Shown piece after piece: positions 1 to 64,000 of a DNA stretch of 64,000 bases. The notes under the pieces are model-generated. The model saw only the letters and a list, made by a program, of their open reading frames with translations, made no database searches and was not told the origin of the DNA. This DNA comes from Ahaetulla prasina (lineage: Eukaryota > Chordata > Lepidosauria > Squamata > Colubridae), in contig NC_080542.1 of assembly GCF_028640845.1 (NCBI RefSeq), positions 18,518,283 to 18,582,282 on the forward strand, read 5' to 3'. The first letter of the stretch is position 1. Each line of letters starts with the position of its first letter. The position numbers were made by a program, and so were the translations under genes.

Positions 1-24
1 TTGCCTCCCCAGGCTCCTTAGGGC

Positions 25-333
25 CCCAACAGGAAGCAGTTGTTGGAGCTAAGCAGCCACCATGAGAAAGAGTTGACAAAACTGCTGGCTCAGTTCAAAT
101 TGGATCTGACCAAGAAGGAGGCTCAAAAGAAGCACCTCACTGAGTACCACAAGCATAGGCTTTCCAAACAGAGGAAAGATCTGCAGGAGTGCAAGGCCAG
201 GTACCGGCACTTGGAGGCTCAGCGGACTGAGATAGTCAGCCACTTCCAGGCCATGAGGCAATCCCACTGGAACAAAGCCCTCAGGCTCTTCATCACCAGC
301 AGTGCTTCCCTCCAGCCTTTGCCCAGACTTTGA
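25..333 (+). pseudogene. Coiled-coil protein gene fragment (retrocopy or lone exon), unrecognised
   Basis: An open stretch reads as a charged, Lys/Glu/Gln-rich helical segment of about 97 residues (motifs HEKELTKLL, KEAQKK, EYHKHRL, HFQAM) followed by SHWNKAL. The composition and spacing suggest a coiled coil. Reading upstream in the same frame gives a TAG near position 26, and there is no clear splice acceptor. Downstream the frame runs into repeat DNA after about 330. I do not recognise the parent gene. Because it is cut off by the window edge and by repeats, I read it as a pseudogene fragment or one exon of a longer gene extending left. Codon-like composition supports former coding use; a function cannot be given. 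Confidence 0.4.
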
Positions 334-360
334 AGCTGACCCCAAGTCGGAATTTCTGCC

Positions 361-395
361 CCCCCTTTGGGGTCACAAAAAGACCCCAAAGGGGG
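361..395. repeat. Perfect 14-bp inverted repeat (hairpin)
   Basis: Arms 361-374 (CCCCCTTTGGGGTC) and 382-395 are exact reverse complements around a 7-base A-rich loop. It sits where the coiled-coil fragment ends and MITE-like DNA begins, so it is probably part of a transposon end rather than a terminator. Confidence 0.6.
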
Positions 396-399
396 AGAC

Positions 400-562
400 T
401 CACAACCATTTATTGCATGTATCCAGCCCAGGGACCAAAGTTTGAAAACCCCTGATTTAGTGCAATATAAAAAATGCAAATAATTTTTCTGCGGACCATC
501 AAAATTTTCTTGCGGACCACCAGTGGTCCACGGACCACCAGTTGGTGACCACTGCTCTACAT
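400..562. mobile_element. Two hAT-type MITE end fragments
   Basis: Around 425-460 the sequence reads like a MITE terminus (AAAGTTTGAAAACCCCTG). Around 495-560 is another (GCGGACCACCAGTGGTCC, then GTTGGTGACCACTGCTCTA), typical of Charlie-like hAT inverted repeats. Both lack a recognisable partner end, so they are fragments. Confidence 0.45.
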
Positions 563-674
563 GGAGCTGCCCTTCAGGAAACTTTCTGAAGCTGCAACCA
601 GTTCAGAATATGGCAGCTTTCTGGTACATCAATGCATTTCCACATAAAACCATTACTGTGTGAGTTGGTCTGGT

Positions 675-930
675 TCTCAGTAGGCTTCAGGTGCAGTTCA
701 AATTCTGGTTGTCACCTTTAAATCCCTGCATGGCATAGAGCTAAGTTATTTACAAGACCAACTGATTCCAATAGCTTGTACTGGTTCCACTAGATCCAGC
801 AGGATAGATCTAAGTTCCTTCTGTGTAACAATGGTATTTTGTGGAATCAGGAGGCATATCTTCTGTGCACTGAATGTGCCCTATGGAACAGCCTCACTTT
901 GATGGTCAATGACCCCATTAGCCTTCCTGA
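675..930 (+). mobile_element. Old L2-type LINE 3' fragment
   Basis: The plus strand reads as a decayed copy of the L2 ORF2 C-terminus seen several times elsewhere in the window. The line 'VQFK...LHG..L..YL' aligns at 690-755 and 'WNSL..' at 873-905, with stops in every frame. It is much more diverged than the copies at 10.9, 43.7, 51.2 and 53.7 kb. Confidence 0.5.
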
Positions 931-2314
931 AATTCTGATTTTCCCCTAATTCCTTGGGGAAGAACTGTATGATGGTAGAACCCCATGGAAGTGGGGTATT
1001 CTATCTTGTAAGAATAGGTATACTTAGTGTGGCAGTTTTTTCTAATTACCTTGATTTCCTAGATTCACATCATCTAGGAATGTATGATACCATATACCAG
1101 CTATCATTTAATAAATAAATGAGCTGATGTGCATGTTGTGTGGACATATTTAACCCTTTGATCTACATCCTTTGGAACAAGAGGCCTAACTTCTACAGTT
1201 TTAATAGAAGAGAATATAGATAGCTTAGAGTTCTTGGTCCTCTCTGGCCTTAGGTATTGCTTGCAGATGTTTTTTTAATTTTTATTTTTTAAAAACAGCT
1301 TGCAGATGTTTTATTACCAACTAGATAACATCATAAAAGCTAGGAAATGTGGGGTTTATTCCCTATTTATATACAGTAGCTTCCCTTACTAGTGTTGGTG
1401 GAGGTGAGGTTTTCTTCATAATAGTTCCTTGATCAAGGTATTGTTTTCTACTTGATTGTTTGTCATGTGTTAATTCCTGCTTATCTGGGTGCTGGAGAGG
1501 ATGTGTCCCAGTCTCAACACCACATACGTTAACTTTGTGAAGTAAATAAAAAAGCAGCAAGGGAAACATGCGCTCAACAACATGCATGCTCACAGCAGGG
1601 AGACAAGTCCCCAAAAGTCATGTAATCTTGCCCTAGGAGAGTTCTAGTCCAAAATAGGAGGTGCAAGACCGGTCAAATGAAGTCCAAGGGTCTAAATGCA
1701 GAAGGTTCATCAGCCAGTCCAGATCTAGAATCAGAGTCCTGAGGTTTCATGTTGGGAGACAAGGTGCACAAAGTCCATTGTTGCCAACAGAGAGACTAGA
1801 GCTTGCTGTTCTTAAATGGAAGCAACCCCAATGTCTATGGATATTCTCAGTCATCCAGGTCACCTTTGGGACAAGCAATCCCAATGTTACTCATTTGGAA
1901 GAGCAAGGTCCTTTTCTTGAACAGAGCCTTACAGAATGCTTTTGCTCTGCTCTGAGTCCTCATTTTCAGAGACTGGCAGCACCTGTGCCTACTGGTCCCT
2001 AGATGAGCCCATCTCCTTTGTTTGCAGCTACTCAGACAGCAACACTGGAACTGGATGCTAATTGTCGCTCTTCAAATCAGAACCTGAACCTTGCTATGAC
2101 AATCAATCCTTTCCTTGCATTCTATCAAAATAATAAACTTAGGTCTCCTGGCATAGCTCTCTCCCCTTTTTTTAAAATAAATCTAGCCCCATCTCTGTGT
2201 TCTTCTAAAGATAACATTGGCTACTGTTATTTTCTAGAATTGCTTCTACCCATAAATATGTGCACAAGAACAGTCACCAAAGAAGAGATAAAACCAACTG
2301 ATATAACTGGATTT
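931..2314. other. Intergenic; no gene seen; OR A 3' flank at its right end
   Basis: No gene recognised. Open frames of about 110 codons at 1661-2002 and 2003-2335 show no known domain and start in ordinary low-constraint sequence. From about 2090 the sequence (CTATCAAAATAATAAACTT and following) is paralogous to the 3' flanks of OR B (6490), OR C (16850) and OR D (23620), so it belongs to the duplicated OR unit. Confidence 0.5.
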
Positions 2315-3223
2315 TTACCTAAGGAAGACGCATAACTTTGCTACTATTTTCTGGAAAGCAGCTTTTATCTCTTTATTCCTCAAGCTGTAAATGATGGGGT
2401 TCAAGCTTGGGGTCACTACTGTGTAGAGAAGGGCAAGAAACCTGTTATTGTCCTGAGAATTTGCTGAGTTGGGATGAATGTAGGCAGCAGTGATTGTTCC
2501 ATAGTAGAGGAGAACAACAGTGAGATGTGAGGAACAAGTGGAAAATGCTTTCTGCCTGTTCTTGGCTACTGGCATCATGAGAATAGTAGAGATGATGAGG
2601 ATGTAGGAAAAAAGGATGAGTAAAAGGGGTACCAGGGCAAACACCATAGTTAGTATGGCATTAGCCACTTCATTTTTGTAGGTATCAGTGGAAGTCAGTC
2701 TTAAAACAGGCATAATATCACAGAAGAAATGGCTGATTCTATTCAACCCACAGAAAGGAAGGGTGAATATTGAAACAGATTGCCCCAAACCCATCAAAAT
2801 CCCAAAGGCCCATGATGCAGCAACAAAATTAGCACATTCTCTATAGTTCATGATAGATGGGTATTGCAAGGGTTTGCAAATGGCAACATAGCGGTCATAT
2901 GCCATGGCACAAAGAAGACAACACTCAGTGACGCTAAAAAGAACGAAGAAACACATTTGACATCCACAGCCCCAAAGGGATATAGTCTGATTCTCCAATA
3001 ATAAGTTCATTAGCATCTTTGGGCTGATGGTTGAGGTGTAGCCAATTTCCAAAAAAGACATGTTCCAGAGGAAGAAGTACATTGGTGTGTGAAGGGTAGG
3101 ACTAAAAATGATGAGGATCAAAACCAGGCTGTTGCCCATCAAAGCTATGAAGTAGAATATTAGAACCAGGCAAAATAAAAACTGTTGTATTGTCTTGAAA
3201 TCTGAGAAACCTATCAAAATCAT
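2315..3223 (-). pseudogene. Olfactory receptor A, class II; canonical start codon lost
   Basis: Seven-transmembrane odorant receptor of olfactory neuron cilia, coupling to G-olf by family knowledge. Visible motifs: GNSLVLIL (TM1), PMYFFLWN (TM2), MAYDRYVAICKPLQYP (end of TM3), KAFSTCSSH (TM6) and PSLNPIIYSLRN (TM7). The body is open to a TAA at 2315-2317. In the paralogues translation starts at an ATG shortly after a splice acceptor. Here that codon (3254-3256) is ACG, and no other in-frame ATG lies between the acceptor (near 3277) and 3223. Starting at the ATG at 3223 would give 302 residues and lose the N-terminal NQS glycosylation site. It may be a recent pseudogene or a shortened receptor. 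Its 3' half is almost identical to OR E. The five copies resemble OR family 6/10-type receptors, but I assign no symbol. Confidence 0.8.
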
Positions 3224-3276
3224 CTCAGTCAAACAGGACTGGTTGTCTTTCTTCGTAGTATTGTCCAGGTTGAAGC

Positions 3277-4245
3277 CTAAGAAAACAAGAAAAATGCGAC
3301 ATAAACATTACATTCCTCTCTTAGCAATTTCAGCTTTAAAGAATAAGAACGTGAAGTTTATTAGAGTCTTTGAACATTTTGTAGAATATGCCTGAGAATA
3401 TCATGGATAGCCAAGAAAATAAACAAATGGACCTAATAAACAAGTCAAGCTGAAGTTCTCAAGACATAAATCGTCAGATTTAAATTATTTTACTTTGAAC
3501 ATATTATGCAAAGAACTAGGTTTCTGGAAAAAGCTTTGTTGCTATGAAAGGAAGAATGACAGAGAAGATGGAAACAATCAGCAAGTTACATTGTCTAAGT
3601 TGCAGTGGCAATAAATGCATCCTTGGAAAACCTGAAGGACCAGATTAGGGAAGGATCATTACGCAGACAATTTAGAGTCAACACTGATTTGATAGCACTT
3701 AATTGATCAATCAATTTAATCAGCTGTTAACAATTAATAGCCTTTTCATAATAGATACTTATATTCTGCACCCCTCACATTTACTCAAAAGTAGTCAATT
3801 GATCCCATTAATTTGATCCAATTGAAAATTAGAGACTGCTTATTTAAATTTAGTGTCCTACACATTTTTTTTTTTGCAATTATATCATTTTAATAAATCA
3901 TACATTATTCTCTTTTATTCAGAATTGATTTGTCAGAATGTTCAATGCTCAGAATTTAAATATGGCCCTCTTGAGTTTAAGACACAGACTTGATTTCAAG
4001 GTGACACATCTTTGTTTGTTTAATTCTTTATTATTTCAGAGATTTGATCATTGTAAAATAAACTCAACTGTTACTGAGTTTCCTTGAAATAATAAACTTT
4101 TTATAGCTACATTGCTGATGATAAAAATCTCTTAATATTCCTCAGACTATTATTCAAAAATAAAGCTTCTTTTTATGAAGTTGAGTATCTGCAGGAACCA
4201 TCCCACCAAATCTGACCTTGATAAATTATAAGACATCAATCTTAC
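3277..4245 (-). other. Intron of OR A
   Basis: AT-rich DNA between the conserved donor (GTAAG on the minus strand at 4241-4245) and the acceptor beside the coding exon (TTTTCTTAG, near 3277). No coding sequence seen. Confidence 0.5.
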
Positions 4246-4580
4246 TTTATGAATGATTTTCTGGTGGTTTTTATACAGATAATATTTCTTCTTAAGGAAC
4301 ACTCCACAAGCTGTAATATTCACTGGTAATTCAAGGTCTTGAAAATTCTACTACCTTAGATGACTCTTTATGCATTCCTTCTACTGTAGGCTGATTAGTG
4401 GAGCTGACATTACCAAATTTGAAGAAGCCCCTGGACTCCTAGAGGTTCCAAAATTCCAAAGAGACTGGAGAACTTTTTTTTCTCTAACAAGGTCTCATGA
4501 AACGTCCAAGGTTTCATCCTGGGGATCTGGTAAATGAATACCAGAAGACAACCTGAACCTAGGGAAAAGCATTCTTTACA
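4246..4580 (-). promoter_or_regulatory. OR A promoter and non-coding 5' exon
   Basis: This block is conserved upstream of all five OR genes and in two orphan copies. Read on the minus strand it holds a homeodomain-like ATTCATTTACC, TCCCCAGGATG, a CTTGTTAGAGAAAAAA tract, a GGAGTC box, then an exon ending at the donor at 4241-4245. The TATA position here reads TTCAAATTT, weaker than in the other copies. With the lost start codon of OR A this fits a decaying gene. Promoter role is inferred from conservation and position. Confidence 0.5.
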
Positions 4581-5071
4581 GCTGAGTTAAGAAACCCAGT
4601 GGCTTCAGATACTGGATATTTTCATTTACAATTTGCATGACTCCCTAACCATTTTCCATGCTAACTCACTCATATAGGGAATTTAGTTCAAAAGATGATT
4701 ACAATGGCATAATAGATATTGTGTCTAAACTCCTGCCATGGAATCAATAACTGTGTGGAACATTTGGGGGCTGATTTTAATATTTCTCCTCTTCCTTGAG
4801 CTCAGAAAGTTCAATTTTATTTAAATCCTTTCCCATTTCTTCCATACCACTTGATGCTCACATGATGTGGATCTCAAATAGTATAGTTTGTTTATAATTA
4901 AATATTCTCATTGTTGGGTTACCTCTGGTGATTCATCTAGAATCTCCTATGATTGGGGATATGTAAAAATTGAAATTATAAGCAAATCAGTCCTGGCTCT
5001 CATAGTTTCAAGAATATATATTGCTGTTGTTATGATAGCACTTTTATCAACTTAGTAGAAATTGAATAGGG
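4581..5071. other. Intergenic, paralogous upstream flank of OR A
   Basis: No gene seen. Part of it (4590-4650, GTGGCTTCAGATACTGGATATTTTCATTT) matches the upstream flanks of OR B (8190) and OR C (18830), so the duplicated unit extends at least this far. Confidence 0.45.
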
Positions 5072-5079
5072 GAGCCAGC

Positions 5080-5309
5080 CAGAGGTGGGTTTCAGCAGGT
5101 TCTGACCAGTTCTGGAGAACCGGTAGCAGAAATTTTGATAGTTCGGAGAACCGGTAGTAAAAATTCTGACTGGCCACGCCCCCATCTATTCTCTGCCTGA
5201 GTCCCAGCTGATCAAGAGGAAATGGGGATTTTGCAGTATCCTTACCCTTCCATGCCCACCAAGCCATGCTCACAGAACCAGTAGCAAAAAAACTTGAAAC
5301 CCACCACTG
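5080..5309. mobile_element. hAT-type MITE (M1) with 8-bp target duplication
   Basis: Terminal inverted repeats CAGAGGTGGGTTTCAG and TTGAAACCCACCACTG flank a 230-bp body containing AGAACCGGTAG motifs. Flanks GAGCCAGC (5072-5079) and GAGTCAGC (5310-5317) match 7 of 8, the target duplication size expected of hAT elements. Confidence 0.8.
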
Positions 5310-5317
5310 GAGTCAGC

Positions 5318-6040
5318 TGAGAGTACCATTTATTAATTATTTTATTGATACTGAAATTTACTGATTGCTCCATCTAGCCAAGATTCCCTAGTTTTACAGT
5401 TCTCTTATACTTTGTCAGGCCTCTTATTGAAACTGGAATGACCTTTGGAGAATATCAGAGTAAGATCTGGATTTCTGCATCCAGTGGCAGAAGGGGAAAT
5501 CTAACCAGCTAGCTCCTTGCATAGTTGTTAATGTCACCCAAGTTGTAACTACGCCATCTGTAAATGTTAAAACAGGAATTCAATAGGTTTGTCAGTGAAG
5601 AATAAGAAGAAATATTTCAATACAGGATAATAAAATACTGATCTCATACAAATGATAAATGGATAAAGTGTTTTATAATAAGAAAGAACAGAGTTTGTTT
5701 ATTATTGTTGCAATTCTAAGAAGACCAATATATCCAGGAATATTTTTTTTAAAAAAAATCAAAATTAATCTAAAGTTCCTATGTGGTACCATCACTGAAT
5801 TCAGTGATAAGTTGTATATATACTTCAATAAATAATACTGTCTGATAATCCTTTATCTCCCTTTCCATGAAGGTAGTAAATCTCACATGCTCCTATTTCT
5901 ACACCTAAAGTTAGAAGCTACTAAGCCAAATACATCTTCCCAGCAAAAATACAGCAATGGAACAGCCATATGGTTTCAAACAATACAATTATCTGTTCTA
6001 AACAAATAATACGTTTACACTTTTCCAGAGTAACTATCAG
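5318..6040. other. Intergenic, nothing recognised
   Basis: AT-rich sequence without a supported gene or repeat on either strand. Confidence 0.4.
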
Positions 6041-6043
6041 ATC

Positions 6044-6178
6044 AGGCACTGGGTACTCCACCACTGGTGATTTTTAAGAAGAGCTTGGAAAATCACTCAT
6101 CTGAAATGATATAAGGCAGAGCAGAGATTGGACTAGAAGACCTTCAAGGTTCCTTCCAACTCTGTTATTCTGATACAA
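6044..6178 (+). mobile_element. CR1 LINE 3' end, truncated
   Basis: Reads GATTTTTAAGAAGAGCTTGG, then a diverged GGTTGGACTAGA.GACCT box and CCTTCCAACTCTGTTATTCT, the standard CR1 3' terminus. The same tail recurs at 18.3 and 19.2 kb. Confidence 0.8.
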
Positions 6179-6670
6179 AACTTTGCAAAGGCTAAGGACT
6201 GATGATAAACTTGGAAAAGATGAAGATAGCACAAGGTATGCTGAGGTCTGAGAAAGCAAAAGATTGTAACTTTTTACACAGAAATGGTGTTCATATTATA
6301 TTTTATATTCTTGTATTTCAAAATCTCAAATGACTTGTTCATCTTCCCCATTGTTTCATTCTCACATCCGGGTTGCTACTGACTTCTTGAAAGCATATTT
6401 TATCTCCTTTCTTTTGCCACCCTTTCCTTTAGACTTTCTGAGCAGTCTGGTATCTTTCATTTTCAATAAATGGACAAATAACCTTTACCTGAATTCTATC
6501 AAAATAATAAACTTTCAGGACTCTCTTCTTTTTCTAAATAAATCTATCCAGATCATTACATGATAAAGGGTGAAATCTGCCACTAACACAGGGTATAATA
6601 TTTTATCCTGTATTTATGTTCCTAATAATTGAATTCTGTTGAAGAGAACAAATTTGTGGGTATACTAGGG
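6179..6670. other. 3' flank of OR B (duplicated unit)
   Basis: Paralogous to 16720-17033 and 23580-23830. No coding sequence seen. The match to the OR C side is interrupted there by a CR1 insertion that is absent here. Confidence 0.5.
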
Positions 6671-7615
6671 TTATTCAGTAAAGAAGAGCTGCTTCCTTGT
6701 TACAGATTTCATGAAAGCAGCTTTTATCTCTTTATTTCTCAAGCTGTAAATGATGGGATTTAAACTTGGGGTCACCACTGTGTAGAGCAGAGCAAGGAAC
6801 CTGCTACTGTCCATGGTATATTCTGAGTTGGGACGAATGTAGGTAACAATGCAGGTTCCGTAGAAAATGCAGACCATGGTGAGATGTGAGGAACAAATGG
6901 AAAATGCTTTGCGCCTGTTCTTCGCCAGTGGCATTGTGAGAATAGTGGAAATAATGAGGATGTATGAAAACAGGATGAGCAAAAGAGGTACTAGAATAAA
7001 TAAAACTGTTACTGTGGCAATAGCCGCCTCATTTTTGTAAGTATTAGTGGATGCCAGTCTCAGAACAGGCATAAGGTCACAGAAGAAATGGCTGATTCTA
7101 TTTGACCCACAGAAGGGAAGGGTGAATATTGAAATAGATTGCCCCAGACCCACAGAAACACCAATGACCCATGAAGCAGCAGCAAGCTTAGCACATTCCC
7201 TGAGGTTCATGATACATGGGTATTGCAAGGGTTTACAAATGGCAACGTAGCGGTCATATGCCATGACACAAAGAAGACAACACTCTGTAATACCAAAGAG
7301 AATGAAGAAACACATTTGAAATTCACAGCCCCAAAATGATATGTTCTGGTTGTCTGATAATAGGTTCACTAGCATCTTTGGGCTGATGGAGGAAGTGTAG
7401 CCAATTTCCAAAAAGGACAAGTTCCAGAGGAAGAAGTACATTGGGGTGTGCAGGGTTGGACTGAAAATGATGAGGATCAAAATCAAGCTGTTGCCCATCA
7501 AAGACATGAGGTAAAATATTAGAACCAGGCAAAACAGAAGTTCTCGTATAGACTGAAAATCTGAAAAGCCAAGCAGAACAATTTCGGTCAAACAGGTCCA
7601 GTTCTCTTTCTTCAT
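6671..7615 (-). CDS. Olfactory receptor B, class II, intact
   Basis: Intact 314-residue odorant receptor. Start is the ATG at 7613-7615 (MKKENWTC), giving an N-glycosylation site NWT at residue 5; the open frame extends two codons upstream (TTG ATA), which is not a start. Landmarks: GNS at 41-43, PMYFFLWN at 59-66, Cys97, MAYDRY at 118-123, Cys169, Cys179, KAFSICSSH at 236-244 and PSLNPIIYSLRN at 283-294, ending KQLFFTE. Length and all class II motifs are normal. The usual Cys189 partner of Cys169 is Ser in this whole group. It sits in a same-strand array with four paralogues and its own promoter module about 0.2 kb upstream, the shortest intron of the set. The splice acceptor reads CCTAAG, so AAG rather than the usual CAG/TAG. 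Expression would be monoallelic in olfactory neurons by family knowledge. Confidence 0.92.
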   Translation of the reverse strand: MKKENWTCLTEIVLLGFSDFQSIRELLFCLVLIFYLMSLMGNSLILILIIFSPTLHTPMYFFLWNLSFLEIGYTSSISPKMLVNLLSDNQNISFWGCEFQMCFFILFGITECCLLCVMAYDRYVAICKPLQYPCIMNLRECAKLAAASWVIGVSVGLGQSISIFTLPFCGSNRISHFFCDLMPVLRLASTNTYKNEAAIATVTVLFILVPLLLILFSYILIISTILTMPLAKNRRKAFSICSSHLTMVCIFYGTCIVTYIRPNSEYTMDSSRFLALLYTVVTPSLNPIIYSLRNKEIKAAFMKSVTRKQLFFTE

Positions 7616-7821
7616 TATCAAAACCTTAGGAAAGGAAGAAAATTAAATAATTCTTCATAACATTTTTAAAGAATGGACTAGACTTGCTATCCTTGAAATC
7701 TACATGACTATATCACAATACACTACTATTAGTACGTTGGATCAATAAAACCTTTCATGGAATTGTATAACAGGGAGAACCAACCCACCGAACATGAACC
7801 AAGGGAATGTATTGACCTTAC

Positions 7822-8170
7822 TTTAGATTTGTTTTCTGATATTTTTAGAAAAATGGAAAATTTCTTCTCATGAGAAACCTGAAAGGCACTAAAAAAATAA
7901 GATCTTGAAGATCGGCTTGCCATGAATGACTCTCCATGTATCCCGTTCCCTGGAAAAAGATGGATTATTTTTATTTGCAGACATTTCAGATCAGCCAACA
8001 TCAAAGGAGTTAAGGAGTCTATAAAATCACTTGACTCCTAGAGGATCAGAAAGTCTAGAGAGACGAAAGAACTTTTTTCTCTAACAAGATCTCCTAACAA
8101 GATCTCCTGAGGATTCATTTTGGGGATTTGATTAATGAATACCAAGGACATCCAGGGCCCTGGGGAAACA
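7822..8170 (-). promoter_or_regulatory. OR B promoter and non-coding 5' exon
   Basis: On the minus strand: TTCATTAATC (homeodomain-like), AATCCCCAAAATGAA, AGGAGATCTTGTTAGAG, GGAGTCAAGTGA, a TATA-like ATTTTATAGA at 8018-8027, then an exon of about 170 bases ending at the donor GTAAG (7817-7821). It is nearly identical in layout to the OR C module. OR promoters are known to carry homeodomain and O/E sites; their presence here is inference from motif shape. Confidence 0.6.
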
Positions 8171-8284
8171 TTGTTTAGAAGAGGTAGGAAATCCAGGGCC
8201 CTCAGATGCTGTGTGTATTTTGGTTTCCATTTCCAGGACTCTCTGTCTTTCTGTTGACTCTGTCTTATTGTAGTCCAAAAGGCC

Positions 8285-8485
8285 TGCTAGTGGGATAATT
8301 AATTTTATTTTATTTATTTCATCAAGCATGTATTTTATGACAGATACAAGTGTAAACCTAATTATAAATACATGTAAAGGATACAAATAAAAGAAAACAT
8401 TAGGACAGGGATGGTAGGCATGCTGGTGCGCTTATGCACGCCCCTTACAGACCTCTTAGGAATGGGATGAGCTCAGGGGTCGAAT
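8285..8485 (-). mobile_element. 3' end fragment of CR1/Jockey-group LINE
   Basis: CGCTTATGCACGCCCCTTAC and CCTCTTAGGAATGGG match the 3' end of the longer element at 27168-30500 in the same orientation, with a TTTATT tail at 8300-8330. Confidence 0.7.
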
Positions 8486-8734
8486 GCTCCCGGTTCGGAC
8501 CAGCTCGCCGATCCGGTAGTGATGGCAGTGGGTGGTTCGGAGAACCGGTAGCAAAAATCCCTGGTCCTGCCCCCTGCTCTGCTGAGCTACACCATCATCA
8601 GAGGGTTTTTTTTTTAACTTTTAAAAGCAGTTTTTCTTCAGCCAAAAACATGCCTTTAAAAGTAAAAAAAAAGCCTTTGAGGATCCCGTGGCTCAGCTGA
8701 GATCATCAGAACCCTTTAAAACAACCTCTTCAGC
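8486..8734. other. Unresolved repeat-like stretch with AGAACCGG motif
   Basis: Contains GGTTCGGAGAACCGGTAGCA, shared with the interior of the hAT MITE family, but without clear terminal repeats. No gene seen. Confidence 0.35.
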
Positions 8735-10423
8735 TACAAACAGATAGAAGGAGCACCCATGGGATCACCCTTCTCACCCATCATCGCAAACCTATACATG
8801 GAATACTTTGAAACCAACGCATTAAATAAATCTGAACTCAAACCCAAACTCTAGCTTAGATATGTAGATGACACTTTCATAATTTGGCCACATGAAAAGG
8901 AGAAACTGGACAACTTCCTCACACATCTCAACAGCCTACACCCCAAAATACTAGGAAATAGAAGCTAACAACCAACTCCCCTTTCTGGACATCCTAATCT
9001 ACAAAAAACCCAAGGGCTCCCAAGGACTCACCATCTACCAGAAAAAAAACACACACCAACTGCTGCTTAAACACACAATCACATCAGCACCCTGCATAGA
9101 TCAACTCCTTAGCCAAGACTTTCATCTCCAGAACCAAACGCCTAGCCAACAAAGACCACCTGAAAACTGAATTACACACTCTCACAAACATATTAATCTC
9201 CAACGGACTCCAAAGAAACACAATTACCAACCTAATCCAAAGGGAGACACCGCCCAAGAACCAAGACACAGAACAAGACAACAGCATCGCCCTCCTCCCC
9301 TGTACATCAAAGGCACCACAGATAAAATCAGCAAAATTCTCCACAAACACAACATCAAAACAGCCTTCTGCACAGACCAAAAAATAGCCAACATCTTAAG
9401 AAACCCCAAAGACAAGATCCATCTAGAAAACCAAGGAATCTATGAAATACCATGCAAAATCTTCCCAGTCACATACATTGGACAAACTAATAGGAGAATA
9501 AATGCATGCATTATAGAACACAAGAATGCAGTCAGAAAAGAAGAAAAAAACTCCTCCCTTTTCCAGCACCTTAAAATCACAGGACATGAAATTAATTTTG
9601 AAGAAACCAAATTAATCTCCAAAACTGAACACTATAACAAGAGAATAATTATGGAAGTCATCAAAATAGAGAAACACCCCCACAACATGAACAAACGGGA
9701 TGACACCTCCCGCCTACCAGACATCTGGAAACTAGCCTTAGTCAACAAACGAGTCCCAGCCATGAAAATTGACACTGGACCCAGGATAACACACGACACC
9801 ACCACCATTCATCCTCACCAGATTCAAACCCAAACCCATCCCACAGACAAAACACAACCACCATCCAGAAGCCAGACCATGCTGGCACTACTGGCTGCTG
9901 CACCCCCCTCTGATCCCCACACAAAGCAAGCTGACACATGCCAGGAACACATAACAAGACCTTGGACTTGGAGCCAAACCAAAACCCGGGATGCTGCATC
10001 ATGCTCAAGACATCACATCACAGAACTCCAGAGGTCACAACACCAAAGCTCAGGACATTACAACACAACCTACTACCCAGGATGTTACAGCACAAGACTC
10101 AGGAGGTCACATTCCCAGAACTCAGGACATTTCCAGGAAGCCCATTACCATTACAGGAGGTCACATTCCCAAAACTCAGGATGTTTCCAGAAAGCCCATT
10201 AATTAGGTCGTTACAACACAAAAGACTAGGACCACACCCACACAGAATGCTATGAAACAGCCAACCAATCTGCAAACACCCATTCCATCTACCAATCAAG
10301 ATGCAACCACACAGCCAACCAACCCACTCACAGCAACAGTCCCCACCTCCCCATCAGTATTTAAAGAAAGACGCAGCTCCGACCACGTTTTGCTCGCACA
10401 AGCACAAAGCCGAAAGTACCAGC

Positions 10424-10454
10424 CTGAAGATGATGAGTGAGACCTCGTCGAAAC
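10424..10454 (+). ncRNA. Hammerhead-ribozyme-like motif 1 in Penelope element
   Basis: Core CTGAAGA (10424-10430, fits CUGANGA), a hairpin GATGAG-TGAGAC-CTCGTC (10432-10449) in the stem II position, then GAAAC (10450-10454). These parts are in hammerhead order. Stems I and III are not resolved by eye. Confidence 0.5.
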
Positions 10455-10710
10455 GTCACCAAGATACTCTCAACCTTACACAGGAAAAGACCCGAATATG
10501 CCAAGACCTACATACCTATACCTGTGAAAACCGACAAAAACAAATATATACATATACGTATATGTATACACACATACATACATATATATGGGGCAGACCA
10601 GGTGCTTCGACAGAAAAACACTTTATATATATATATATATATGGGTATTGCAAGGGTCGACTATATATATGTGTGTGTGTGTGTGTATGTGTGTGTGTGT
10701 GTGTTTGTGT

Positions 10711-10876
10711 CTTTGGTTATTCGGGTTTTCTCCCGCATAAAATTGGAAGTGTCTTGGCGTTGCTCCCAGAAGCACGAAGCTGAAGCCTGAAGATGACGAA
10801 TGAGACTTCGTCAAAACGTTGACAATTGCCAAGACACTTCCAATTTTACGCGGGAGAAAACCCGAATAACCAAAGA
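10711..10876. repeat. Long inverted repeat enclosing hammerhead motif 2
   Basis: The left arm from about 10711 (CTTTGGTTATTCGGGTTTTC) and right arm ending at about 10876 (CCGAATAACCAAAG) are near-perfect reverse complements over about 47 bases, with GTGTCTTGGC paired to GCCAAGACAC at the inner end. The RNA would fold into a long stem capped by the ribozyme-like core. Confidence 0.7.
10787..10817 (+). ncRNA. Hammerhead-ribozyme-like motif 2, altered core
   Basis: CTGAAGA (10787-10793), stem GACGAA-TGAGAC-TTCGTC, then AAAAC (10813-10817) in place of GAAAC. The core change would be expected to weaken cleavage. It sits inside the long inverted repeat 10711-10876. Confidence 0.42.
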
Positions 10877-10878
10877 CC

Positions 10879-10924
<46 letters not shown>

Positions 10925-11469
10925 CTCTTTAGGTAAATATCTATAGAGGGAGGATTATTTATTTATTTATTTATTTATTTTATTAGATTTTTATACCACC
11001 CTTCTCCTGAAGGACTCAGGGCAGTGTATAGCCAATTATAAAAAACGATAACAATATACAATTAAAACAAAATTAAAAAACTTATTCTATAGTCGGCCGA
11101 AATTTAAAATAATTAAATTTAAAAACCCTTAAAATTCATAAAAAATTACAACCCCAGTTAAAAGTAAAATTTAAAAATTTAAGCCAGTCCCGCTTGAATG
11201 AATAAATGCGTTTTCAGCTCGCGGCGGAAAGTCCAAAGGTCAGGCAATTGACGCAAGCTGGAGGGAGTTCGTTCCAAAGGATAGGAGCCCCCACAGAGAA
11301 GGATCTTCCCCTGGGGGCCGCCAGCCAACATTGCTTGGCGGACGGCACCCTGAGAAGTCCCTCTCTGTGCGAGCGTACGGGTCGGTGGGAGGCATGAGGT
11401 AACAGCAGGCAGTCCCGTAAGTACCCGGGCCCTAAGCCATGGAGCGCTTTAAAGGTAGTAACCAGAACC

Positions 11470-12672
11470 TTAAAGCGCACCCGAAAGACCACAGGTAGCC
11501 AGTGCAGTCTGTGCAGGAGCGGTGTTACATGCGTCAATCACCCGCGCAGCTGCATTCTGAACTAACTGAAGCCTCCGAGTGCACTTCAAGGGGAGCCCCA
11601 TGTAGAGAGCATTGCAATAATCTAAGCGAGAGGTGACAAGAGCGTGAGTGACCATGCATAAGGCATCCCGATCAAGGAAGGGGCGCAACTGGCGAACCAA
11701 GCGCACCTGGTAAAAAGCTCTCCTGGAGACGGCCGTCAAATGATCTTCAAACAACAGCCGTCCATCCAGGAGAACACCCAAGTTGCGCACTCTTTCCATT
11801 GGGGCCAATGACTCGCCCCCAACAGTCAGCTGTGGTTGCAGCTGGCTGTACCAGGGTGCCGGCATCCACAGCCACTCCGTCTTGGAGGGATTAAGCTTGA
11901 GCCTGTTTCTCCCCATCCAGACCCGTACGGCTTCCAAGCACCGGAACAGCACTTCGACAGCTTCGTTGGGGTGGCCCGGGGTGGAAAAGTACAGCTGCGT
12001 GTCGTCAGCGTACAGTTGGTATCTCACCCCAAAGCCACTGATGATCTCGCCCAGTGGCTTCATATAGATGTTGAACAGGAGAGGCGAGAGAATCGGCCCC
12101 TGTGGCACCCCACAAGTGAGGCGCCTTGCGGTCGATCTCTGCCCCCCTGTCAACACCTTCTGCGACCGGTCAAAGAGATAGAAGGAGAACCACCGATAAA
12201 CGGTGCCTCCCACTCCCAAACTCTCCAACCGGTGCAGCAGGATACCATGGTCGATGGTATCAAAAGCCGCTGAGAGATCTAATAGGACCAGGGCAGAAAA
12301 ACAACCCCTATCCCTGGCCCTCCAGAGGTCATCCACCAACGCGACCAAAACTGTCTCTGTACTATATCCAGATCGGAAGCTGGACTGGAACGGGTCTAGA
12401 TAGACAGCTTCATCCAGGTACTGGGGTAGCTGCCATGCCACAACACTCTCTACAACCTTCGCAACAAAGTGAAGATTGGAGACTGGACGATAATTTCCCA
12501 AAATAGCTGGGTCCAGGGAAGGCTTCTTGAGGAGGGGTCTCACCACTGCCTCTTTCAAGGCGGCGGGGAAAACCCTTTCCAACAAAGAAGCATTTATAAT
12601 TCCCCGAGCCAGCCTCATGTCACCTCCTGTGTGGCCAGCACCAACCAGGAGGGACACGGGTCCAATAAACAT
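11470..12672 (-). pseudogene. L2-type LINE reverse transcriptase domain (decayed ORF2 segment)
   Basis: About 400 open codons carrying the finger-palm RT core with YADD catalytic box. It would copy element RNA at a nicked target. The segment is out of frame with the endonuclease part upstream and with the C-terminal part downstream, so no complete ORF2 product can be made. Confidence 0.85.
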
Positions 12673-14213
12673 GTGGTGGCATGTAACCTCCCCAGTAACC
12701 TGTCCACGTCCTCGAGAGCCACAGGATCAAACTCATCCCAAACAATCTCAACAAGATGCGTCTCCGTCCTCTCACTCGAATCATCGCAATTTTGGTCCAA
12801 ACTATCCCGAAGCTGAACGATTTTATCATATAGATAACCACTAAACTCCTCGGCACGTCCCTGCAAGGGGTCATCCCACCCCTCTTGATGAAGGAGAGAG
12901 CAGGTCACCCGAAACAGGGCGGCCGGGCGGTTATCTGCCGGCACAATGGTTATCTCCCTCAGTGCCACTAGGTAGGTCTTAGAATAAGACCTAACTAGTG
13001 TCCGATCAGCTTCAGAATGGCTGGACCTCCAGGTACTCTCTAGGCGTCTTCTCCGGCGTTTCATCTCTCTCAGTCCCTCAGAGAACCAAGGGGCTGGTTG
13101 AGATCTACACCGGGTCAGAGGCTGCAAAGGCACGACACGGTCCAAAGCCCCAGCCGCAGCCTGTTCCCAGGCCGCAACTAGTTCTTCAGCCGTGCCGTGG
13201 GCCAGATTCTCAGGGAACGGCTCAAGCTCCGTCAGGAACCTCTCAGGGTCCATCAGACACCTGGGACAGAACCAACATATTGGTTCCGTCTCCCTGCGGT
13301 GGTGGGCGGCGGTCCGAAAGTCCAGGCGAAGGAGAAAATGATCTGACCATGACACAGGTTCTGTTACTAAATCTCCTAATTCCAGATCATTTAACCACTG
13401 TCCAGAGAAATAAATCAGGTCCAGTGTGCCTCCCCCACTATGTGTAGGGCCATCAGTTACTTGAATCAGGTCCAAGGCCGTCATGGAGGCCTGGAACTCC
13501 CGAGCCGCCGTCGATGACAAGCCGGCCAATGGCAAGTTGAAATCCCCCATGACCATGAGTCTGGGGATCTCAACCGCCACTCAGGCAAGCACCTCCAACA
13601 ACTCGGGTAGGGCTGTAGTCACACAGCAAGGAGCCAGGTACGTGATCAACAGACCCATCTGATTCCTATGGCCGCACTTCACAAGGAGGGATTCACAACC
13701 AGCTATCTGAGGCACAGTGGACTCCCTCGGCTCTAGACTTTCCCTAATCACAACCGCCACCCCACCACCCCTACCTTGGGCCCTCGGTTGATGGAATGCT
13801 CGAAAACCCGGAGGGCACAGTTCAACCAGAGGTACACTCCCTTCTGTGCCCAACCAGGTCTCCATAATGCCCATAAAGTCCGCGGACTCCCCCTGAATAA
13901 GGTCGCAGATCAGGGGGGCCTTATTGACCATGGACCGGGCATTGCACAACATCAATTGAAGGCCCAAGCTCTGAGGGTCTTGGCCATCCGGGGAACGGGT
14001 AAGGACTGAGGGGGCGGAGCGCGTGATCGCTTTTAGACAGCGAGCACATGCTCCCAGAGAACGATACGGCCCCTCGCTTCTGCCATATCTGACTCTCCCA
14101 CTTACCGTACAGATGGAACAACCCTCTACACCCGGAACATCCCCCTCCCCCCCGCCTTCGGACCAGGTAGAGTGATGTCGCGAGCAAGCGCAGGGACTGG
14201 ACATTCCCTCCAT
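12615..14213 (-). pseudogene. L2-type LINE endonuclease and linker, one internal stop
   Basis: Two open segments in the same frame (13581-14213 and 12615-13580) are separated by a single TGA at 13581-13583. They cover the apurinic-like endonuclease: NARS, METWLG, GRGGG, GDFN and SDH motifs, the last being the catalytic His region. It ends in a linker with a basic EMKRRRRRLE stretch. Confidence 0.8.
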
Positions 14214-14439
14214 GACGGGTTTCTCCCCCCACCCATCTCTTCCCTCCCCCCCCTTAAAAAACCCTTCTTTAAAAACCTATTAAAAAACCCCCAAAGGTTC
14301 TTCTTCGACGCATGCCACCTCTCTGGGTCCCAAGACCCTTCATTAAGGCAGGCCCTCGATAGTACAGAGGGCCATTCCTGCGAGGTGGGGGAACCTCGCA
14401 GTCGTAAGAGTTCGAGAGGCGAATATTTCATGGAAGATT

Positions 14440-15344
14440 AAAAATAACAACAGAAAAAGGGCCATCCCTAGCCAGCATAAATATTACAGTTAGTCATAAA
14501 CCATCCCCGCCGTCTGTTTCATCCCTATCATAGCGTTGTTCTTGTTGTTGTTGTTATTGTCATTGTCGTTGATGTTGTTAACTTATCAAAGGCCATTACG
14601 GCCCACAACGACACTATAAGGATCGATAATGCCGTCTCTCTACTGAAATCACTGGTAAGCCATAAAAAGTGCCGCAGATAAAAATTGCGGCCAGGAGTCG
14701 AGCCATGGCCAGAAGTTCAGGCCGGGAAACAGCTGATGACTATCACGGCCGAAAGTCAGGCCCCACCATTGCAGCTGCTGATGATAATTGCGGCCTGGGG
14801 AACAGGCCAGACCAGGCCGGAATGCTGCCCCGTGCTACAAAATGGCTGCAAGACCCATTAAGGCTAAAAAATCAGAAGATCAGCCAAAATCCAGCAGGTC
14901 CAAATAACAAAAGATCGATAGTGTTAGGCCGAACCTCACAGAAGAACGACATCGGGGATCCGGCTGCCCGTAGGCCACTGATGAAAATCGCAGTCCAGTG
15001 CGCCGCTGCTGGGAAATCAGAATCTAAAGTCAAGAACCAGATCATACTCAGGGACCAGGCCAGTGGAACGACCAGTAATCGGGTTGATGGAAATTCGGGC
15101 TGATGAAAATTCGGGCTGTTGGAAATTCCGCCCGCTGCTGCCGCCAATGTCAAATGTGGCAAAAAAAATTCCACCCGCGAAAACCGCCGGTGTCTGATGC
15201 CGCTGATGCCAAATGCGGCAAAAAAAATTCTAGCCGCCGATGTCATTTGCGGCTAGTTTCAGCTAACTATGATTTCCGCCTGCCAGAGCCGCCGGTGTCC
15301 AGCCGCTGCTGTCAAATGCAGCAAGAGTTCTAGCCGCCGATGTC
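14440..15344 (-). other. 5' region of the L2-type LINE, with GC-rich internal repeats
   Basis: No domain is seen. From 15120 to 15340 a motif of about 45-50 bases built on GCCGCCGATGTC and AAATGCGGCAAAAAAAATTC recurs three or so times. Because the element boundary lies at 15344, this is most likely its 5' UTR, where internal promoters of such elements reside. Confidence 0.45.
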
Positions 15345-15790
15345 GGATATTATGTTTATATAATTTATGGCATATAGTGATTACTTTTTTAGATTGTTCT
15401 TTGACAACGTTCATATAAATGATAAAGTTTCACCAGATGAAATACAACTTTCCAGCATTTTTGGGAAATCAGTGGCTGGAGATTCTTATAGTACAGAGAA
15501 GTTTTAACCCATACTTATCTCCAAGGAAGTTATTGGTTGGTCACTTTCTGGTTAGACTACTGCAATTGGTTCTACAAGGGGCTGCCTTGAATGGAACAGA
15601 AGCTGCAGCTGGTCCAGAATGACCTATAGTACACACTGTTGAGTGCAGGATAGGATACCAATATAATACCATTTCTCATGATCCCTTCCTGCCTACCACG
15701 ATGGGCCCAGTGCTTCTCTCCTCAGCTTTATTAATCTGTTCTCTTCCCATTCCAGAGAAGGAAGTAAAACTAAAACAGTTTTGATTTTAA
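15345..15790. repeat. Segmental duplication block shared with 20115-20450
   Basis: ATTATGTTTATATAATTTATGGC and GGCTGGAGATTCTTATAGTACAGA recur in order at 20118 and 20240 with moderate divergence. This is part of the OR C unit 3' flank. No gene seen. Confidence 0.7.
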
Positions 15791-15796
15791 TATAAT

Positions 15797-16695
15797 ATAA
15801 CAACAGAGTTGGAAGGGACCTTGGAGGCCTTCTAGTCCAACTCCCTGCCCAGGCAGGAAACCCTAAACCATCTCAGTCAGATGGTTATCCAACATTTTCT
15901 TAAAAATTTCCAGTGTTGGAGCATTCACAACTTCTGCAGGCAAGTCGTTCCACTTATTAATTGTTCTAACTGTCAGGAAATTTCTCCTTAGTTCTAAGTT
16001 GCTTCTTTCCTTGATCTGTTTTCACCCATTGCTTCTTGTTCTACCCTCAGGTGCTTTGGAGAACAGTCCGACTCCCTCTTCTTTGTGGCAACCCCTGAGA
16101 TATTAGAACACTGCTATCATGTCTCCCCTAGTCCTTCTTTTTATTAAACTAGACATACCCAGTTCCTGCAACCATTCTTCATATGTTTTAGCCTCCAGTC
16201 CCCTAATCATCTTTGTTGCTCTTCTCTGCACTCTTTCTAGAGTCTCAACATCTTTTTTACATCGTGGAGACCAAAACTGGATGCAATATTCCAAGTGTGG
16301 CCTTACCAAGGCATTATAAAGTGGCACTAACACTTCACGTGATCTTGATTCTATCCCTCTGTTTATGCAGCCCAGAACTGTGTTGGCTTTTTTAGCAGCT
16401 GCTGCACACTGCTGGCTCATATCTAAATGGTTATCCACTAGGACTCCAAGATCCCTCTCACAGGTACTACTATTGAACAAGGTACCACATATACGGTACC
16501 AGTGCATTTGGGTTTTTTGCCTAAATGTAGAACCTTACTTTTTTCACTGTTGAATTTCATTTTGTTAGATAGCGCCCAATGTTCAAGTCTGTCAAGATCT
16601 TTCTGTAACTTGAGCCTATCTTCTGTAACTCCCAATACAAAAATTGCGTTCATGGAATATTGCCTTCTTTTTTTCCCAAAAACCTCCAACTATTT
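15797..16695 (-). mobile_element. CR1 LINE, 5'-truncated
   Basis: Minus-strand reading shows the CR1 ORF2 C-terminus: [71 protein letters not shown]. The 3' UTR follows to the CTTCCAACTCTGTTG end near 15797. A frame change near 16470 splits the ORF. The paralogous flank of OR B lacks this insertion. Confidence 0.9.
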
Positions 16696-16699
16696 TGGG

Positions 16700-17033
16700 A
16701 GTCTTCCCCACTGCTTCATAGTCACAACCTGATGGCTACTGATTTCTTGAAAGCATCTTTTATTTCCTTCCTTTGTCCTCCCAGTTTGTTCTAGACTTTA
16801 TGAAGAGTCCAGAAACTTTCATTTTCCAAAAATGGCCAGTCAATCTTTATTTAAATTTTACAAGAATAATGGACATTAAGGGCTCTCTCCTTGTTTTGAA
16901 TAAACCGAACACACATTTGGGACATTCTGCTGTAAAGGGTGAAATCTGTCACTGGTATCCCCTGATACCCCATAAATATGTGCATGACAACCACATTGTG
17001 TTAAAGACATCAAGCCTATGGATACACTTGTTA
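16700..17033. other. 3' flank of OR C (duplicated unit)
   Basis: Paralogous to 6352-6670 (CTACTGATTTCTTGAAAGCAT and following). No coding sequence seen. Confidence 0.5.
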
Positions 17034-17987
17034 TTATCCCATAAAGAGGATCTGTTTCCTTGCTATAGATTTTATAGATTTCTTGAAAGCAGCTTTTATC
17101 TCTTTATTTCTCAAGCTGTAAATGATGGGATTTAAACTTGGGGTCACCACTGTGTAGAGCAGAGAAAGGAACCTGCTATTGTCCATGGAATATTCTGAGT
17201 TGAGACGAATGTACGTAATAATGCCAGTTCCATAGAAAATGCAGACCACAGTGAGATGTGAGGAACAAGTGGAAAAGGCTTTGTGCCTGTTTTTGGCCAG
17301 TGGCATTGTGAAAATAGTGGAAATGATGAGGATGTATGAAAACAGGATGAGCAAAAGGGGTACCAGAATAACTAAAACTGTTACTGTGGCAATGGCCACC
17401 TCATTTTTGTAAGTATTGGTGGACGCCAGTCTCAGAACAGGCATAAGGTCACAGATGAAATGGCTGATTCTATTTGACCCAGAGAAGGGAAGGGTAAATA
17501 TTGAAATAGATTGCCCCACACACACAGAAATACCAATGGCCCATGAAGCAGCAGCAAGCTTAGTACATTCCCTGAGGTTCATGATAGATGGGTATTGCAA
17601 GGGTTGACAAATGGCAATGTAGCGATCATATGCCATAACACAAAGAAGACAACACTCAGTAATACCAAAGAGAATGAAGAAACTCATTTGACATTCACAG
17701 CCCCAAAAGGATATATTTTGGTTCTCTGATAACAAATTTACTAGCATCTTTGGGCTGATGGAGGAGGTGTAGCCAATTTCCGCAAAGGACAAGTTCCAGA
17801 GGAAGAAGTACATTGGGGTGTGCAGGGTAGGACTGAAAATGGTGAGGATCAAAATCAAGCTGTTGCCCATCAATGACATGAGATAAAATATTAGAACCAG
17901 GCAAAACAGAAGTTCTCGCATAGACTGAAAATCTGAAAAGCCAAGTAGGACAATCTCAATTAAGCAAGTCCAATTCTCTTTCTTCAT
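17034..17987 (-). CDS. Olfactory receptor C, class II, open frame intact
   Basis: 317-residue receptor starting at the ATG 17985-17987 (MKKENWTCLIE); the frame is open further upstream but that DNA is intron and CR1. A good acceptor (TTTGTTCTCAG) lies just before the start. Landmarks match OR B: NWT glycosylation site, GNS, PMYFFLWN, Cys97, MAYDRYIAIC, Cys179, KAFSTCSSH and PSLNPIIYSLRN. Differences: Cys169 is Ser (LPFSGSN), PLQYP is preceded by Gln, and TM2-3 reads LSFAEIGY. The Cys97-Cys179 pair needed for the family fold is kept. It is closest to OR B across the whole coding region and both flanks, so this pair is the most recent whole-unit duplication in the array. Confidence 0.88.
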   Translation of the reverse strand: MKKENWTCLIEIVLLGFSDFQSMRELLFCLVLIFYLMSLMGNSLILILTIFSPTLHTPMYFFLWNLSFAEIGYTSSISPKMLVNLLSENQNISFWGCECQMSFFILFGITECCLLCVMAYDRYIAICQPLQYPSIMNLRECTKLAAASWAIGISVCVGQSISIFTLPFSGSNRISHFICDLMPVLRLASTNTYKNEVAIATVTVLVILVPLLLILFSYILIISTIFTMPLAKNRHKAFSTCSSHLTVVCIFYGTGIITYIRLNSEYSMDNSRFLSLLYTVVTPSLNPIIYSLRNKEIKAAFKKSIKSIARKQILFMG

Positions 17988-18027
17988 GATTGAAACCTGA
18001 GAACAAAGGAGAAATAAAGAACAATTA

Positions 18028-18400
18028 CAGGAACTGGGCATGGATAGACTAGTGAAGAGAAAGACCAGGAAAGACATGACAGCAATATTCCAATATCTGA
18101 GGGGCTGCCACAGAGACGAAGGGGTCAAGCTATTCTCCAAAGCAGCTGAAGGCCAGACAAGGAATAATGTTTGGAAACTGGAGAGATTCAATCTAGAAAT
18201 AAGGAGAAATTTTCTGACAGTGAGAACAATCAACCAGTGGAACAGAAGTTGCCTTCGGAAGTTGTAGGAGCTTCATCACTGGAGGCTTTCAAGAAGAGAT
18301 TGGACTACCATTTGTCAGAAATGATGTAGGGTCTCCTGCTTAGGTGGGAGGTTGGACTAGATGGCCTACAAGGTCCCTTCGAACTCTGTTAGTCTGTTAA
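18028..18400 (+). mobile_element. CR1 LINE 3' end inserted in the OR C intron
   Basis: Starts within ORF2 (GGAACTGGGCATGGATAGAC), and runs through CAACCAGTGGAACAGAAGTTGCC to the terminal GGTTGGACTAGATGGCC and CGAACTCTGTTAG. It lies between the conserved donor and acceptor of OR C and is absent from the OR B intron. Confidence 0.88.
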
Positions 18401-18590
18401 TTAAAAATTGTCATTAATTAAGTCATTTTTAACAATGAATTAGCCTAGCTAACCCTTGAAATCTACATGACTAATATATTATCTTACACTACTATCAATA
18501 AATATTTTATTGGATCAATAAAACATTTCATAGAGTTGTACAAGAAGAACCAATCCCCAAACATGATGCTAAGAAACATATTGACCTTAC

Positions 18591-18880
18591 TTCTGAATTG
18601 TTTTCTGATATTGTTAGAAAGATTCTGGATCAGCCAACAACAAAGACTGTGAAGGAGCCTATAAAATCACTTGACTCCTAGAGGACCAAAAATTATAGAG
18701 AAATAGGGGACTTTTTTTCCTCTAACAAGATCTCCTGACAGAAATCTGAATATTCATCCTGGGGTTTTGAATAACGAATACCAGAGGAACTTGGGGAAAC
18801 ATTGTTTAGAAGAGGTAGTAAACCCAGTGCCCTCAGATGCTGGATATTTTGGTTTCCATTTCCAGAACTCTCTGTCCATG
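18591..18880 (-). promoter_or_regulatory. OR C promoter and non-coding 5' exon
   Basis: Same module as OR B: GGTATTCGTTATTC, CCCCAGGATGAATATTC, GGAGATCTTGTTAGAGG, GGAGTCAAGTGA, TATA-like ATTTTATAG (18659-18667), and an exon ending at the donor GTAAG (18586-18590). Confidence 0.6.
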
Positions 18881-18964
18881 TCAATCTCATAGTTACTGAG
18901 ATAATACCAATCAATGGGATAATTTATACTGTTACTGAGCACACTATCTGTCATGATATCTCAG

Positions 18965-19265
18965 GGCTACCAAAAAGAAGAGAGAGTCAATCTATTCTCC
19001 AAAGCACCTGAGGGTAGGGCAAGAAGCAATGGGTAAAAACTAATCAAGGAGAGAAGCAACTTAGAACTAAAGAGAAATTTCCTGCCAATTAGAACAATTA
19101 ATCAGTGGAACAAGTTGCCTCCAGAAGTTGTGAATGCTCCAACACTGGAAGTTTTTAAGAAGATGTTGGATAAACATTTGTCTGAAGCAGTGTAGGGTTT
19201 ACTGCCTAGGCAGGGGGTTGGACTAGAGGACCTCCAAGGTCCCTTCCAACTCTGTTATTCTGTAT
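18965..19265 (+). mobile_element. CR1 LINE 3' end
   Basis: AACTAAAGAGAAATTTCCTG, CAGTGGAACAAGTTGCCTCC and the terminal GGTTGGACTAGAGGACC and CCAACTCTGTTATTCT. Confidence 0.9.
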
Positions 19266-19605
19266 GGTCAATAATCACATGGCAAATCTGTGTGCTATGA
19301 ATACTTTTAATATGTCTCCTCCTCCCTGGCTGTAATAATGGCAATTTATTCCATTTATATTCCTCCATATTATCTGAAGTTCACATGATTTCAGTCGCAA
19401 ACTGAATATGGAATATGTTTCTCACAATTAAATTATCCATTTTGCCTATTTTATCCTTATAAGTCTCCAATCATCATGCATGAAGGAGATCTACAGCATA
19501 TATTCTTGACTTGTATCCCCCATAATATCCTGAAACAAAATACCTGCTAATTAAACTCTTAATTCCTAATGAAAAAAAATACTTATAAGCAATACAAAAC
19601 TCTTT
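19266..19605. other. Intergenic, nothing recognised
   Basis: AT-rich; no supported gene or repeat. Confidence 0.4.
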
Positions 19606-20095
19606 AGCTACCATATTTTTCGGAATATAAGATGCACCTTTTTCCCACCTAAAAGGGGGTGAAAATTTGGGTGCATCTTATACACCGAATGTAGCTCTGC
19701 CCGCCGACTGGCCCTTACCCTTTGGCCTCTGCCTACCAGCAATTTATCTCCTTGCAGCAAGCAGCAAGAAGAAACAGCCCATTTTAGCTTCAGCACAGCC
19801 TAATAACCATAAGTTGATTGTTCCCGACTCTCAGCTGTATCAGGCTGCAGGGATTATCATTGCCTATTGCTGCATGGGCCTCTGCTGCTTGCTGCAAGGA
19901 GGTAAATTGCTGGGAGCAGATTTTTTTTTTCTTGTGCTAATCAAGCTATGCTGAAAATGAAAATGAAAGTAAAGCAGGCTGTTTGCTGCAATGAGGCAAA
20001 ATTACTGGGAGGCAGATTTTTTTTTCTTGTTTTCCTTGCCAAAAAAGGTAGGTGAGCCTTATAGTCCGGCGTGTCTTACAGTATGAAAAATATAG
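19606..20095. mobile_element. MITE with ATATTTTTC inverted ends
   Basis: ACCATATTTTTCGGAATATAAGATGCACC at the left and TGTCTTACAGTATGAAAAATATAGT at the right are imperfect inverted ends of a widespread squamate non-autonomous DNA transposon shape. Interior holds CTGCAAGGAGGTAAATTGCTGGGAG-like pieces repeated in direct and inverted form. No transposase seen. Confidence 0.6.
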
Positions 20096-20455
20096 TATAT
20101 ATCTGCAGAGGGAGAATATTATATTTATATAATTTATGGCACTCAATGATTACTTTTTTGGATTGTTCTCTGACAGCATTCATATAAACGATAAATATTC
20201 ATCAAATAAAATACAACTTTACTGCATTTGGGGAAATCAATGGCTGGAGATTCTTATAGTACAGAAGACATTTAACCTACCTATCTTTATCTCCAAGGAA
20301 GTTATTGATTAATCCCTTTATTGCAATGGGCTCTACATGAGGCTGCCTTGAAATGAACAGAAACTGCAGCTGGCCCAGAATGTCCCACAGTGCACAATGT
20401 TGGGGGCAGCATAGAAGACCAATGTAAGACCATTTCGATGTGAGCTCATGATCCC
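20096..20455. repeat. Segmental duplication block; empty site for the L2 LINE
   Basis: Matches 15345-15640. Its left part (ATCTGCAGAGGGAGAATATTAT, 20101-20122) spans the uninterrupted version of the L2 insertion site at 10940-10955 / 15345-15355. Confidence 0.7.
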
Positions 20456-21440
20456 TTGCTGTCTGCTGCTGTTAAGTGAGCTTTGCCCCTTGTTATAACC
20501 TTTCTTGCCACAGTTTTTAAGTGAATCACTGCAGTTGTTAAGTTAGTAACATGATTGTTAATTGAATCGGATTTCCCCATTGATTTTGCTTGTCAGATGA
20601 TCCCTGGGACATGCAGCCATCATAATACGATGGCTTATTATGATAATAAGATAATAATAATTTTTTGGCAAAAAATAAAAAAATTGGCTAGAGGGATTAC
20701 CCAACTAAAAATGGAATTTAAACCGGAACTCTATTTATTAGGAATAATTAACCCAAAAATAGACAAATCTTTGCAATACCTAATACTTCATATATTAACG
20801 GCATCAAGGATTGCTGTCGCATATAAATGGAAACAAAACAATGTTTCAGGAGAGGAAATAATAATCTGAAAAATCTTACAGGGTGCAGAAATGGACACGA
20901 TGATGCTAGAAATTAAGGAAAGGGAGGAGTCGAAATACTACAAAGTGTGGAATAAATTATATGATTGGTTAGAAAAAAGAAATCAAAATAATAAATTGGA
21001 ATGTTAACCTAATTAAGTTAAAATTAGGAAGTGTAAACCATTGAATTGTGTTAACCGGATAAGGACAGATTGGTAAATAGATACCAATGTAAATATAGCA
21101 TGTAGAGGATCGATTGAATAAGAACAGAGAATATATATTTATGTCGATACGGCAAGCTGTAAAATAATATATGATGTAATATTATGTGTTTTTAATGTGT
21201 TTTTGTTTTTTGTGTATTTTTCTTTATTTTGTTTTTACAAGTTAAAAGTTTAATTAAATGTTTGTTTTTTAAAAAAGAGTCAGTTGTCAGGCAGCTGAAT
21301 TTTGATCACATGACTATGGGGACGCTGCAACAGTCATAAGTGTAAAACGCAGTCCTAAGTTACTTTTTTCAATGGCATTGTAACTTTGAATGGTCACTAA
21401 ATGAACTGTTGTAACTCAAAGACTACCTGTACATACTCAA
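20456..21440. mobile_element. Snake-type interspersed DNA repeat, split by an L1 insertion
   Basis: Left piece 20456-20640 (TTGTTAAGTTAGTAACATG) and right piece 21280-21435 (GAATTTTGATCACATGACTATGGGGA, then GTTGTAACTCAAAGACTACCTGTAC) belong to one repeat. Shorter relatives are at 48932-49070 and 54845-54890. The middle is L1. Confidence 0.55.
20641..21275 (+). mobile_element. L1 LINE 3' end (ORF2 C-terminus and 3' UTR)
   Basis: The plus strand reads FWQKIKKLARGITQLK, LYLLGII, HILTASRIAVAYKWK and YYKVWNKLYDWLEKR, the usual L1 ORF2 C-terminal pattern, with one in-frame stop (TGA at about 20868). An AT-rich 3' UTR and A-rich end follow. Confidence 0.75.
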
Positions 21441-21640
21441 TGTGAAGGACTGAGGGAAAGGACAGTTGCACTGATACAAAATATTTTTCATGGATATATA
21501 TGTCATTAAGACTGCATCTGGAATCCCCTGAATTTTTTTTCATATAGTGTGACGTCATGAGGACCCCTCTGATTTTCATCTTAAGAAAAGCAGGTTATGA
21601 TGGCATTATACACATAGCATACATTCTGTGCCATACATTA
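21436..21640. repeat. Duplicated block shared with 31710-31920
   Basis: GACTGAGGGAAAGGACA, TCATGGATATATATGTCATTAAG and TGACGTCATGAGGACCCC recur in order at 31739-31860. No gene seen here. Confidence 0.6.
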
Positions 21641-21644
21641 AAAG

Positions 21645-21865
21645 AACCGTGTGGCACAGTGGTTAGAATGCAGTATTGCAGGCTAATTCTGCTGACTGCC
21701 AGCAGTTCAATTCTCACCCACTCAAGGTTGACTCAGACTTCCATTCTTCCAAGGTCGATAAAACCCAGATTGTTTGGGGGCAATATGCTGACTCTGTAAA
21801 CCACTTAGAGAGGGCTGTAAAGTGCTGTGAAGCGGTATATAAGCGTAGGTGCTATTGCTATATAC
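21645..21865 (+). mobile_element. tRNA-derived SINE (long squamate type)
   Basis: Head GTGTGGCACAGTGGTTAGAATGC (A box) and AGTTCAATTCTC (B box), then the body GGTTGACTCAG, GGGGGCAATATGCTGACTCTG, AGAGAGGGCTGTAAAG and tail TATTGCTAT. It is absent from the paralogous place near 31920. Confidence 0.8.
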
Positions 21866-22004
21866 AGTGTACATAGCAAATACTGCTTTCTTTGGAGTGA
21901 TTTCTGGGAGATACTTCATACATGACAATGGCAATCCCATAATTCATGCTCCCTCCGATAAAGTGGAAAGTCAAGACTGAGAAGGTATTTTATGTTTCTC
22001 CAAA

Positions 22005-22250
22005 GGATATAACAGTGGCACTTAGACTTATAAACCACTCCACTGTGCTTTACAGCCCTCTTTAAGCTGTTTACAGAGTCAGCATATGCCCCCAACAATC
22101 TGGGTCCTCATTTTACCCACCTCGGAAGGATGGAAAGCTGAGTCAACCTTGAGCCTGGTGAGATTTGATCTGCCAAATTGCAGGGATCCGGCAGTCAGTA
22201 GAAGTAGCCTGCAGTACTGCACTCTAACCACTGCACCACCATGGCTCATA
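22005..22250 (-). mobile_element. tRNA-derived SINE, reverse orientation
   Basis: Same family as 21645: GTTTACAGAGTCAGCATATG, GGAAAGCTGAGTCAACCTTGA and CTAACCACTGCACCACCATGGC. Absent from the paralogous place near 32060. Confidence 0.8.
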
Positions 22251-22331
22251 TGCTGAAGATGGCCAATAAAAGTACAGGAACATTACCATAATAAAAACCA
22301 AGAGTGCCAAGATTACATCTGAGATATCCAT
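22251..22331 (-). pseudogene. Possible exon with membrane-anchor-like start, copy D
   Basis: On the minus strand an acceptor-like CTCCTTACAG is followed by ATG at 22329-22331 and a hydrophobic run (DISDVILALLVFIMVMFLYF). The paralogous place at 32069-32164 keeps the ATG and a similar run (SSVVILVAMVFVMVSSLNFF). A SINE cuts the frame here. I do not recognise the gene; it could equally be a chance frame in a duplicated block. Confidence 0.3.
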
Positions 22332-22930
22332 CTCAAGTAGGAAGGCTATTCTGTAAGGAGAAGATGCTCATTAATGAAATAGTTGGTTTCTTTGGATCTG
22401 CAAAAATGTGACATGGTCAACATCTGAACTACTGGAGATAGTAATGTACAAGACCAGGTTATTGGGAAGAATCTATTACCTGGGAGGTGACTTTGAAGCT
22501 TATAATGACTTTATAAATTAGTAATGCCATGATTATAATGAGTTAAGACTCACTATAAGCAAAATATTGTACAATGGAATTGTATGGAATATATGAAATT
22601 CATGTAGATATTCCTGGTTTGAGTTCAAGCCACTGTTTGCTTGATAAGAAAAAACAAGATAACAGTGTCTTAAAGACAGACAATTGGTTATGATTACTTT
22701 CAGGATTGGAGTCTAAGTGGCTTATGGTTAAAAAAATTAATTTTATCAGTTATTTTTTTCTCTTTGGGGATGAATAAATACTTTTTAAATCTCGGTAACC
22801 CAAACCCAAAACTATTTTTAACTTTTTTCAGTTTCATGGGGGGCGGGGGTTTACAGGAGAAATACTGGAAATAAACGAAATATTAAAAAGGAAGAATAAG
22901 CAATAAAGGGAATAATGCCGTATAAAAGAC
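22332..22930. repeat. Duplicated block shared with 32165-32372 and 37409-37740
   Basis: In the E unit this sequence is split by a hAT MITE carrying a gypsy element. Here GAGTTAAGACTCACT (22541-22552) is continuous, giving the empty site. Confidence 0.75.
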
Positions 22931-22931
22931 A

Positions 22932-22988
22932 ATTATGTCCATGGGGTCGCAATGGGTTGGTCACAACTTCACAATAACAACAAAAAGA
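22932..22988 (+). mobile_element. Bov-B/Sauria SINE-type 3' tail
   Basis: ATGGGGTCGCAATGGGTTGGTCACAACTTCACAATAACAACAA has the layout of the Bov-B 3' terminus (GGGTCGC, GTTGG, ACAACT) used by Sauria SINEs. Confidence 0.5.
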
Positions 22989-23835
22989 CAATTAACCATT
23001 TTTTATTAACCCTACACAGAACCAAGAAATAAAAGACAATAGGAAAAATGCTAACTATTGCCATTTGTACTAATAATTTTAATTTTATATTCAAATCTTT
23101 ATTCTTTTTCTAAATGCTGCACTACAGTTTGACGGCCAACAACCAAATGCATTGAGCACTCTTTACATGACATATAGGTGCACATGTTTCTTTGGTCATG
23201 AGGTGACTCTCTTTTTGACCATGTCAGCAATGACATTGTATGACAGGAAATGGGCATTGAGCCAATCCCTGAGAAAATATGGGAGAAACAGCAACAGTGG
23301 TATAGTCATGTCCTCAGCCACTATCACACACCGTTGCTTGTAATTGCCTTCCACTTTAACACAGATGGCAAGTGGTCAAATGGAAGTCCAAAGTAAAGAT
23401 GTCAAAACACAGTGAATGTAAGGTTAGGAAGATGATGCTGACAAAAATATTTTTTTTCTATATTGTAGCTACAATGACTTGCTATCTGAGTGTTGTGTTG
23501 ATGTACTAATCATAAGAAAATAAACTTATAAGCATGTGTGGTTTAAGTCAATATATCGCAGGGGCCATCCTTATGGCTTCTGTTGACATTATTATTCTAA
23601 GAAAATGGCCAGTCAATACTTTTCTAGCATACAATCATAATAAATTTAGCTTTTCTTTCAGATCTCCTCTCTTACTAACTTTATCTCCAATGGAAATCAT
23701 TCCAGAGATAAAAGTAATGGTATTTTCCAGAGTTCCTTCTATCCCATAAGTATGTGGATGAGATATTGATTGTTGAAGAGAAGAATGACTGATGTAAAAG
23801 AAATATATCAATTATTGTTGGATTGTTACGTTGAA
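22989..23835. other. 3' flank of OR D (duplicated unit)
   Basis: Paralogous to 37800-38760 and, near its end, to other OR 3' flanks. No coding sequence supported. Confidence 0.5.
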
Positions 23836-24763
23836 TTATTGAGTCCTTGACACTAATGTTTTGAATGCGGTTTTTATCTCTTCATTCCTCAAGCTGTAAA
23901 TGATGGGGTTTGGGCTTGGTGTCACTACTGTATAAAGCAGGGCAAGGATCCTGTTATCATCCACAGAAGATTCTGAACTGGGATGAATGTAGGTAACAAT
24001 GATGGTTCCAAAGAATATGAAAACAACAATGAGATGTGAGGAACAAGTGGAAAATGCTCTGTGCCTGTTCTTCACCAGCGGCATTGTGAGAATAGTGGAG
24101 ATGATGAGAGTGTAGGAAAAGACGATGAGTAAAAGGGGAACCAGACCAAATACCACAGTCAGTGTGGCATTGGCCACTTCGTTTTTGTAAGTATTGATTG
24201 AAGTCAGTGTCAGAACAAGCATAAGATCACAGAAGAAATGGCTGATTCTGTTTGACCACAGAAGGGAAGGGTGAAGATTGAAATAGATTCGCCTAACACA
24301 CGGAAATTCCAAAGATCCATGAGATGGCAGCTAGTTTCACACATTTCTTCTCGTTCATGATAGAGGGGTATTGCAAGGGTTTGCAAATGGCAATGTAGCG
24401 GTCGTACGCCATAGCACAAAGAAGACAACACTCAGTGACTCTAAAGAGAAGGAAGAAACACATTTGACACCCACAACCCCAAAATGAAATTGTCTGGTTC
24501 TCTGATAACAAATTTACAAGCATCTTTGGGCTGATGGAGGAGGTGTAGCCAATTTCCAAAAAGGACAAGTTCCACAGGAAGAAGTACATTGGGGTATGAA
24601 GGGTGGGACTGGAAATGGTGAGGATCAAAACTAGGCTGTTGCCTATCAAGGCCATGAAGTAGAATATTAGGACCAGACAAAACAGAAGCTCTTCCACAGA
24701 CTTGAAATCTGAGAAGCCAAGCAGGAGAAACTCATTCAAACAGGATTGGTTGTCTTTTTTCAT
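23836..24763 (-). pseudogene. Olfactory receptor D, frameshifted pseudogene
   Basis: Start codon ATG at 24761-24763 (MKKDNQSC) and all upstream motifs are present: GNSLVLIL, PMYFFLWN, Cys97, MAYDRYIAICKPLQYP. In extracellular loop 2 the frame shifts twice by single-base deletions relative to OR E. One is near 24285-24298 (CCTAACACACGG against CCCAAACCCACAG) and one near 24253 (GACCACAG against GACCCACAG). The loop piece ESISIFTLPFCG is in a second frame and the C-terminal half (NRISHFFCDL through PNPIIYSLRN) in a third, ending TAA 23836-23838. PSLNP has become PSPNP. This is a pseudogene with few lesions, so loss is recent. Its N-terminal half is the closest match to OR E. Confidence 0.9.
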
Positions 24764-26122
24764 GGTATCATACACGAAATAACCTCAAAAGAGAAAGGGG
24801 ACATTGAATAATTAAACAATTCTCCTAAAGAATTATTAAAATTATATTCCTTCCTCCAACTAGGTACCTGTATCCTGATTTCTTTGTATTACTGAGAAAT
24901 AGTAATATGGATTAAATCCTTGGAAATAGGAAAAGAAGCATGAAATTTTAATTTACTGTCCTGTAAATTTAATTGTGATTATATCACCTTAGTGAATCAC
25001 ACAGTCACTCTAGGACCTTTTATCACAACTGAAATGTCCTTAAACTCTCAATTTGGTCCCTCAAGTCTCTGTTCATTTTTTTAATTGGTTGGTCTACCAT
25101 ATGATAGTCCCTGTTACTAATTTAGGAATTTTTTCTTTAATCATGAAAATTCAGACAGAATCATAAATATTTTTACACATTTCCTTTGAAATACATCCTT
25201 TCTATATCTGAAAATTTGGGCTAGTATTTCAAATAGGAGTCACTTCAGATTTTATTCCACTAATCATTGCAGTCTGTAGGGGGCATTATCCCCAGTATCA
25301 TCTCCATTCCAAGACAGTTGAGCCAGCGCTATCTGAAACTTTCCAGCATGATGTCACAGTGTGCAGTTACCTTCCCACCCAAGTAGTGTGTATTTATCTA
25401 CTTGCCTTTGCATGCATTCAAAATGCTAAGTGGACAGGAGCTGGAGCAAGTAACAGGAGCTCACCCCGTTGTGTGGAGTTCAGGTCTCAAACCCAGGCTG
25501 CCAGCTTTCCAGCCAACAAGCTCAGCATCTTTAAATGCTGAGCCACTGCACCACTCCAGGCATTCCAATTAGGGAATCAAAAAATGCTAGTGAGTTAAGG
25601 CAGGCTAGAAATAAGGAAACCAGGAGTTCTAGTTCCTCCCAAGGCACAAAGGAAGCTGGGTGACCTTGAGCCAATAATTTTCTCTCAGCTTTAGGAAAGA
25701 GACAAGGGCAAATCACTTCTAAAAAATCTTGCAAAGAAAGCTGAAGAGATTTGTCCAGGAAGTGTTTGGGAATCAAATAAGATTGAACAGAAGGAGAAAA
25801 AAAAATAGGGGAAAGATTGGAGATTGGAGAAAAGTGGCTTAGATTGAAGAAAACTTAATTTCCCATTAGCTGCACTTTGTTTCCATTATATATCATCAAT
25901 GACCAGCCATTCCTCTAACATATCGAATTATCTTTTCTGTCTAGACAGATCAACAAAATATACAACTTTAGGCATGAGGTGTCCCGGGCTCAAAAGTCTT
26001 AAATATTAAAGCATCACTGAAAAACTGTTGATAAAACTCCCTTAATATTTCACTGAATATCCTTTGAAAATAAAACTTCATAAAGTTGCATAAAGTGAAG
26101 AAGCTATAAAATATGATCTTAC
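24764..26122 (-). other. Intron of OR D, carrying a SINE
   Basis: AT-rich DNA between the acceptor TTTTGAG next to the coding exon and the donor GTAAG at 26118-26122. It contains the Sauria SINE listed separately. Confidence 0.5.
25590..25790 (+). mobile_element. Sauria-type SINE
   Basis: AACCAGGAGTTCTAGTTCC (B-box area), then AAGCTGGGTGACCTTGAGCCAATAATTTTCTCTCAGC, then GCAAATCACTTCT and TTGCAAAGAAAGC. This is the central Sauria SINE domain. It sits in the same relative place as the copy at 40715 in OR E, so it predates the D/E duplication. Confidence 0.75.
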
Positions 26123-26460
26123 TTTGCCAAACCTTTTTTGATTATTTTTAGAGAGATGGGATATTTCTTCTTAAGGAAAGCCTAAAATTATATAATATTC
26201 TCTGGCAATGTAACAATCTGAAGACTCCCCTACCATAGAAGAATCTTCATAAAGATTCTTCATCCTCTGGAAAACAAATGGTTGATATAATGGAGGCCGT
26301 TTATATAAACCCATCTCATAGAGTTACTGGATCCTAGAGGATTCAAACCTCCAGAGAGACTGGAGAACTTTTTCTCTAATAAGGTCTCAAAGCAGAAGCC
26401 CAAGGACTCATCCTGGGGATTTAGTAAAAGAATACTAGAAGGCAACTTGAACCAGAAGGA
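26123..26460 (-). promoter_or_regulatory. OR D promoter and non-coding 5' exon
   Basis: Minus strand: AGTATTCTTTTACTAAATCC, CCCAGGATGAGTCCTTGGGC (O/E-like), CTTATTAGAGAAAAAG, a strong TATA (TTTATATAA, 26301-26309), and an exon ending at the donor (26118-26122). The module is intact although the receptor is a pseudogene. Confidence 0.55.
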
Positions 26461-26677
26461 AGAACTTCTTGGTTTTCCTGAAGGCCTTGAAAAACCTTGT
26501 TCTTCTTTCATCCTCAGGGACAGGATCTTAGTAGATACTCATATGAGGGTTTTGTATTATGTTGTAGGGAGCCTCAATTTTTTAAAAAAGCTGTTGCTTT
26601 TAATTTTTATACTACGTTATCTATTCATTTATTTGGTTAAAATGGGTAGCTATGTACATTTGGCAAATAAATGAATA

Positions 26678-26890
26678 AATAGCAATAGCACTTAGACTTC
26701 TGCACCACTTCACGGTGTTTTACAGCCCTCTCTAAGTGGTTTACAGAGTCAGCATATAGCCCCCAACAATTTGGCTTGTCATTTTACCAACCATGAAAGG
26801 ATGGAAAGCTGAGTCAACCTTGAGTCAATGAGACTTGAACTGCTGAACAGCAGAATTAGCCTACAATGCTGCATTCTAACCACTGCTCCT
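26678..26890 (-). mobile_element. tRNA-derived SINE, reverse orientation
   Basis: TTTACAGAGTCAGCATATAG, GGAAAGCTGAGTCAACCTTGA and ATTCTAACCACTGC; same family as 21645 and 22005. Confidence 0.8.
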
Positions 26891-27165
26891 AAATAAAATG
26901 TTCCTAACTGAACAGTTCTTAAATGGAATGTTATCAAAATTAGCTAAGGATTTTCTTATTCACATGACAAAAATATTATGAACTGTAGAAGGATCTCAAA
27001 CAGTCAGTGCCAAAGGCAAATAATTAGCTCTTGTAATGTAAATATGGCCATCTGTTATTGTTGACTAAAGCTTCTCCCGTTTTCAATAAATCTCTTTTTA
27101 ATTTGAAATGCTGGAGAATCTCATGACAGAATGTGGTTCTATTTCTTTTTCTGGCTGTTACAACT
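26891..27165. other. Intergenic, paralogous to 42220-42480
   Basis: GTTAGCTAAGGATTTTC and TTCACATGACAAAAATATTATGAA match the E unit, where MITE M4 interrupts. No gene seen. Confidence 0.5.
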
Positions 27166-29185
27166 CTATTTATTTATTTATTTATTTTGTCACAACATCA
27201 TACAAAAAGATTATATAGTATATACACATATAAACATATATAGGAAGAAGAAAAGAAAAACAATAGGACAGGAACGGTAGGCACGTTTGTGCGCTTATGC
27301 ACGCCCCTTATGGTCCTCTTAGGAATGGGGTGAGGTCAATAGTAGAAAGTTTTTGGTTAAAGCTTTTAGGATTATGGGAAGAGACCACAGAGTCAGGTAA
27401 AGTATTCCAAGCACTGATGATTCTGTTGCAGAAGTCATATTTTCTGCAATCTAGATTAAAGCGGTTTACATTAAGTTTAAATCTATTGGTTGCCCTTGTA
27501 TTATTGCAATTAAAGCTGAAGTAGTCTTTGACAGGAAGGACATTACAATAGATGATTCTGTGAGTTAAACTTAGGTCTTGTGGAAGGCGACGGAGTTCCA
27601 AGTTTTCTAAGCCTAGGATTTCAAGTCTGGTGGGATAAGGTATTTTGTTGTTTTCAGAGGAATGGAGAACTCTTCTTGTAAAATATTTCTGGACACGTTC
27701 AATTGTATTGATGTCAGAGATGTGGTGAGGGTTCCAAACAGGTGAGCTGTATTCTAGAATTGGTCTAGCAAATGTTTTATATGCTCCGGTTAGTAGTGTG
27801 GTGTTTTGGAAAAGAAGCTACATAAAATTAGGTTTACAACTCTTAGAGCTTTTTTGCTATGTAGTTGCAGTGGGCTTTGGCACTTAGATCATTTGACATG
27901 AAAACTCCAAGGTCTTTAACGGGATGGGGTCGTCTGTAAGGTAATGTCCATCTAGTATGTACTTAGTTTTAGAGTTCTTTTTTCCTATATGTAAGACTGA
28001 GCATTTGCTGGTTGAAATTTGGAGCTGCCAATTTTTAGACCAAGCGGTTAGATGGTCAAGGTCGTTTTGAATGATAGAAGTGTTGTCTGTGGTGTTAAAT
28101 AGTTTGACATCGTCAGCAAAGAGAACACAATTACTTGAGATATGGTCACAAAGATCATTAATGTATAGAATAAAGAGTGTTGGTCCAAGGCGCTGTCTTG
28201 AGGACCCCCACTCTTGACAGGAACAGGATTTGATAAAGCATTGCCAATTTTGACCACTTGTTGTCTGTTAGACAGAAAAGCAGATATCCATTTGTGGAGG
28301 GGTCCTGAGATGCCATAGGATGTTAGTTTAAGGAGAAGTTTATCGTGTACTACTGAGTCAAAAGCTTTGCAGAAGTCTATGTAGATTGCATCTATTGATT
28401 TGCCTTGATCTAGATTTGAAGTCCATATGTTTTACTAGTGGAGAAGATGTAAGTTACATGATAACTTTTCCTGAAACCAAATTGTTTGTTGGAGAGTAGG
28501 TTGTTAGTTTCTAAGTGTGAGGTAATGGATTGGTTGATGATAGATTCCATGACTTTGCAGGTGACGCAGCAAAGGGAGATCGGTCTGTAGTTTTCGACTA
28601 AGCTGGGGTCTCCTTTTTTGAAGATGGGGATGACTGTGGCTAGTGACCAAAGTTTGGGAAGAGAACTGGTAGTGAAAGCTTTATCAAAGATAATACTTAG
28701 GGGTTCAGCTATATTAATGGAAAGTTTTTTTAAGAAATATGCACATAGACCATCAGGTCCAATAGAAAGCGATGGTTTTAAGTTGTGAAGAGCTTTACCA
28801 ACGTTGTCTTCTGTGAAATCTATATGAGTTAAATCATCATAGTCATTGCTGGTTCGTTTGTGGAATGTTGGATATGTGTTATCGGAGTTAACAAAAACTG
28901 AGCCAAAGAAAATGTTGAAGAGGTTTGCTTTGACTGTTTCGTCATTGCATTCTTTGTTGTTAGAATCTTTTAGTGGTGGGATGGATCTTGAATCTTTAAG
29001 TTTATTGTTGACAAAATTATAAAAGGCACAATTGGAATTTGTGCGTAGAAGGTTCTCTTCTTGCTTGGTGTGGTAATTTGTGCATTCAGTTTTTATTTGG
29101 TTGCATATGTTTCTGTAGCGGTTTCTGAAGTTTGTAACATAGCCTTTTTGTTTCTTTTCAGAGGATTTTTTTTGATTGAAGCTTT

Positions 29186-29963
29186 TTATTGATATGGGTA
29201 GTTTGTTTTCTTGGACATGGTAGTCATTCGTGGTACATATAATTTAATGACTCTATTGATTTCAAGTAGGAAGACTCTATAGAGGTCATCAGCGGTTATG
29301 CAGGTTGCAAACAGATTTTGCCAGTTCAGAAATGAAAGATCGTTGTTTATAAGGTCATAATTGGCTTTCTTGAAGTTGTAGTTGGGAGTTCTGTTGTTAT
29401 GACGATTTAAGTATGGACGTATATTGAGACGAAAATCAATCATGCAGTGGTCACTGTTTGAAAAAGGTTCTTTAATTTGTAGTCCATAAATTGAGTTTGG
29501 ATTGTTGCAGAAGATGAGGTCAAGGCAGTTGTTGAGTCTTGTATTGTTAGTTACAAGTTGTTCAAGACCTAGGTTTGTAACAGCGTTGTATAGTGTAGTA
29601 TGGATTGGGTCAGTTGAACATTCATTAGTTATCCAGTTAATGAGAGGTAGATTTAAGTCACCCAGGAAAATGAGAGGGTATGGGCAAGAGGTAGCCCATG
29701 TTAGCATTGTGGTTAGCATATTTGCGTGGGTAATGTCATGGTCGGGGGCTCTGTAGCATAGTAAGAATCGAAGAGTAGTGTCAAGGGATAGGTCGCATAC
29801 TATAGTTTCAGGAAGAGAGAGTTTATGTGCTACTTGGATATTTTTTAGATTCAGTGTCTTTTTGTAAAAGATAGCCACTCCACCACCTCTTCGGTTTTCC
29901 CGATCTGATCGATAGACTTGATATTCTTTGTTTGAGATAATGGAGTCAGGAAGGGATGAATTC
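29186..29963 (-). pseudogene. LINE endonuclease domain, split by L1 insertion
   Basis: About 260 open codons of an APE-type endonuclease with GDLNLP and NSDHCMID catalytic motifs. The upstream part of the same domain resumes at 30345-30470, so the L1 tail sits within the coding sequence. Confidence 0.75.
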
Positions 29964-30329
29964 TCAGCGTTTTTAAAAGACAATACGCAGGAAAGATATT
30001 TAATTGAATGGAAAAAATGGATTGATTATCTACAAAACAGATATCAGATTAAGAAATATCAGATTGCCTTTGAATAATTAGAAAGTTATTTTATGTAATG
30101 GGGAGGGGGTTGGGAGATGAAAAGCTTTGGATGTGGTTATTTGGATTGGAAGGGAAAATTTTATTCTATGTTTGGTTTATGTATAACAATACCTTGTGAT
30201 TGACCCGGGAAGCCGGGGGGGGGAGGGAGGGGGGGAGGGTTTTGTGTTTTTTTTTGGGAGGGAGGGGGAAAAAAGGGGGAAAAATGTTTTTGTTTTTTAA
30301 AACTCTTTCAATAAAAAAATAAAAAAAAA
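29964..30329 (+). mobile_element. L1 3' end insertion with 15-bp target duplication
   Basis: Short ORF2 end (YLIEWKKWIDYLQNRY) and 3' UTR with G-rich tract (30210-30270), AATAAA and an A-rich tail. GGAAGGGATGAATTC occurs exactly on both sides (29949-29963 and 30330-30344). Confidence 0.9.
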
Positions 30330-30529
30330 GGAAGGGATGAATTCAGCCATGTTTCACAAACAAAAATGATATCAAATGTGCCACTGTTTAATAAGAGGAT
30401 AAATTCAGGTAATTTGTTGACTATGCTTCTTGCATTTATCAATTTGCATTTGAGATCTGATATGATTGGTGTTGAAGAGGTAAGGGGCGTGCATACCTAG
30501 TTTTGAGTGTTAGTAGGTTGGGGGTTGTG

Positions 30530-30830
30530 TACAATAGATGGTTGTATAGATGGTTGGATGGTAGTTTGGATGTTTGGATGGATGGTTGTTTGGATGGCTG
30601 GTTGGGTGGATTATTGGGTGGCTGTTTGGATGGCTGCTTGGATGGCTGCTTGGATGGCTGATTGGATGGCTGCTTGGATGGCTGCTTGGATGGCTGGTTG
30701 GATGGTTGTTTGGATGGCTGGTTGGATTGTTGGTTGGATGGCTGTTGGTTGGATGGCTGGTAAGATGGTTGGTTGAATGGGAGGTAGGGGGATGGGTACT
30801 TGATTGAATACTGGGATGGCTGGTTGATTG
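30530..30830 (+). repeat. 12-bp minisatellite, TGGATGGCTGNT
   Basis: About 20 copies of a 12-base unit with a 4-base sub-period (GGAT/GGCT/GGTT). It gives open frames on both strands (a repeated Gly-Trp-Leu pattern, or Ser-His-Pro) that are not genes. It lies exactly between the LINE 5' end and the Rex1 fragment. Confidence 0.9.
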
Positions 30831-30834
30831 TAAC

Positions 30835-31648
30835 TCTACTTCCTGGGGTCTAGACAACACAGTATCAACAGTAGAGATTTTTAAATTTCTAGGTTCTACC
30901 ATATCACAAGATCTAAAATGGACAGCTAACATCAAAAACGTCATCAAAAAAGCACAACAAAGAATGTTCATTCTATGCCAGCTCAGAAAGCTCAAACTGC
31001 CCAAGGAGCTGCTGATTCAGCTCTACAGAGGAATTATGAGTCTGTCATTTGCACCTCTATAACTGTCTGGTTCAGTTCTGCAACCCAACAAGAAAGACAC
31101 AGATTTCAGAGGATAATTAGAACTGCAGAAAAAATAATTGCTACCAACCTGCCTTCCATTGAAGACCTGTATACTGTACGAATCAAGAAGAGAGCCGTGA
31201 AAATATTTACAGATCCCTCACATCCTGGACATAAACTGTATCAACTCCTACCCTTGAAACAATGCTACAGAGCACTGCACACTAGAACAACTAGACACAA
31301 GAACAGTTTTTTTCCTGAACACCATCACTCTAATATACAAATAATTCCCTCAACACTGTCAAACTATTTACTAAATCTGCACTACTATTAATCTTCTCAT
31401 TGTTCCCATCACCCATTTCCTTCCACTTATGACTGTAACTTTCTGCTTGTATCCTTACAATTTATATTGATATTGTTTCCTGATTGCTTATTTGTACCCT
31501 ATGACTATCATTAAGTGTTCTACCTTAGAAGTCTTGATTAACATATCTTTTCTCTTATGTACACTGAGAGCATATGCACCAGGACAAATTCCTTGTGTGT
31601 CCAATCACACTTGGCCAATAAAGAATTTATTCTATTCTATTCTATGGC
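30835..31648 (+). mobile_element. Rex1-type LINE 3' end
   Basis: Plus strand: FKFLGSTISQDLKWT, KKAQQRMFILCQLRKL, then in another frame RIIRTAEKIIATNLPS, DPSHPGHKLYQLLP and RTTRHKNSFFPE, the Rex1 RT C-terminus. The tail is GGCCAATAAAGAATTTATTC followed by (TTCTA)n at 31630-31648, as Rex1 elements end. Confidence 0.85.
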
Positions 31649-31689
31649 AGGGACTGAACTCTTCCTCTTGGCCATCATCATCTATGATC

Positions 31690-32372
31690 TCTATGTGGCT
31701 TTATTCAACCCTTTGTGATACACACTTATTATGAAAGACTAAGGGAAAAGACATTTACATTGATACGGACATTTTCATGGACATCTATGTCATTAAGGCT
31801 GCATAATACCCTGCAATCTATTGAAATTCTTTCCATAGTGTGTCACATCATGTGGACCCCACTGATTTTCATATCGAGGAAGCTGTTTATGGTGGGATCA
31901 TACACATAGTATATACTCTATATACAGTGAACATAGAAAATGCTTGCTTTTGTGTGGAGTAATTTCTAGGAGATACTTCATAAATGGCAATCAAGATCCC
32001 AAAATTCATGTTGACTCCAATGAAGGAGAAAGTCAAGACTAAGAAAATATTTTATGTTTCTGTTGAGGAGATGCTGAAGTTGGCCAGAAAAAGTTCAGGG
32101 ATGATACCATAACAAACACCATGGCTACCAAGATCACAACTGAACTAGGGAGAGGGATACACATCTCCGGTAGGATGGCTGTTCTGTAAGGAGAAGCTGC
32201 TCTTGTATGATTTCCCTAGATCTGTCAAAATGTGACATGGACAATGTTTGAACTGCTGGAGATACTACAGCAAGACCCGATTATCAGGATATAGCAATTA
32301 CCCTGAGAGAAGACTTTGAAGTTTATAATGACTTTACAAATTAGTAGTGCCATGATCATATTGAGTTAAGGC
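31690..32372. repeat. Duplicated block shared with 21436-22550; E copy of the possible exon
   Basis: Collinear with the D unit but without its two SINEs. On the minus strand an ATG at 32162-32164 begins a hydrophobic frame as in copy D. GTTAAGGC at 32365-32372 is the left 8-bp target duplication of the MITE that follows. Confidence 0.65.
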
Positions 32373-32376
32373 CAGG

Positions 32377-32588
32377 TGTTATGTCCTGCACTGGCAGTGG
32401 CGGCCCCTAGTGGTGGAGATGGTTTCTTGTTCTGTTCTGATTGGCTCCCGCTTTTGGAGCTGAATAAAAAGAGGGCTGTCAAAGCAGGCCTGGTCTGCTG
32501 GTTGTTGCTGGTCTCTGTGAGTTAAAATAAACGTTATGTGTGAACATCTGTGGAGCCTCAATTATTACGGAACCCACAGAATATAATA
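32377..32588 (+). repeat. 5' LTR of gypsy element
   Basis: 212 bp, starting TGTTATGTCC and ending AATATAATA. It holds GAATAAAAAG and AAAATAAACG, candidates for TATA and polyadenylation signals. Differs from the 3' LTR by two transitions, both at CpG positions. Confidence 0.9.
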
Positions 32589-32589
32589 C

Positions 32590-32607
32590 TGGTGACGAGG
32601 ACTGAGG
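32590..32607 (+). other. Primer-binding site of gypsy element
   Basis: TGGTGACGAGGACTGAGG begins one base after the LTR with the TGG expected opposite a tRNA CCA end. The tRNA is not identified. Confidence 0.6.
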
Positions 32608-32695
32608 AAAGTACGTGAGTTGCTGAGCTGCTGAGCGAGCCAAAGTGTGAATTTCTCCTCAGAGCTATTCAGATCCCTGGCCTACAGAGCAAACC

Positions 32696-33538
32696 ATGGC
32701 ATCGCCTCAGAACTTTGTGCCTTTTAACCCAGTGACCGAATCGTGGGAGGCATTTGTAGCCCGTTTTGAATGCTTTCTTATTGCCAATGAATATACAAAC
32801 CTATCTAGTGAAAGGAAGCGTGCTTATTTCCTGGGTTTCTGTGGGGCAGAAATGTTCGAGACAGCCATGACATTGATGGCCCCCCAGTCAATTCATGCAG
32901 GGACTTGGGATGACTTCATGGCTAAATTAAAAAGACATTACGCCCCGACACCCTCCAGAATCGCCCGGCAGCTGTTTTACCATAGGGATCAGGCTGAGGG
33001 TGAATCGATAAACCAGTATGTAGCCACTTTACGGAAAGTGGTGCGTCATTGCGAATTTGTTGATCTGGATGATTACCTTTTGGACCGGCTCGTCAGCGGT
33101 GTCTGGGATGAACGCCTCAAGCGGCGTCTCATTGCTAAGCAGGACATCACATTTCAGATGGCATTAGATGAGGCATGTGCCTCAGAGCTGGCCACCCTCT
33201 CATTAGCTGATATGCCTCGAGGGCAGAGCCCACAGATAGCGAAAGGAGCAACAATTCATTTCAACAAAGCTGATCCACTATATGAGGAGGAGGAGGAGGA
33301 AGATGCTGTCCATCGCCTTAAAGAGGTTAAGAAACCAAATACTCATGCGGGAGATAGCCTCCCTCTGACTGGCTGTTTTGGGTGTGGGGGAAATCATATG
33401 CGAGCCACCTGTAATTTCAAAGACGCAATTTGCCGCCGTTGCGGCCGACGGGGCCATATTGCCCATCGGTCCAGCCTGAGAGGGTTCCACAAAAGGGTCC
33501 GTCAGCCGGCCTTTCTCTTGGAAGACGACCTCACCTGA
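32696..33538 (+). CDS. gag: gypsy Gag, 280 residues
   Basis: Structural nucleocapsid-capsid precursor of the retrotransposon particle. ATG in a good context (ACCATGG). The capsid-like region (about residues 15-165) has WEAFVARFECF, FLGFCGAEMF and FYHRDQAEGESINQYVATLR, matching the retrotransposon Gag fold. An acidic stretch EEEEEED is near residue 200. Zinc knuckle 1 is CFGCGGNHMRATC near 230. Knuckle 2 is CRRCGRRGHIAHRS, in which the last Cys is Ser. The end overlaps pol (open from 33415) in the -1 frame, consistent with frameshift expression, though I see no classic slippery heptamer. The gag frame is intact, unlike pol. Confidence 0.88.
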   Translation: MASPQNFVPFNPVTESWEAFVARFECFLIANEYTNLSSERKRAYFLGFCGAEMFETAMTLMAPQSIHAGTWDDFMAKLKRHYAPTPSRIARQLFYHRDQAEGESINQYVATLRKVVRHCEFVDLDDYLLDRLVSGVWDERLKRRLIAKQDITFQMALDEACASELATLSLADMPRGQSPQIAKGATIHFNKADPLYEEEEEEDAVHRLKEVKKPNTHAGDSLPLTGCFGCGGNHMRATCNFKDAICRRCGRRGHIAHRSSLRGFHKRVRQPAFLLEDDLT

Positions 33539-36500
33539 GATCCAGGAGGCCGCAGGATGACTGCTATGCCATTTTCCGTGATGAGATGCGAGGAACAAGG
33601 ATCAGGTGGCGATCTGAGGAACCGATCCAGCAGAAAATCCGAATTTCCGTCCTGATCGAAGGGCGGCCATGCTTGATGGAAGTTGATACCGGATCTGCAA
33701 CTTCCATAGTCTCCTGGAGCACGATAAAGCGTCTGGTGCCTACTATTGCTAAGAAGCGTCTGAAGCCTTGTGCGCTGTTATTAAAAGACTATCAGGGACG
33801 GCCAATTCCCATTGTGGGTAGTGGGAAATTCAGGGTACAATTCAAGAAATTTGTAGGCCGCCTATCACTGGTAGTTGTAGATGGCTCATTGCCTAGTCTT
33901 CTGGGGCTTAATTGGTTCGAAGCCCTGGGTTTGACTATTCAGGGTGTTAACTCGATTGGAGCTAGTCAGCTGGATACACTGGTCAGGGAATTTCCCACTG
34001 TGTTCGATGGCCAGTTGGGAAAATATACCGGAATGCCTGTTTCATTTAACTTAGACCCTAGGGTGGTGCCGCGCAGATTAAAACCGCGCCAGGTGCCATT
34101 TGCCCTGAAGCCTAGGGTGGATGCAGAATTGGACAAACTCATTGCCCAGGGCGTTTTAGAACCAGTAGATTATGCCCAATGGGAGACCCCCATTGTGACT
34201 CCCATTAAGGCGGATGGTTCAATCCGCATCTGCGCGGACTATAGGGCAACCATTAATCGAGCATTACAAGCCCATGCATATCCAGTGCCAGTGGTGCAGC
34301 ATCTGCTGCACTCCTTGGGGCAAGGATCCATCTTCGTGAGGCTTGACTTAGCACAGGCATACCAACAATTGCCTGTGGATGAGTCCACAGCAGCAGCACA
34401 GACGATTGTCACTCACCGAGGGGCGTTCAAGTGTCGCCGCCTCCAATTTGGCGTCAGTGTGGCCCCAGGGTTGTTCCAATGCCTCATGGAACGCCTACTC
34501 CACGGAATACCCGGGGTGGTGCCGTATTTCGATGACGTGTTGGTTTTGGCAGCAAGCACTCCGGAACTGATGTCCAGACTACGCCAGGTGCTAGTTAAGT
34601 TCAGGGATGTGGGGCTCAAAGTTAAGAAAAGCAAGTGTGTAGTTGCTGTGCCCCAGGTAGAATTCCTAGGGTTCCTAGTGGATAGGTCGGGTTTACACCC
34701 CATACGGCCAAGACCAAGGCAATCCTTGATGCGCCGACACCCCGCAACAAGTCAGAGTTACAGGCATTCCTGGGGCTCTTAAACTTTTACGCAATCTTTC
34801 TGCCACACAAGGCTTCGGTTGCAGAGCCTCTCCACCGCCTGTTGGATAGCAGGTCCCCGTGGGTTTGGAATGCGAATGCTGCTGCTGCTTTCCAGGCTGT
34901 CAAGCAACTCTTGGTGTCTAACACAGTTCTTACACAGTTCAACGAAAACCTGCCGCTTGTCCTCTCCTGCGATGCGTCTCAGTATGGGGTTGGCGCTGTG
35001 TTGAGTCATCGGCTGCCCAACGGGTCGGAAGCCCCGATTGCATTCTTTTCTCGAACCTTGGCTGCCGCGAACGCAACTACTCACAGTTGGATAAAGAAGC
35101 ATTGGCGTTGGTTGCGGGGGTCAAGCGGTTCCATGAGTATCTCTACGGTCGCCCGTTTGAACTTGTTACAGATCACAAGCCGCTGTTGGGGATTTTGGCT
35201 GGGGATAGACAGACTCCGCAAGTACTATCACCAAGAATGACCAGATGGTCGGTGTTCCTGGCAGCTTATTCCTATTCCTGGTCTATAGGCCTGGGAAACA
35301 TTTGAGCCATGCTGACGCTGAGCCGTTGCCCATTGATGACCAAGGTGAAAGACCCGGCTCCAGCGTCCCATGTTTTTCTGATTGACGGTTCCGCCTTTCC
35401 TGTTACTGCTTGTGACATTGCTAGAATGTCTGGCTTGGACAGAGTCATCTCAAAAGTTCTTGATTGGGTTCTCCGTGGATGGCCCCAGGGTCCTGTCAGC
35501 CCTGAATTGCAGCCTTATAAGCGAAGGCAGCACGAGCTCTCTACCCAACAGGGTTGCCTCCTCTGGGGGCATAGGGTTGTAGTTCCGCCTCCGACAGCCC
35601 ATTCTAGGGACACTTCACCGGGGTCACCCGGGCATTGTTAGGATGAAGGCCCTGGGTAGGAGCTACCTGTGGTGGCCAGGACTAGATAAAGACATAGAGG
35701 CCTGTGTGTCGGCCTGTCACCGGTGTCAGGAGACAAGACCGCTGCCGCCTAAGTCTCCCCCTAGAGAGTGGGAGGAGCCTAGGGGTCCTTGGTCCCGCAT
35801 CCATATAGATTTTGCGGGCCGTACCAGGGCAAGTATTCTTAGTGGTCGCCGATGCTTTCTCGAAGTGGGTGGAAATCGCACTAATGCATTCCACCACTTC
35901 AGAAGCCGTCATTAGAACTTTGTGACGGTTGTTTGTAACCCATGGGTTACCCGACCTTGTGGTCTCGGACAACGGGCCACAGCTAACGTCCGCCCACTTT
36001 GAGTCATTCTTAGCGGGCCTAGGAATACGCCATGCTCTCATTTCCCTGTTTCATCCGGCCAGTAATGGCCGGGCAGAACAACAGTCCGGTCAGTGAAAGA
36101 GGCATTGGCCAGGTCGGGCCCAGGGGGCTGGCAGGAGAGGTTGGATGAGTACCTCCTGGGGCAGCATTCCACACCGTGCCCACTTACGAATAAGAGCCCA
36201 GCAGAGTTACTCATGGGCAGGCGTTTGAGGACCACACTTGATAGATTGCACCCCCAATACTCACCTAGTCAGCCATTGGACTCCATGGGGGCAAACAGGA
36301 GATTTGATTTGGGGAGGCGGTGTATGCCCGAATTACAGCGGCCACCCCCTATGGTTCCCAGGAAAGATCGTGGGAATCACCGGCCCGTGCTCATACAGGG
36401 TCGAGTTAGATGAGGGTAGAGTGTGGCGCAGACATTGTGACCAGCTCAGGGCCCGGCGTCAGGTTGGGGATGGGCAGCTGCCAGAGTGGGGCACTCAGGA

Positions 36501-36771
36501 AGAGCCAGGAGGTAGCCCAACCCAATCATCCCGGGCAGAGGAGCTAAGCTACAAGGGAATAAGACGCCCAGCCCCTGTACCTGATAACCGAGAGGAAGCC
36601 TTGTCTGCTCTGCCGGTGGAGGGGCTAGGGGTCCCTGGGCCGGAGACGTCCCCCACAGAAGAGGCTGAGGAGTTGGGTCAGCCAGTGACCATGGCTACAA
36701 CGGAGCCACGAAGGTCCAGCCGAATCAAGCGGCGCCCAGCGTATCTCCAGGATTACGATTGTGCAAGCTAG
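33415..36771 (+). pseudogene. pol: gypsy Pol (protease, RT, RNase H, integrase), frameshifted
   Basis: Domains in order: aspartic protease with DTGSA (about 33683) and LLGLNWF; reverse transcriptase with RLDLAQAYQQLPV and the YFDD catalytic box (about 34525); RNase H with LSCDASQYGVGAVL and TDHKPLLGIL; integrase zinc domain with HRGHPGIV and CHRCQ; integrase core with HIDFAG, VSDNGPQ and GRAEQ (D, D, E); and a C-terminal beta-barrel-like region (WFPGKIVGI, YRVELDEG). Frame changes lie near 34720, 35080, 35275, 35360, 35610 and 35830, so no full polyprotein is made. Either the element moved as a defective copy or the indels are sequence errors; the near-identical LTRs make this worth checking. 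Confidence 0.88.
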
Positions 36772-36782
36772 GGGGAAAGAAG
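36771..36782 (+). other. Polypurine tract of gypsy element
   Basis: GGGGGAAAGAAG directly abuts the 3' LTR, the expected plus-strand primer. Confidence 0.85.
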
Positions 36783-36994
36783 TGTTATGTCCTGCACCGG
36801 CAGTGGCAGCCCCTAGTGGTGGAGATGGTTTCTTGTTCTGTTCTGATTGGCTCCCGCTTTTGGAGCTGAATAAAAAGAGGGCTGTCAAAGCAGGCCTGGT
36901 CTGCTGGTTGTTGCTGGTCTCTGTGAGTTAAAATAAACGTTATGTGTGAACATCTGTGGAGCCTCAATTATTACGGAACCCACAGAATATAATA
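36783..36994 (+). repeat. 3' LTR of gypsy element
   Basis: 212 bp, 210 of 212 identical to the 5' LTR by eye. Confidence 0.9.
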
Positions 36995-37408
36995 CCAGGG
37001 GTGGGATTCAGCTGGGTTCGGGCCGGTTCAAGCAAACCGGTAGTTAAATTACTGGATGGTTCCACTCTGCCCTGCCCCAACCCTTCCAGGAGTCCCCACG
37101 CACCCCATTTTGGCTCCCAGTCTCAAGTAAATGCAGGGATGCCTCCTAGGTCCAAAATGAGGCACTGGGGGGGTGCAGCAGGGGCCCCACAGCCTGTTTT
37201 CGCTCCCAGGAGGCTGGAGGGAGGCCTAGGCCCAAAATGGGGTGCAGGGGGTGGTGCGTCCGCCCCACAGCCTGTTTTTGCTCCCAGGGGAGTGCAGGAG
37301 GCCGAATGCTGCCTGTCACACCCCTGGCCACACCCATCATGGCCATACCCATCCAGCTATTCATTAAGGCAGAGAACCAGTTGTTAAATTATTTGAATCC
37401 CACCATTG

Positions 37409-38832
37409 GTTAAGACTCACTGTAAGCCAAATATTGTACAATGATTATATACTGTATAGATAGCATTTCTGATACCTTCTAATTCTTGTAATCACATTAC
37501 TGGTTTGAGCTCAGCCCATCATTCATTTGATAAGAAGAAACAACAGTGATTTAAAGTAAGACAATTAATTATAATTACTTTCAGGATTGGAATCTAAGTG
37601 GCTCATGATAAAACTTATTTAATTTCTTATGTGTGGAGATGAATAAATAATTTTTAAATCCTAGTAATCCAAATCCAAATCTCTTTCTTTCTTTTGACTT
37701 TTTATGGGGGGAGGGGTGTCAGCAAGAATATTGAAAATAAACAAAGTACAAAAATGCAAAGTATAAACAAAAAAGGAAATAATGGAATATAAAAGACAAC
37801 CATTTTTATAAATCCTAGACAGAACCAAGAAATTAAAAAAAAAACAATGGGAAAATACTACCTATTGACATTATCCTAATAATTTTAATTTCATATTCAA
37901 AGCTTAACTCTTTTTCTAAATGCTGTAAACGTCACTTCAATTTCAGTTTCCTGCTTGCCAAAACAAGAGCATCCAAATATAAAGTGTCCATTAGAAATGG
38001 GCAGCAAATCAATTTGAATAAATGGATAAATAAATAATGACTTTATGGTTTAGAATAAGTATCATATTATCTCTCCTCTCTTTGCCATGCAGTTGCAATA
38101 AATTTAACCCCAAGGTTCTTATAATTGAAAATTGATATAATGCTGTATATTTCCTTTCTGCTTGATTGTTCTCCTACTAAAGAATAGCTCAGAGAAGGTG
38201 AGAGTGAGGCACAAAGTTTATTTTATTTTATTTATTTGTATGATTTATTTTATTAAATACATCAATATCCTAACATGCTATTATATATATATATATATAT
38301 GCAATTTACTCAAATTCTTGTATTGTAGTGCACTAATTTGCACTTGATTTGAGGAAAAGCCGACAAGACATTTCTTCTTGCACACGTAGGATATCAGAAA
38401 TTAGAGGAAACATTATAGAGAGGAGATAAGTGGGAATATTGGAGATGAAGATTGTTTGCCCAATAATTTGGCATTAAATTGGGAGAAAGCTATGAGTGGG
38501 TTGGGGAGGGGGAAGTAAATAAATAAATGTGTGTGTGTGCATACACACATAATATATATGTAAATATATTTCAATGCACATATTGAAAACGAATTGCCAC
38601 ATTCATGATAATGTTCATTTCTATCTTTTAGTTACATCTACTTCCTATCTGATTGTTGTGTTGATGCAATAATAATAATAAAAGAGATTTATAAACATAC
38701 ACTTTCTGGTTTAAGATATGTGATCCTTATAGCACTTATTTCTACTTGATTTTGAGATCACGGTTCCAAGAAAATAGCCAGTCAATCCTTTTCTTGCATT
38801 CAATCATCATAATAAATTTAGCTTCCTTTCAA
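37409..38832. other. E unit 3' flank, duplicated from/with D unit
   Basis: Collinear with 22550-23640 in pieces (AAGACTCACTGTAAGC, CATGGGGGG-like tract, GACATTATCCTAATAATTTTAATTTCATATTC). Contains (AT)n at 38283-38300. No gene seen. Confidence 0.5.
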
Positions 38833-39085
38833 GAGCCATGGTGGCCTGGTGGTAAGAATTCAGTATTGCAGGCTAACTCTGCCCACTGCAAGGAGTTCAA
38901 TCCCAACTGGTTCAAGGTTGACTCAGTTCCATCCTTCTGAGGTCGGTAAAATGAGGATCCAAATGGTTGGGGGCAATATACTGACACCGTAAAACTTTTA
39001 GAGAATGCTGTGTGTGTGTCTCTCTCTGTGTGTGTGAGTATGTGTACATAAATATAATGTCTAAATGCTACTGCTATTGCTATTC
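38833..39085 (+). mobile_element. tRNA-derived SINE
   Basis: GCCATGGTGGCCTGGTGGTAAG, GGAGTTCAATCCCAACTGGTTCAAGGTTGACTCAG, GGTTGGGGGCAATATACTGAC; same family as 21645. A GT/CT microsatellite (39010-39050) interrupts the tail. Confidence 0.8.
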
Positions 39086-39254
39086 AAAATTCTTCCCTTC
39101 TTTAAATAAATCTTTCCCCAGATCTGAGTCATTCTAGAATTAAGGCTAACATCAGCCATTGACATTTTCTAGAGTTCATTCTATCGCATAAAGGTGTGGT
39201 TGAGATGGTGATTTCTCAAAAAAATGAAACTGGATCTGATCAATTATTATTGGA

Positions 39255-40211
39255 TTATGATACTGGATTATTACCTAAGAAGACCCATTTCCTTGCCAGC
39301 GATATTTTGAAAGCAGCTTTTATCTCTTTGTTCCTCAAACTGTAAATGATGGGGTTCAAGCTTGGGGTCACTACTGTGTAGAGTAGGGCAAGAAACCTGT
39401 TATTGTCCTGAGAATTTGCTGAGTTGGGATGAATGTAGGCAGCAGTGATTGTTCCATAGTAGAGGAGAACAACAGTGAGATGTAAGGAACAAGTTGAAAA
39501 TGCTTTGTGCCTGTTCATGGCCACTGGCATAGTGAGAATAGTAGAGATGATGAGGAGGTACGTAAAGAGGATGAGTAAAAGGGGGACCAAGACAAACACC
39601 ACAGTTAGTGTGGCATTGGCCACTTCATTTTTGTAAGTATCGATGGAAGTCAATTTCAGAACAGGCATAATATCACAGAAGAAATGGCTTATTCTGTTTG
39701 ACCCACAGAAGGGAAGGGTGAAGATTGAAATAGATTGCCCCAAACCCACAGAAGCACGAATGGTCCATGAGATGGCAGCTAGGTTAGCACATTTCTTATC
39801 ATTCATGATAGAGGGGTATTGCAAGGGCTTGCAAATGGCAACATAGCGGTCATACGCCATAGCACAAAGAAGACAACACTCTGTGACACTAAAGAGAAGG
39901 AAGAAGCACATCTGACACCCACAGCCCCAAAATGATATCGTCTGGTTTCCTGATAACAAATTTACCAGCATCTTTGGGCTGATGGAGGAGGTGTAGCCAA
40001 TTTCCAAAAAGGACAAATTCCACAGGAAGAAGTACATTGGGGTGTGAAGGGTGGGACTAGCAATGGTGAGGATCAAAACTAGGCTGTTGCCCATCAAAGT
40101 CATGAGATAGAATATTAGAACCAAACAAAACACAAGTTCTTCCATAGATTTGAAATCTGAGAAGCCTAGCAGGAGAAATTCAGTCAAGCAGGATTGGTTG
40201 TCTATTTTCAT
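39255..40211 (-). CDS. Olfactory receptor E, class II, intact
   Basis: Intact 318-residue receptor. Start is the ATG 40209-40211 (MKIDNQSC), 17 bases or so after a strong acceptor (TTGTTTTCAG); upstream in-frame codons are intron. Landmarks: NQS glycosylation site at residue 5, GNSLVLIL, PMYFFLWN, Cys97, MAYDRYVAICKPLQYP, LPFCGSNRISHFFCD, KAFSTCSLH (SLH in place of SSH) and PSLNPIIYSLRN, ending LGNNPVS. The 5' half matches OR D most closely while from about residue 240 onward it is almost identical to OR A, suggesting gene conversion. With OR B it is one of the two best candidates for a working receptor here. Confidence 0.92.
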   Translation of the reverse strand: MKIDNQSCLTEFLLLGFSDFKSMEELVFCLVLIFYLMTLMGNSLVLILTIASPTLHTPMYFFLWNLSFLEIGYTSSISPKMLVNLLSGNQTISFWGCGCQMCFFLLFSVTECCLLCAMAYDRYVAICKPLQYPSIMNDKKCANLAAISWTIRASVGLGQSISIFTLPFCGSNRISHFFCDIMPVLKLTSIDTYKNEVANATLTVVFVLVPLLLILFTYLLIISTILTMPVAMNRHKAFSTCSLHLTVVLLYYGTITAAYIHPNSANSQDNNRFLALLYTVVTPSLNPIIYSLRNKEIKAAFKISLARKWVFLGNNPVS

Positions 40212-40516
40212 GGTATCATCCAGATGGAAGCCTGAAAACAAAAAGGGAACATTAAATAAAGAATTAAACAATTCTTCTAAAGAATTATTAATAATTATAT
40301 CACCTTCTCAAATTAGACACTTATGTGTTTTTCATTTGCACTTACTCAGTAATTTGGATTAAATCCTTTGGAAATAGGAAAGAAAGGCTGCAATTTTAAT
40401 TTGAATTAAAATTTGAATTTGAATTTATTTGTGATTATATTATCTGAGTGAATTACACAATCACTTTAAGATCTTTTCTCAGAACTCAGTAGTCCTTAGA
40501 TCTCAATTTGGTCCCT

Positions 40517-40519
<3 letters not shown>

Positions 40520-40567
<48 letters not shown>
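40520..40567. repeat. (GT)n microsatellite
   Basis: 24 uninterrupted GT units in the OR E intron. Confidence 0.95.
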
Positions 40568-40569
<2 letters not shown>

Positions 40570-40714
40570 ATTGGTTGCCCTGCCATGTAATAATTTCTGT
40601 TATTCTTTCAGGGTTTCTATAAATGAACATTCAATAACAATTACAAACATCTTACACATTTCCTTTCCTTTCCTTTCCATCCCTTCAACATTGGAAATTT
40701 TGCATTAATATTCC

Positions 40715-40935
40715 AGCTAGGAAGTAAAAAGGCATCAAACTAGAATCTGGGAGACCGGGAATTCTAGTCCAGCCCAAGGCACAAAGGTAGCTGGGTGACA
40801 TTTGGCCAATCATTTTCTCTCAGTCATAGGAAAGCAACAAGGGCAAAACACTTCTGAAAAAAACCTTACAAAAAACATGAAAAATTTGTCCAGACAATCT
40901 TTGGGAATCAGACAGAATTGAATGGAAGAAAAAAA
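40715..40935 (+). mobile_element. Sauria-type SINE
   Basis: AATCTGGGAGACCGGGAATTCTAGTCC, GGTAGCTGGGTGACATTTGGCCAATCATTTTCTCTCAG and GCAAAACACTTCT; orthologous in place to the copy in the OR D intron. Confidence 0.78.
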
Positions 40936-41239
40936 TAGTGTAAGGGAAGGATTGGAGATTGGAGACAAGTGACTTAAATCAAAGGAAACTTAATTACCCA
41001 TTATATGTAATTTGGTTCCATTATATACCACCAATGATCAGCTATTCCTGTTACACATTGAATGGCCTTTTCCATTTAGACAGAGCATCAAAATGGCTCA
41101 AAAGACTTAAATGTTAAAGCTAAAGAGAAAAGCTGACAATAAAACACTCTTAATGTTCCATTGAATATCCTCTGAAAATAGAACATTTTCTCATGTAGTT
41201 GCATAATGTGAGGAACCAAACTATGAAACATGATCTTAC

Positions 41240-41560
41240 TTTGTCGATCCTTTTCTGATTATTTTTAGAGACGTGGGAGACTTCTTCTTAACAAAAGCCT
41301 GAAATTCAGTAATATTAGCTGAAGATCCTGAAGATTCCTCTACCATAGACGAATCTTCATATAATCTTTCATCTGGAAAAATAAACGATGTTACGGAGGC
41401 TATATAACATAAAGTCACTTCAAAGACTCTGAAGGAGCCATGGACTCCTGGAGGATTCAAGACTCCAGAGATGCTGGAGGACTTTTTCTCTAACAAGGAC
41501 TCATGACAGAAGCCCAAGGCTCATCCTAAGGATTTGGTAAAAGAATATAGGAGAACAACT
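41240..41560 (-). promoter_or_regulatory. OR E promoter and non-coding 5' exon
   Basis: Minus strand: ATTCTTTTACCAAATCC, TAGGATGAGCCTTGGGC (O/E-like), TCCTTGTTAGAGAAAAAG, a TATA-like TTATATAG (41401-41407), and an exon ending at the donor 41235-41239 (ACAAAGTAAGATC). Confidence 0.6.
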
Positions 41561-41653
41561 TGGAAATAATTTTATTATTTCAGGGGAAATAACTTTTTGG
41601 TCTTCCCGAAGGCCTTAAAAACCTAGTTCTTCCCTCAATCCTAGGGGCAGGAA

Positions 41654-42064
41654 CAGTGGTGAGATTCAAATAATTTAACAACCAGTTCTGCACTAATGAC
41701 CGGCTGAGTGGGTGTGGCCATGGTGGGCGTGGCCAGCGGGCATGACAAGCAGCACTCGGCCTCCTGAGTCCTGCTGGGAACAAAAAAGGGCCACGGGGGG
41801 AGGGCAACACCACATCCCCTGTGTCCCATTTTGGGCCTAGTAGGCCTCCCTGCAGCCTCCTGGGAGCAAAAAGGGGCTGCACTGCACACACACACACATT
41901 GTACCCTCTTTTGGGCATAGTAGGCCTCCCTGCACTTATCTGGTGCATGAGTGCACCACTTATCTAGATGCGTGAGGACTCCTGGAAGGGGCAGGGCAGG
42001 GCCAGCCAGCAATTTAACAACCGGTTCACCTGAACCAGCCTGAACCGGCTGAATCCCACCACTG
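41654..42064. mobile_element. hAT-type MITE (M3)
   Basis: Ends CAGTGGTGAGATTCAAA and GGCTGAATCCCACCACTG; target duplications GGCAGGAA and GGCAGGAT. The D unit has the empty site at about 26517 (GGGACAGGATCT). Interior is GC-rich with GGGAGCAAAA motifs shared with M2. Confidence 0.85.
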
Positions 42065-42256
42065 GGCAGGATCCTAGTAGATCTTCATATGGGGGTTTTT
42101 CTATTATGTTGTAGGGAGCCTCATTTTTTTTTAACTTTTAGTTTTTATCCTGTGTTGGCTGTTCATTTGTTTGGTTAAGATGGACAGCCATATACATCTC
42201 CCAAAAAAATGAAAAATGAAATCTTTGCAAGGTTAGCTAGGATTTTCCTGTTCATA

Positions 42257-42383
42257 CAGTGGTGGGATTCAGCCAGTTCGCACCACTTCTGGAGAACCGG
42301 TTGTTAACTGTCTTGAGCAATTTGGCAAACTGGTTCTTGGAAGAAATCATTAGGGTTGTTAAATTACTTGAATCCCACCACTG
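42257..42383. mobile_element. hAT-type MITE (M4), minimal 127 bp
   Basis: Ends CAGTGGTGGGATTCA and TGAATCCCACCACTG, perfect inverted repeats; perfect 8-bp duplication TGTTCATA on both sides. The D unit near 26957 is uninterrupted. Confidence 0.92.
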
Positions 42384-42479
42384 TGTTCATATGACAGAAG
42401 TATTATGAATTATATAGTGATCTTAAACAGTGAGTGTCAATGGCAGACTCCCAGATTAAAATCAAGGCAAAGCAATTTT

Positions 42480-43162
42480 GAGTTTACTGCCCTAATTGCC
42501 AATCTCAGTTGCCTCCCTTCTGGATTGTAGCCTGGAAGATTGCATTAAAATTTCTCATTTCTCATGCAATAAAAGCAATCTCTCCTCCCCTTCTCAGCCG
42601 TGGCAGCTGGAACGGAGACCATCACTCAATGTTACGAATGCAATCAAGGAAATAGCATGTTGTCTACATCGAGATGGCCGAGCCCACAGGGGCCACAGTG
42701 TGGTGCCACCCCTGCCCGCCACCTGCCTCACCTCACCTCTCAGCACTATCAACAAGCGAAGACAGAGGCATGGGGAGAGGCAAGTGATCCGGCCTGCCAG
42801 CTGCACCATTTGGCTGCCTGTCATGGCTGTGGGCAAGCAAAGACAGACAGTGGGATGGAGTGGATGGGTAGCCATGCAGCACAGCCGGTGGGCTGGATCG
42901 CATGCCCCCCTGTGCCTCCACCTGCTGCTTGGAGGGCTGGCCCAGTGGCTCAGACTCACCTGGACTGTACAAGCTGCACAGCCAGAGTGCATCATCCCTG
43001 ACATGCTCACCGCCTCCTGTGCTGGCCATCCCCATCCCCCCAAGGGCTGGTGATCTTAACTGGGACTTATTTTGGGGGTAGGGCTTATATTACAAGCATC
43101 CTAAAAATCATGCTAGGGCTTATTTCCTGGCTGGGTCTTATTTTCAGGGAAACATGGTATAT
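42480..43162. mobile_element. GC-rich repeat with MITE-type right end
   Basis: The right end (GGGCTTATATTACAAGCATCC, then CTTATTTTCAGGGAAACATGG at 43137-43157) is a known MITE end shape (AAATAAGCCCTA family). The GC-rich body 42590-43050 gives open frames on both strands that look non-coding. The left end was not found. Confidence 0.45.
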
Positions 43163-43163
43163 A

Positions 43164-43203
43164 CACATACACACACATACAATATATATATACAAATATA
43201 CAG

Positions 43204-43275
<72 letters not shown>

Positions 43276-43293
43276 TTTTTAAATTTTTAAATT

Positions 43294-43326
<33 letters not shown>

Positions 43327-43410
43327 ATACACACACACACACACATATACATATATATACACATATGAGAGAGAGAGAGAAAGAGACAAAGACGGAGACA
43401 GAGAGAGAGA
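43164..43410. repeat. Compound microsatellite: GATA array with flanking CA/GT tracts
   Basis: (GATA)n about 18 copies at 43204-43275, then GT and complementary CA runs (43303-43346) that can pair, then GA-rich 43367-43415. GATA arrays are abundant in snakes. Confidence 0.9.
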
Positions 43411-43415
43411 GAAAG

Positions 43416-43730
43416 AAGTTATATAAATGTGTATGATATTTGGGCAATACAATAAAAGAGTTTAATTAAGATAAAACCATGTCACTATAATATGGTGGCA
43501 TAGAGTTGCAACTGGGTAGATCGATGTTATAATTTGATATCTAAGGATACTAACCTGAAGGGAAGAAATATGAAGTATATACATCCATGATGGTATATCC
43601 CAGGCAACGTTCTGTCTTAACAAAGCAACTGAAAGTCTAGACACACAGCAGGCAAACTCGATATCACATCCCTCATGTTCAAAAACTACAGAGGCAGCAA
43701 TTAAACTATTTTATTTATTTATTTATTTAT
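43416..43730. other. Intergenic, nothing recognised
   Basis: No supported gene or repeat. Confidence 0.4.
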
Positions 43731-43732
43731 TT

Positions 43733-44512
43733 GATTTCTATACCGCCCTTCTCCTGAAGGACTCAGGGTGGTTTACAGCCAGAATAAAACAACAGACACA
43801 TAAACAAAAATTAAAACATTTTAAAAAACTGATTCTAAAATTGGCCATAATAAGTTAAAACTATCATAAAAACCCTCATAAAAACCCCCAATTAAAAATT
43901 TCGTTAGGCCAGCCCCGCACGGTGGAACAAAAAGGTTTTAAGCTCACGTTTGAAGGTCCGGAGGTCGGGGAGTTGGTGTAACCCCATAGGCAGCTCATTC
44001 CAAAGGGCAGGAGCCCCCACAGAGAAGGCCCTCCCCCTGGGGGCCGCCAGTCGGCATTGCTTGACTGACGGCACCCTGAGGAGGCCCTCCCTATGGGAGC
44101 GCACAGGTCAATGGGAGGCTATTGATGGCAGTAGGCGGTCCCGTAAGTAACCCGGTCCTATGCCATGAAGCGCTTTAAAGGTGATAACCAACACCTTGAA
44201 TTGCACCCGGAAGACCACCGGCAGCCAGTGCAGCTTGCGCAGGAGAGATGTTACATGGGAGCATCATGGTGCTCCCTCTATTACCTGCGCAGCCGCATTC
44301 TGGACCAGCTGGAGCCTCCTGGTGCTCTTCAAGGGGAGCCCCATGTAGAGAGCATTGCAGTAGTCCAGGCGGGAAGTGACAAGGGCATGAGTGTCCGTGC
44401 ATAAGGAATCCCGGTCTAGGAAGGGACGCAACTGGCGTATCAGGCGCACCTGATAAAAAGCTCCCCTGGCGACGGCCGTCATATGTTCTTCTAAAGACAG
44501 CCGATATAACTG
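43733..44512 (-). mobile_element. L2-type LINE 3' fragment
   Basis: Minus strand: [33 protein letters not shown] and RGRAFSVGAPALWNELP with the CCGCCCTTCTCCTGAAGGACTCAGG 3' UTR and (TTTA)n tail at 43710. Same family as 10956-15344 and 53655-54515. Confidence 0.88.
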
Positions 44513-44814
44513 TTCTTTTAAGGACTCACTTACAAAAGCTATTGGATCCCAGTTTCATATTTTGCAACTAAACGTGGAAATCTTAAGTAGAAATCAATGT
44601 GAATAGGTAAGCAGACTGGCCAGAGATAGCAGGATAGATGTTATAATACTACAAGAAACTTATTTGGCTGACAACAAACAGATCAGAGCTTGAGGGAAGA
44701 TTCCAGGGTACAAAATTGTAGCTGACAATTTTGGAACCCGCTCCATAATGTATCACTCTCATTACATCAAAGAATACAAGATTATTAATTGTACAAACAA
44801 TACTACCTTGAAAC

Positions 44815-45100
44815 CAGTGGTGGGTTTCAAAAATTTTTACTACTGGTTCTGTAGGTGTGGCTTGGTGGGCGTGGCTTGGTGGATGTGGCAGGGGAAGGAT
44901 ACTGTAAAGTCTCCATTTCCTTCCCACTCCAGGGGAAAGATACTGCAAAATCCTCATTTTCTCCCAATTAGCTGGGACTTGGGAGGCAGAGAATAGATGG
45001 GGGCGGGGCCAGTCAGAATTTTTACTACCGGTTCTCCAAACTACTTAAAATTTCCATTACCAGTTCTCTAGAACTAGTCAGAATCTGCTGAAACTCACTG
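44815..45100. mobile_element. hAT-type MITE (M5)
   Basis: Ends CAGTGGTGGGTTTCAAAAATT and CTGAAACTCACTG; duplications CTTGAAAC and CTTAAAAC (7 of 8). Interior shares GTGTGGCTTGGTGGGCG and GGGGAAAGATACTGCAAAATC with M6 and M1. Confidence 0.85.
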
Positions 45101-45194
45101 CTTAAAACGATCACTATTGAAATATCAAGAATCAGCAGCAGCAGCAGCAACAACAACTTGCAGGGTGAAATCTTGGCAACTGAATGGAGCTAGC

Positions 45195-45375
45195 AAAGTG
45201 CTTTAATGGCCAGATGCCCTTCCTGTCACCAATGCAGAGTTTTGTTCAGCAGATATATTCTCAGTGTGCCAGAGAGAGAAATACCTGCCTCTACCTAGGA
45301 TCAAACTCACAGCCTTCTGATTGTGAGGCAAGAGCTCCACCCCTAGGCCACAGCATCACTCCTTATATCAGGAAT
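45195..45375 (-). mobile_element. tRNA-derived SINE-like fragment
   Basis: GGATCAAACTCACAGCCTTCTG (reverse B box) and GCAAGAGCTCCACCCCTAGGCCAC (reverse A box) at tRNA spacing. A different family from those above. Confidence 0.5.
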
Positions 45376-45819
45376 AATGATCATGGTGATTTATTAATCT
45401 CTCAATTTATAAACTTCCCAATATTAAGTGACCTAATCCACCACTATGAACCCTCGCTATCAAGGAAAATATATAGGTGATTTTAATAATCACCATACTG
45501 GGGGATATAACAACAATAATAAGAATGAGGAAACATTAGCAAACTGGATAGCACAGCATGAGCTTCACCTAGAACTGAAGAAGCTTCTTGAATGAAAAAT
45601 GAAACTTCTTCAAGGAAAAACAAAGAAAATCCAGTTGCCTTTTGAAAAAGCACCTTTAAGACAACTGTGACCTGGTTGACTGAGAATTTCCATAGACACC
45701 TAGCTTTTGATGCCAAAGGTATGAAAATCTTCCATTCTGCAAAATGAGAGAAACCCAGGTGTATCACTGAAAGAAGAATAATCACACTATCCCTTCAAAC
45801 AATATTATTCTGAATGTTT

Positions 45820-46160
45820 AATGGATGATAAACAATTGAAGGCGATAGAATATAAGAAGCCAATTTCCTTGCTGACTCTGGATTGAGGTATTTCCTTACC
45901 AAGAGAAGAATTCAGAAGAAAGGAAATAACAGGCCAGATTCATTTGATGATGGGTTTTGGAAGCACTGAGACTTTAATCTGATGACAATTTCTTCTTTTT
46001 TAGGAATTGAGTTACCCCTAAAAAAAAGAAATTATCATCAGATTAATGATGTTTCCCCTCAAGCCTGGTGGGTTTTAATCCAGAAAGGAATTCTTCTTTT
46101 TTTAGAAAAAGGTTTTTTTTATTTTTCATCAACATATTTGAATGTACAGTCTCTTATCCA
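45820..46160. repeat. Duplicated block shared with 48690-48910
   Basis: AAGAGAAGAATTCAGAAG, GATTAATGATGTTTCCCCTCAAG and TTTTAATCCAGAAA recur in order. Each copy lies upstream of an orphan OR promoter module on the plus strand. No gene seen. Confidence 0.6.
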
Positions 46161-46210
46161 TCATTAATCATTATTCATTGATAAGATAAGATATCTTTTA
46201 TTTGTTAGTT

Positions 46211-46515
46211 GTTTGGGCCTGCTCTTTTACCATTTCCTTCCCTTTTTTTACCACGTTTCCTTTTCCTCTTCCCTTCTCTCACTTCTTCTATCTCTTTCTA
46301 CTTTGCTCATTCCTCCTCTCCTTCCCTTTTCTACTTCCTCTCTCCTTTCCCCACTCCTCTCTTCTTCCTCCCTTTCTAACCCTCTCTCCTACTCTTCTTT
46401 CCCCTTCTTTCTTCCTCTCCTTTTCCCTCTCTTCTTTCCTTCTCTCTCCTTACCTCCCTACTCCCCTCCTTCCCTCTCTCTACTTCTCTCCCCTTTTCCA
46501 CTCCCTTTTTGTTTC
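46211..46515 (+). repeat. About 300-bp polypyrimidine tract
   Basis: Nearly all C and T with rare A or G. Long open frames (Ser/Phe/Leu/Pro) on this strand are composition artefacts. Confidence 0.9.
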
Positions 46516-46599
46516 CATTTTCAATTCAAAATGGAATACCAAAATGGTATTCGAGCAGCCCCAATTTTCTATTTACATACATCTTCATATCAATTTCTT

Positions 46600-46725
46600 T
46601 TTTGCTTTATAATTACATCTCTTCTATCATTATTAATATATTACATTATTATAATATTATTATTATAATGTAATATAATATTATTATAATATTATTATTA
46701 ATAATGTACATTATTAATCAATTTG
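46600..46725. repeat. AT-rich palindromic tract
   Basis: ATAATATTATTATAATGTAATATAATATTATTATAATATTAT contains overlapping ATAATATTAT palindromes. Confidence 0.7.
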
Positions 46726-46997
46726 TATATCATCTGGGTTTACAACATTTTTGTGCCATCATCTTCAACATTTATCATCATTTTCTTTAATACATACATT
46801 TATCTTTCGTCTTACATTTAATTTTAACGTACTCCAGCATGCACAGACCATCAAAAACAGGACATGATGACATCCGGGTGGGTGGGCGGAGCCTCCCACA
46901 GCCGTCCTACCGGTTTGTCCGAACCAGATAGAACTGGCTGAATACCATCATTGATATGACCTAAGCCCAATAATATGATAGAGACAAGGTTTAGAAC
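46726..46997. other. Intergenic, MITE fragment at the right
   Basis: GGTTTGTCCGAACCAGATAGAACTGGCTGAATACCATCATTG (46910-46952) resembles one end of the MITE family; no partner end seen. Confidence 0.35.
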
Positions 46998-47066
46998 ATG
47001 AGTCTCCAACCTTGGCAACTTTAAATCCTCAAGGCTTAAAGCTGCCAAGTTTGGAGACCCCTGGTT
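46998..47066. mobile_element. Very short palindromic MITE
   Basis: GAGTCTCCAACCTTGGCAACTTTAA and TTAAAGCTGCCAAGTTTGGAGACCCCTGG are inverted copies around a few central bases. Confidence 0.65.
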
Positions 47067-47339
47067 TAGAATATATCAGAAATATTTTGGGGATTCAGAC
47101 TCGGCCCTAAAATGAAGGGGATAAGCAGGCAAGTCACCTTGTCAAAAGAAAAAGATGTATTTATACTCCTTGCATTGTAATTTTGCTTGCAGTTAGTGTT
47201 AACTCCTTAAAACCATGACAAACTCCTTAAAACTAAGGAAGACAATTCTACACAAGGCATCATAAGTGTCAATATCTCCTTCCAGTTAGGAGCTGCTTCC
47301 TGGTTAATTGGTTACACTGGGTTTTCCAACTCTACTCTA
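47067..47339. other. Intergenic, nothing recognised
   Basis: No gene or repeat supported. Confidence 0.4.
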
Positions 47340-47811
47340 TGGAAGCCTTCCCCCAAGGCCCATCCCTTTACCAAATTCCCAGGATGAATCCCTGGGCTTC
47401 TCTCAGGAGATCTTGTTAGAGAACAAAATTCTCTCCTGTCTCTAAAATTTCTGATCTCCTGGGAGTCAACTGATTTTAAAAGCACCTTCTCAGTCTTTGA
47501 TGTTGGCTGACGCAAAATGCCTGCATATATGAAATACATTTTACCAGGAAAAAAAGGATAGATGAAGTGTACTGTATGGCACGGAAATTTCTGAGACTTT
47601 GAATCGCCGGTGCTTATTAATAACATCTCCAGTTTTTCAGAAGGCAAAATATTCCTTCAATCCAAGAATGTAGTTGTTTTCATCCCTTAATCAGACTGCA
47701 GTTCTTGTGCTCATGTTATGAGTAAAATTAAAATCCAAAAGATGCTGAGAGTAGATGCTTCCCTTCCACCCTGCAGAATTGCCTCCAAATAATTTATTTC
47801 AAGAAGGTAAG
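47340..47811 (+). promoter_or_regulatory. Orphan OR-type promoter and 5' exon (F), opposite orientation
   Basis: AAATTCCCAGGATGAATCCCTGGGCTTC, AGGAGATCTTGTTAGAG, TCTGATCTCCTGGGAGTCAACTGA, TTTTAAAAG at the TATA position (47473-47482), CTTTGATGTTGGCTGA, and a possible donor AAGGTAAGAAA (47806-47813). The order equals the minus-strand modules of OR A-E. No OR coding exon follows within reach on the plus strand. Confidence 0.55.
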
Positions 47812-48256
47812 AAACCTAAATCTTTTATGCTGGTAAAATAATTAAATGATTGAAAAGCCGTTTCCTTACAAGGAAGACTACCAGGCAGTTCAAGGAATAT
47901 TGGTGGGGGGAAATGTGGGGGTGAAAAAGAAAGAAATAATGTGTGGGGAAAGAAGGGCCAGGCAAGAGCAAGGTGGACAGGTTTGGAGAAGAGGCTGAGC
48001 TAGAAGGCAGGATTAAACATCTCCTGATTCCTTAGAATCATTACTTTGTCATAAAAAAAACTAAGTCCAGTACCCTGAAAATTCCATTGACTCTTATCTA
48101 TTGCCAATTTAGCTTTGACAGTTAGTTGACTAGATTCTGGTATTAGACGTATCAACAATAAACTCTTCTGTGCTTTGAGCGCAACGGATGCTCCTGGTTA
48201 TTCCTTGAGAGAACAATGCATGGGCATCAATCACATCCCCTGCTGAGGAATGGAGG
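47812..48256. other. Intergenic, nothing recognised
   Basis: No OR exon or other gene seen downstream of the orphan module. Confidence 0.4.
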
Positions 48257-48264
48257 GCTTTGGG

Positions 48265-48559
48265 CAGTGGTGGGTTTCAAAAAAATTTACTACCGGTTCT
48301 GTGGGTGTGCTTGCTGGGCATGGCATGGCTCGGGGGGCGTGGCTTGATGGGTGTGGCTTGATGGGTATGGCAGGGGAAGGATCCTGTAAAATCTCCATTC
48401 TCACCCCACTCCAGGGGAAGGTTACTGCAAAATCCCCATTCCCTCCTGAACAACTCGGGACTCGGGAAGCAGAGAATAGATGGAAACGGGTCAGTCAGAG
48501 GTGGTATTTCCACTACTGGTTCTCCAGAACTGGTCATAACCTGCTGAAACTCACCTCTG
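48265..48559. mobile_element. hAT-type MITE (M6)
   Basis: Ends CAGTGGTGGGTTTCAAAAAAATT and GCTGAAACTCACCTCTG; perfect duplication GCTTTGGG on both sides (48257-48264, 48560-48567). Confidence 0.9.
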
Positions 48560-48689
48560 GCTTTGGGTATGTGATTTCTTAGGGTTGTGTTTGAACCAGA
48601 GGCCTTGATTCAAGCACTTTGAAATGTAGATTGATTTACTGATAGCTCTGGATTTGATAAATATCAACATAATATAATAAGCTAGGTTT

Positions 48690-48920
48690 CTCTCTCCATC
48701 TGACTTATCAAGAGAAGAATTCAGAAGACAGGAAATAAAAATATAAGACCCACTTGTGTGATGAGTTTTAGAGTGGTAGCACTGAGTTTTTCTGGTATGT
48801 CAATTTAACCCTCCCAAGAGAAGAGACTTAAGTCTCATAGGATTAATGAAGTTTCCCCTCAAGACTAATTGTTTCTAATCCAAAAAGAAACTGTTGACAG
48901 TTTATTTTAATTCATTGTGC
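48690..48920. repeat. Duplicated block shared with 45860-46100
   Basis: See 45820-46160. No gene seen. Confidence 0.55.
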
Positions 48921-48931
48921 TTTATTTATAT

Positions 48932-49983
48932 AGGTAATCCTTGAGTTATGACAGTTCCCTTAGCAAGCATTTGAAGTTACGACATCAACCAGTCCCAGTA
49001 CTTGCAACACAATACCGAGGTTACGAACGTTGCAACCTAACATAGCAGTTGTTCAGCCTAACAAATGACCGAAGAGGCCCTGCAACATTCACCCTGGCTA
49101 TTTCCGCCCCACTCCCTCCGGACTCACTTCCCCTGCAAAGATCTAGCAACCTTTTGCTCTCTCCAGCCTCTCTGCCATTGTTTTTTTCCTTGTGTCCCTG
49201 CAGGCTCTGATTATCTTTGCAAAAAGTTTTTGGCAGGAAGAACGGAGGCTGGGAACAGCATGCATGCCCCTCCTTGCCTCTGTTCTTTGTGCCAAAAAAT
49301 TTTTGCAAAGAGAATTGGAGCCTGCCAGGATGTAATAATTCACTTCTGCAGGCTTTGGCCAGTATTGCTCAAGGCCTTTTCTCGCTTCCTGCCTCCTTTC
49401 TCAAGGCCTTTCCCCCCCTCCCGCCTCCTTCCTTTGGGCCAAAAGTTTTTTGCAAAGATGATCAGGGCTCTGCAGTTTCCTTTTATGAAATAATTCTAGT
49501 AGATCCAAACCGGTAATTACCCCTCCTTGGCCCCAGAGGTCACTATTCACCTCTTCCGGCTGCTTGATATTCCACAGAATTCAATGTTAAATGCAGCAGA
49601 GAAAATGCTAACTTTTCTCCCTCCATTCAGAACGGAGCTGCTGCAGCCTGTCCCTTTTAAGGTAGTCCCCAGGAGGGAGGGAGACGGGGATGGGGGGGAA
49701 GCAGCTGGAATACAGCCATTTTTGTGAAAAGCAGGAAAATGGAGAAGGGGTTTTTCCTGCCTGTCATCCATTCCTCAATCTCAGCACAGATTGACAGAAG
49801 GACGGTAGGCAGGAATATTCCTCTCCCCATTTTCCTGCCATTCGGGACAAGGAGTGGCTGGGAGGGGAGGAGGCCTTTGATGTGAGTGATGTCGAGTTGG
49901 CCATGCCCACCCAGTCACATGACCTCTCCCCAACAAGCCACGCCCACAGAACTAGTAGGGGAAATTTTTTAATTTCACCCCTG
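48932..49983. mobile_element. Composite repeat region with inverted TTTGCAAAAAG motifs
   Basis: Left part 48932-49070 matches the interspersed repeat at 20456. From 49205, TTTGCAAAAAGTTTTTGGC, its inverse GCCAAAAAATTTTTGCAAAG (49289-49308) and GCCAAAAGTTTTTTGCAAAG (49438-49457) recur. The right end (CCACGCCCACAGAACTAGTAG, then TTTCACCCCTGG) looks like the MITE family end. No gene supported. Confidence 0.4.
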
Positions 49984-49984
49984 G

Positions 49985-50105
49985 ATGGAAGGCTGAGTCA
50001 ACTTTGACCCTGGTGAGATTTGAACTGCCAAATTGCAAGTAGCCGGCAGTCAGCAGAAATAGCCTGCAGTACTGCACTCTAACCACTGCACCACTATGGC
50101 TCATA
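49985..50105 (-). mobile_element. tRNA-derived SINE head, reverse orientation
   Basis: GATGGAAGGCTGAGTCAACTTTGA and CTAACCACTGCACCACTATGGC; same family as 22005. Confidence 0.75.
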
Positions 50106-50275
50106 TGTCATATTTATATGATATTAGTGTATCATTGTCCTGTATTGAAATATTTCTTTCCACATTTTTCTCATTCTTCCCTGACAAATCTATGGAAGCC
50201 CCGATTTAATATCTACAAATGTAGTAATTGTAACTCTGGTGACATAACCACCATCTTCAGAACATAACAATACAT

Positions 50276-50355
50276 AACAGTAACAGAGTTGGAAGGGACC
50301 TTGGAGGTCATCTGATCCAACCCCCTGCTCACGAAGGAGACCTATACTAACCGAT
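50276..50355 (-). mobile_element. CR1 LINE 3' terminus
   Basis: AACAGAGTTGGAAGGGACCTTGGAGGTCATCTGATCCAACCCCCTGC, the reverse of the standard CR1 end. Confidence 0.85.
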
Positions 50356-50584
50356 CCTGAGCATGGTAGCAATGTTGTGAGTATAATAAATCAGAATGAT
50401 CAGAAAAATTCCCTTGCCAAATATACTACCAACAATGAGGACCATTGTCTAACCATATAGGTGAAAGCTCGGGGTGAAAAAAGATGCTCAGATAAAAATC
50501 TACCCAAACATTTTACACATAATTATTGATCCCGATGGCAGGAATTTGTAGGCCCAATATCAGTTATTCCATTGTCCTAATCTT

Positions 50585-50705
50585 TTGGACTACAATTTAT
50601 TTATTTATTTAGGGAATTTATATTGCTGCCTATTTGTATAGGGTGACTCAAGGCAGCTTACAGAATATAAAACCTCATATAAAAACAATAAAAGAAATAA
50701 AAGAA
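50585..50705 (-). mobile_element. L2-type LINE 3' UTR fragment
   Basis: (TTTA)n then ATTGCTGCCTATTTGTATAGGGTGACTCAAGGCAGCTTACAG, a diverged version of the CCGCCCTTCTCC..GACTCAGG.GGTTTACA tail. Confidence 0.6.
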
Positions 50706-51165
50706 AAGTCATATAATAATAAGGTGACCAACTTTTTTACAATGAGGCGGGCACAAATAAATTGAAGAAAAAAATATCATAAATAAAAGAAACATTTTAT
50801 TCATTGTAACAACAATACAGAATACACTATAATATGATAAATGCATAATAAAAACATTTGTAACAATAAATTTTATATTTATATTGTAATTATGCCATCA
50901 ATTAATTATTAAAACTGAAACAATAACATAAGTGAATAAACTTGTAAATAAAATTATACATATTTGGAAATTATTAGATAATGAATTAATAAAACATGAA
51001 TTATTGTGCTCACTTGTGTATGATTGAATATTCACTGAGAAAGAAGTGAATCTCATACGTGCATGTGTGCCGTGTCGTGTTTCAATAAGAAGTAAACAAA
51101 ACCACTTGCGTGCGGTGCACTCTCTCAAAACAATTCTTCTGTGTGGAGCATATGCGTCTCATAAT

Positions 51166-52469
51166 CGCATCTGATACCATCGACCATGGTATCTTGCTGC
51201 GCCGGTTAGAGGGGTTGGGAGTGGGAGGCACCGTTTATCTGTGGTTCTCCTCTTACCTCTCTGACCGGACGCAGACGGTGTTGACAGGGGGGCAGAGATC
51301 GACTCCGAGGCGCCTCATGTGTGGGGTGCCGCAGGGATCGATTCTCTCGGCTCTCCTGTTCAACATCTACATGAAGCCACTGGGTGAGATCATCAGTGGT
51401 TTTGGGGTGAGATACCAACTGTATGCTGATGACATGCAACTGTACTTTTCCACCCCAGGCCACTCCAACGAAGCTATCGAAGTACTGTCCCGGTGTCTGG
51501 AGGCCGTACAGGTCTGGATGGGGAGGAACAGGCTCAATCTTAATCCCTCCAAGACGGAGTGGCTGTGGATGCCGGCACCCCGGTACAGTCAGCTGCAGCC
51601 GCGGCTGTCTGTTGGGGGCGAGTCATTGGCCCCAATGGAAAGGGTGCGCAACTTGGGCGTGCTCCTGGATGGGCGTCTGTCTTTCAAAGATCATTTGACA
51701 GCCGTCTCCAGGAGAGCTTTTTATCAGGTTCGCCTGATCCACCAGTTGCGCCCCTTCCTGGACCGGGATGCCCTATGCACGGTCACTCATGCTCTCGTTA
51801 CCTCTCGTCTGGACTATTGCAATGCTCTCTACATGGGGCTCCCCTTGAAGAGCACCCGGAGACTCCAGCTAGTCCAGAAAGTGGCTGCGCGGGTTATTGA
51901 GGGAGCAGTTTGGAGCTCCCATGTAACACCTATCCTGCGCAGACTGCACTGGCTGCCTGTGGTCTTCCGGGTGCACTTCAAGATGTTAGTTACTATCTTT
52001 AAAGCGCTCCATGGCTTAGGACCGGGATACTTACGGGACCGTCTACTGCCAATGTCTATCTCCCAATGACCGGTGCGCTCTCACAGAGAGGGGCTCCTCA
52101 GGGTGCCGTCAGCCAAGCAATGTCGGCTGGCGGCCCCCAGGGGGAGGGCCTTCTCTGTGGGGGCTCCTACCCTATGGAACGAGCTTCCAACAAATATCTG
52201 ACCTTAGGACCTTCCGCCGCGAACTTAAAACCTACTTATTTCGTCTTGCTGGATTCTCTTAAATTTGAAATTTTATATTATCAAATTGATTTATGGGTTT
52301 TAAATTTTTTAGTAAATTTTAGAGGGTAATATTTTTATCTATAAGTAGCCATATTAAATAGGTTTTTTAAGGGTTTTTTTTAGTTTTGTATTGTTGTTTT
52401 CTTTCTGTATTTTATTTGTGGCTGTACACCGCCCTGAGTCCTTTGGGAGAAGGGCGGTCTATAAATAAA

Positions 52470-52534
<65 letters not shown>
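51166..52534 (+). mobile_element. L2-type LINE, 5'-truncated, long open RT frame
   Basis: Begins abruptly inside the RT ([14 protein letters not shown]) and reads open to 52069: [57 protein letters not shown] and [13 protein letters not shown]. After a frameshift near 52060 the C-terminus and 3' UTR (CTGTACACCGCCCTGAGTCC) follow, ending in (ATT)n at 52470-52534. It is the best preserved RT of this family here and has the opposite orientation to 10956-15344. Confidence 0.9.
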
Positions 52535-52849
52535 CTTGCCGCACTCTGCTGAGCCTTGATGAATCGTCATGTCAAATACAAATACATCATATCACACGCA
52601 ACAGATCGGATCGGCATCGAATATGAAGATTTACAGATTAGTCTTCAAATATCGAAAAGGAGGACGTGTGGGAGGACACTTTTCGAGAGAAGACAGAACT
52701 TACAAAAGAAGGACTGGCCTCCCTAAAGGAAGACGATTGGTCACTTTAATAATAAATTACTATAATAAAATCACTCCCTGCCCCTGCGACAGCACCTCAC
52801 ATGAGCCATTTAATGGGCCCCATCCCGCTCTGGTTTCCCCAGGCCCTTT

Positions 52850-52965
52850 GGCAGAACCAGGTCTTCAGCGCCTTTTGGAAAAGTGATAGAGTGGGGGCCT
52901 TTCTAATCTCTGGGGGGATGATGTTACAGAGAGAGGGGCCACCAACAAGAAGGAATTCCTATTAG
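52850..52965 (-). mobile_element. LINE C-terminus fragment
   Basis: Minus strand reads FLLVGGPSLCNIIPPEI and SLFQKALKTWF, the usual end of L2/CR1-type ORF2. Confidence 0.6.
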
Positions 52966-53119
52966 ACCCAGCCAATAGGCAAGTGGTCAGAAAATCTTGG
53001 AAATTGTAAATGAAAATAGTCAGCATCTGAGGGCACAAGGTTTTCTAACTCTGCTGTCAGCAATGCTTTTAATCAGGTGAAATGTTTCCCCTGACATTAA
53101 GCTATGAAATGCCCAGTAT

Positions 53120-53395
53120 GAAATTCTTCTATCAGGAGATCTTGTTAGTGAAAAGACTTTTAAGTATCTCTAAAATTTATGATCCTGCAGGAGGTTAAAG
53201 TCTCCATAGTCTTTGATGTTGGAGGATACAAAAACCTTATATATAGGAGATATTTGTTTCCAGACGAAGGATTACATCGCTTCACATATACAGTAGTCAG
53301 TGAATGTTAAAGCATTTCTAGGTGCGTATGTTTTTTTCCCACAGGAAGAAATAGCCCATCTTTCTAAAAATATCAGAAAGCAATGCAAAAGTAAG
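53120..53395 (+). promoter_or_regulatory. Orphan OR-type promoter and 5' exon (G), opposite orientation
   Basis: TCAGGAGATCTTGTTAGTG, ATGATCCTGCAGGAGGTTAAAG, a strong TATA (TTATATATAG, 53238-53247), TTCCCACAGGAAGAAATA, CTAAAAATATCAGAAAGC, and the donor GCAAAAGTAAGATCAG (53386-53400), matching the OR E/D donor nearly base for base. The expected OR exon is missing; an L2 fragment and the satellite lie downstream. Confidence 0.6.
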
Positions 53396-53654
53396 ATCAG
53401 TGTCTCATTGCTTACCTAAGGTAAATGTTTGGTGGGTTGGTTTCTCCCTTACACAACTTCTTGAAAATATATTTTATTTGTAGAAGATATTCAGTGAAAC
53501 ATTAAGAAAGTTACATTTTCAGCTTTTTGCTTTTATGATAATGTTTTTTTTAAAAAAGCAATATGGCTTTGTACAGGCAATCTAAAATTTCTTCACAGAA
53601 AAATGTATTATCTCAATGAAAAAAAAGATTCTTTAATTCACAAGAATGATGGAT

Positions 53655-54515
53655 CATTGTATTTATTTTATTTATTTATTATTTTGATTTATATATCGCC
53701 CTTCTCCCGAAGGACTCAGGACGGTTTACAGCCGAATAAAAAACAAAAATACAAAAATTAAAACATTATTAAAAAACTGATTCAATTTGGCTAGAAATGA
53801 TTAAAACTCTAATAAAACTCTAATAAAAGCCCCCGTTAAAACTATTAGGCCAGCCCTGCGTGACGAAACAGAAATGTCTTGAGCTTGCGCCGAAAGGTCT
53901 GGAGGTCAGGGAGTCGACGTATCCCTGGAGGTAGCTCGTTCCAGAAGGCAGGAGCCCCCACGAAGAAGGCCCACACCCTGGGGGCCACCAGTCGACATTG
54001 TCTGACCAACGGCACAGAGGAGACCCTCCCTATGGGAGCACACTGGTCGATGGGAGGCAATCAATGGCAGCAGGCAGTCCCGTAAATAACCCGGTCCTAT
54101 GCCATGGAGCGCTTTAAAGGTAGTAACCAGCACCTTGAATTGCACCCGGAAGACCACCGGCTACCAGTGCAGCTTGCGCAGGAGAGGTGTTACATGGGAG
54201 CCTCGAGTTGCTCCCTCAATTACCCGTGCAGCCGCATTCTGGACCAGTTGGAGCCTCCGGGTGCTCTTCAAGGGGAGCCCCATGTAGAGAGCATTGCAGT
54301 AGTCCAGGTGGGAAGTGACGAGGGCATGAGTGACCGTGCATAAGGAATCCCGGTCTAGGAAAGGACGCAACTGACGGATCAGGCGAACCTGATAAAAAGC
54401 TCCCCTGGCGACGGCCGTCATATGCTCTTCTAAAGACAGCTGTACATCCAGAAGGACGCCTAGATTGCGGACCCTTTCCATGGGGGCCAATGACTCACCC
54501 CCTATAGTCAGCGAT
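53655..54515 (-). mobile_element. L2-type LINE 3' fragment
   Basis: Minus strand: [69 protein letters not shown] and FRRKLKTFLFRHAGLA; 3' tail TTTATTTATT at 53660-53680. Confidence 0.88.
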
Positions 54516-55320
54516 GATAAAAATGGGCACAAATCTCAGCTAATGAGAAATTAAGCTTCTTTCAGCCTAAATCAGATTTCTGCAAGTTCCAATGCTTCAA
54601 TTATCTTAGAATTTCAAGATTTCCAGAAAAAATGTCAGCCAATTTCATGCATAAAAAGCACATTATTCCAAGATAATTAATTTTAAATATTGAAGATATT
54701 GTTACAGAATACAGAATTCCTGAAAATAATAAACAAATTATAAAGAATCATTCTAATCAATTTAATTCAATTATTTCTCTTGATAGCAAACTTTCTCAAA
54801 TCTTTTCTAGCATATCCCTCCTTCTAATCGTCATAATTTTGAACAGTTGTTCAACGAACGGTCATAACTTGAGGACTCCCTGCATTATAAAAACCATATC
54901 ATAGAATCATTTTTCAATATCATCCTAACAAATTGTGATTGAAAATTTCATCGATTTTGATCTTACAGGGAGATCTTTGAATATATTTTTAGCACAGGGG
55001 GCAATTTAATTTGAATTTTTTTTTAATTTAACTTTTAAATTGAAATTAAAGTCAATTAAAATTTTCTTGTTGTGATGGGAATTGGTTCTGGTGTCTTTAC
55101 CCAAAAGAACGGCACACATTTATTCAATTTGGAAAATTCCCCCATATTTAGGAGGCACTAGGTTGGCTAAACTATGAGTGCTAGTTTATAAACCTCATCG
55201 TTTGTAATTTACATGATTAAAACTATGAGTTTTAAAAGCCACAAAGGACCCAAATTCACAATAAGACTTTATTTTGGTTTCCAATAGCTGTATTACTTTG
55301 CTACTGAAGACATTTATCTC
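54516..55320. other. Intergenic, AT-rich
   Basis: No OR exon seen although an orphan OR promoter lies upstream on the plus strand. A short piece of the interspersed repeat is at 54845-54890 (GTCATAACTTGAGGACTCCCTG). Confidence 0.45.
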
Positions 55321-55324
55321 AGCC

Positions 55325-55450
55325 TGAAGAGCAAGAGGGTAGAGTGATTAAGGTGCTGGACTACAAGTGCTGAGATCCATATTCCAGTTTCTCCTCCCCC
55401 ACACAACGGTAGCTTCCTATAGCTGGGCCAGTCCATTTCTCTCAGACTTC
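55325..55450 (+). repeat. Edge monomer of the satellite, most SINE-like
   Basis: GAGTGATTAAGGTGCTGGACTACAAGTGCTGAGATCCATATTCCAGTTTC, then CGGTAGCTTCCTATAGCTGGGCCAGTCCATTTCTCTCAG. It keeps GTGCTGGACTA typical of a tRNA-type SINE head, which the inner monomers have lost. Confidence 0.65.
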
Positions 55451-58400
55451 AGGGGCAACGTGATTCAGTGGTGAAAGTGTTAGATTTTTAAAAATGGAAA
55501 AAGCCAAGTTGCAGTTCCCCATCAACAATGGAAGTTTCTTTTGACTGGCCCAGCCCATTTCTGTCAGACAAATGGGAAAGTTGGTCCACTGGTGAAGATG
55601 CTGCTCTAGAAGCTAAAAGATCCAAATTCTAGTTTCTCCCCCCTCCCCTCCCAGCAATGGAAGCTTCCTGGAACTGGGCCAGTCCATTTCTCTCAGACTT
55701 TCAGGGGCAAGATGATTCAGGAGTGAAAGTGTTGGATTTTTAAAAATGGACGAAGCCAAGTTGTAGTTCCCCCTCAACAATGGAAGTTTCTTTTGACTGG
55801 CCCAGCCCATTTCTGTCAGACAAATGGGAAAGTTGATCCAGTGGTGAAGATGCTGCTCTAGAAGCTAAAAGATCCAAATTCTAGTTTCTCCCCCCTCCCC
55901 TCCCAGCAATGGAAGCTTCCTGGAACTGGGCCAGTCCATTTCTCTCAGACTTTCAGGGGCAAGATGATTCAGGAGTGAAAGTGTTGGATTTTTAAAAATG
56001 GACGAAGCCAAGTTGTAGTTCCCCCTCAACAATGGAAGTTTCTTGGACTGGGCCAGTCCATTTCTGTCAGATAAAACGGCAAGTTGGTCCAGTGGTGAAA
56101 ATTCTGCTCTAGAAGCTAAAAGTTCTAGTTTCTTCCCCCTCCCCTCCCCAGCAATGGAAGCTTCCTGTAACTGGGCCAGTCCATTTCTCTCAGACTCTCG
56201 GGCAAAATGATTCAGCTGTGAAAGTGTTGGATTTTTAAAAACGGACAAAGCCAAGTTGTAGTTCCCCCTCAACAATGGAAGTTTCTTTTGACTCGCCCAG
56301 CCCATTTCTGTCAGACAAATGAGACAGTTGGTCCAGTGGTGAAGATGCTGCTCTAGAAGCTAAAAGATCCAAGTTTTAGTTTCTCCCCCCTCCCCTCCCA
56401 GCAATGGAAGCTTACTGGAACTGGGCCAGTCCATTTCTCTCAGACTTTCAGGGGCAAGATCATTCAGGAGTGAAAGTGTTGAATTTTTAAAAATGGACAA
56501 AGCCAAGTTGTAGTTCCCCGTCAACAATGGAAGTTTCTTGGACTGGGCCAGCCCATTTCTGTCAGAAAAAGGGGCAAGCTGGTCCAGTGGTGAAGATGCT
56601 GCTCTAGAAGCTAAAAGATCCAAGTTCTAGTTTCTCCCCCCTCCCCTATCCAGCAATGGAAGCTTCCTGGAACTGGGCCAGTCCATTTCTCTCAGGCGCA
56701 AGGTGATTCAGTGGTGAAAGTGTTGGATTTTTAAAAATGGACAAAGCCAACTTGTAGTTCCCCCTCAATAATGGAAGTTTCTTGGACTGGACCAGCCCAT
56801 TTCTGTCAGACAAAGGGGCAAGTTGGTCCAGTGGTGAAGATGCTGCTATAGAAGCTAAAAGTTCTAGTTTCTCCCCCTTGCCCTCCCCAGCAATGGAAGC
56901 TTCCTGTAACTGGGCCAGTCCATTTCTCTCAGACTCTCAGGGGCAAGGTGATTCAGTGGTGAAAGTGTTGGATTTTTAAAAATGGACAAAGCCAAGTTAT
57001 AGTTCCCCCTCAACAATGGAAGTTTCTTGGACTGGGCCAGTCCATTTCTATCAGATAAAACGGCAAGTTGGTCCAGTGGTGAAAATGCTGCTCTAGAAAC
57101 TAAAAGTTCTAATTTCTCACCCCTCCCCTCCCCAGCAATGGAAGCTTCCTGTAACTGGGCCAGTCCATTTCTCTCAGACTCTCAGGGGGAATATGATTCA
57201 GCTGTGAAAGTGTTGGATTTTTAAAAATGGACAAAGCCAAGTTGTAGTTCCCCCTCAACAATGGAAGTTTCTTTTGACTCGGCCAGCCCATTTCTGTTAG
57301 ACAATGGGGCAAGTTGGTCCAGTGGTGAAGATGCTGGTCTAGAAGCTAAATGATCCAAGTTCTAGTTTCTCCCCCCTCCCCTCCCCAGCAATGGAAGCTT
57401 CCTGTAACTGGGCCAGTCCATTTCTCTCAGACTTCAGGGGCAAGGTGATTCAGTGGTGAAAGTGTTAGATTTTTAAAAATGGACAAAGCCAAGTTGCAGT
57501 TCCCCCTCAACAATGGAAGTTTCTTGGACTGGCCCAGCCCATTTCTGTCAGACAAATGTGAAAGTTGATCCAGTGATGAAGATGCTGCTCTAGAAGATAA
57601 AAGATCCAAATTCTAGTTTCTCCCCCCTCCCCTCCCAGCAATGGAAGCTTCCTGGAACTGGGCCAGTCCATTTCTCTCAGACTTTCAGGGGCAAGATGAT
57701 TCAGGAGTGAAAGTGTTGGATTTTTAAAAACGGACAAAGCCAAGTTGTAGTTCCCCCTCAACAATGGAAGTTTCTTGGACTGGGCCAGTCCATTTCTATC
57801 AGATAAAACGGCAAGTTGGTCCAGTGGTGAAAATTCTGCTCTAGAAGCTAAAAGTTCTAGTTTCTTCTCCCTCCCCTCCCCAGCAATGGAAGCTTCCTGT
57901 AACTGGGCCAGTCCATTTCTCTCAGACTCTCAGGGGCAAGGTGATTCAGTGGTGAAAGTGTTGGATTTTTAAAAACGGACAAAGCCAAGTTGTAGTTCCC
58001 CCTCAACAATGGAAGTTTCTTTTGACTGGCCCAGCCCATTTCTGTCAGACAAATGAGACAGTTGGTCCAGTGGTGAAGATGCTGCTCTAGAAGCTAAAAG
58101 ATCCAAGTTTTAGTTTCTCCCCCCTCCCCTCCCAGCATTGGAAGCTTACTGGAACTGGGCCAGTCCATTTCTCTCAGACTTTCAGGGGCAAGATCATTCA
58201 AGAGTGAAAGTGTTGAATTTTTAAAAATGGACAAAGCCAAGTTGTAGTTCCCCCTCAACAATGGAAGTTTCTTGGACTGGGCCAGCCCATTTCTGTCAGA
58301 AAAAGGGGCAAGCTGGTCCAGTGGTGAAGATGCTGCTCTAGAAGCTTAAAGTTCTAGTTTTCCCCCCCCTCCCCAGCAATGGAAGCTTCCTGCAACTGGG

Positions 58401-61400
58401 CCAGTCCATTTCTCTCAGGCGCAAGGTGATTCAGTGGTGAAAGTGTTGGATTTTTAAAAATGGACAAAGCCAAGTTATAGTTCCCCCTCAACAATGGAAG
58501 TTTCTTGGACTGGGCCAGTCCATTTCTATCAGATAAAACGGCAAGTTGGTCCAGTGGTGAAAATGCTGCTCTAGAAGCTAAAAGTTCTAATTTCTCCCCC
58601 CTCCCCTCCCCAGCAATGGAAGCTTCCTGCAACTGGGCCAGTCCATTTCTCTCAGGCGCAAGGTGATTCAGTGGTGAAAGTGTTGGATTTTTAAAAATGG
58701 ACAAAGCCAAATTTTTGTTCCCCCTCAATAATGGAAGTTTCTTGGACTGGACCAGCCCATTTCTGTCAGACAAAGGGGCAAGTTGGTCCAGTGGTGAAGA
58801 TGCTGCTCTAGAAGCTAAACGATCCAAGTTCTAGTTTCTCCCCCCTCCCCTCCCCAGCAATGGAAGCTTCCTGTAACTGGGCCAGTCCATTTCTCTCAGT
58901 CTTCAGGGGCAAAGTGATTCAGTGGTGAAAGTGTTAGATTTTAAAAAATGGACAAAGCCAAGTTTCAGTTCCCCCTCAACAATGGAAGTTTCTTGGACTG
59001 GGCCAGTCCATTACTGTCAGACAAAGGGGCAATTTGGTCCAGGGGTGAAAATTCTGCTCTAGAAGCTTAAAGTTCAAGTTTCTTCCCCCTCCCCTCCCCA
59101 GCAATGGAAGCTTCCTGTAACTGGGCCAGTCCATTTCTTTCAGACTCTCAGGGGCAAAATGATTCAGCTGTGAAAGTGTTGGATTTTTAAAAATGGATAA
59201 AGCCAAGTTGTAGTTCCTCCTCAACAATGGAAGTTTTTTGGACTTGGCCAGTCCATTTCTGTCAGATAAAACGGAAAATTGGTCCAGTGGTGAAAATGCT
59301 GCTCTAGAAGCTAAAAGTTTTAGTTTTTCCCCCTCTCCCCAGCAATGGAAGCTTCCTGTAACTGGGCCAGTCCATTTCTCTCAGACTCTCAGGGGCAAGG
59401 TGATTCAGTGGTGAAAGTGTTGGATTTTTAAAAATGGACAAAGCCAAGTTATAGTTCCCCCTCAACAATGGAAGTTTCTTGGACTGGGCCAGTCCATTTC
59501 TATCAGATAAAACGGCAAGTTGGTCCAGTGGTGAAAATGCTGCTCTAGAAGCTAAATGATCCAAGTTCTTGTTTCTCCCCCCTCCCCTCCCCAGCAATGG
59601 AACCTTCCTGTAACTGGGCCAGTCCATTTCTCTCAGACTTCAGGGGCAAGGGAATTCAGTGGTAAAAGTGTTAGATTTTTAAAAATGGACAAAGCCAAAT
59701 TTTAGTTCCCCCTCAATAATGGAAGTTTCTTGGACTGGGCCAGCCCATTTCTGTCAGGCAAAGGGGCAAGTTGGTCCAGTGGTGAAGATGCTGCTCTAGA
59801 AGCTAAACGATCCAAGTTCTAGTTTCTCCCCCCTCCCCTCCCCAGCAATGGAAGCTTCCTGTAACTGGGCCAGTCCATTTCTCTCAGACTTCAGGGGCAA
59901 AGTGATTCAGTGGTGAAAGTGTTAGATTTTTAAAAATGGACAAAGCCAAGTTTCAGTTCCCCCTCAACAATGGAAGTTTCTTGGACTGGGCCAGTCCATT
60001 ACTGTCAGACAAAGGGGCAATTTGGTCCAGGGGTGAAAATTCTGCTCTAGAAGCTTAAAGTTCTAGTTTCTCCCCCCTCCCCTCCCCAGCAATGGAAGCT
60101 TCCTGTAACTGGGCCAGTCCATTTCTCTCAGACTCTCAGGGGCAAGGTGATTCAGTGGTGAAAGTGTTGGATTTTTAAAAATGGACAAAGCCAAGTTGTA
60201 GTTCCTCCTCAACAATGGAAGTTTTTTGGACTTGGCCAGTCCATTTCTGTCAGATAAAACGGAAAATTGGTCCAGTGGTGAAAATGCTGCTCTAGAAGCT
60301 AAAAGTTTTAGTTTTTCCCCCTCTCCCCAGCAATGGAAGCTTCCTGTAACTGGGCCAGTCCATTTCTCTCAGACTCTCAGGGGCAAGGTGATTCAGTGGT
60401 GAAAGTGTTGGATTTTTAAAAATGGACAAAGCCAAGTTATAGTTCCCCCTCAACAATGGAAGTTTCTTGGACTGGGCCAGCCCATTTCTGTCAGGCAAAG
60501 GGGCAAGTTGGTCCAGTGGTGAAGATGCTGCTCTAGAAGCTAAACGATCCAAGTTCTAGTTTCTCTCCCCTCCCCAGCAATGGAAGCTTCCTGTAACAGG
60601 GCCAGTCCATTTCCCTCAGACTCTCAGGGGCAAGGTGATTCAGCTGTGAAAGTGTTGGATTTTTAAAAATGGATAAAGCCAAGTTGTAGTTCCTCCTCAA
60701 CAATGGAAGTTTTTTGGACTTGGCCAGTCCATTTCTGTCAGATAAAACGGAAAATTGGTCCAGTGGTGAAAATGCTGCTCTAGAAGCTAAAAGTTTTAGT
60801 TTTTCCCCCTCTCCCCAGCAATGGAAGCTTCCTGTAACTGGGCCAGTCCATTTCTCTCAGACTCTCAGGGGCAAGGTGATTCAGTGGTGAAAGTGTTGGA
60901 TTTTTAAAAATGGACAAAGCCAAGTTGCAGTTCACCCTCAACAATGGAAGTTTCTTGGACTGGGCCAGCCCATTTCTGTCAGGCAAAGGGGCAAGTTGGT
61001 CCAGTGGTGAAAATGCTGCTCTAGGAGCTTAAAGTTCTAGTTTCTCCCCCCTCCCCTCCCCAGCAATGGAAGCTTCCTGGAACTGGGCCAGTCCATTTCT
61101 CTCAGACTTCAGGGGCAAAGTGATTCAGTGGTGAAAATGTTGGATTTTAAAAAATGGACAAAGCCAAGTTGCAGTTACCCCTCAATAATGGAAATTTCTT
61201 TTGACTGGGCCAGTCCATTTCTATCAGATAAAACGGCAAGTTGGTCCAATGGTGAAAATGCTGCTCTAGAAGCTAAAAGATCCAAATTCTAGTTTCTCCC
61301 CCCTGCCCTCCCCAGCAATGGAAGCTTCATAGAATTGGGCCAGTCCATTTCTCTCAGACTCTCAGGGGCAAAATGATTCAGCTGTGAAAGTGTTGGATTT

Positions 61401-64000
61401 TTAAAAATGGACAAAGCCAAGTTGTAGTTCCTCCTCAACAATGGAAGTTTTTTGGACTTGGCCAGTCCATTTCTGTCAGATAAAACGGAAAATTGGTCCA
61501 GTGGTGAAAATGCTGCTCTAGAAGCTAAAAGTTTTAGTTTTTCCCCCTCTCCCCAGCAATGGAAGCTTCCTGTAACTGGGCCAGTCCATTTCTCTCAGAC
61601 TCTCAGGGGCAAGGTGATTCAGTGGTGAAAGTGTTGGATTTTTAAAAATGGACAAAGCCAAGTTATAGTTCCCCCTCAACAATGGAAGTTTCTTGGACTG
61701 GGCCAGTCCATTTCTATCAGATAAAACGGCAAGTTGGTCCAGTGGTGAAAATGCTGCTCTAGAAGCTAAAAGTTCTAATTTCTCCCCCCTCCCCTCCCCA
61801 GCAATGGAACCTTCCTGTAACTGGGCCAGTCCATTTCTCTCAGACTTCAGGGGCAAGGGAATTCAGTGGTAAAAGTGTTAGATTTTTAAAAATGGACAAA
61901 GCCAAATTTTAGTTCCCCCTCAATAATGGAAGTTTCTTGGACTGGACCAGCCCATTTCTGTCAGACAAAGGGGCAAGTTGGTCCAGTGGTGAAGATGCTG
62001 CTCTAGAAGCTAAACGATCCAAGTTCTAGTTTCTCCCCCCTCCCCTCCCCAGCAATGGAAGCTTCCTGTAACTGGGCCAGTCCATTTCTCTCAGACTCTC
62101 AGGGGCAAGGTGATTCAGTGGTGAAAGTGTTGGATTTTTAAAAATGGACAAAGCCAAGTTGTAGTTCCTCCTCAACAATGGAAGTTTTTTGGACTTGGCC
62201 AGTCCATTTCTGTCAGATAAAACGGAAAATTGGTCCAGTGGTGAAAATGCTGCTCTAGAAGCTAAAAGTTTTAGTTTTTCCCCCTCTCCCCAGCAATGGA
62301 AGCTTCCTGTAACTGGGCCAGTCCATTTCTCTCAGACTCTCAGGGGCAAGGTGATTCAGTGGTGAAAGTGTTGGATTTTTAAAAATGGACAAAGCCAAGT
62401 TGTAGTTCCCCCTCAACAATGGAAGTTTCTTGGACTGGGCCAGCCCATTTCTGTCAGACAAAGGGGCAAGTTGGTCCAGTGGTGAAGATGCTGCTCTAGA
62501 AGCTAAACGATCCAAGTTCTAGTTTCTCCCCCCTCCCCTCCCCAGCAATGGAAGCTTCCTGTAACTGGGCCAGTCCATTTCTCTTAGACTTCAGGGGCAA
62601 GGTGATTCAGTGGTGAAAATGTTGGATTTTTAAAAATGGACAAAGCCAAGTTGCAGTTCCCCATCAAAAATGGAAGTTTCTTGGACTGGGCCAGCCCATT
62701 ACTGTCAGACAAAGGGGCAATTTGGTCCAGGGGTGAAGATGCTGCTCTAGAAGCTAAAAATTCTAGTTTCTCCCCCCTCCCCTCCCCAGCAATGGAAGCT
62801 TCCTGGAATTGGGCCAGTCCATTTCTCTCAGGCGCAAGGTGATTCAGTGGTGAAAGTGTTGGATTTTTAAAAATGGACAAAGCCAAGTTGTAGTTCCCCC
62901 TCAATAATGGAAGTTTCTTGGACTGGGCCAGCCCATTTCTGTCAGGCAAAGGGGCAATTTGGTCCAGTGGTGAAGATGCTGCTCTAGAAGCTAAAAGTTC
63001 TAGTTTCTTCCCCCTCCCCTCCCCAGCAATGGAAGCTTTCTGTAACTGGGCCAGTCCATTTCTCTTAGACTTCAGGGGCAAGGTGATTCAGTGGTGAAAA
63101 TGTTGGATTTTTAAAAATGGACAAAGCCAAGTTGCAGTTCCCCCTCAACAATGGAAGTTTCTTGGACTGGGCCAGCCCATTACTGTCAGACAAAGGGGCA
63201 ATTTGGTCCAGGGGTGAAGATGCTGCTCTAGAAGCTTAAAGTTCTAGTTTCCCCCCCCTCCCCAGCAATGGAAGCTTCCTGTAACTGGGCCAGTCCATTT
63301 CTCTCAGACTCTCAGGCGCAAGGTGATTCAGTGGTGAAAGTGTTGGATTTTTAAAAATGGACAAAGCCAAGTTGTAGTTCCCCCTCAATAATGGAAGTTT
63401 CTTGGACTGGGCCAGCCCATTTCTGTCAGGCAAAGGGGCAATTTGGTCCAGTGGTGAAGATGCTGCTCTAGAAGCTAAAAGTTCTAGTTTCTTCCCCCTC
63501 CCCTCCCCAGCAATGGAAGCTTTCTGTAACTGGGCCAGTCCATTTCTCTCAGACTCTCAGGGGCAAGGTGATTCAGTGGTGAAAGTGTTGGATTTTTAAA
63601 AATGGACAAAGCCAAGTTATAGTTCCCCCTCAACAATGGAAGTTTCTTGGACTGGGCCAGTCCATTTCTATCAGACTTCAGGGCAAGGTGATTCAGTGGT
63701 GAAAATGCTGCTCTAGAAGCTAAAAGTTCTAATTTCTCCCCCCTCCCCTCCCCAGCAATGGAACCTTCCTGTAACTGGGCCAGTCCATTTCTCTCAGACT
63801 TCAGGGGCAAAGTGATTCATTGGTGAAAGTGTTAGATTTTTAAAAATGGACAAAGCCAAGTTTCAGTTCCCCCTCAACAATGGAAGTTTCTTGGACTGGG
63901 CCAGCCCATTTCTGTCAGGCAAAGGGGCAAGTTGGTCCAGTGGTGAAGATGCTGCTCTAGAAGCTAAACGATCCAACTTCTAGTTTCTCTCCCCTCCCCA
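55325..64000. repeat. SINE-derived dimeric tandem satellite, about 35 dimers, running off the window
   Basis: Tandem array of alternating half-monomers of about 122 bases. Half A: CAATGGAAGCTTCCTG...CTCTCAG...GGTGATTCAGTGGTGAAAGTG...GCCAAGTTGTAGTTCCCCC. Half B: CAATGGAAGTTTCTTGG...CTGTCAG...TTGGTCCAGTGGTGAAGATG...AAGTTCTAGTTTCTCCCCC. Dimer starts (CAATGGAAGCTT) at 55655, 55907, 56152, 56402, 56654, 56891, 57136, 57389 and 57639 give periods of 237-253. Both halves carry an A-box-like and a B-box-like motif at tRNA spacing and the GGGCCAGTCCATTTCTCTCAG segment of Sauria SINEs. Recurrent minus-strand open frames are repeat artefacts. Minor 1-15 base length variation comes mainly from GATCCA and ACTTCAGGGG indels. 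Confidence 0.93.

What the first reader, a model, noticed from the sequence alone, without database searches (positions are those of the whole stretch)
55325..64000. A satellite array apparently built from a tRNA-derived SINE
Each half-monomer has three parts in the same order as the Sauria SINEs at 25590 and 40715: an A-box-like motif (TGGTCCAGTGG, for example 59772-59782, fitting TRGYNNARNGG), a B-box-like motif (AGTTCTAGTTT, 59815-59825) 43 bases later as in a tRNA, and the SINE body (GGAAGCT...GGGCCAGTCCATTTCTCTCAG against GGAAGCTGGGTGACCTTGAGCCAATAATTTTCTCTCAG). So a dispersed retroposon seems to have become a tandem satellite of more than 8.6 kb.
Basis: partly seen in the sequence, partly recalled or inferred. 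Interest (0 to 1): 0.78.

Follow-up and report, generated by a model that had tools for sequence, protein, structure and literature searches.

The report
Satellite array grown from a SINE
In a reptile (probably snake) genome, the front half of an ordinary jumping element has been copied over a hundred times in a row at one place; this is a clear new example of a process already described in scaled reptiles.

Summary
From about 55331 to the window's end lies a head-to-tail array, which runs on to about 69844 in window coordinates: 14.5 kb with one 100-N gap. I scored 116 units of about 122 bp, 58 of type A and 58 of type B, alternating as a roughly 245-bp dimer; identity is 91-93% within a type, 71% between types.

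The SINE origin holds. Profiles built from dispersed SINEs match unit after unit, same strand and register, over SINE positions about 4-117; no plus-strand match reaches the 3' half.

The named parent is probably wrong. The window's two comparison SINEs are Sauria/Squam1, but 57 of 58 A units fit Squam3 better, median 36 against 15 bits; B units are weak and divided by profile used. No canonical B-box exists.

Two satellite-specific patterns hit only this locus in 1.77 Gb (57 of 57 matches, up to 3 mismatches); one 211-bp fragment sits 74 kb away.

SINE-derived satellites of Squam1, Squam2 and Squam3 are published (PMC10702118). This locus differs from the main snake type in unit boundaries. 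New member of a known kind; modest interest.

The parts
55331..55446 (+). Leftmost recognisable unit: SINE head and start of body, more diverged than the inner units, with the Squam3-type stretch GTGATTAAGGTGCTGGACTA
   Evidence: Head-only profiles: Squam3 19.2 bits, Squam1 14.9; full-length profiles: Squam3 16.1, Squam1 17.7; 79-80% identical to the best inner units over about 148 bp; its 23-base head pattern has 439 genome-wide matches (itself included) at up to 3 mismatches, 0 for the reversed control
55404..64000 (+). Body of the array inside the window: about 245-251-bp dimers of type B and type A half-units of about 122 bp; continues beyond the window to about 69844 in window frame
   Evidence: TRF; continuation; 116 half-units scored, 69 of them in the window, alternating strictly up to 67353 in window frame
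59847..60090 (+). One example dimer (B unit 59847-59968, A unit 59969-60090 in the phase that starts at AATGGAAG)
   Evidence: unit table; nearly the same stretch was the query
59772..59782 (+). A-box-like motif TGGTCCAGTGG of an A half-unit
   Evidence: read; 44 exact copies of this 11-mer in the array; among the less variable stretches of the A unit (10% of windows as or less variable)
59815..59825 (+). B-box-like motif AGTTCTAGTTT, degenerate; corresponds to AGTTCTAGTCC of the dispersed SINE consensus
   Evidence: strict B-box count 0 in the array; not unusually conserved (64% of windows as or less variable)
59927..59931 (+). TTTTT run between the A-box-like and B-box-like positions of a B half-unit; would act as a Pol III stop (recalled rule)
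   Evidence: 63 runs of T5 or longer in the array, present in 52 of 58 B units and 5 of 58 A units
25594..25794 (+).
   Evidence: Squam1 profile 179.5 bits, Squam3 51.8
40729..40929 (+). Second dispersed Squam1/Sauria SINE
   Evidence: Squam1 profile 149.6 bits, Squam3 53.0

Best explanation
The array is a SINE-derived satellite. The 5' part of one Squam3-type SINE copy (tRNA-derived head plus the start of the body, positions about 4-117, plus a short linker) was duplicated in tandem. Two neighbouring copies diverged into types A and B, and the A+B dimer then became the unit that was multiplied and homogenised by unequal exchange or gene conversion at this one locus. Shown: tandem structure, dimeric order, the SINE region used, same strand and register throughout, and no close satellite-pattern match outside this locus. 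Inferred: Squam3 rather than Squam1 as the parent (well supported for A units only), the order of events, unequal exchange as the mechanism, and that the array is by-product DNA with no role of its own.
For: Squam1 profile (28 dispersed copies, array not used): 106 plus-strand hits in the array, all ending at or before profile position 136, so none in the 3' part. Squam3 profile (21 copies): 96 plus-strand hits, 93 of them ending in the bin 110-119. Head-only profiles of 21 copies each: Squam3 110 hits, 2581 bits; Squam1 106 hits, 1293 bits; leave-one-out sorting of dispersed heads 28 of 28 and 21 of 21 correct. Per unit, head-only: A 57 of 58 better with Squam3 (median 35.8 against 15.4 bits), B 48 better with Squam3, 7 with Squam1, 3 unscored. 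At 11 sites that differ between the families, Squam3-like / Squam1-like / neither: left unit 5/1/5, half A 5/2/4, half B 4/2/5. The Squam1 body goes with a GCATCAGG head (87 exact pattern matches), not GTGCTGG (1 match, whose GTGCTGG does not look like the homologous place). A against B half-units: score 51 against shuffle mean 11.3, 0 of 2000; identity 0.909 within A, 0.926 within B, 0.714 between. Single locus: 19 of 19 and 38 of 38 pattern matches lie in the array, reversed controls 0. The same kind of event is seen elsewhere in this genome: L078 has 8.7 copies of a 61-bp piece between SINE-like sequence on both sides.
Against: With full-length profiles B units lean to Squam1 (34 against 10, 14 unscored; medians 8.2 and 5.8 bits), the leftmost unit too (17.7 against 16.1), and 29 of 90 overlapping hit pairs favour Squam1. 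Half B alone fits SINEs only modestly (6 of 2000 shuffles as good). The parent's 3' half is not found beside the array: no Squam3 hit within 3 kb on either side, and one Squam1 hit at chance level (E 0.074) on the left. At the right end the array runs into the 3' end of a Bov-B-like LINE (CTGG overlap) and then a truncated 3' end of another SINE, so in-situ growth inside one SINE copy is not proven. Left of 55331 a further 25-30 bp resemble the end of a preceding unit in register (1 of 200 shuffles as good with seven anchor letters held fixed; unanchored tests 64, 112 and 202 of 1000), so the left edge may not be the SINE's own 5' end.
Confidence: 0.8

Rival explanations
1. The parent is a Sauria (Squam1) SINE; the Squam3-like letters come from an older Squam1 subfamily.
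For: The Squam1 profile detects the units, and 33 of 106 hits run on into positions 130-139. With full-length profiles 34 of 44 scorable B units and the leftmost unit score higher with Squam1. Head identity between the families is 109 of 120. Half A scores slightly higher against the Squam1 consensus than against a 12-copy Squam3-like consensus (37.5 against 34.5).
Against: A units, the better preserved SINE matches, prefer Squam3 in 57 of 58 cases with either pair of profiles; head-only totals 2581 against 1293 bits; diagnostic sites lean to Squam3 in all three sequences tested; a Squam1 body with a GTGCTGG head gave 1 exact pattern match genome-wide against 87 for GCATCAGG.
Confidence: 0.14
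2. The array is a Pol III-transcribed locus whose SINE promoter is kept by selection and makes a short RNA.
For: A strict A-box in 52 of 58 A units; the A-box of A units is among the less variable stretches.
Against: 0 canonical B-boxes; the B-box of A units and both boxes of B units are not unusually conserved; T5 runs in 52 of 58 B units would end transcripts (terminator rule recalled). ARAGORN finds no tRNA gene, and Rfam nothing at its gathering scores.
Confidence: 0.06
3. A tRNA gene, or an unrelated sequence resembling a SINE by chance, was the source.
For: Amphibian satellites with tRNA-like segments and no confirmed SINE parent exist (described in PMC10702118).
Against: The match runs beyond the tRNA-like head into the SINE body (GGGCCAGTC..TTTCTCTCAG); an unrelated tRNA-derived SINE of this genome scores at chance (506, 792 and 975 of 1000 shuffles as good, where it was mislabelled Squam3C).
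Confidence: 0.02

Closest known systems
sSat3, Squam3-derived satellites of snakes (Vassetzky, Kosushkin and Ryskov 2023, PMC10702118, main text read whole; figures and supplements not seen)
   Same: Tandem array from part of a Squam3 SINE; unit shorter than the SINE; about 90% unit similarity in long loci; alternating subvariants reported for up to 25% of lengthy loci in two snakes.
   Different: The main snake unit is 67 nt, SINE positions 42-108; here the half-unit is about 122 bp, positions about 4-117, covering both promoter-box positions, in a fixed A/B dimer. Here one locus; there thousands of loci in most snakes (15 in the python, none in a blind snake), typically subtelomeric in the best assembled chromosomes.
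sSat1, Squam1/Sauria-derived satellites (same paper)
   Same: Same class of event in another squamate SINE family.
   Different: Abundant only in Anolis, 145-nt unit from about half of the Squam1 body; this array covers the head, and its A units fit Squam3 better.
L078 array in this genome (C3:211603900-211606900)
   Same: Tandem expansion inside a Squam3-like SINE copy.
   Different: 61-bp unit, 8.7 copies, SINE-like sequence kept on both sides; by eye close to the published 42-108 type.
PcH-Sat of the limpet Patella caerulea, suggested to derive from Nin-SINE (PMC11121367; search listing and start of abstract only)
   Same: Satellite attributed to a SINE.
   Different: Other SINE family and phylum; not compared here.

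Membership tests
SINE-derived satellite (sSat, broad sense) | More than four tandem SINE-derived units close together (definition in the paper's methods) | tested here: met
   116 half-units scored; SINE profiles match
SINE-derived satellite (sSat, broad sense) | Unit shorter than the parent SINE and from a fixed part of it | tested here: met
   About 122 bp against SINE consensus lengths of 223 (Squam1) and about 236 (Squam3); positions about 4-117, no plus-strand hit in the 3' part
sSat3 (Squam3 parent) | Parent is Squam3 rather than Squam1 | tested here: met
   A units 57 of 58; head-only totals 2581 against 1293 bits, 49 of 49 control copies sorted correctly. Against: B units and leftmost unit lean to Squam1 with full-length profiles. 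Family names were assigned from features (CORE-type body, TAAA tail, TC run near position 110; Bov-B-like 3' end for Squam1), partly recalled, not from published consensus letters
sSat3SRP, the main snake type | 67-nt unit covering Squam3 positions 42-108 | tested here: not met
   Half-unit about 122 bp over positions about 4-117; so not filed under this type
sSat3SRP, the main snake type | Longer loci prefer subtelomeric regions | tested here: inconclusive
   Array lies at 18.57-18.59 Mb of the 151-Mb contig C4, so it looks interior, but contig ends were not checked for telomeres
SINE-derived satellite (sSat, broad sense) | A terminal unit reaching the SINE's own end (common, not universal, in the paper) | tested here: inconclusive
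   Left unit starts near the SINE 5' end, but traces of a preceding unit may lie further left; the right end is a Bov-B-like LINE end, not the parent's 3' end
sSat1 (Squam1/Sauria parent) | Parent is Squam1 | tested here: not met
   with the contrary B-unit result
Active Pol III SINE promoter | Canonical A and B boxes | tested here: not met
   Strict A-box in 52 of 58 A units and 0 of 58 B units, strict B-box 0 in the array

The most novel reading that the evidence does not exclude
A satellite caught young: a head-spanning, dimeric Squam3 satellite present at a single, apparently interior locus beside olfactory receptor genes, which has just begun to move. A 211-bp piece of it (B plus most of A), 96.7% identical to the array's own dimer at 62328-62538, sits inverted 74 kb away between CR1-like sequences, as if the array can already seed new places.
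Probability: 0.2. Interest if true: 0.5.

Novelty: new member of a known kind. Interest (0 to 1): 0.32.

Why it matters
It is a clean example of a retroposon becoming a satellite, with unit borders, dimer formation and the likely parent family readable at one locus. It suggests that the part of a Squam3 SINE that becomes tandem is not fixed within one genome (positions about 4-117 here, roughly 39-105, by eye, at L078). It also warns that Squam1 and Squam3 heads are so alike in this genome that naming the parent needs family-specific profiles. The principle itself is published.

Tried and rejected
Fetching five other copies of that flank showed it to be the 3' end of a LINE (Bov-B name recalled), followed by a truncated 3' end of another SINE, so that reading was withdrawn. 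In one search a SINE from L036 was labelled Squam3C; it is a different tRNA-derived SINE and serves only as an unrelated control. The 12-copy consensus is biased because its copies were picked with letters of the left unit; searches replaced it. Target-site duplication of the LINE piece: the longest shared words are 5 bases, TGTAA and CAATG, too short to rely on. CENP-B box: 0 matches. Repeats inside 55200-55520: none found. A search for the four terms satellite, tRNA-derived SINE, snake and tandem gave 0 papers.

Limits: the profiles were built from best-scoring copies, not a random sample. Squam1: 28 of the 30 loci cut out (L026 and L027, the window's own copies, dropped), from 40 matches scored of 1844 candidates; the head-only profile used 21 of these 28. 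Squam3: 20 plus-strand places of 43 listed matches, plus L071. The genome DNA search skips very common words, did not list the array itself, and its counts are lower bounds; absence elsewhere is shown only for two patterns at up to 3 mismatches. One of 117 intervals between unit anchors was dropped, the one at the N gap. Nine of the 33 ORFs listed were scanned against Pfam.

Full report
What is there. The window is C4:18518283-18582282 of a 1.77-Gb genome. TRF finds 55404-63968 as one array of period 251. Reading on past the window, the array continues to about 69844 in window frame (C4:18588126), giving 14,514 bp from 55331, including one gap of 100 N at 68625-68724. I cut it at the AATGGAAG anchor: 118 anchors, 117 intervals, 116 units kept and one dropped at the gap; 58 are of type A and 58 of type B. 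They alternate strictly up to 67353; six same-type neighbours follow between 67353 and 68729, around the gap. Mean identity is 0.909 within A, 0.926 within B and 0.714 between, and does not fall with distance up to 32 units. So the true repeat is an A+B dimer whose halves are themselves related (0 of 2000 shuffles as good).

Is it a SINE? I collected dispersed SINEs from the same genome. The window's own SINE at 25600-25830 led to 28 further copies of a family with a Bov-B-like 3' end, which I call Squam1 (Sauria) (label partly recalled). A profile of these gives 111 hits in the array, 106 on the plus strand and 5 on the minus strand at chance level (E 5-7). The plus hits lie within SINE positions 3-136; most A units match at E 1e-2 to 1e-6 for the 104 kb searched, while B units match weakly or only in part. 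Tandem arrays made of shuffled dimers gave no hit at E<=1 in 200 trials. The match covers both the tRNA-like head and the start of the SINE body, so a tRNA gene is not the better source; ARAGORN reports no tRNA and Rfam nothing at gathering scores.

Which SINE? A head motif of the leftmost unit has 439 near matches in the genome (itself included), reversed control 0. These led to a second family with a CORE-type body and a TAAA-like tail, which fits the description of Squam3. The consensus heads of the two families share 109 of 120 aligned positions. Head-only profiles of 21 copies each sort the dispersed copies correctly (28 of 28, 21 of 21) and score the array at 1293 bits (Squam1) and 2581 bits (Squam3), the leftmost unit at 14.9 and 19.2. 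Unit by unit, A prefers Squam3 in 57 of 58 cases with head-only and with full-length profiles; B prefers Squam3 in 48, Squam1 in 7 (3 unscored) with head-only profiles, but Squam1 in 34, Squam3 in 10 (14 unscored) with full-length ones, at medians of 6-11 bits. The leftmost unit also prefers Squam1 with full-length profiles (17.7 against 16.1). Diagnostic sites lean to Squam3. A GTGCTGG head joined to the Squam1 body occurs once in the genome, GCATCAGG 87 times. On balance I put the parent at Squam3. A check on that label: another array, L078, repeats a 61-bp piece lying roughly at positions 39-105 of my Squam3 consensus (by eye), with SINE-like sequence on both sides, close to the published 67-nt snake unit at positions 42-108.

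How far does it spread? A 34-base junction pattern with up to 3 mismatches has 19 matches in the genome and a 35-base half-B/half-A pattern 38; all 57 lie in this array. DNA searches found one further place, C4:18499307-18499517, inverted, 74 kb left of the array. This 211-bp piece is 96.7% identical to 62328-62538 and lies between CR1-like sequences (CR1 name recalled).

Edges. The leftmost unit begins near the SINE 5' end, but 25-30 bp further left resemble the end of a preceding unit in register (1 of 200 anchored shuffles as good), while unanchored tests are not significant. On the right the array meets the 3' end of a Bov-B-like LINE with a CTGG overlap and then a truncated 3' end of another SINE. 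No Squam3 piece lies within 3 kb on either side. Whether the array grew inside one SINE copy at this site is therefore open.

Function. The A-box of type A units is fairly well kept (10% of windows as or less variable); the other three box positions are not (64%, 66%, 92%), no unit has a canonical B-box, and T5 runs occur in 52 of 58 B units. I see no evidence here for a transcribed or centromeric role, though neither was testable beyond sequence; the best reading is passive expansion by unequal exchange. That mechanism is inferred, not shown.

Literature. SINE-derived satellites from Squam1, Squam2 and Squam3 were surveyed in 56 squamate genomes in 2023 (PMC10702118, main text read whole; figures and supplements not seen). 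It describes alternating subvariants, longer terminal units and minor variants. A search for Squam3 with satellite returned only that paper; a search for SINE-derived satellite(s) or sSat3 returned it, a 2025 review that cites it (passages read) and four unrelated papers. The head-spanning 122-bp unit is not described for snakes in the main text; it may be in the supplements.

Noticed in passing
window 2318-3232, 6674-7621, 17037-18233, 39258-40271, all minus strand: Four of nine reading frames scanned match olfactory receptors (Pfam 7tm_4, E 6e-47 to 6e-51): the array lies beside olfactory receptor genes.
   Followed up: partly
L001 1501-1711 (C4:18499307-18499517, minus): A 211-bp piece of the satellite, 96.7% identical to an inner dimer, inverted 74 kb away, with a CR1-like segment of roughly 80 bp repeated on both sides (by eye).
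   Followed up: partly
L078 247-771 (C3:211603900-211606900): Independent 61-bp x 8.7 tandem inside a Squam3-like copy with SINE-like sequence on both sides. C12:3394429-3394810 looks similar from its repeated partial matches.
   Followed up: partly
L028-L055 and L079-L098: Squam1 and Squam3 consensus heads are 109 of 120 identical in this genome although their 3' parts differ; the paper calls these families independent in origin. A head exchange would explain it.
   Followed up: no
L002 from 5845 (C4:18588127 onward): Right border of the array: short 3' end of a Bov-B-like LINE, 96-100% identical over about 53 bp to the 39 other matches listed, joined by CTGG, then a truncated 3' end of another SINE.
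   Followed up: partly
window 11473-12672 (-), 32696-34779 (+), 51110-52066 (+): Reading frames with reverse transcriptase matches, and a gag-like one at 32696-33535.
   Followed up: no
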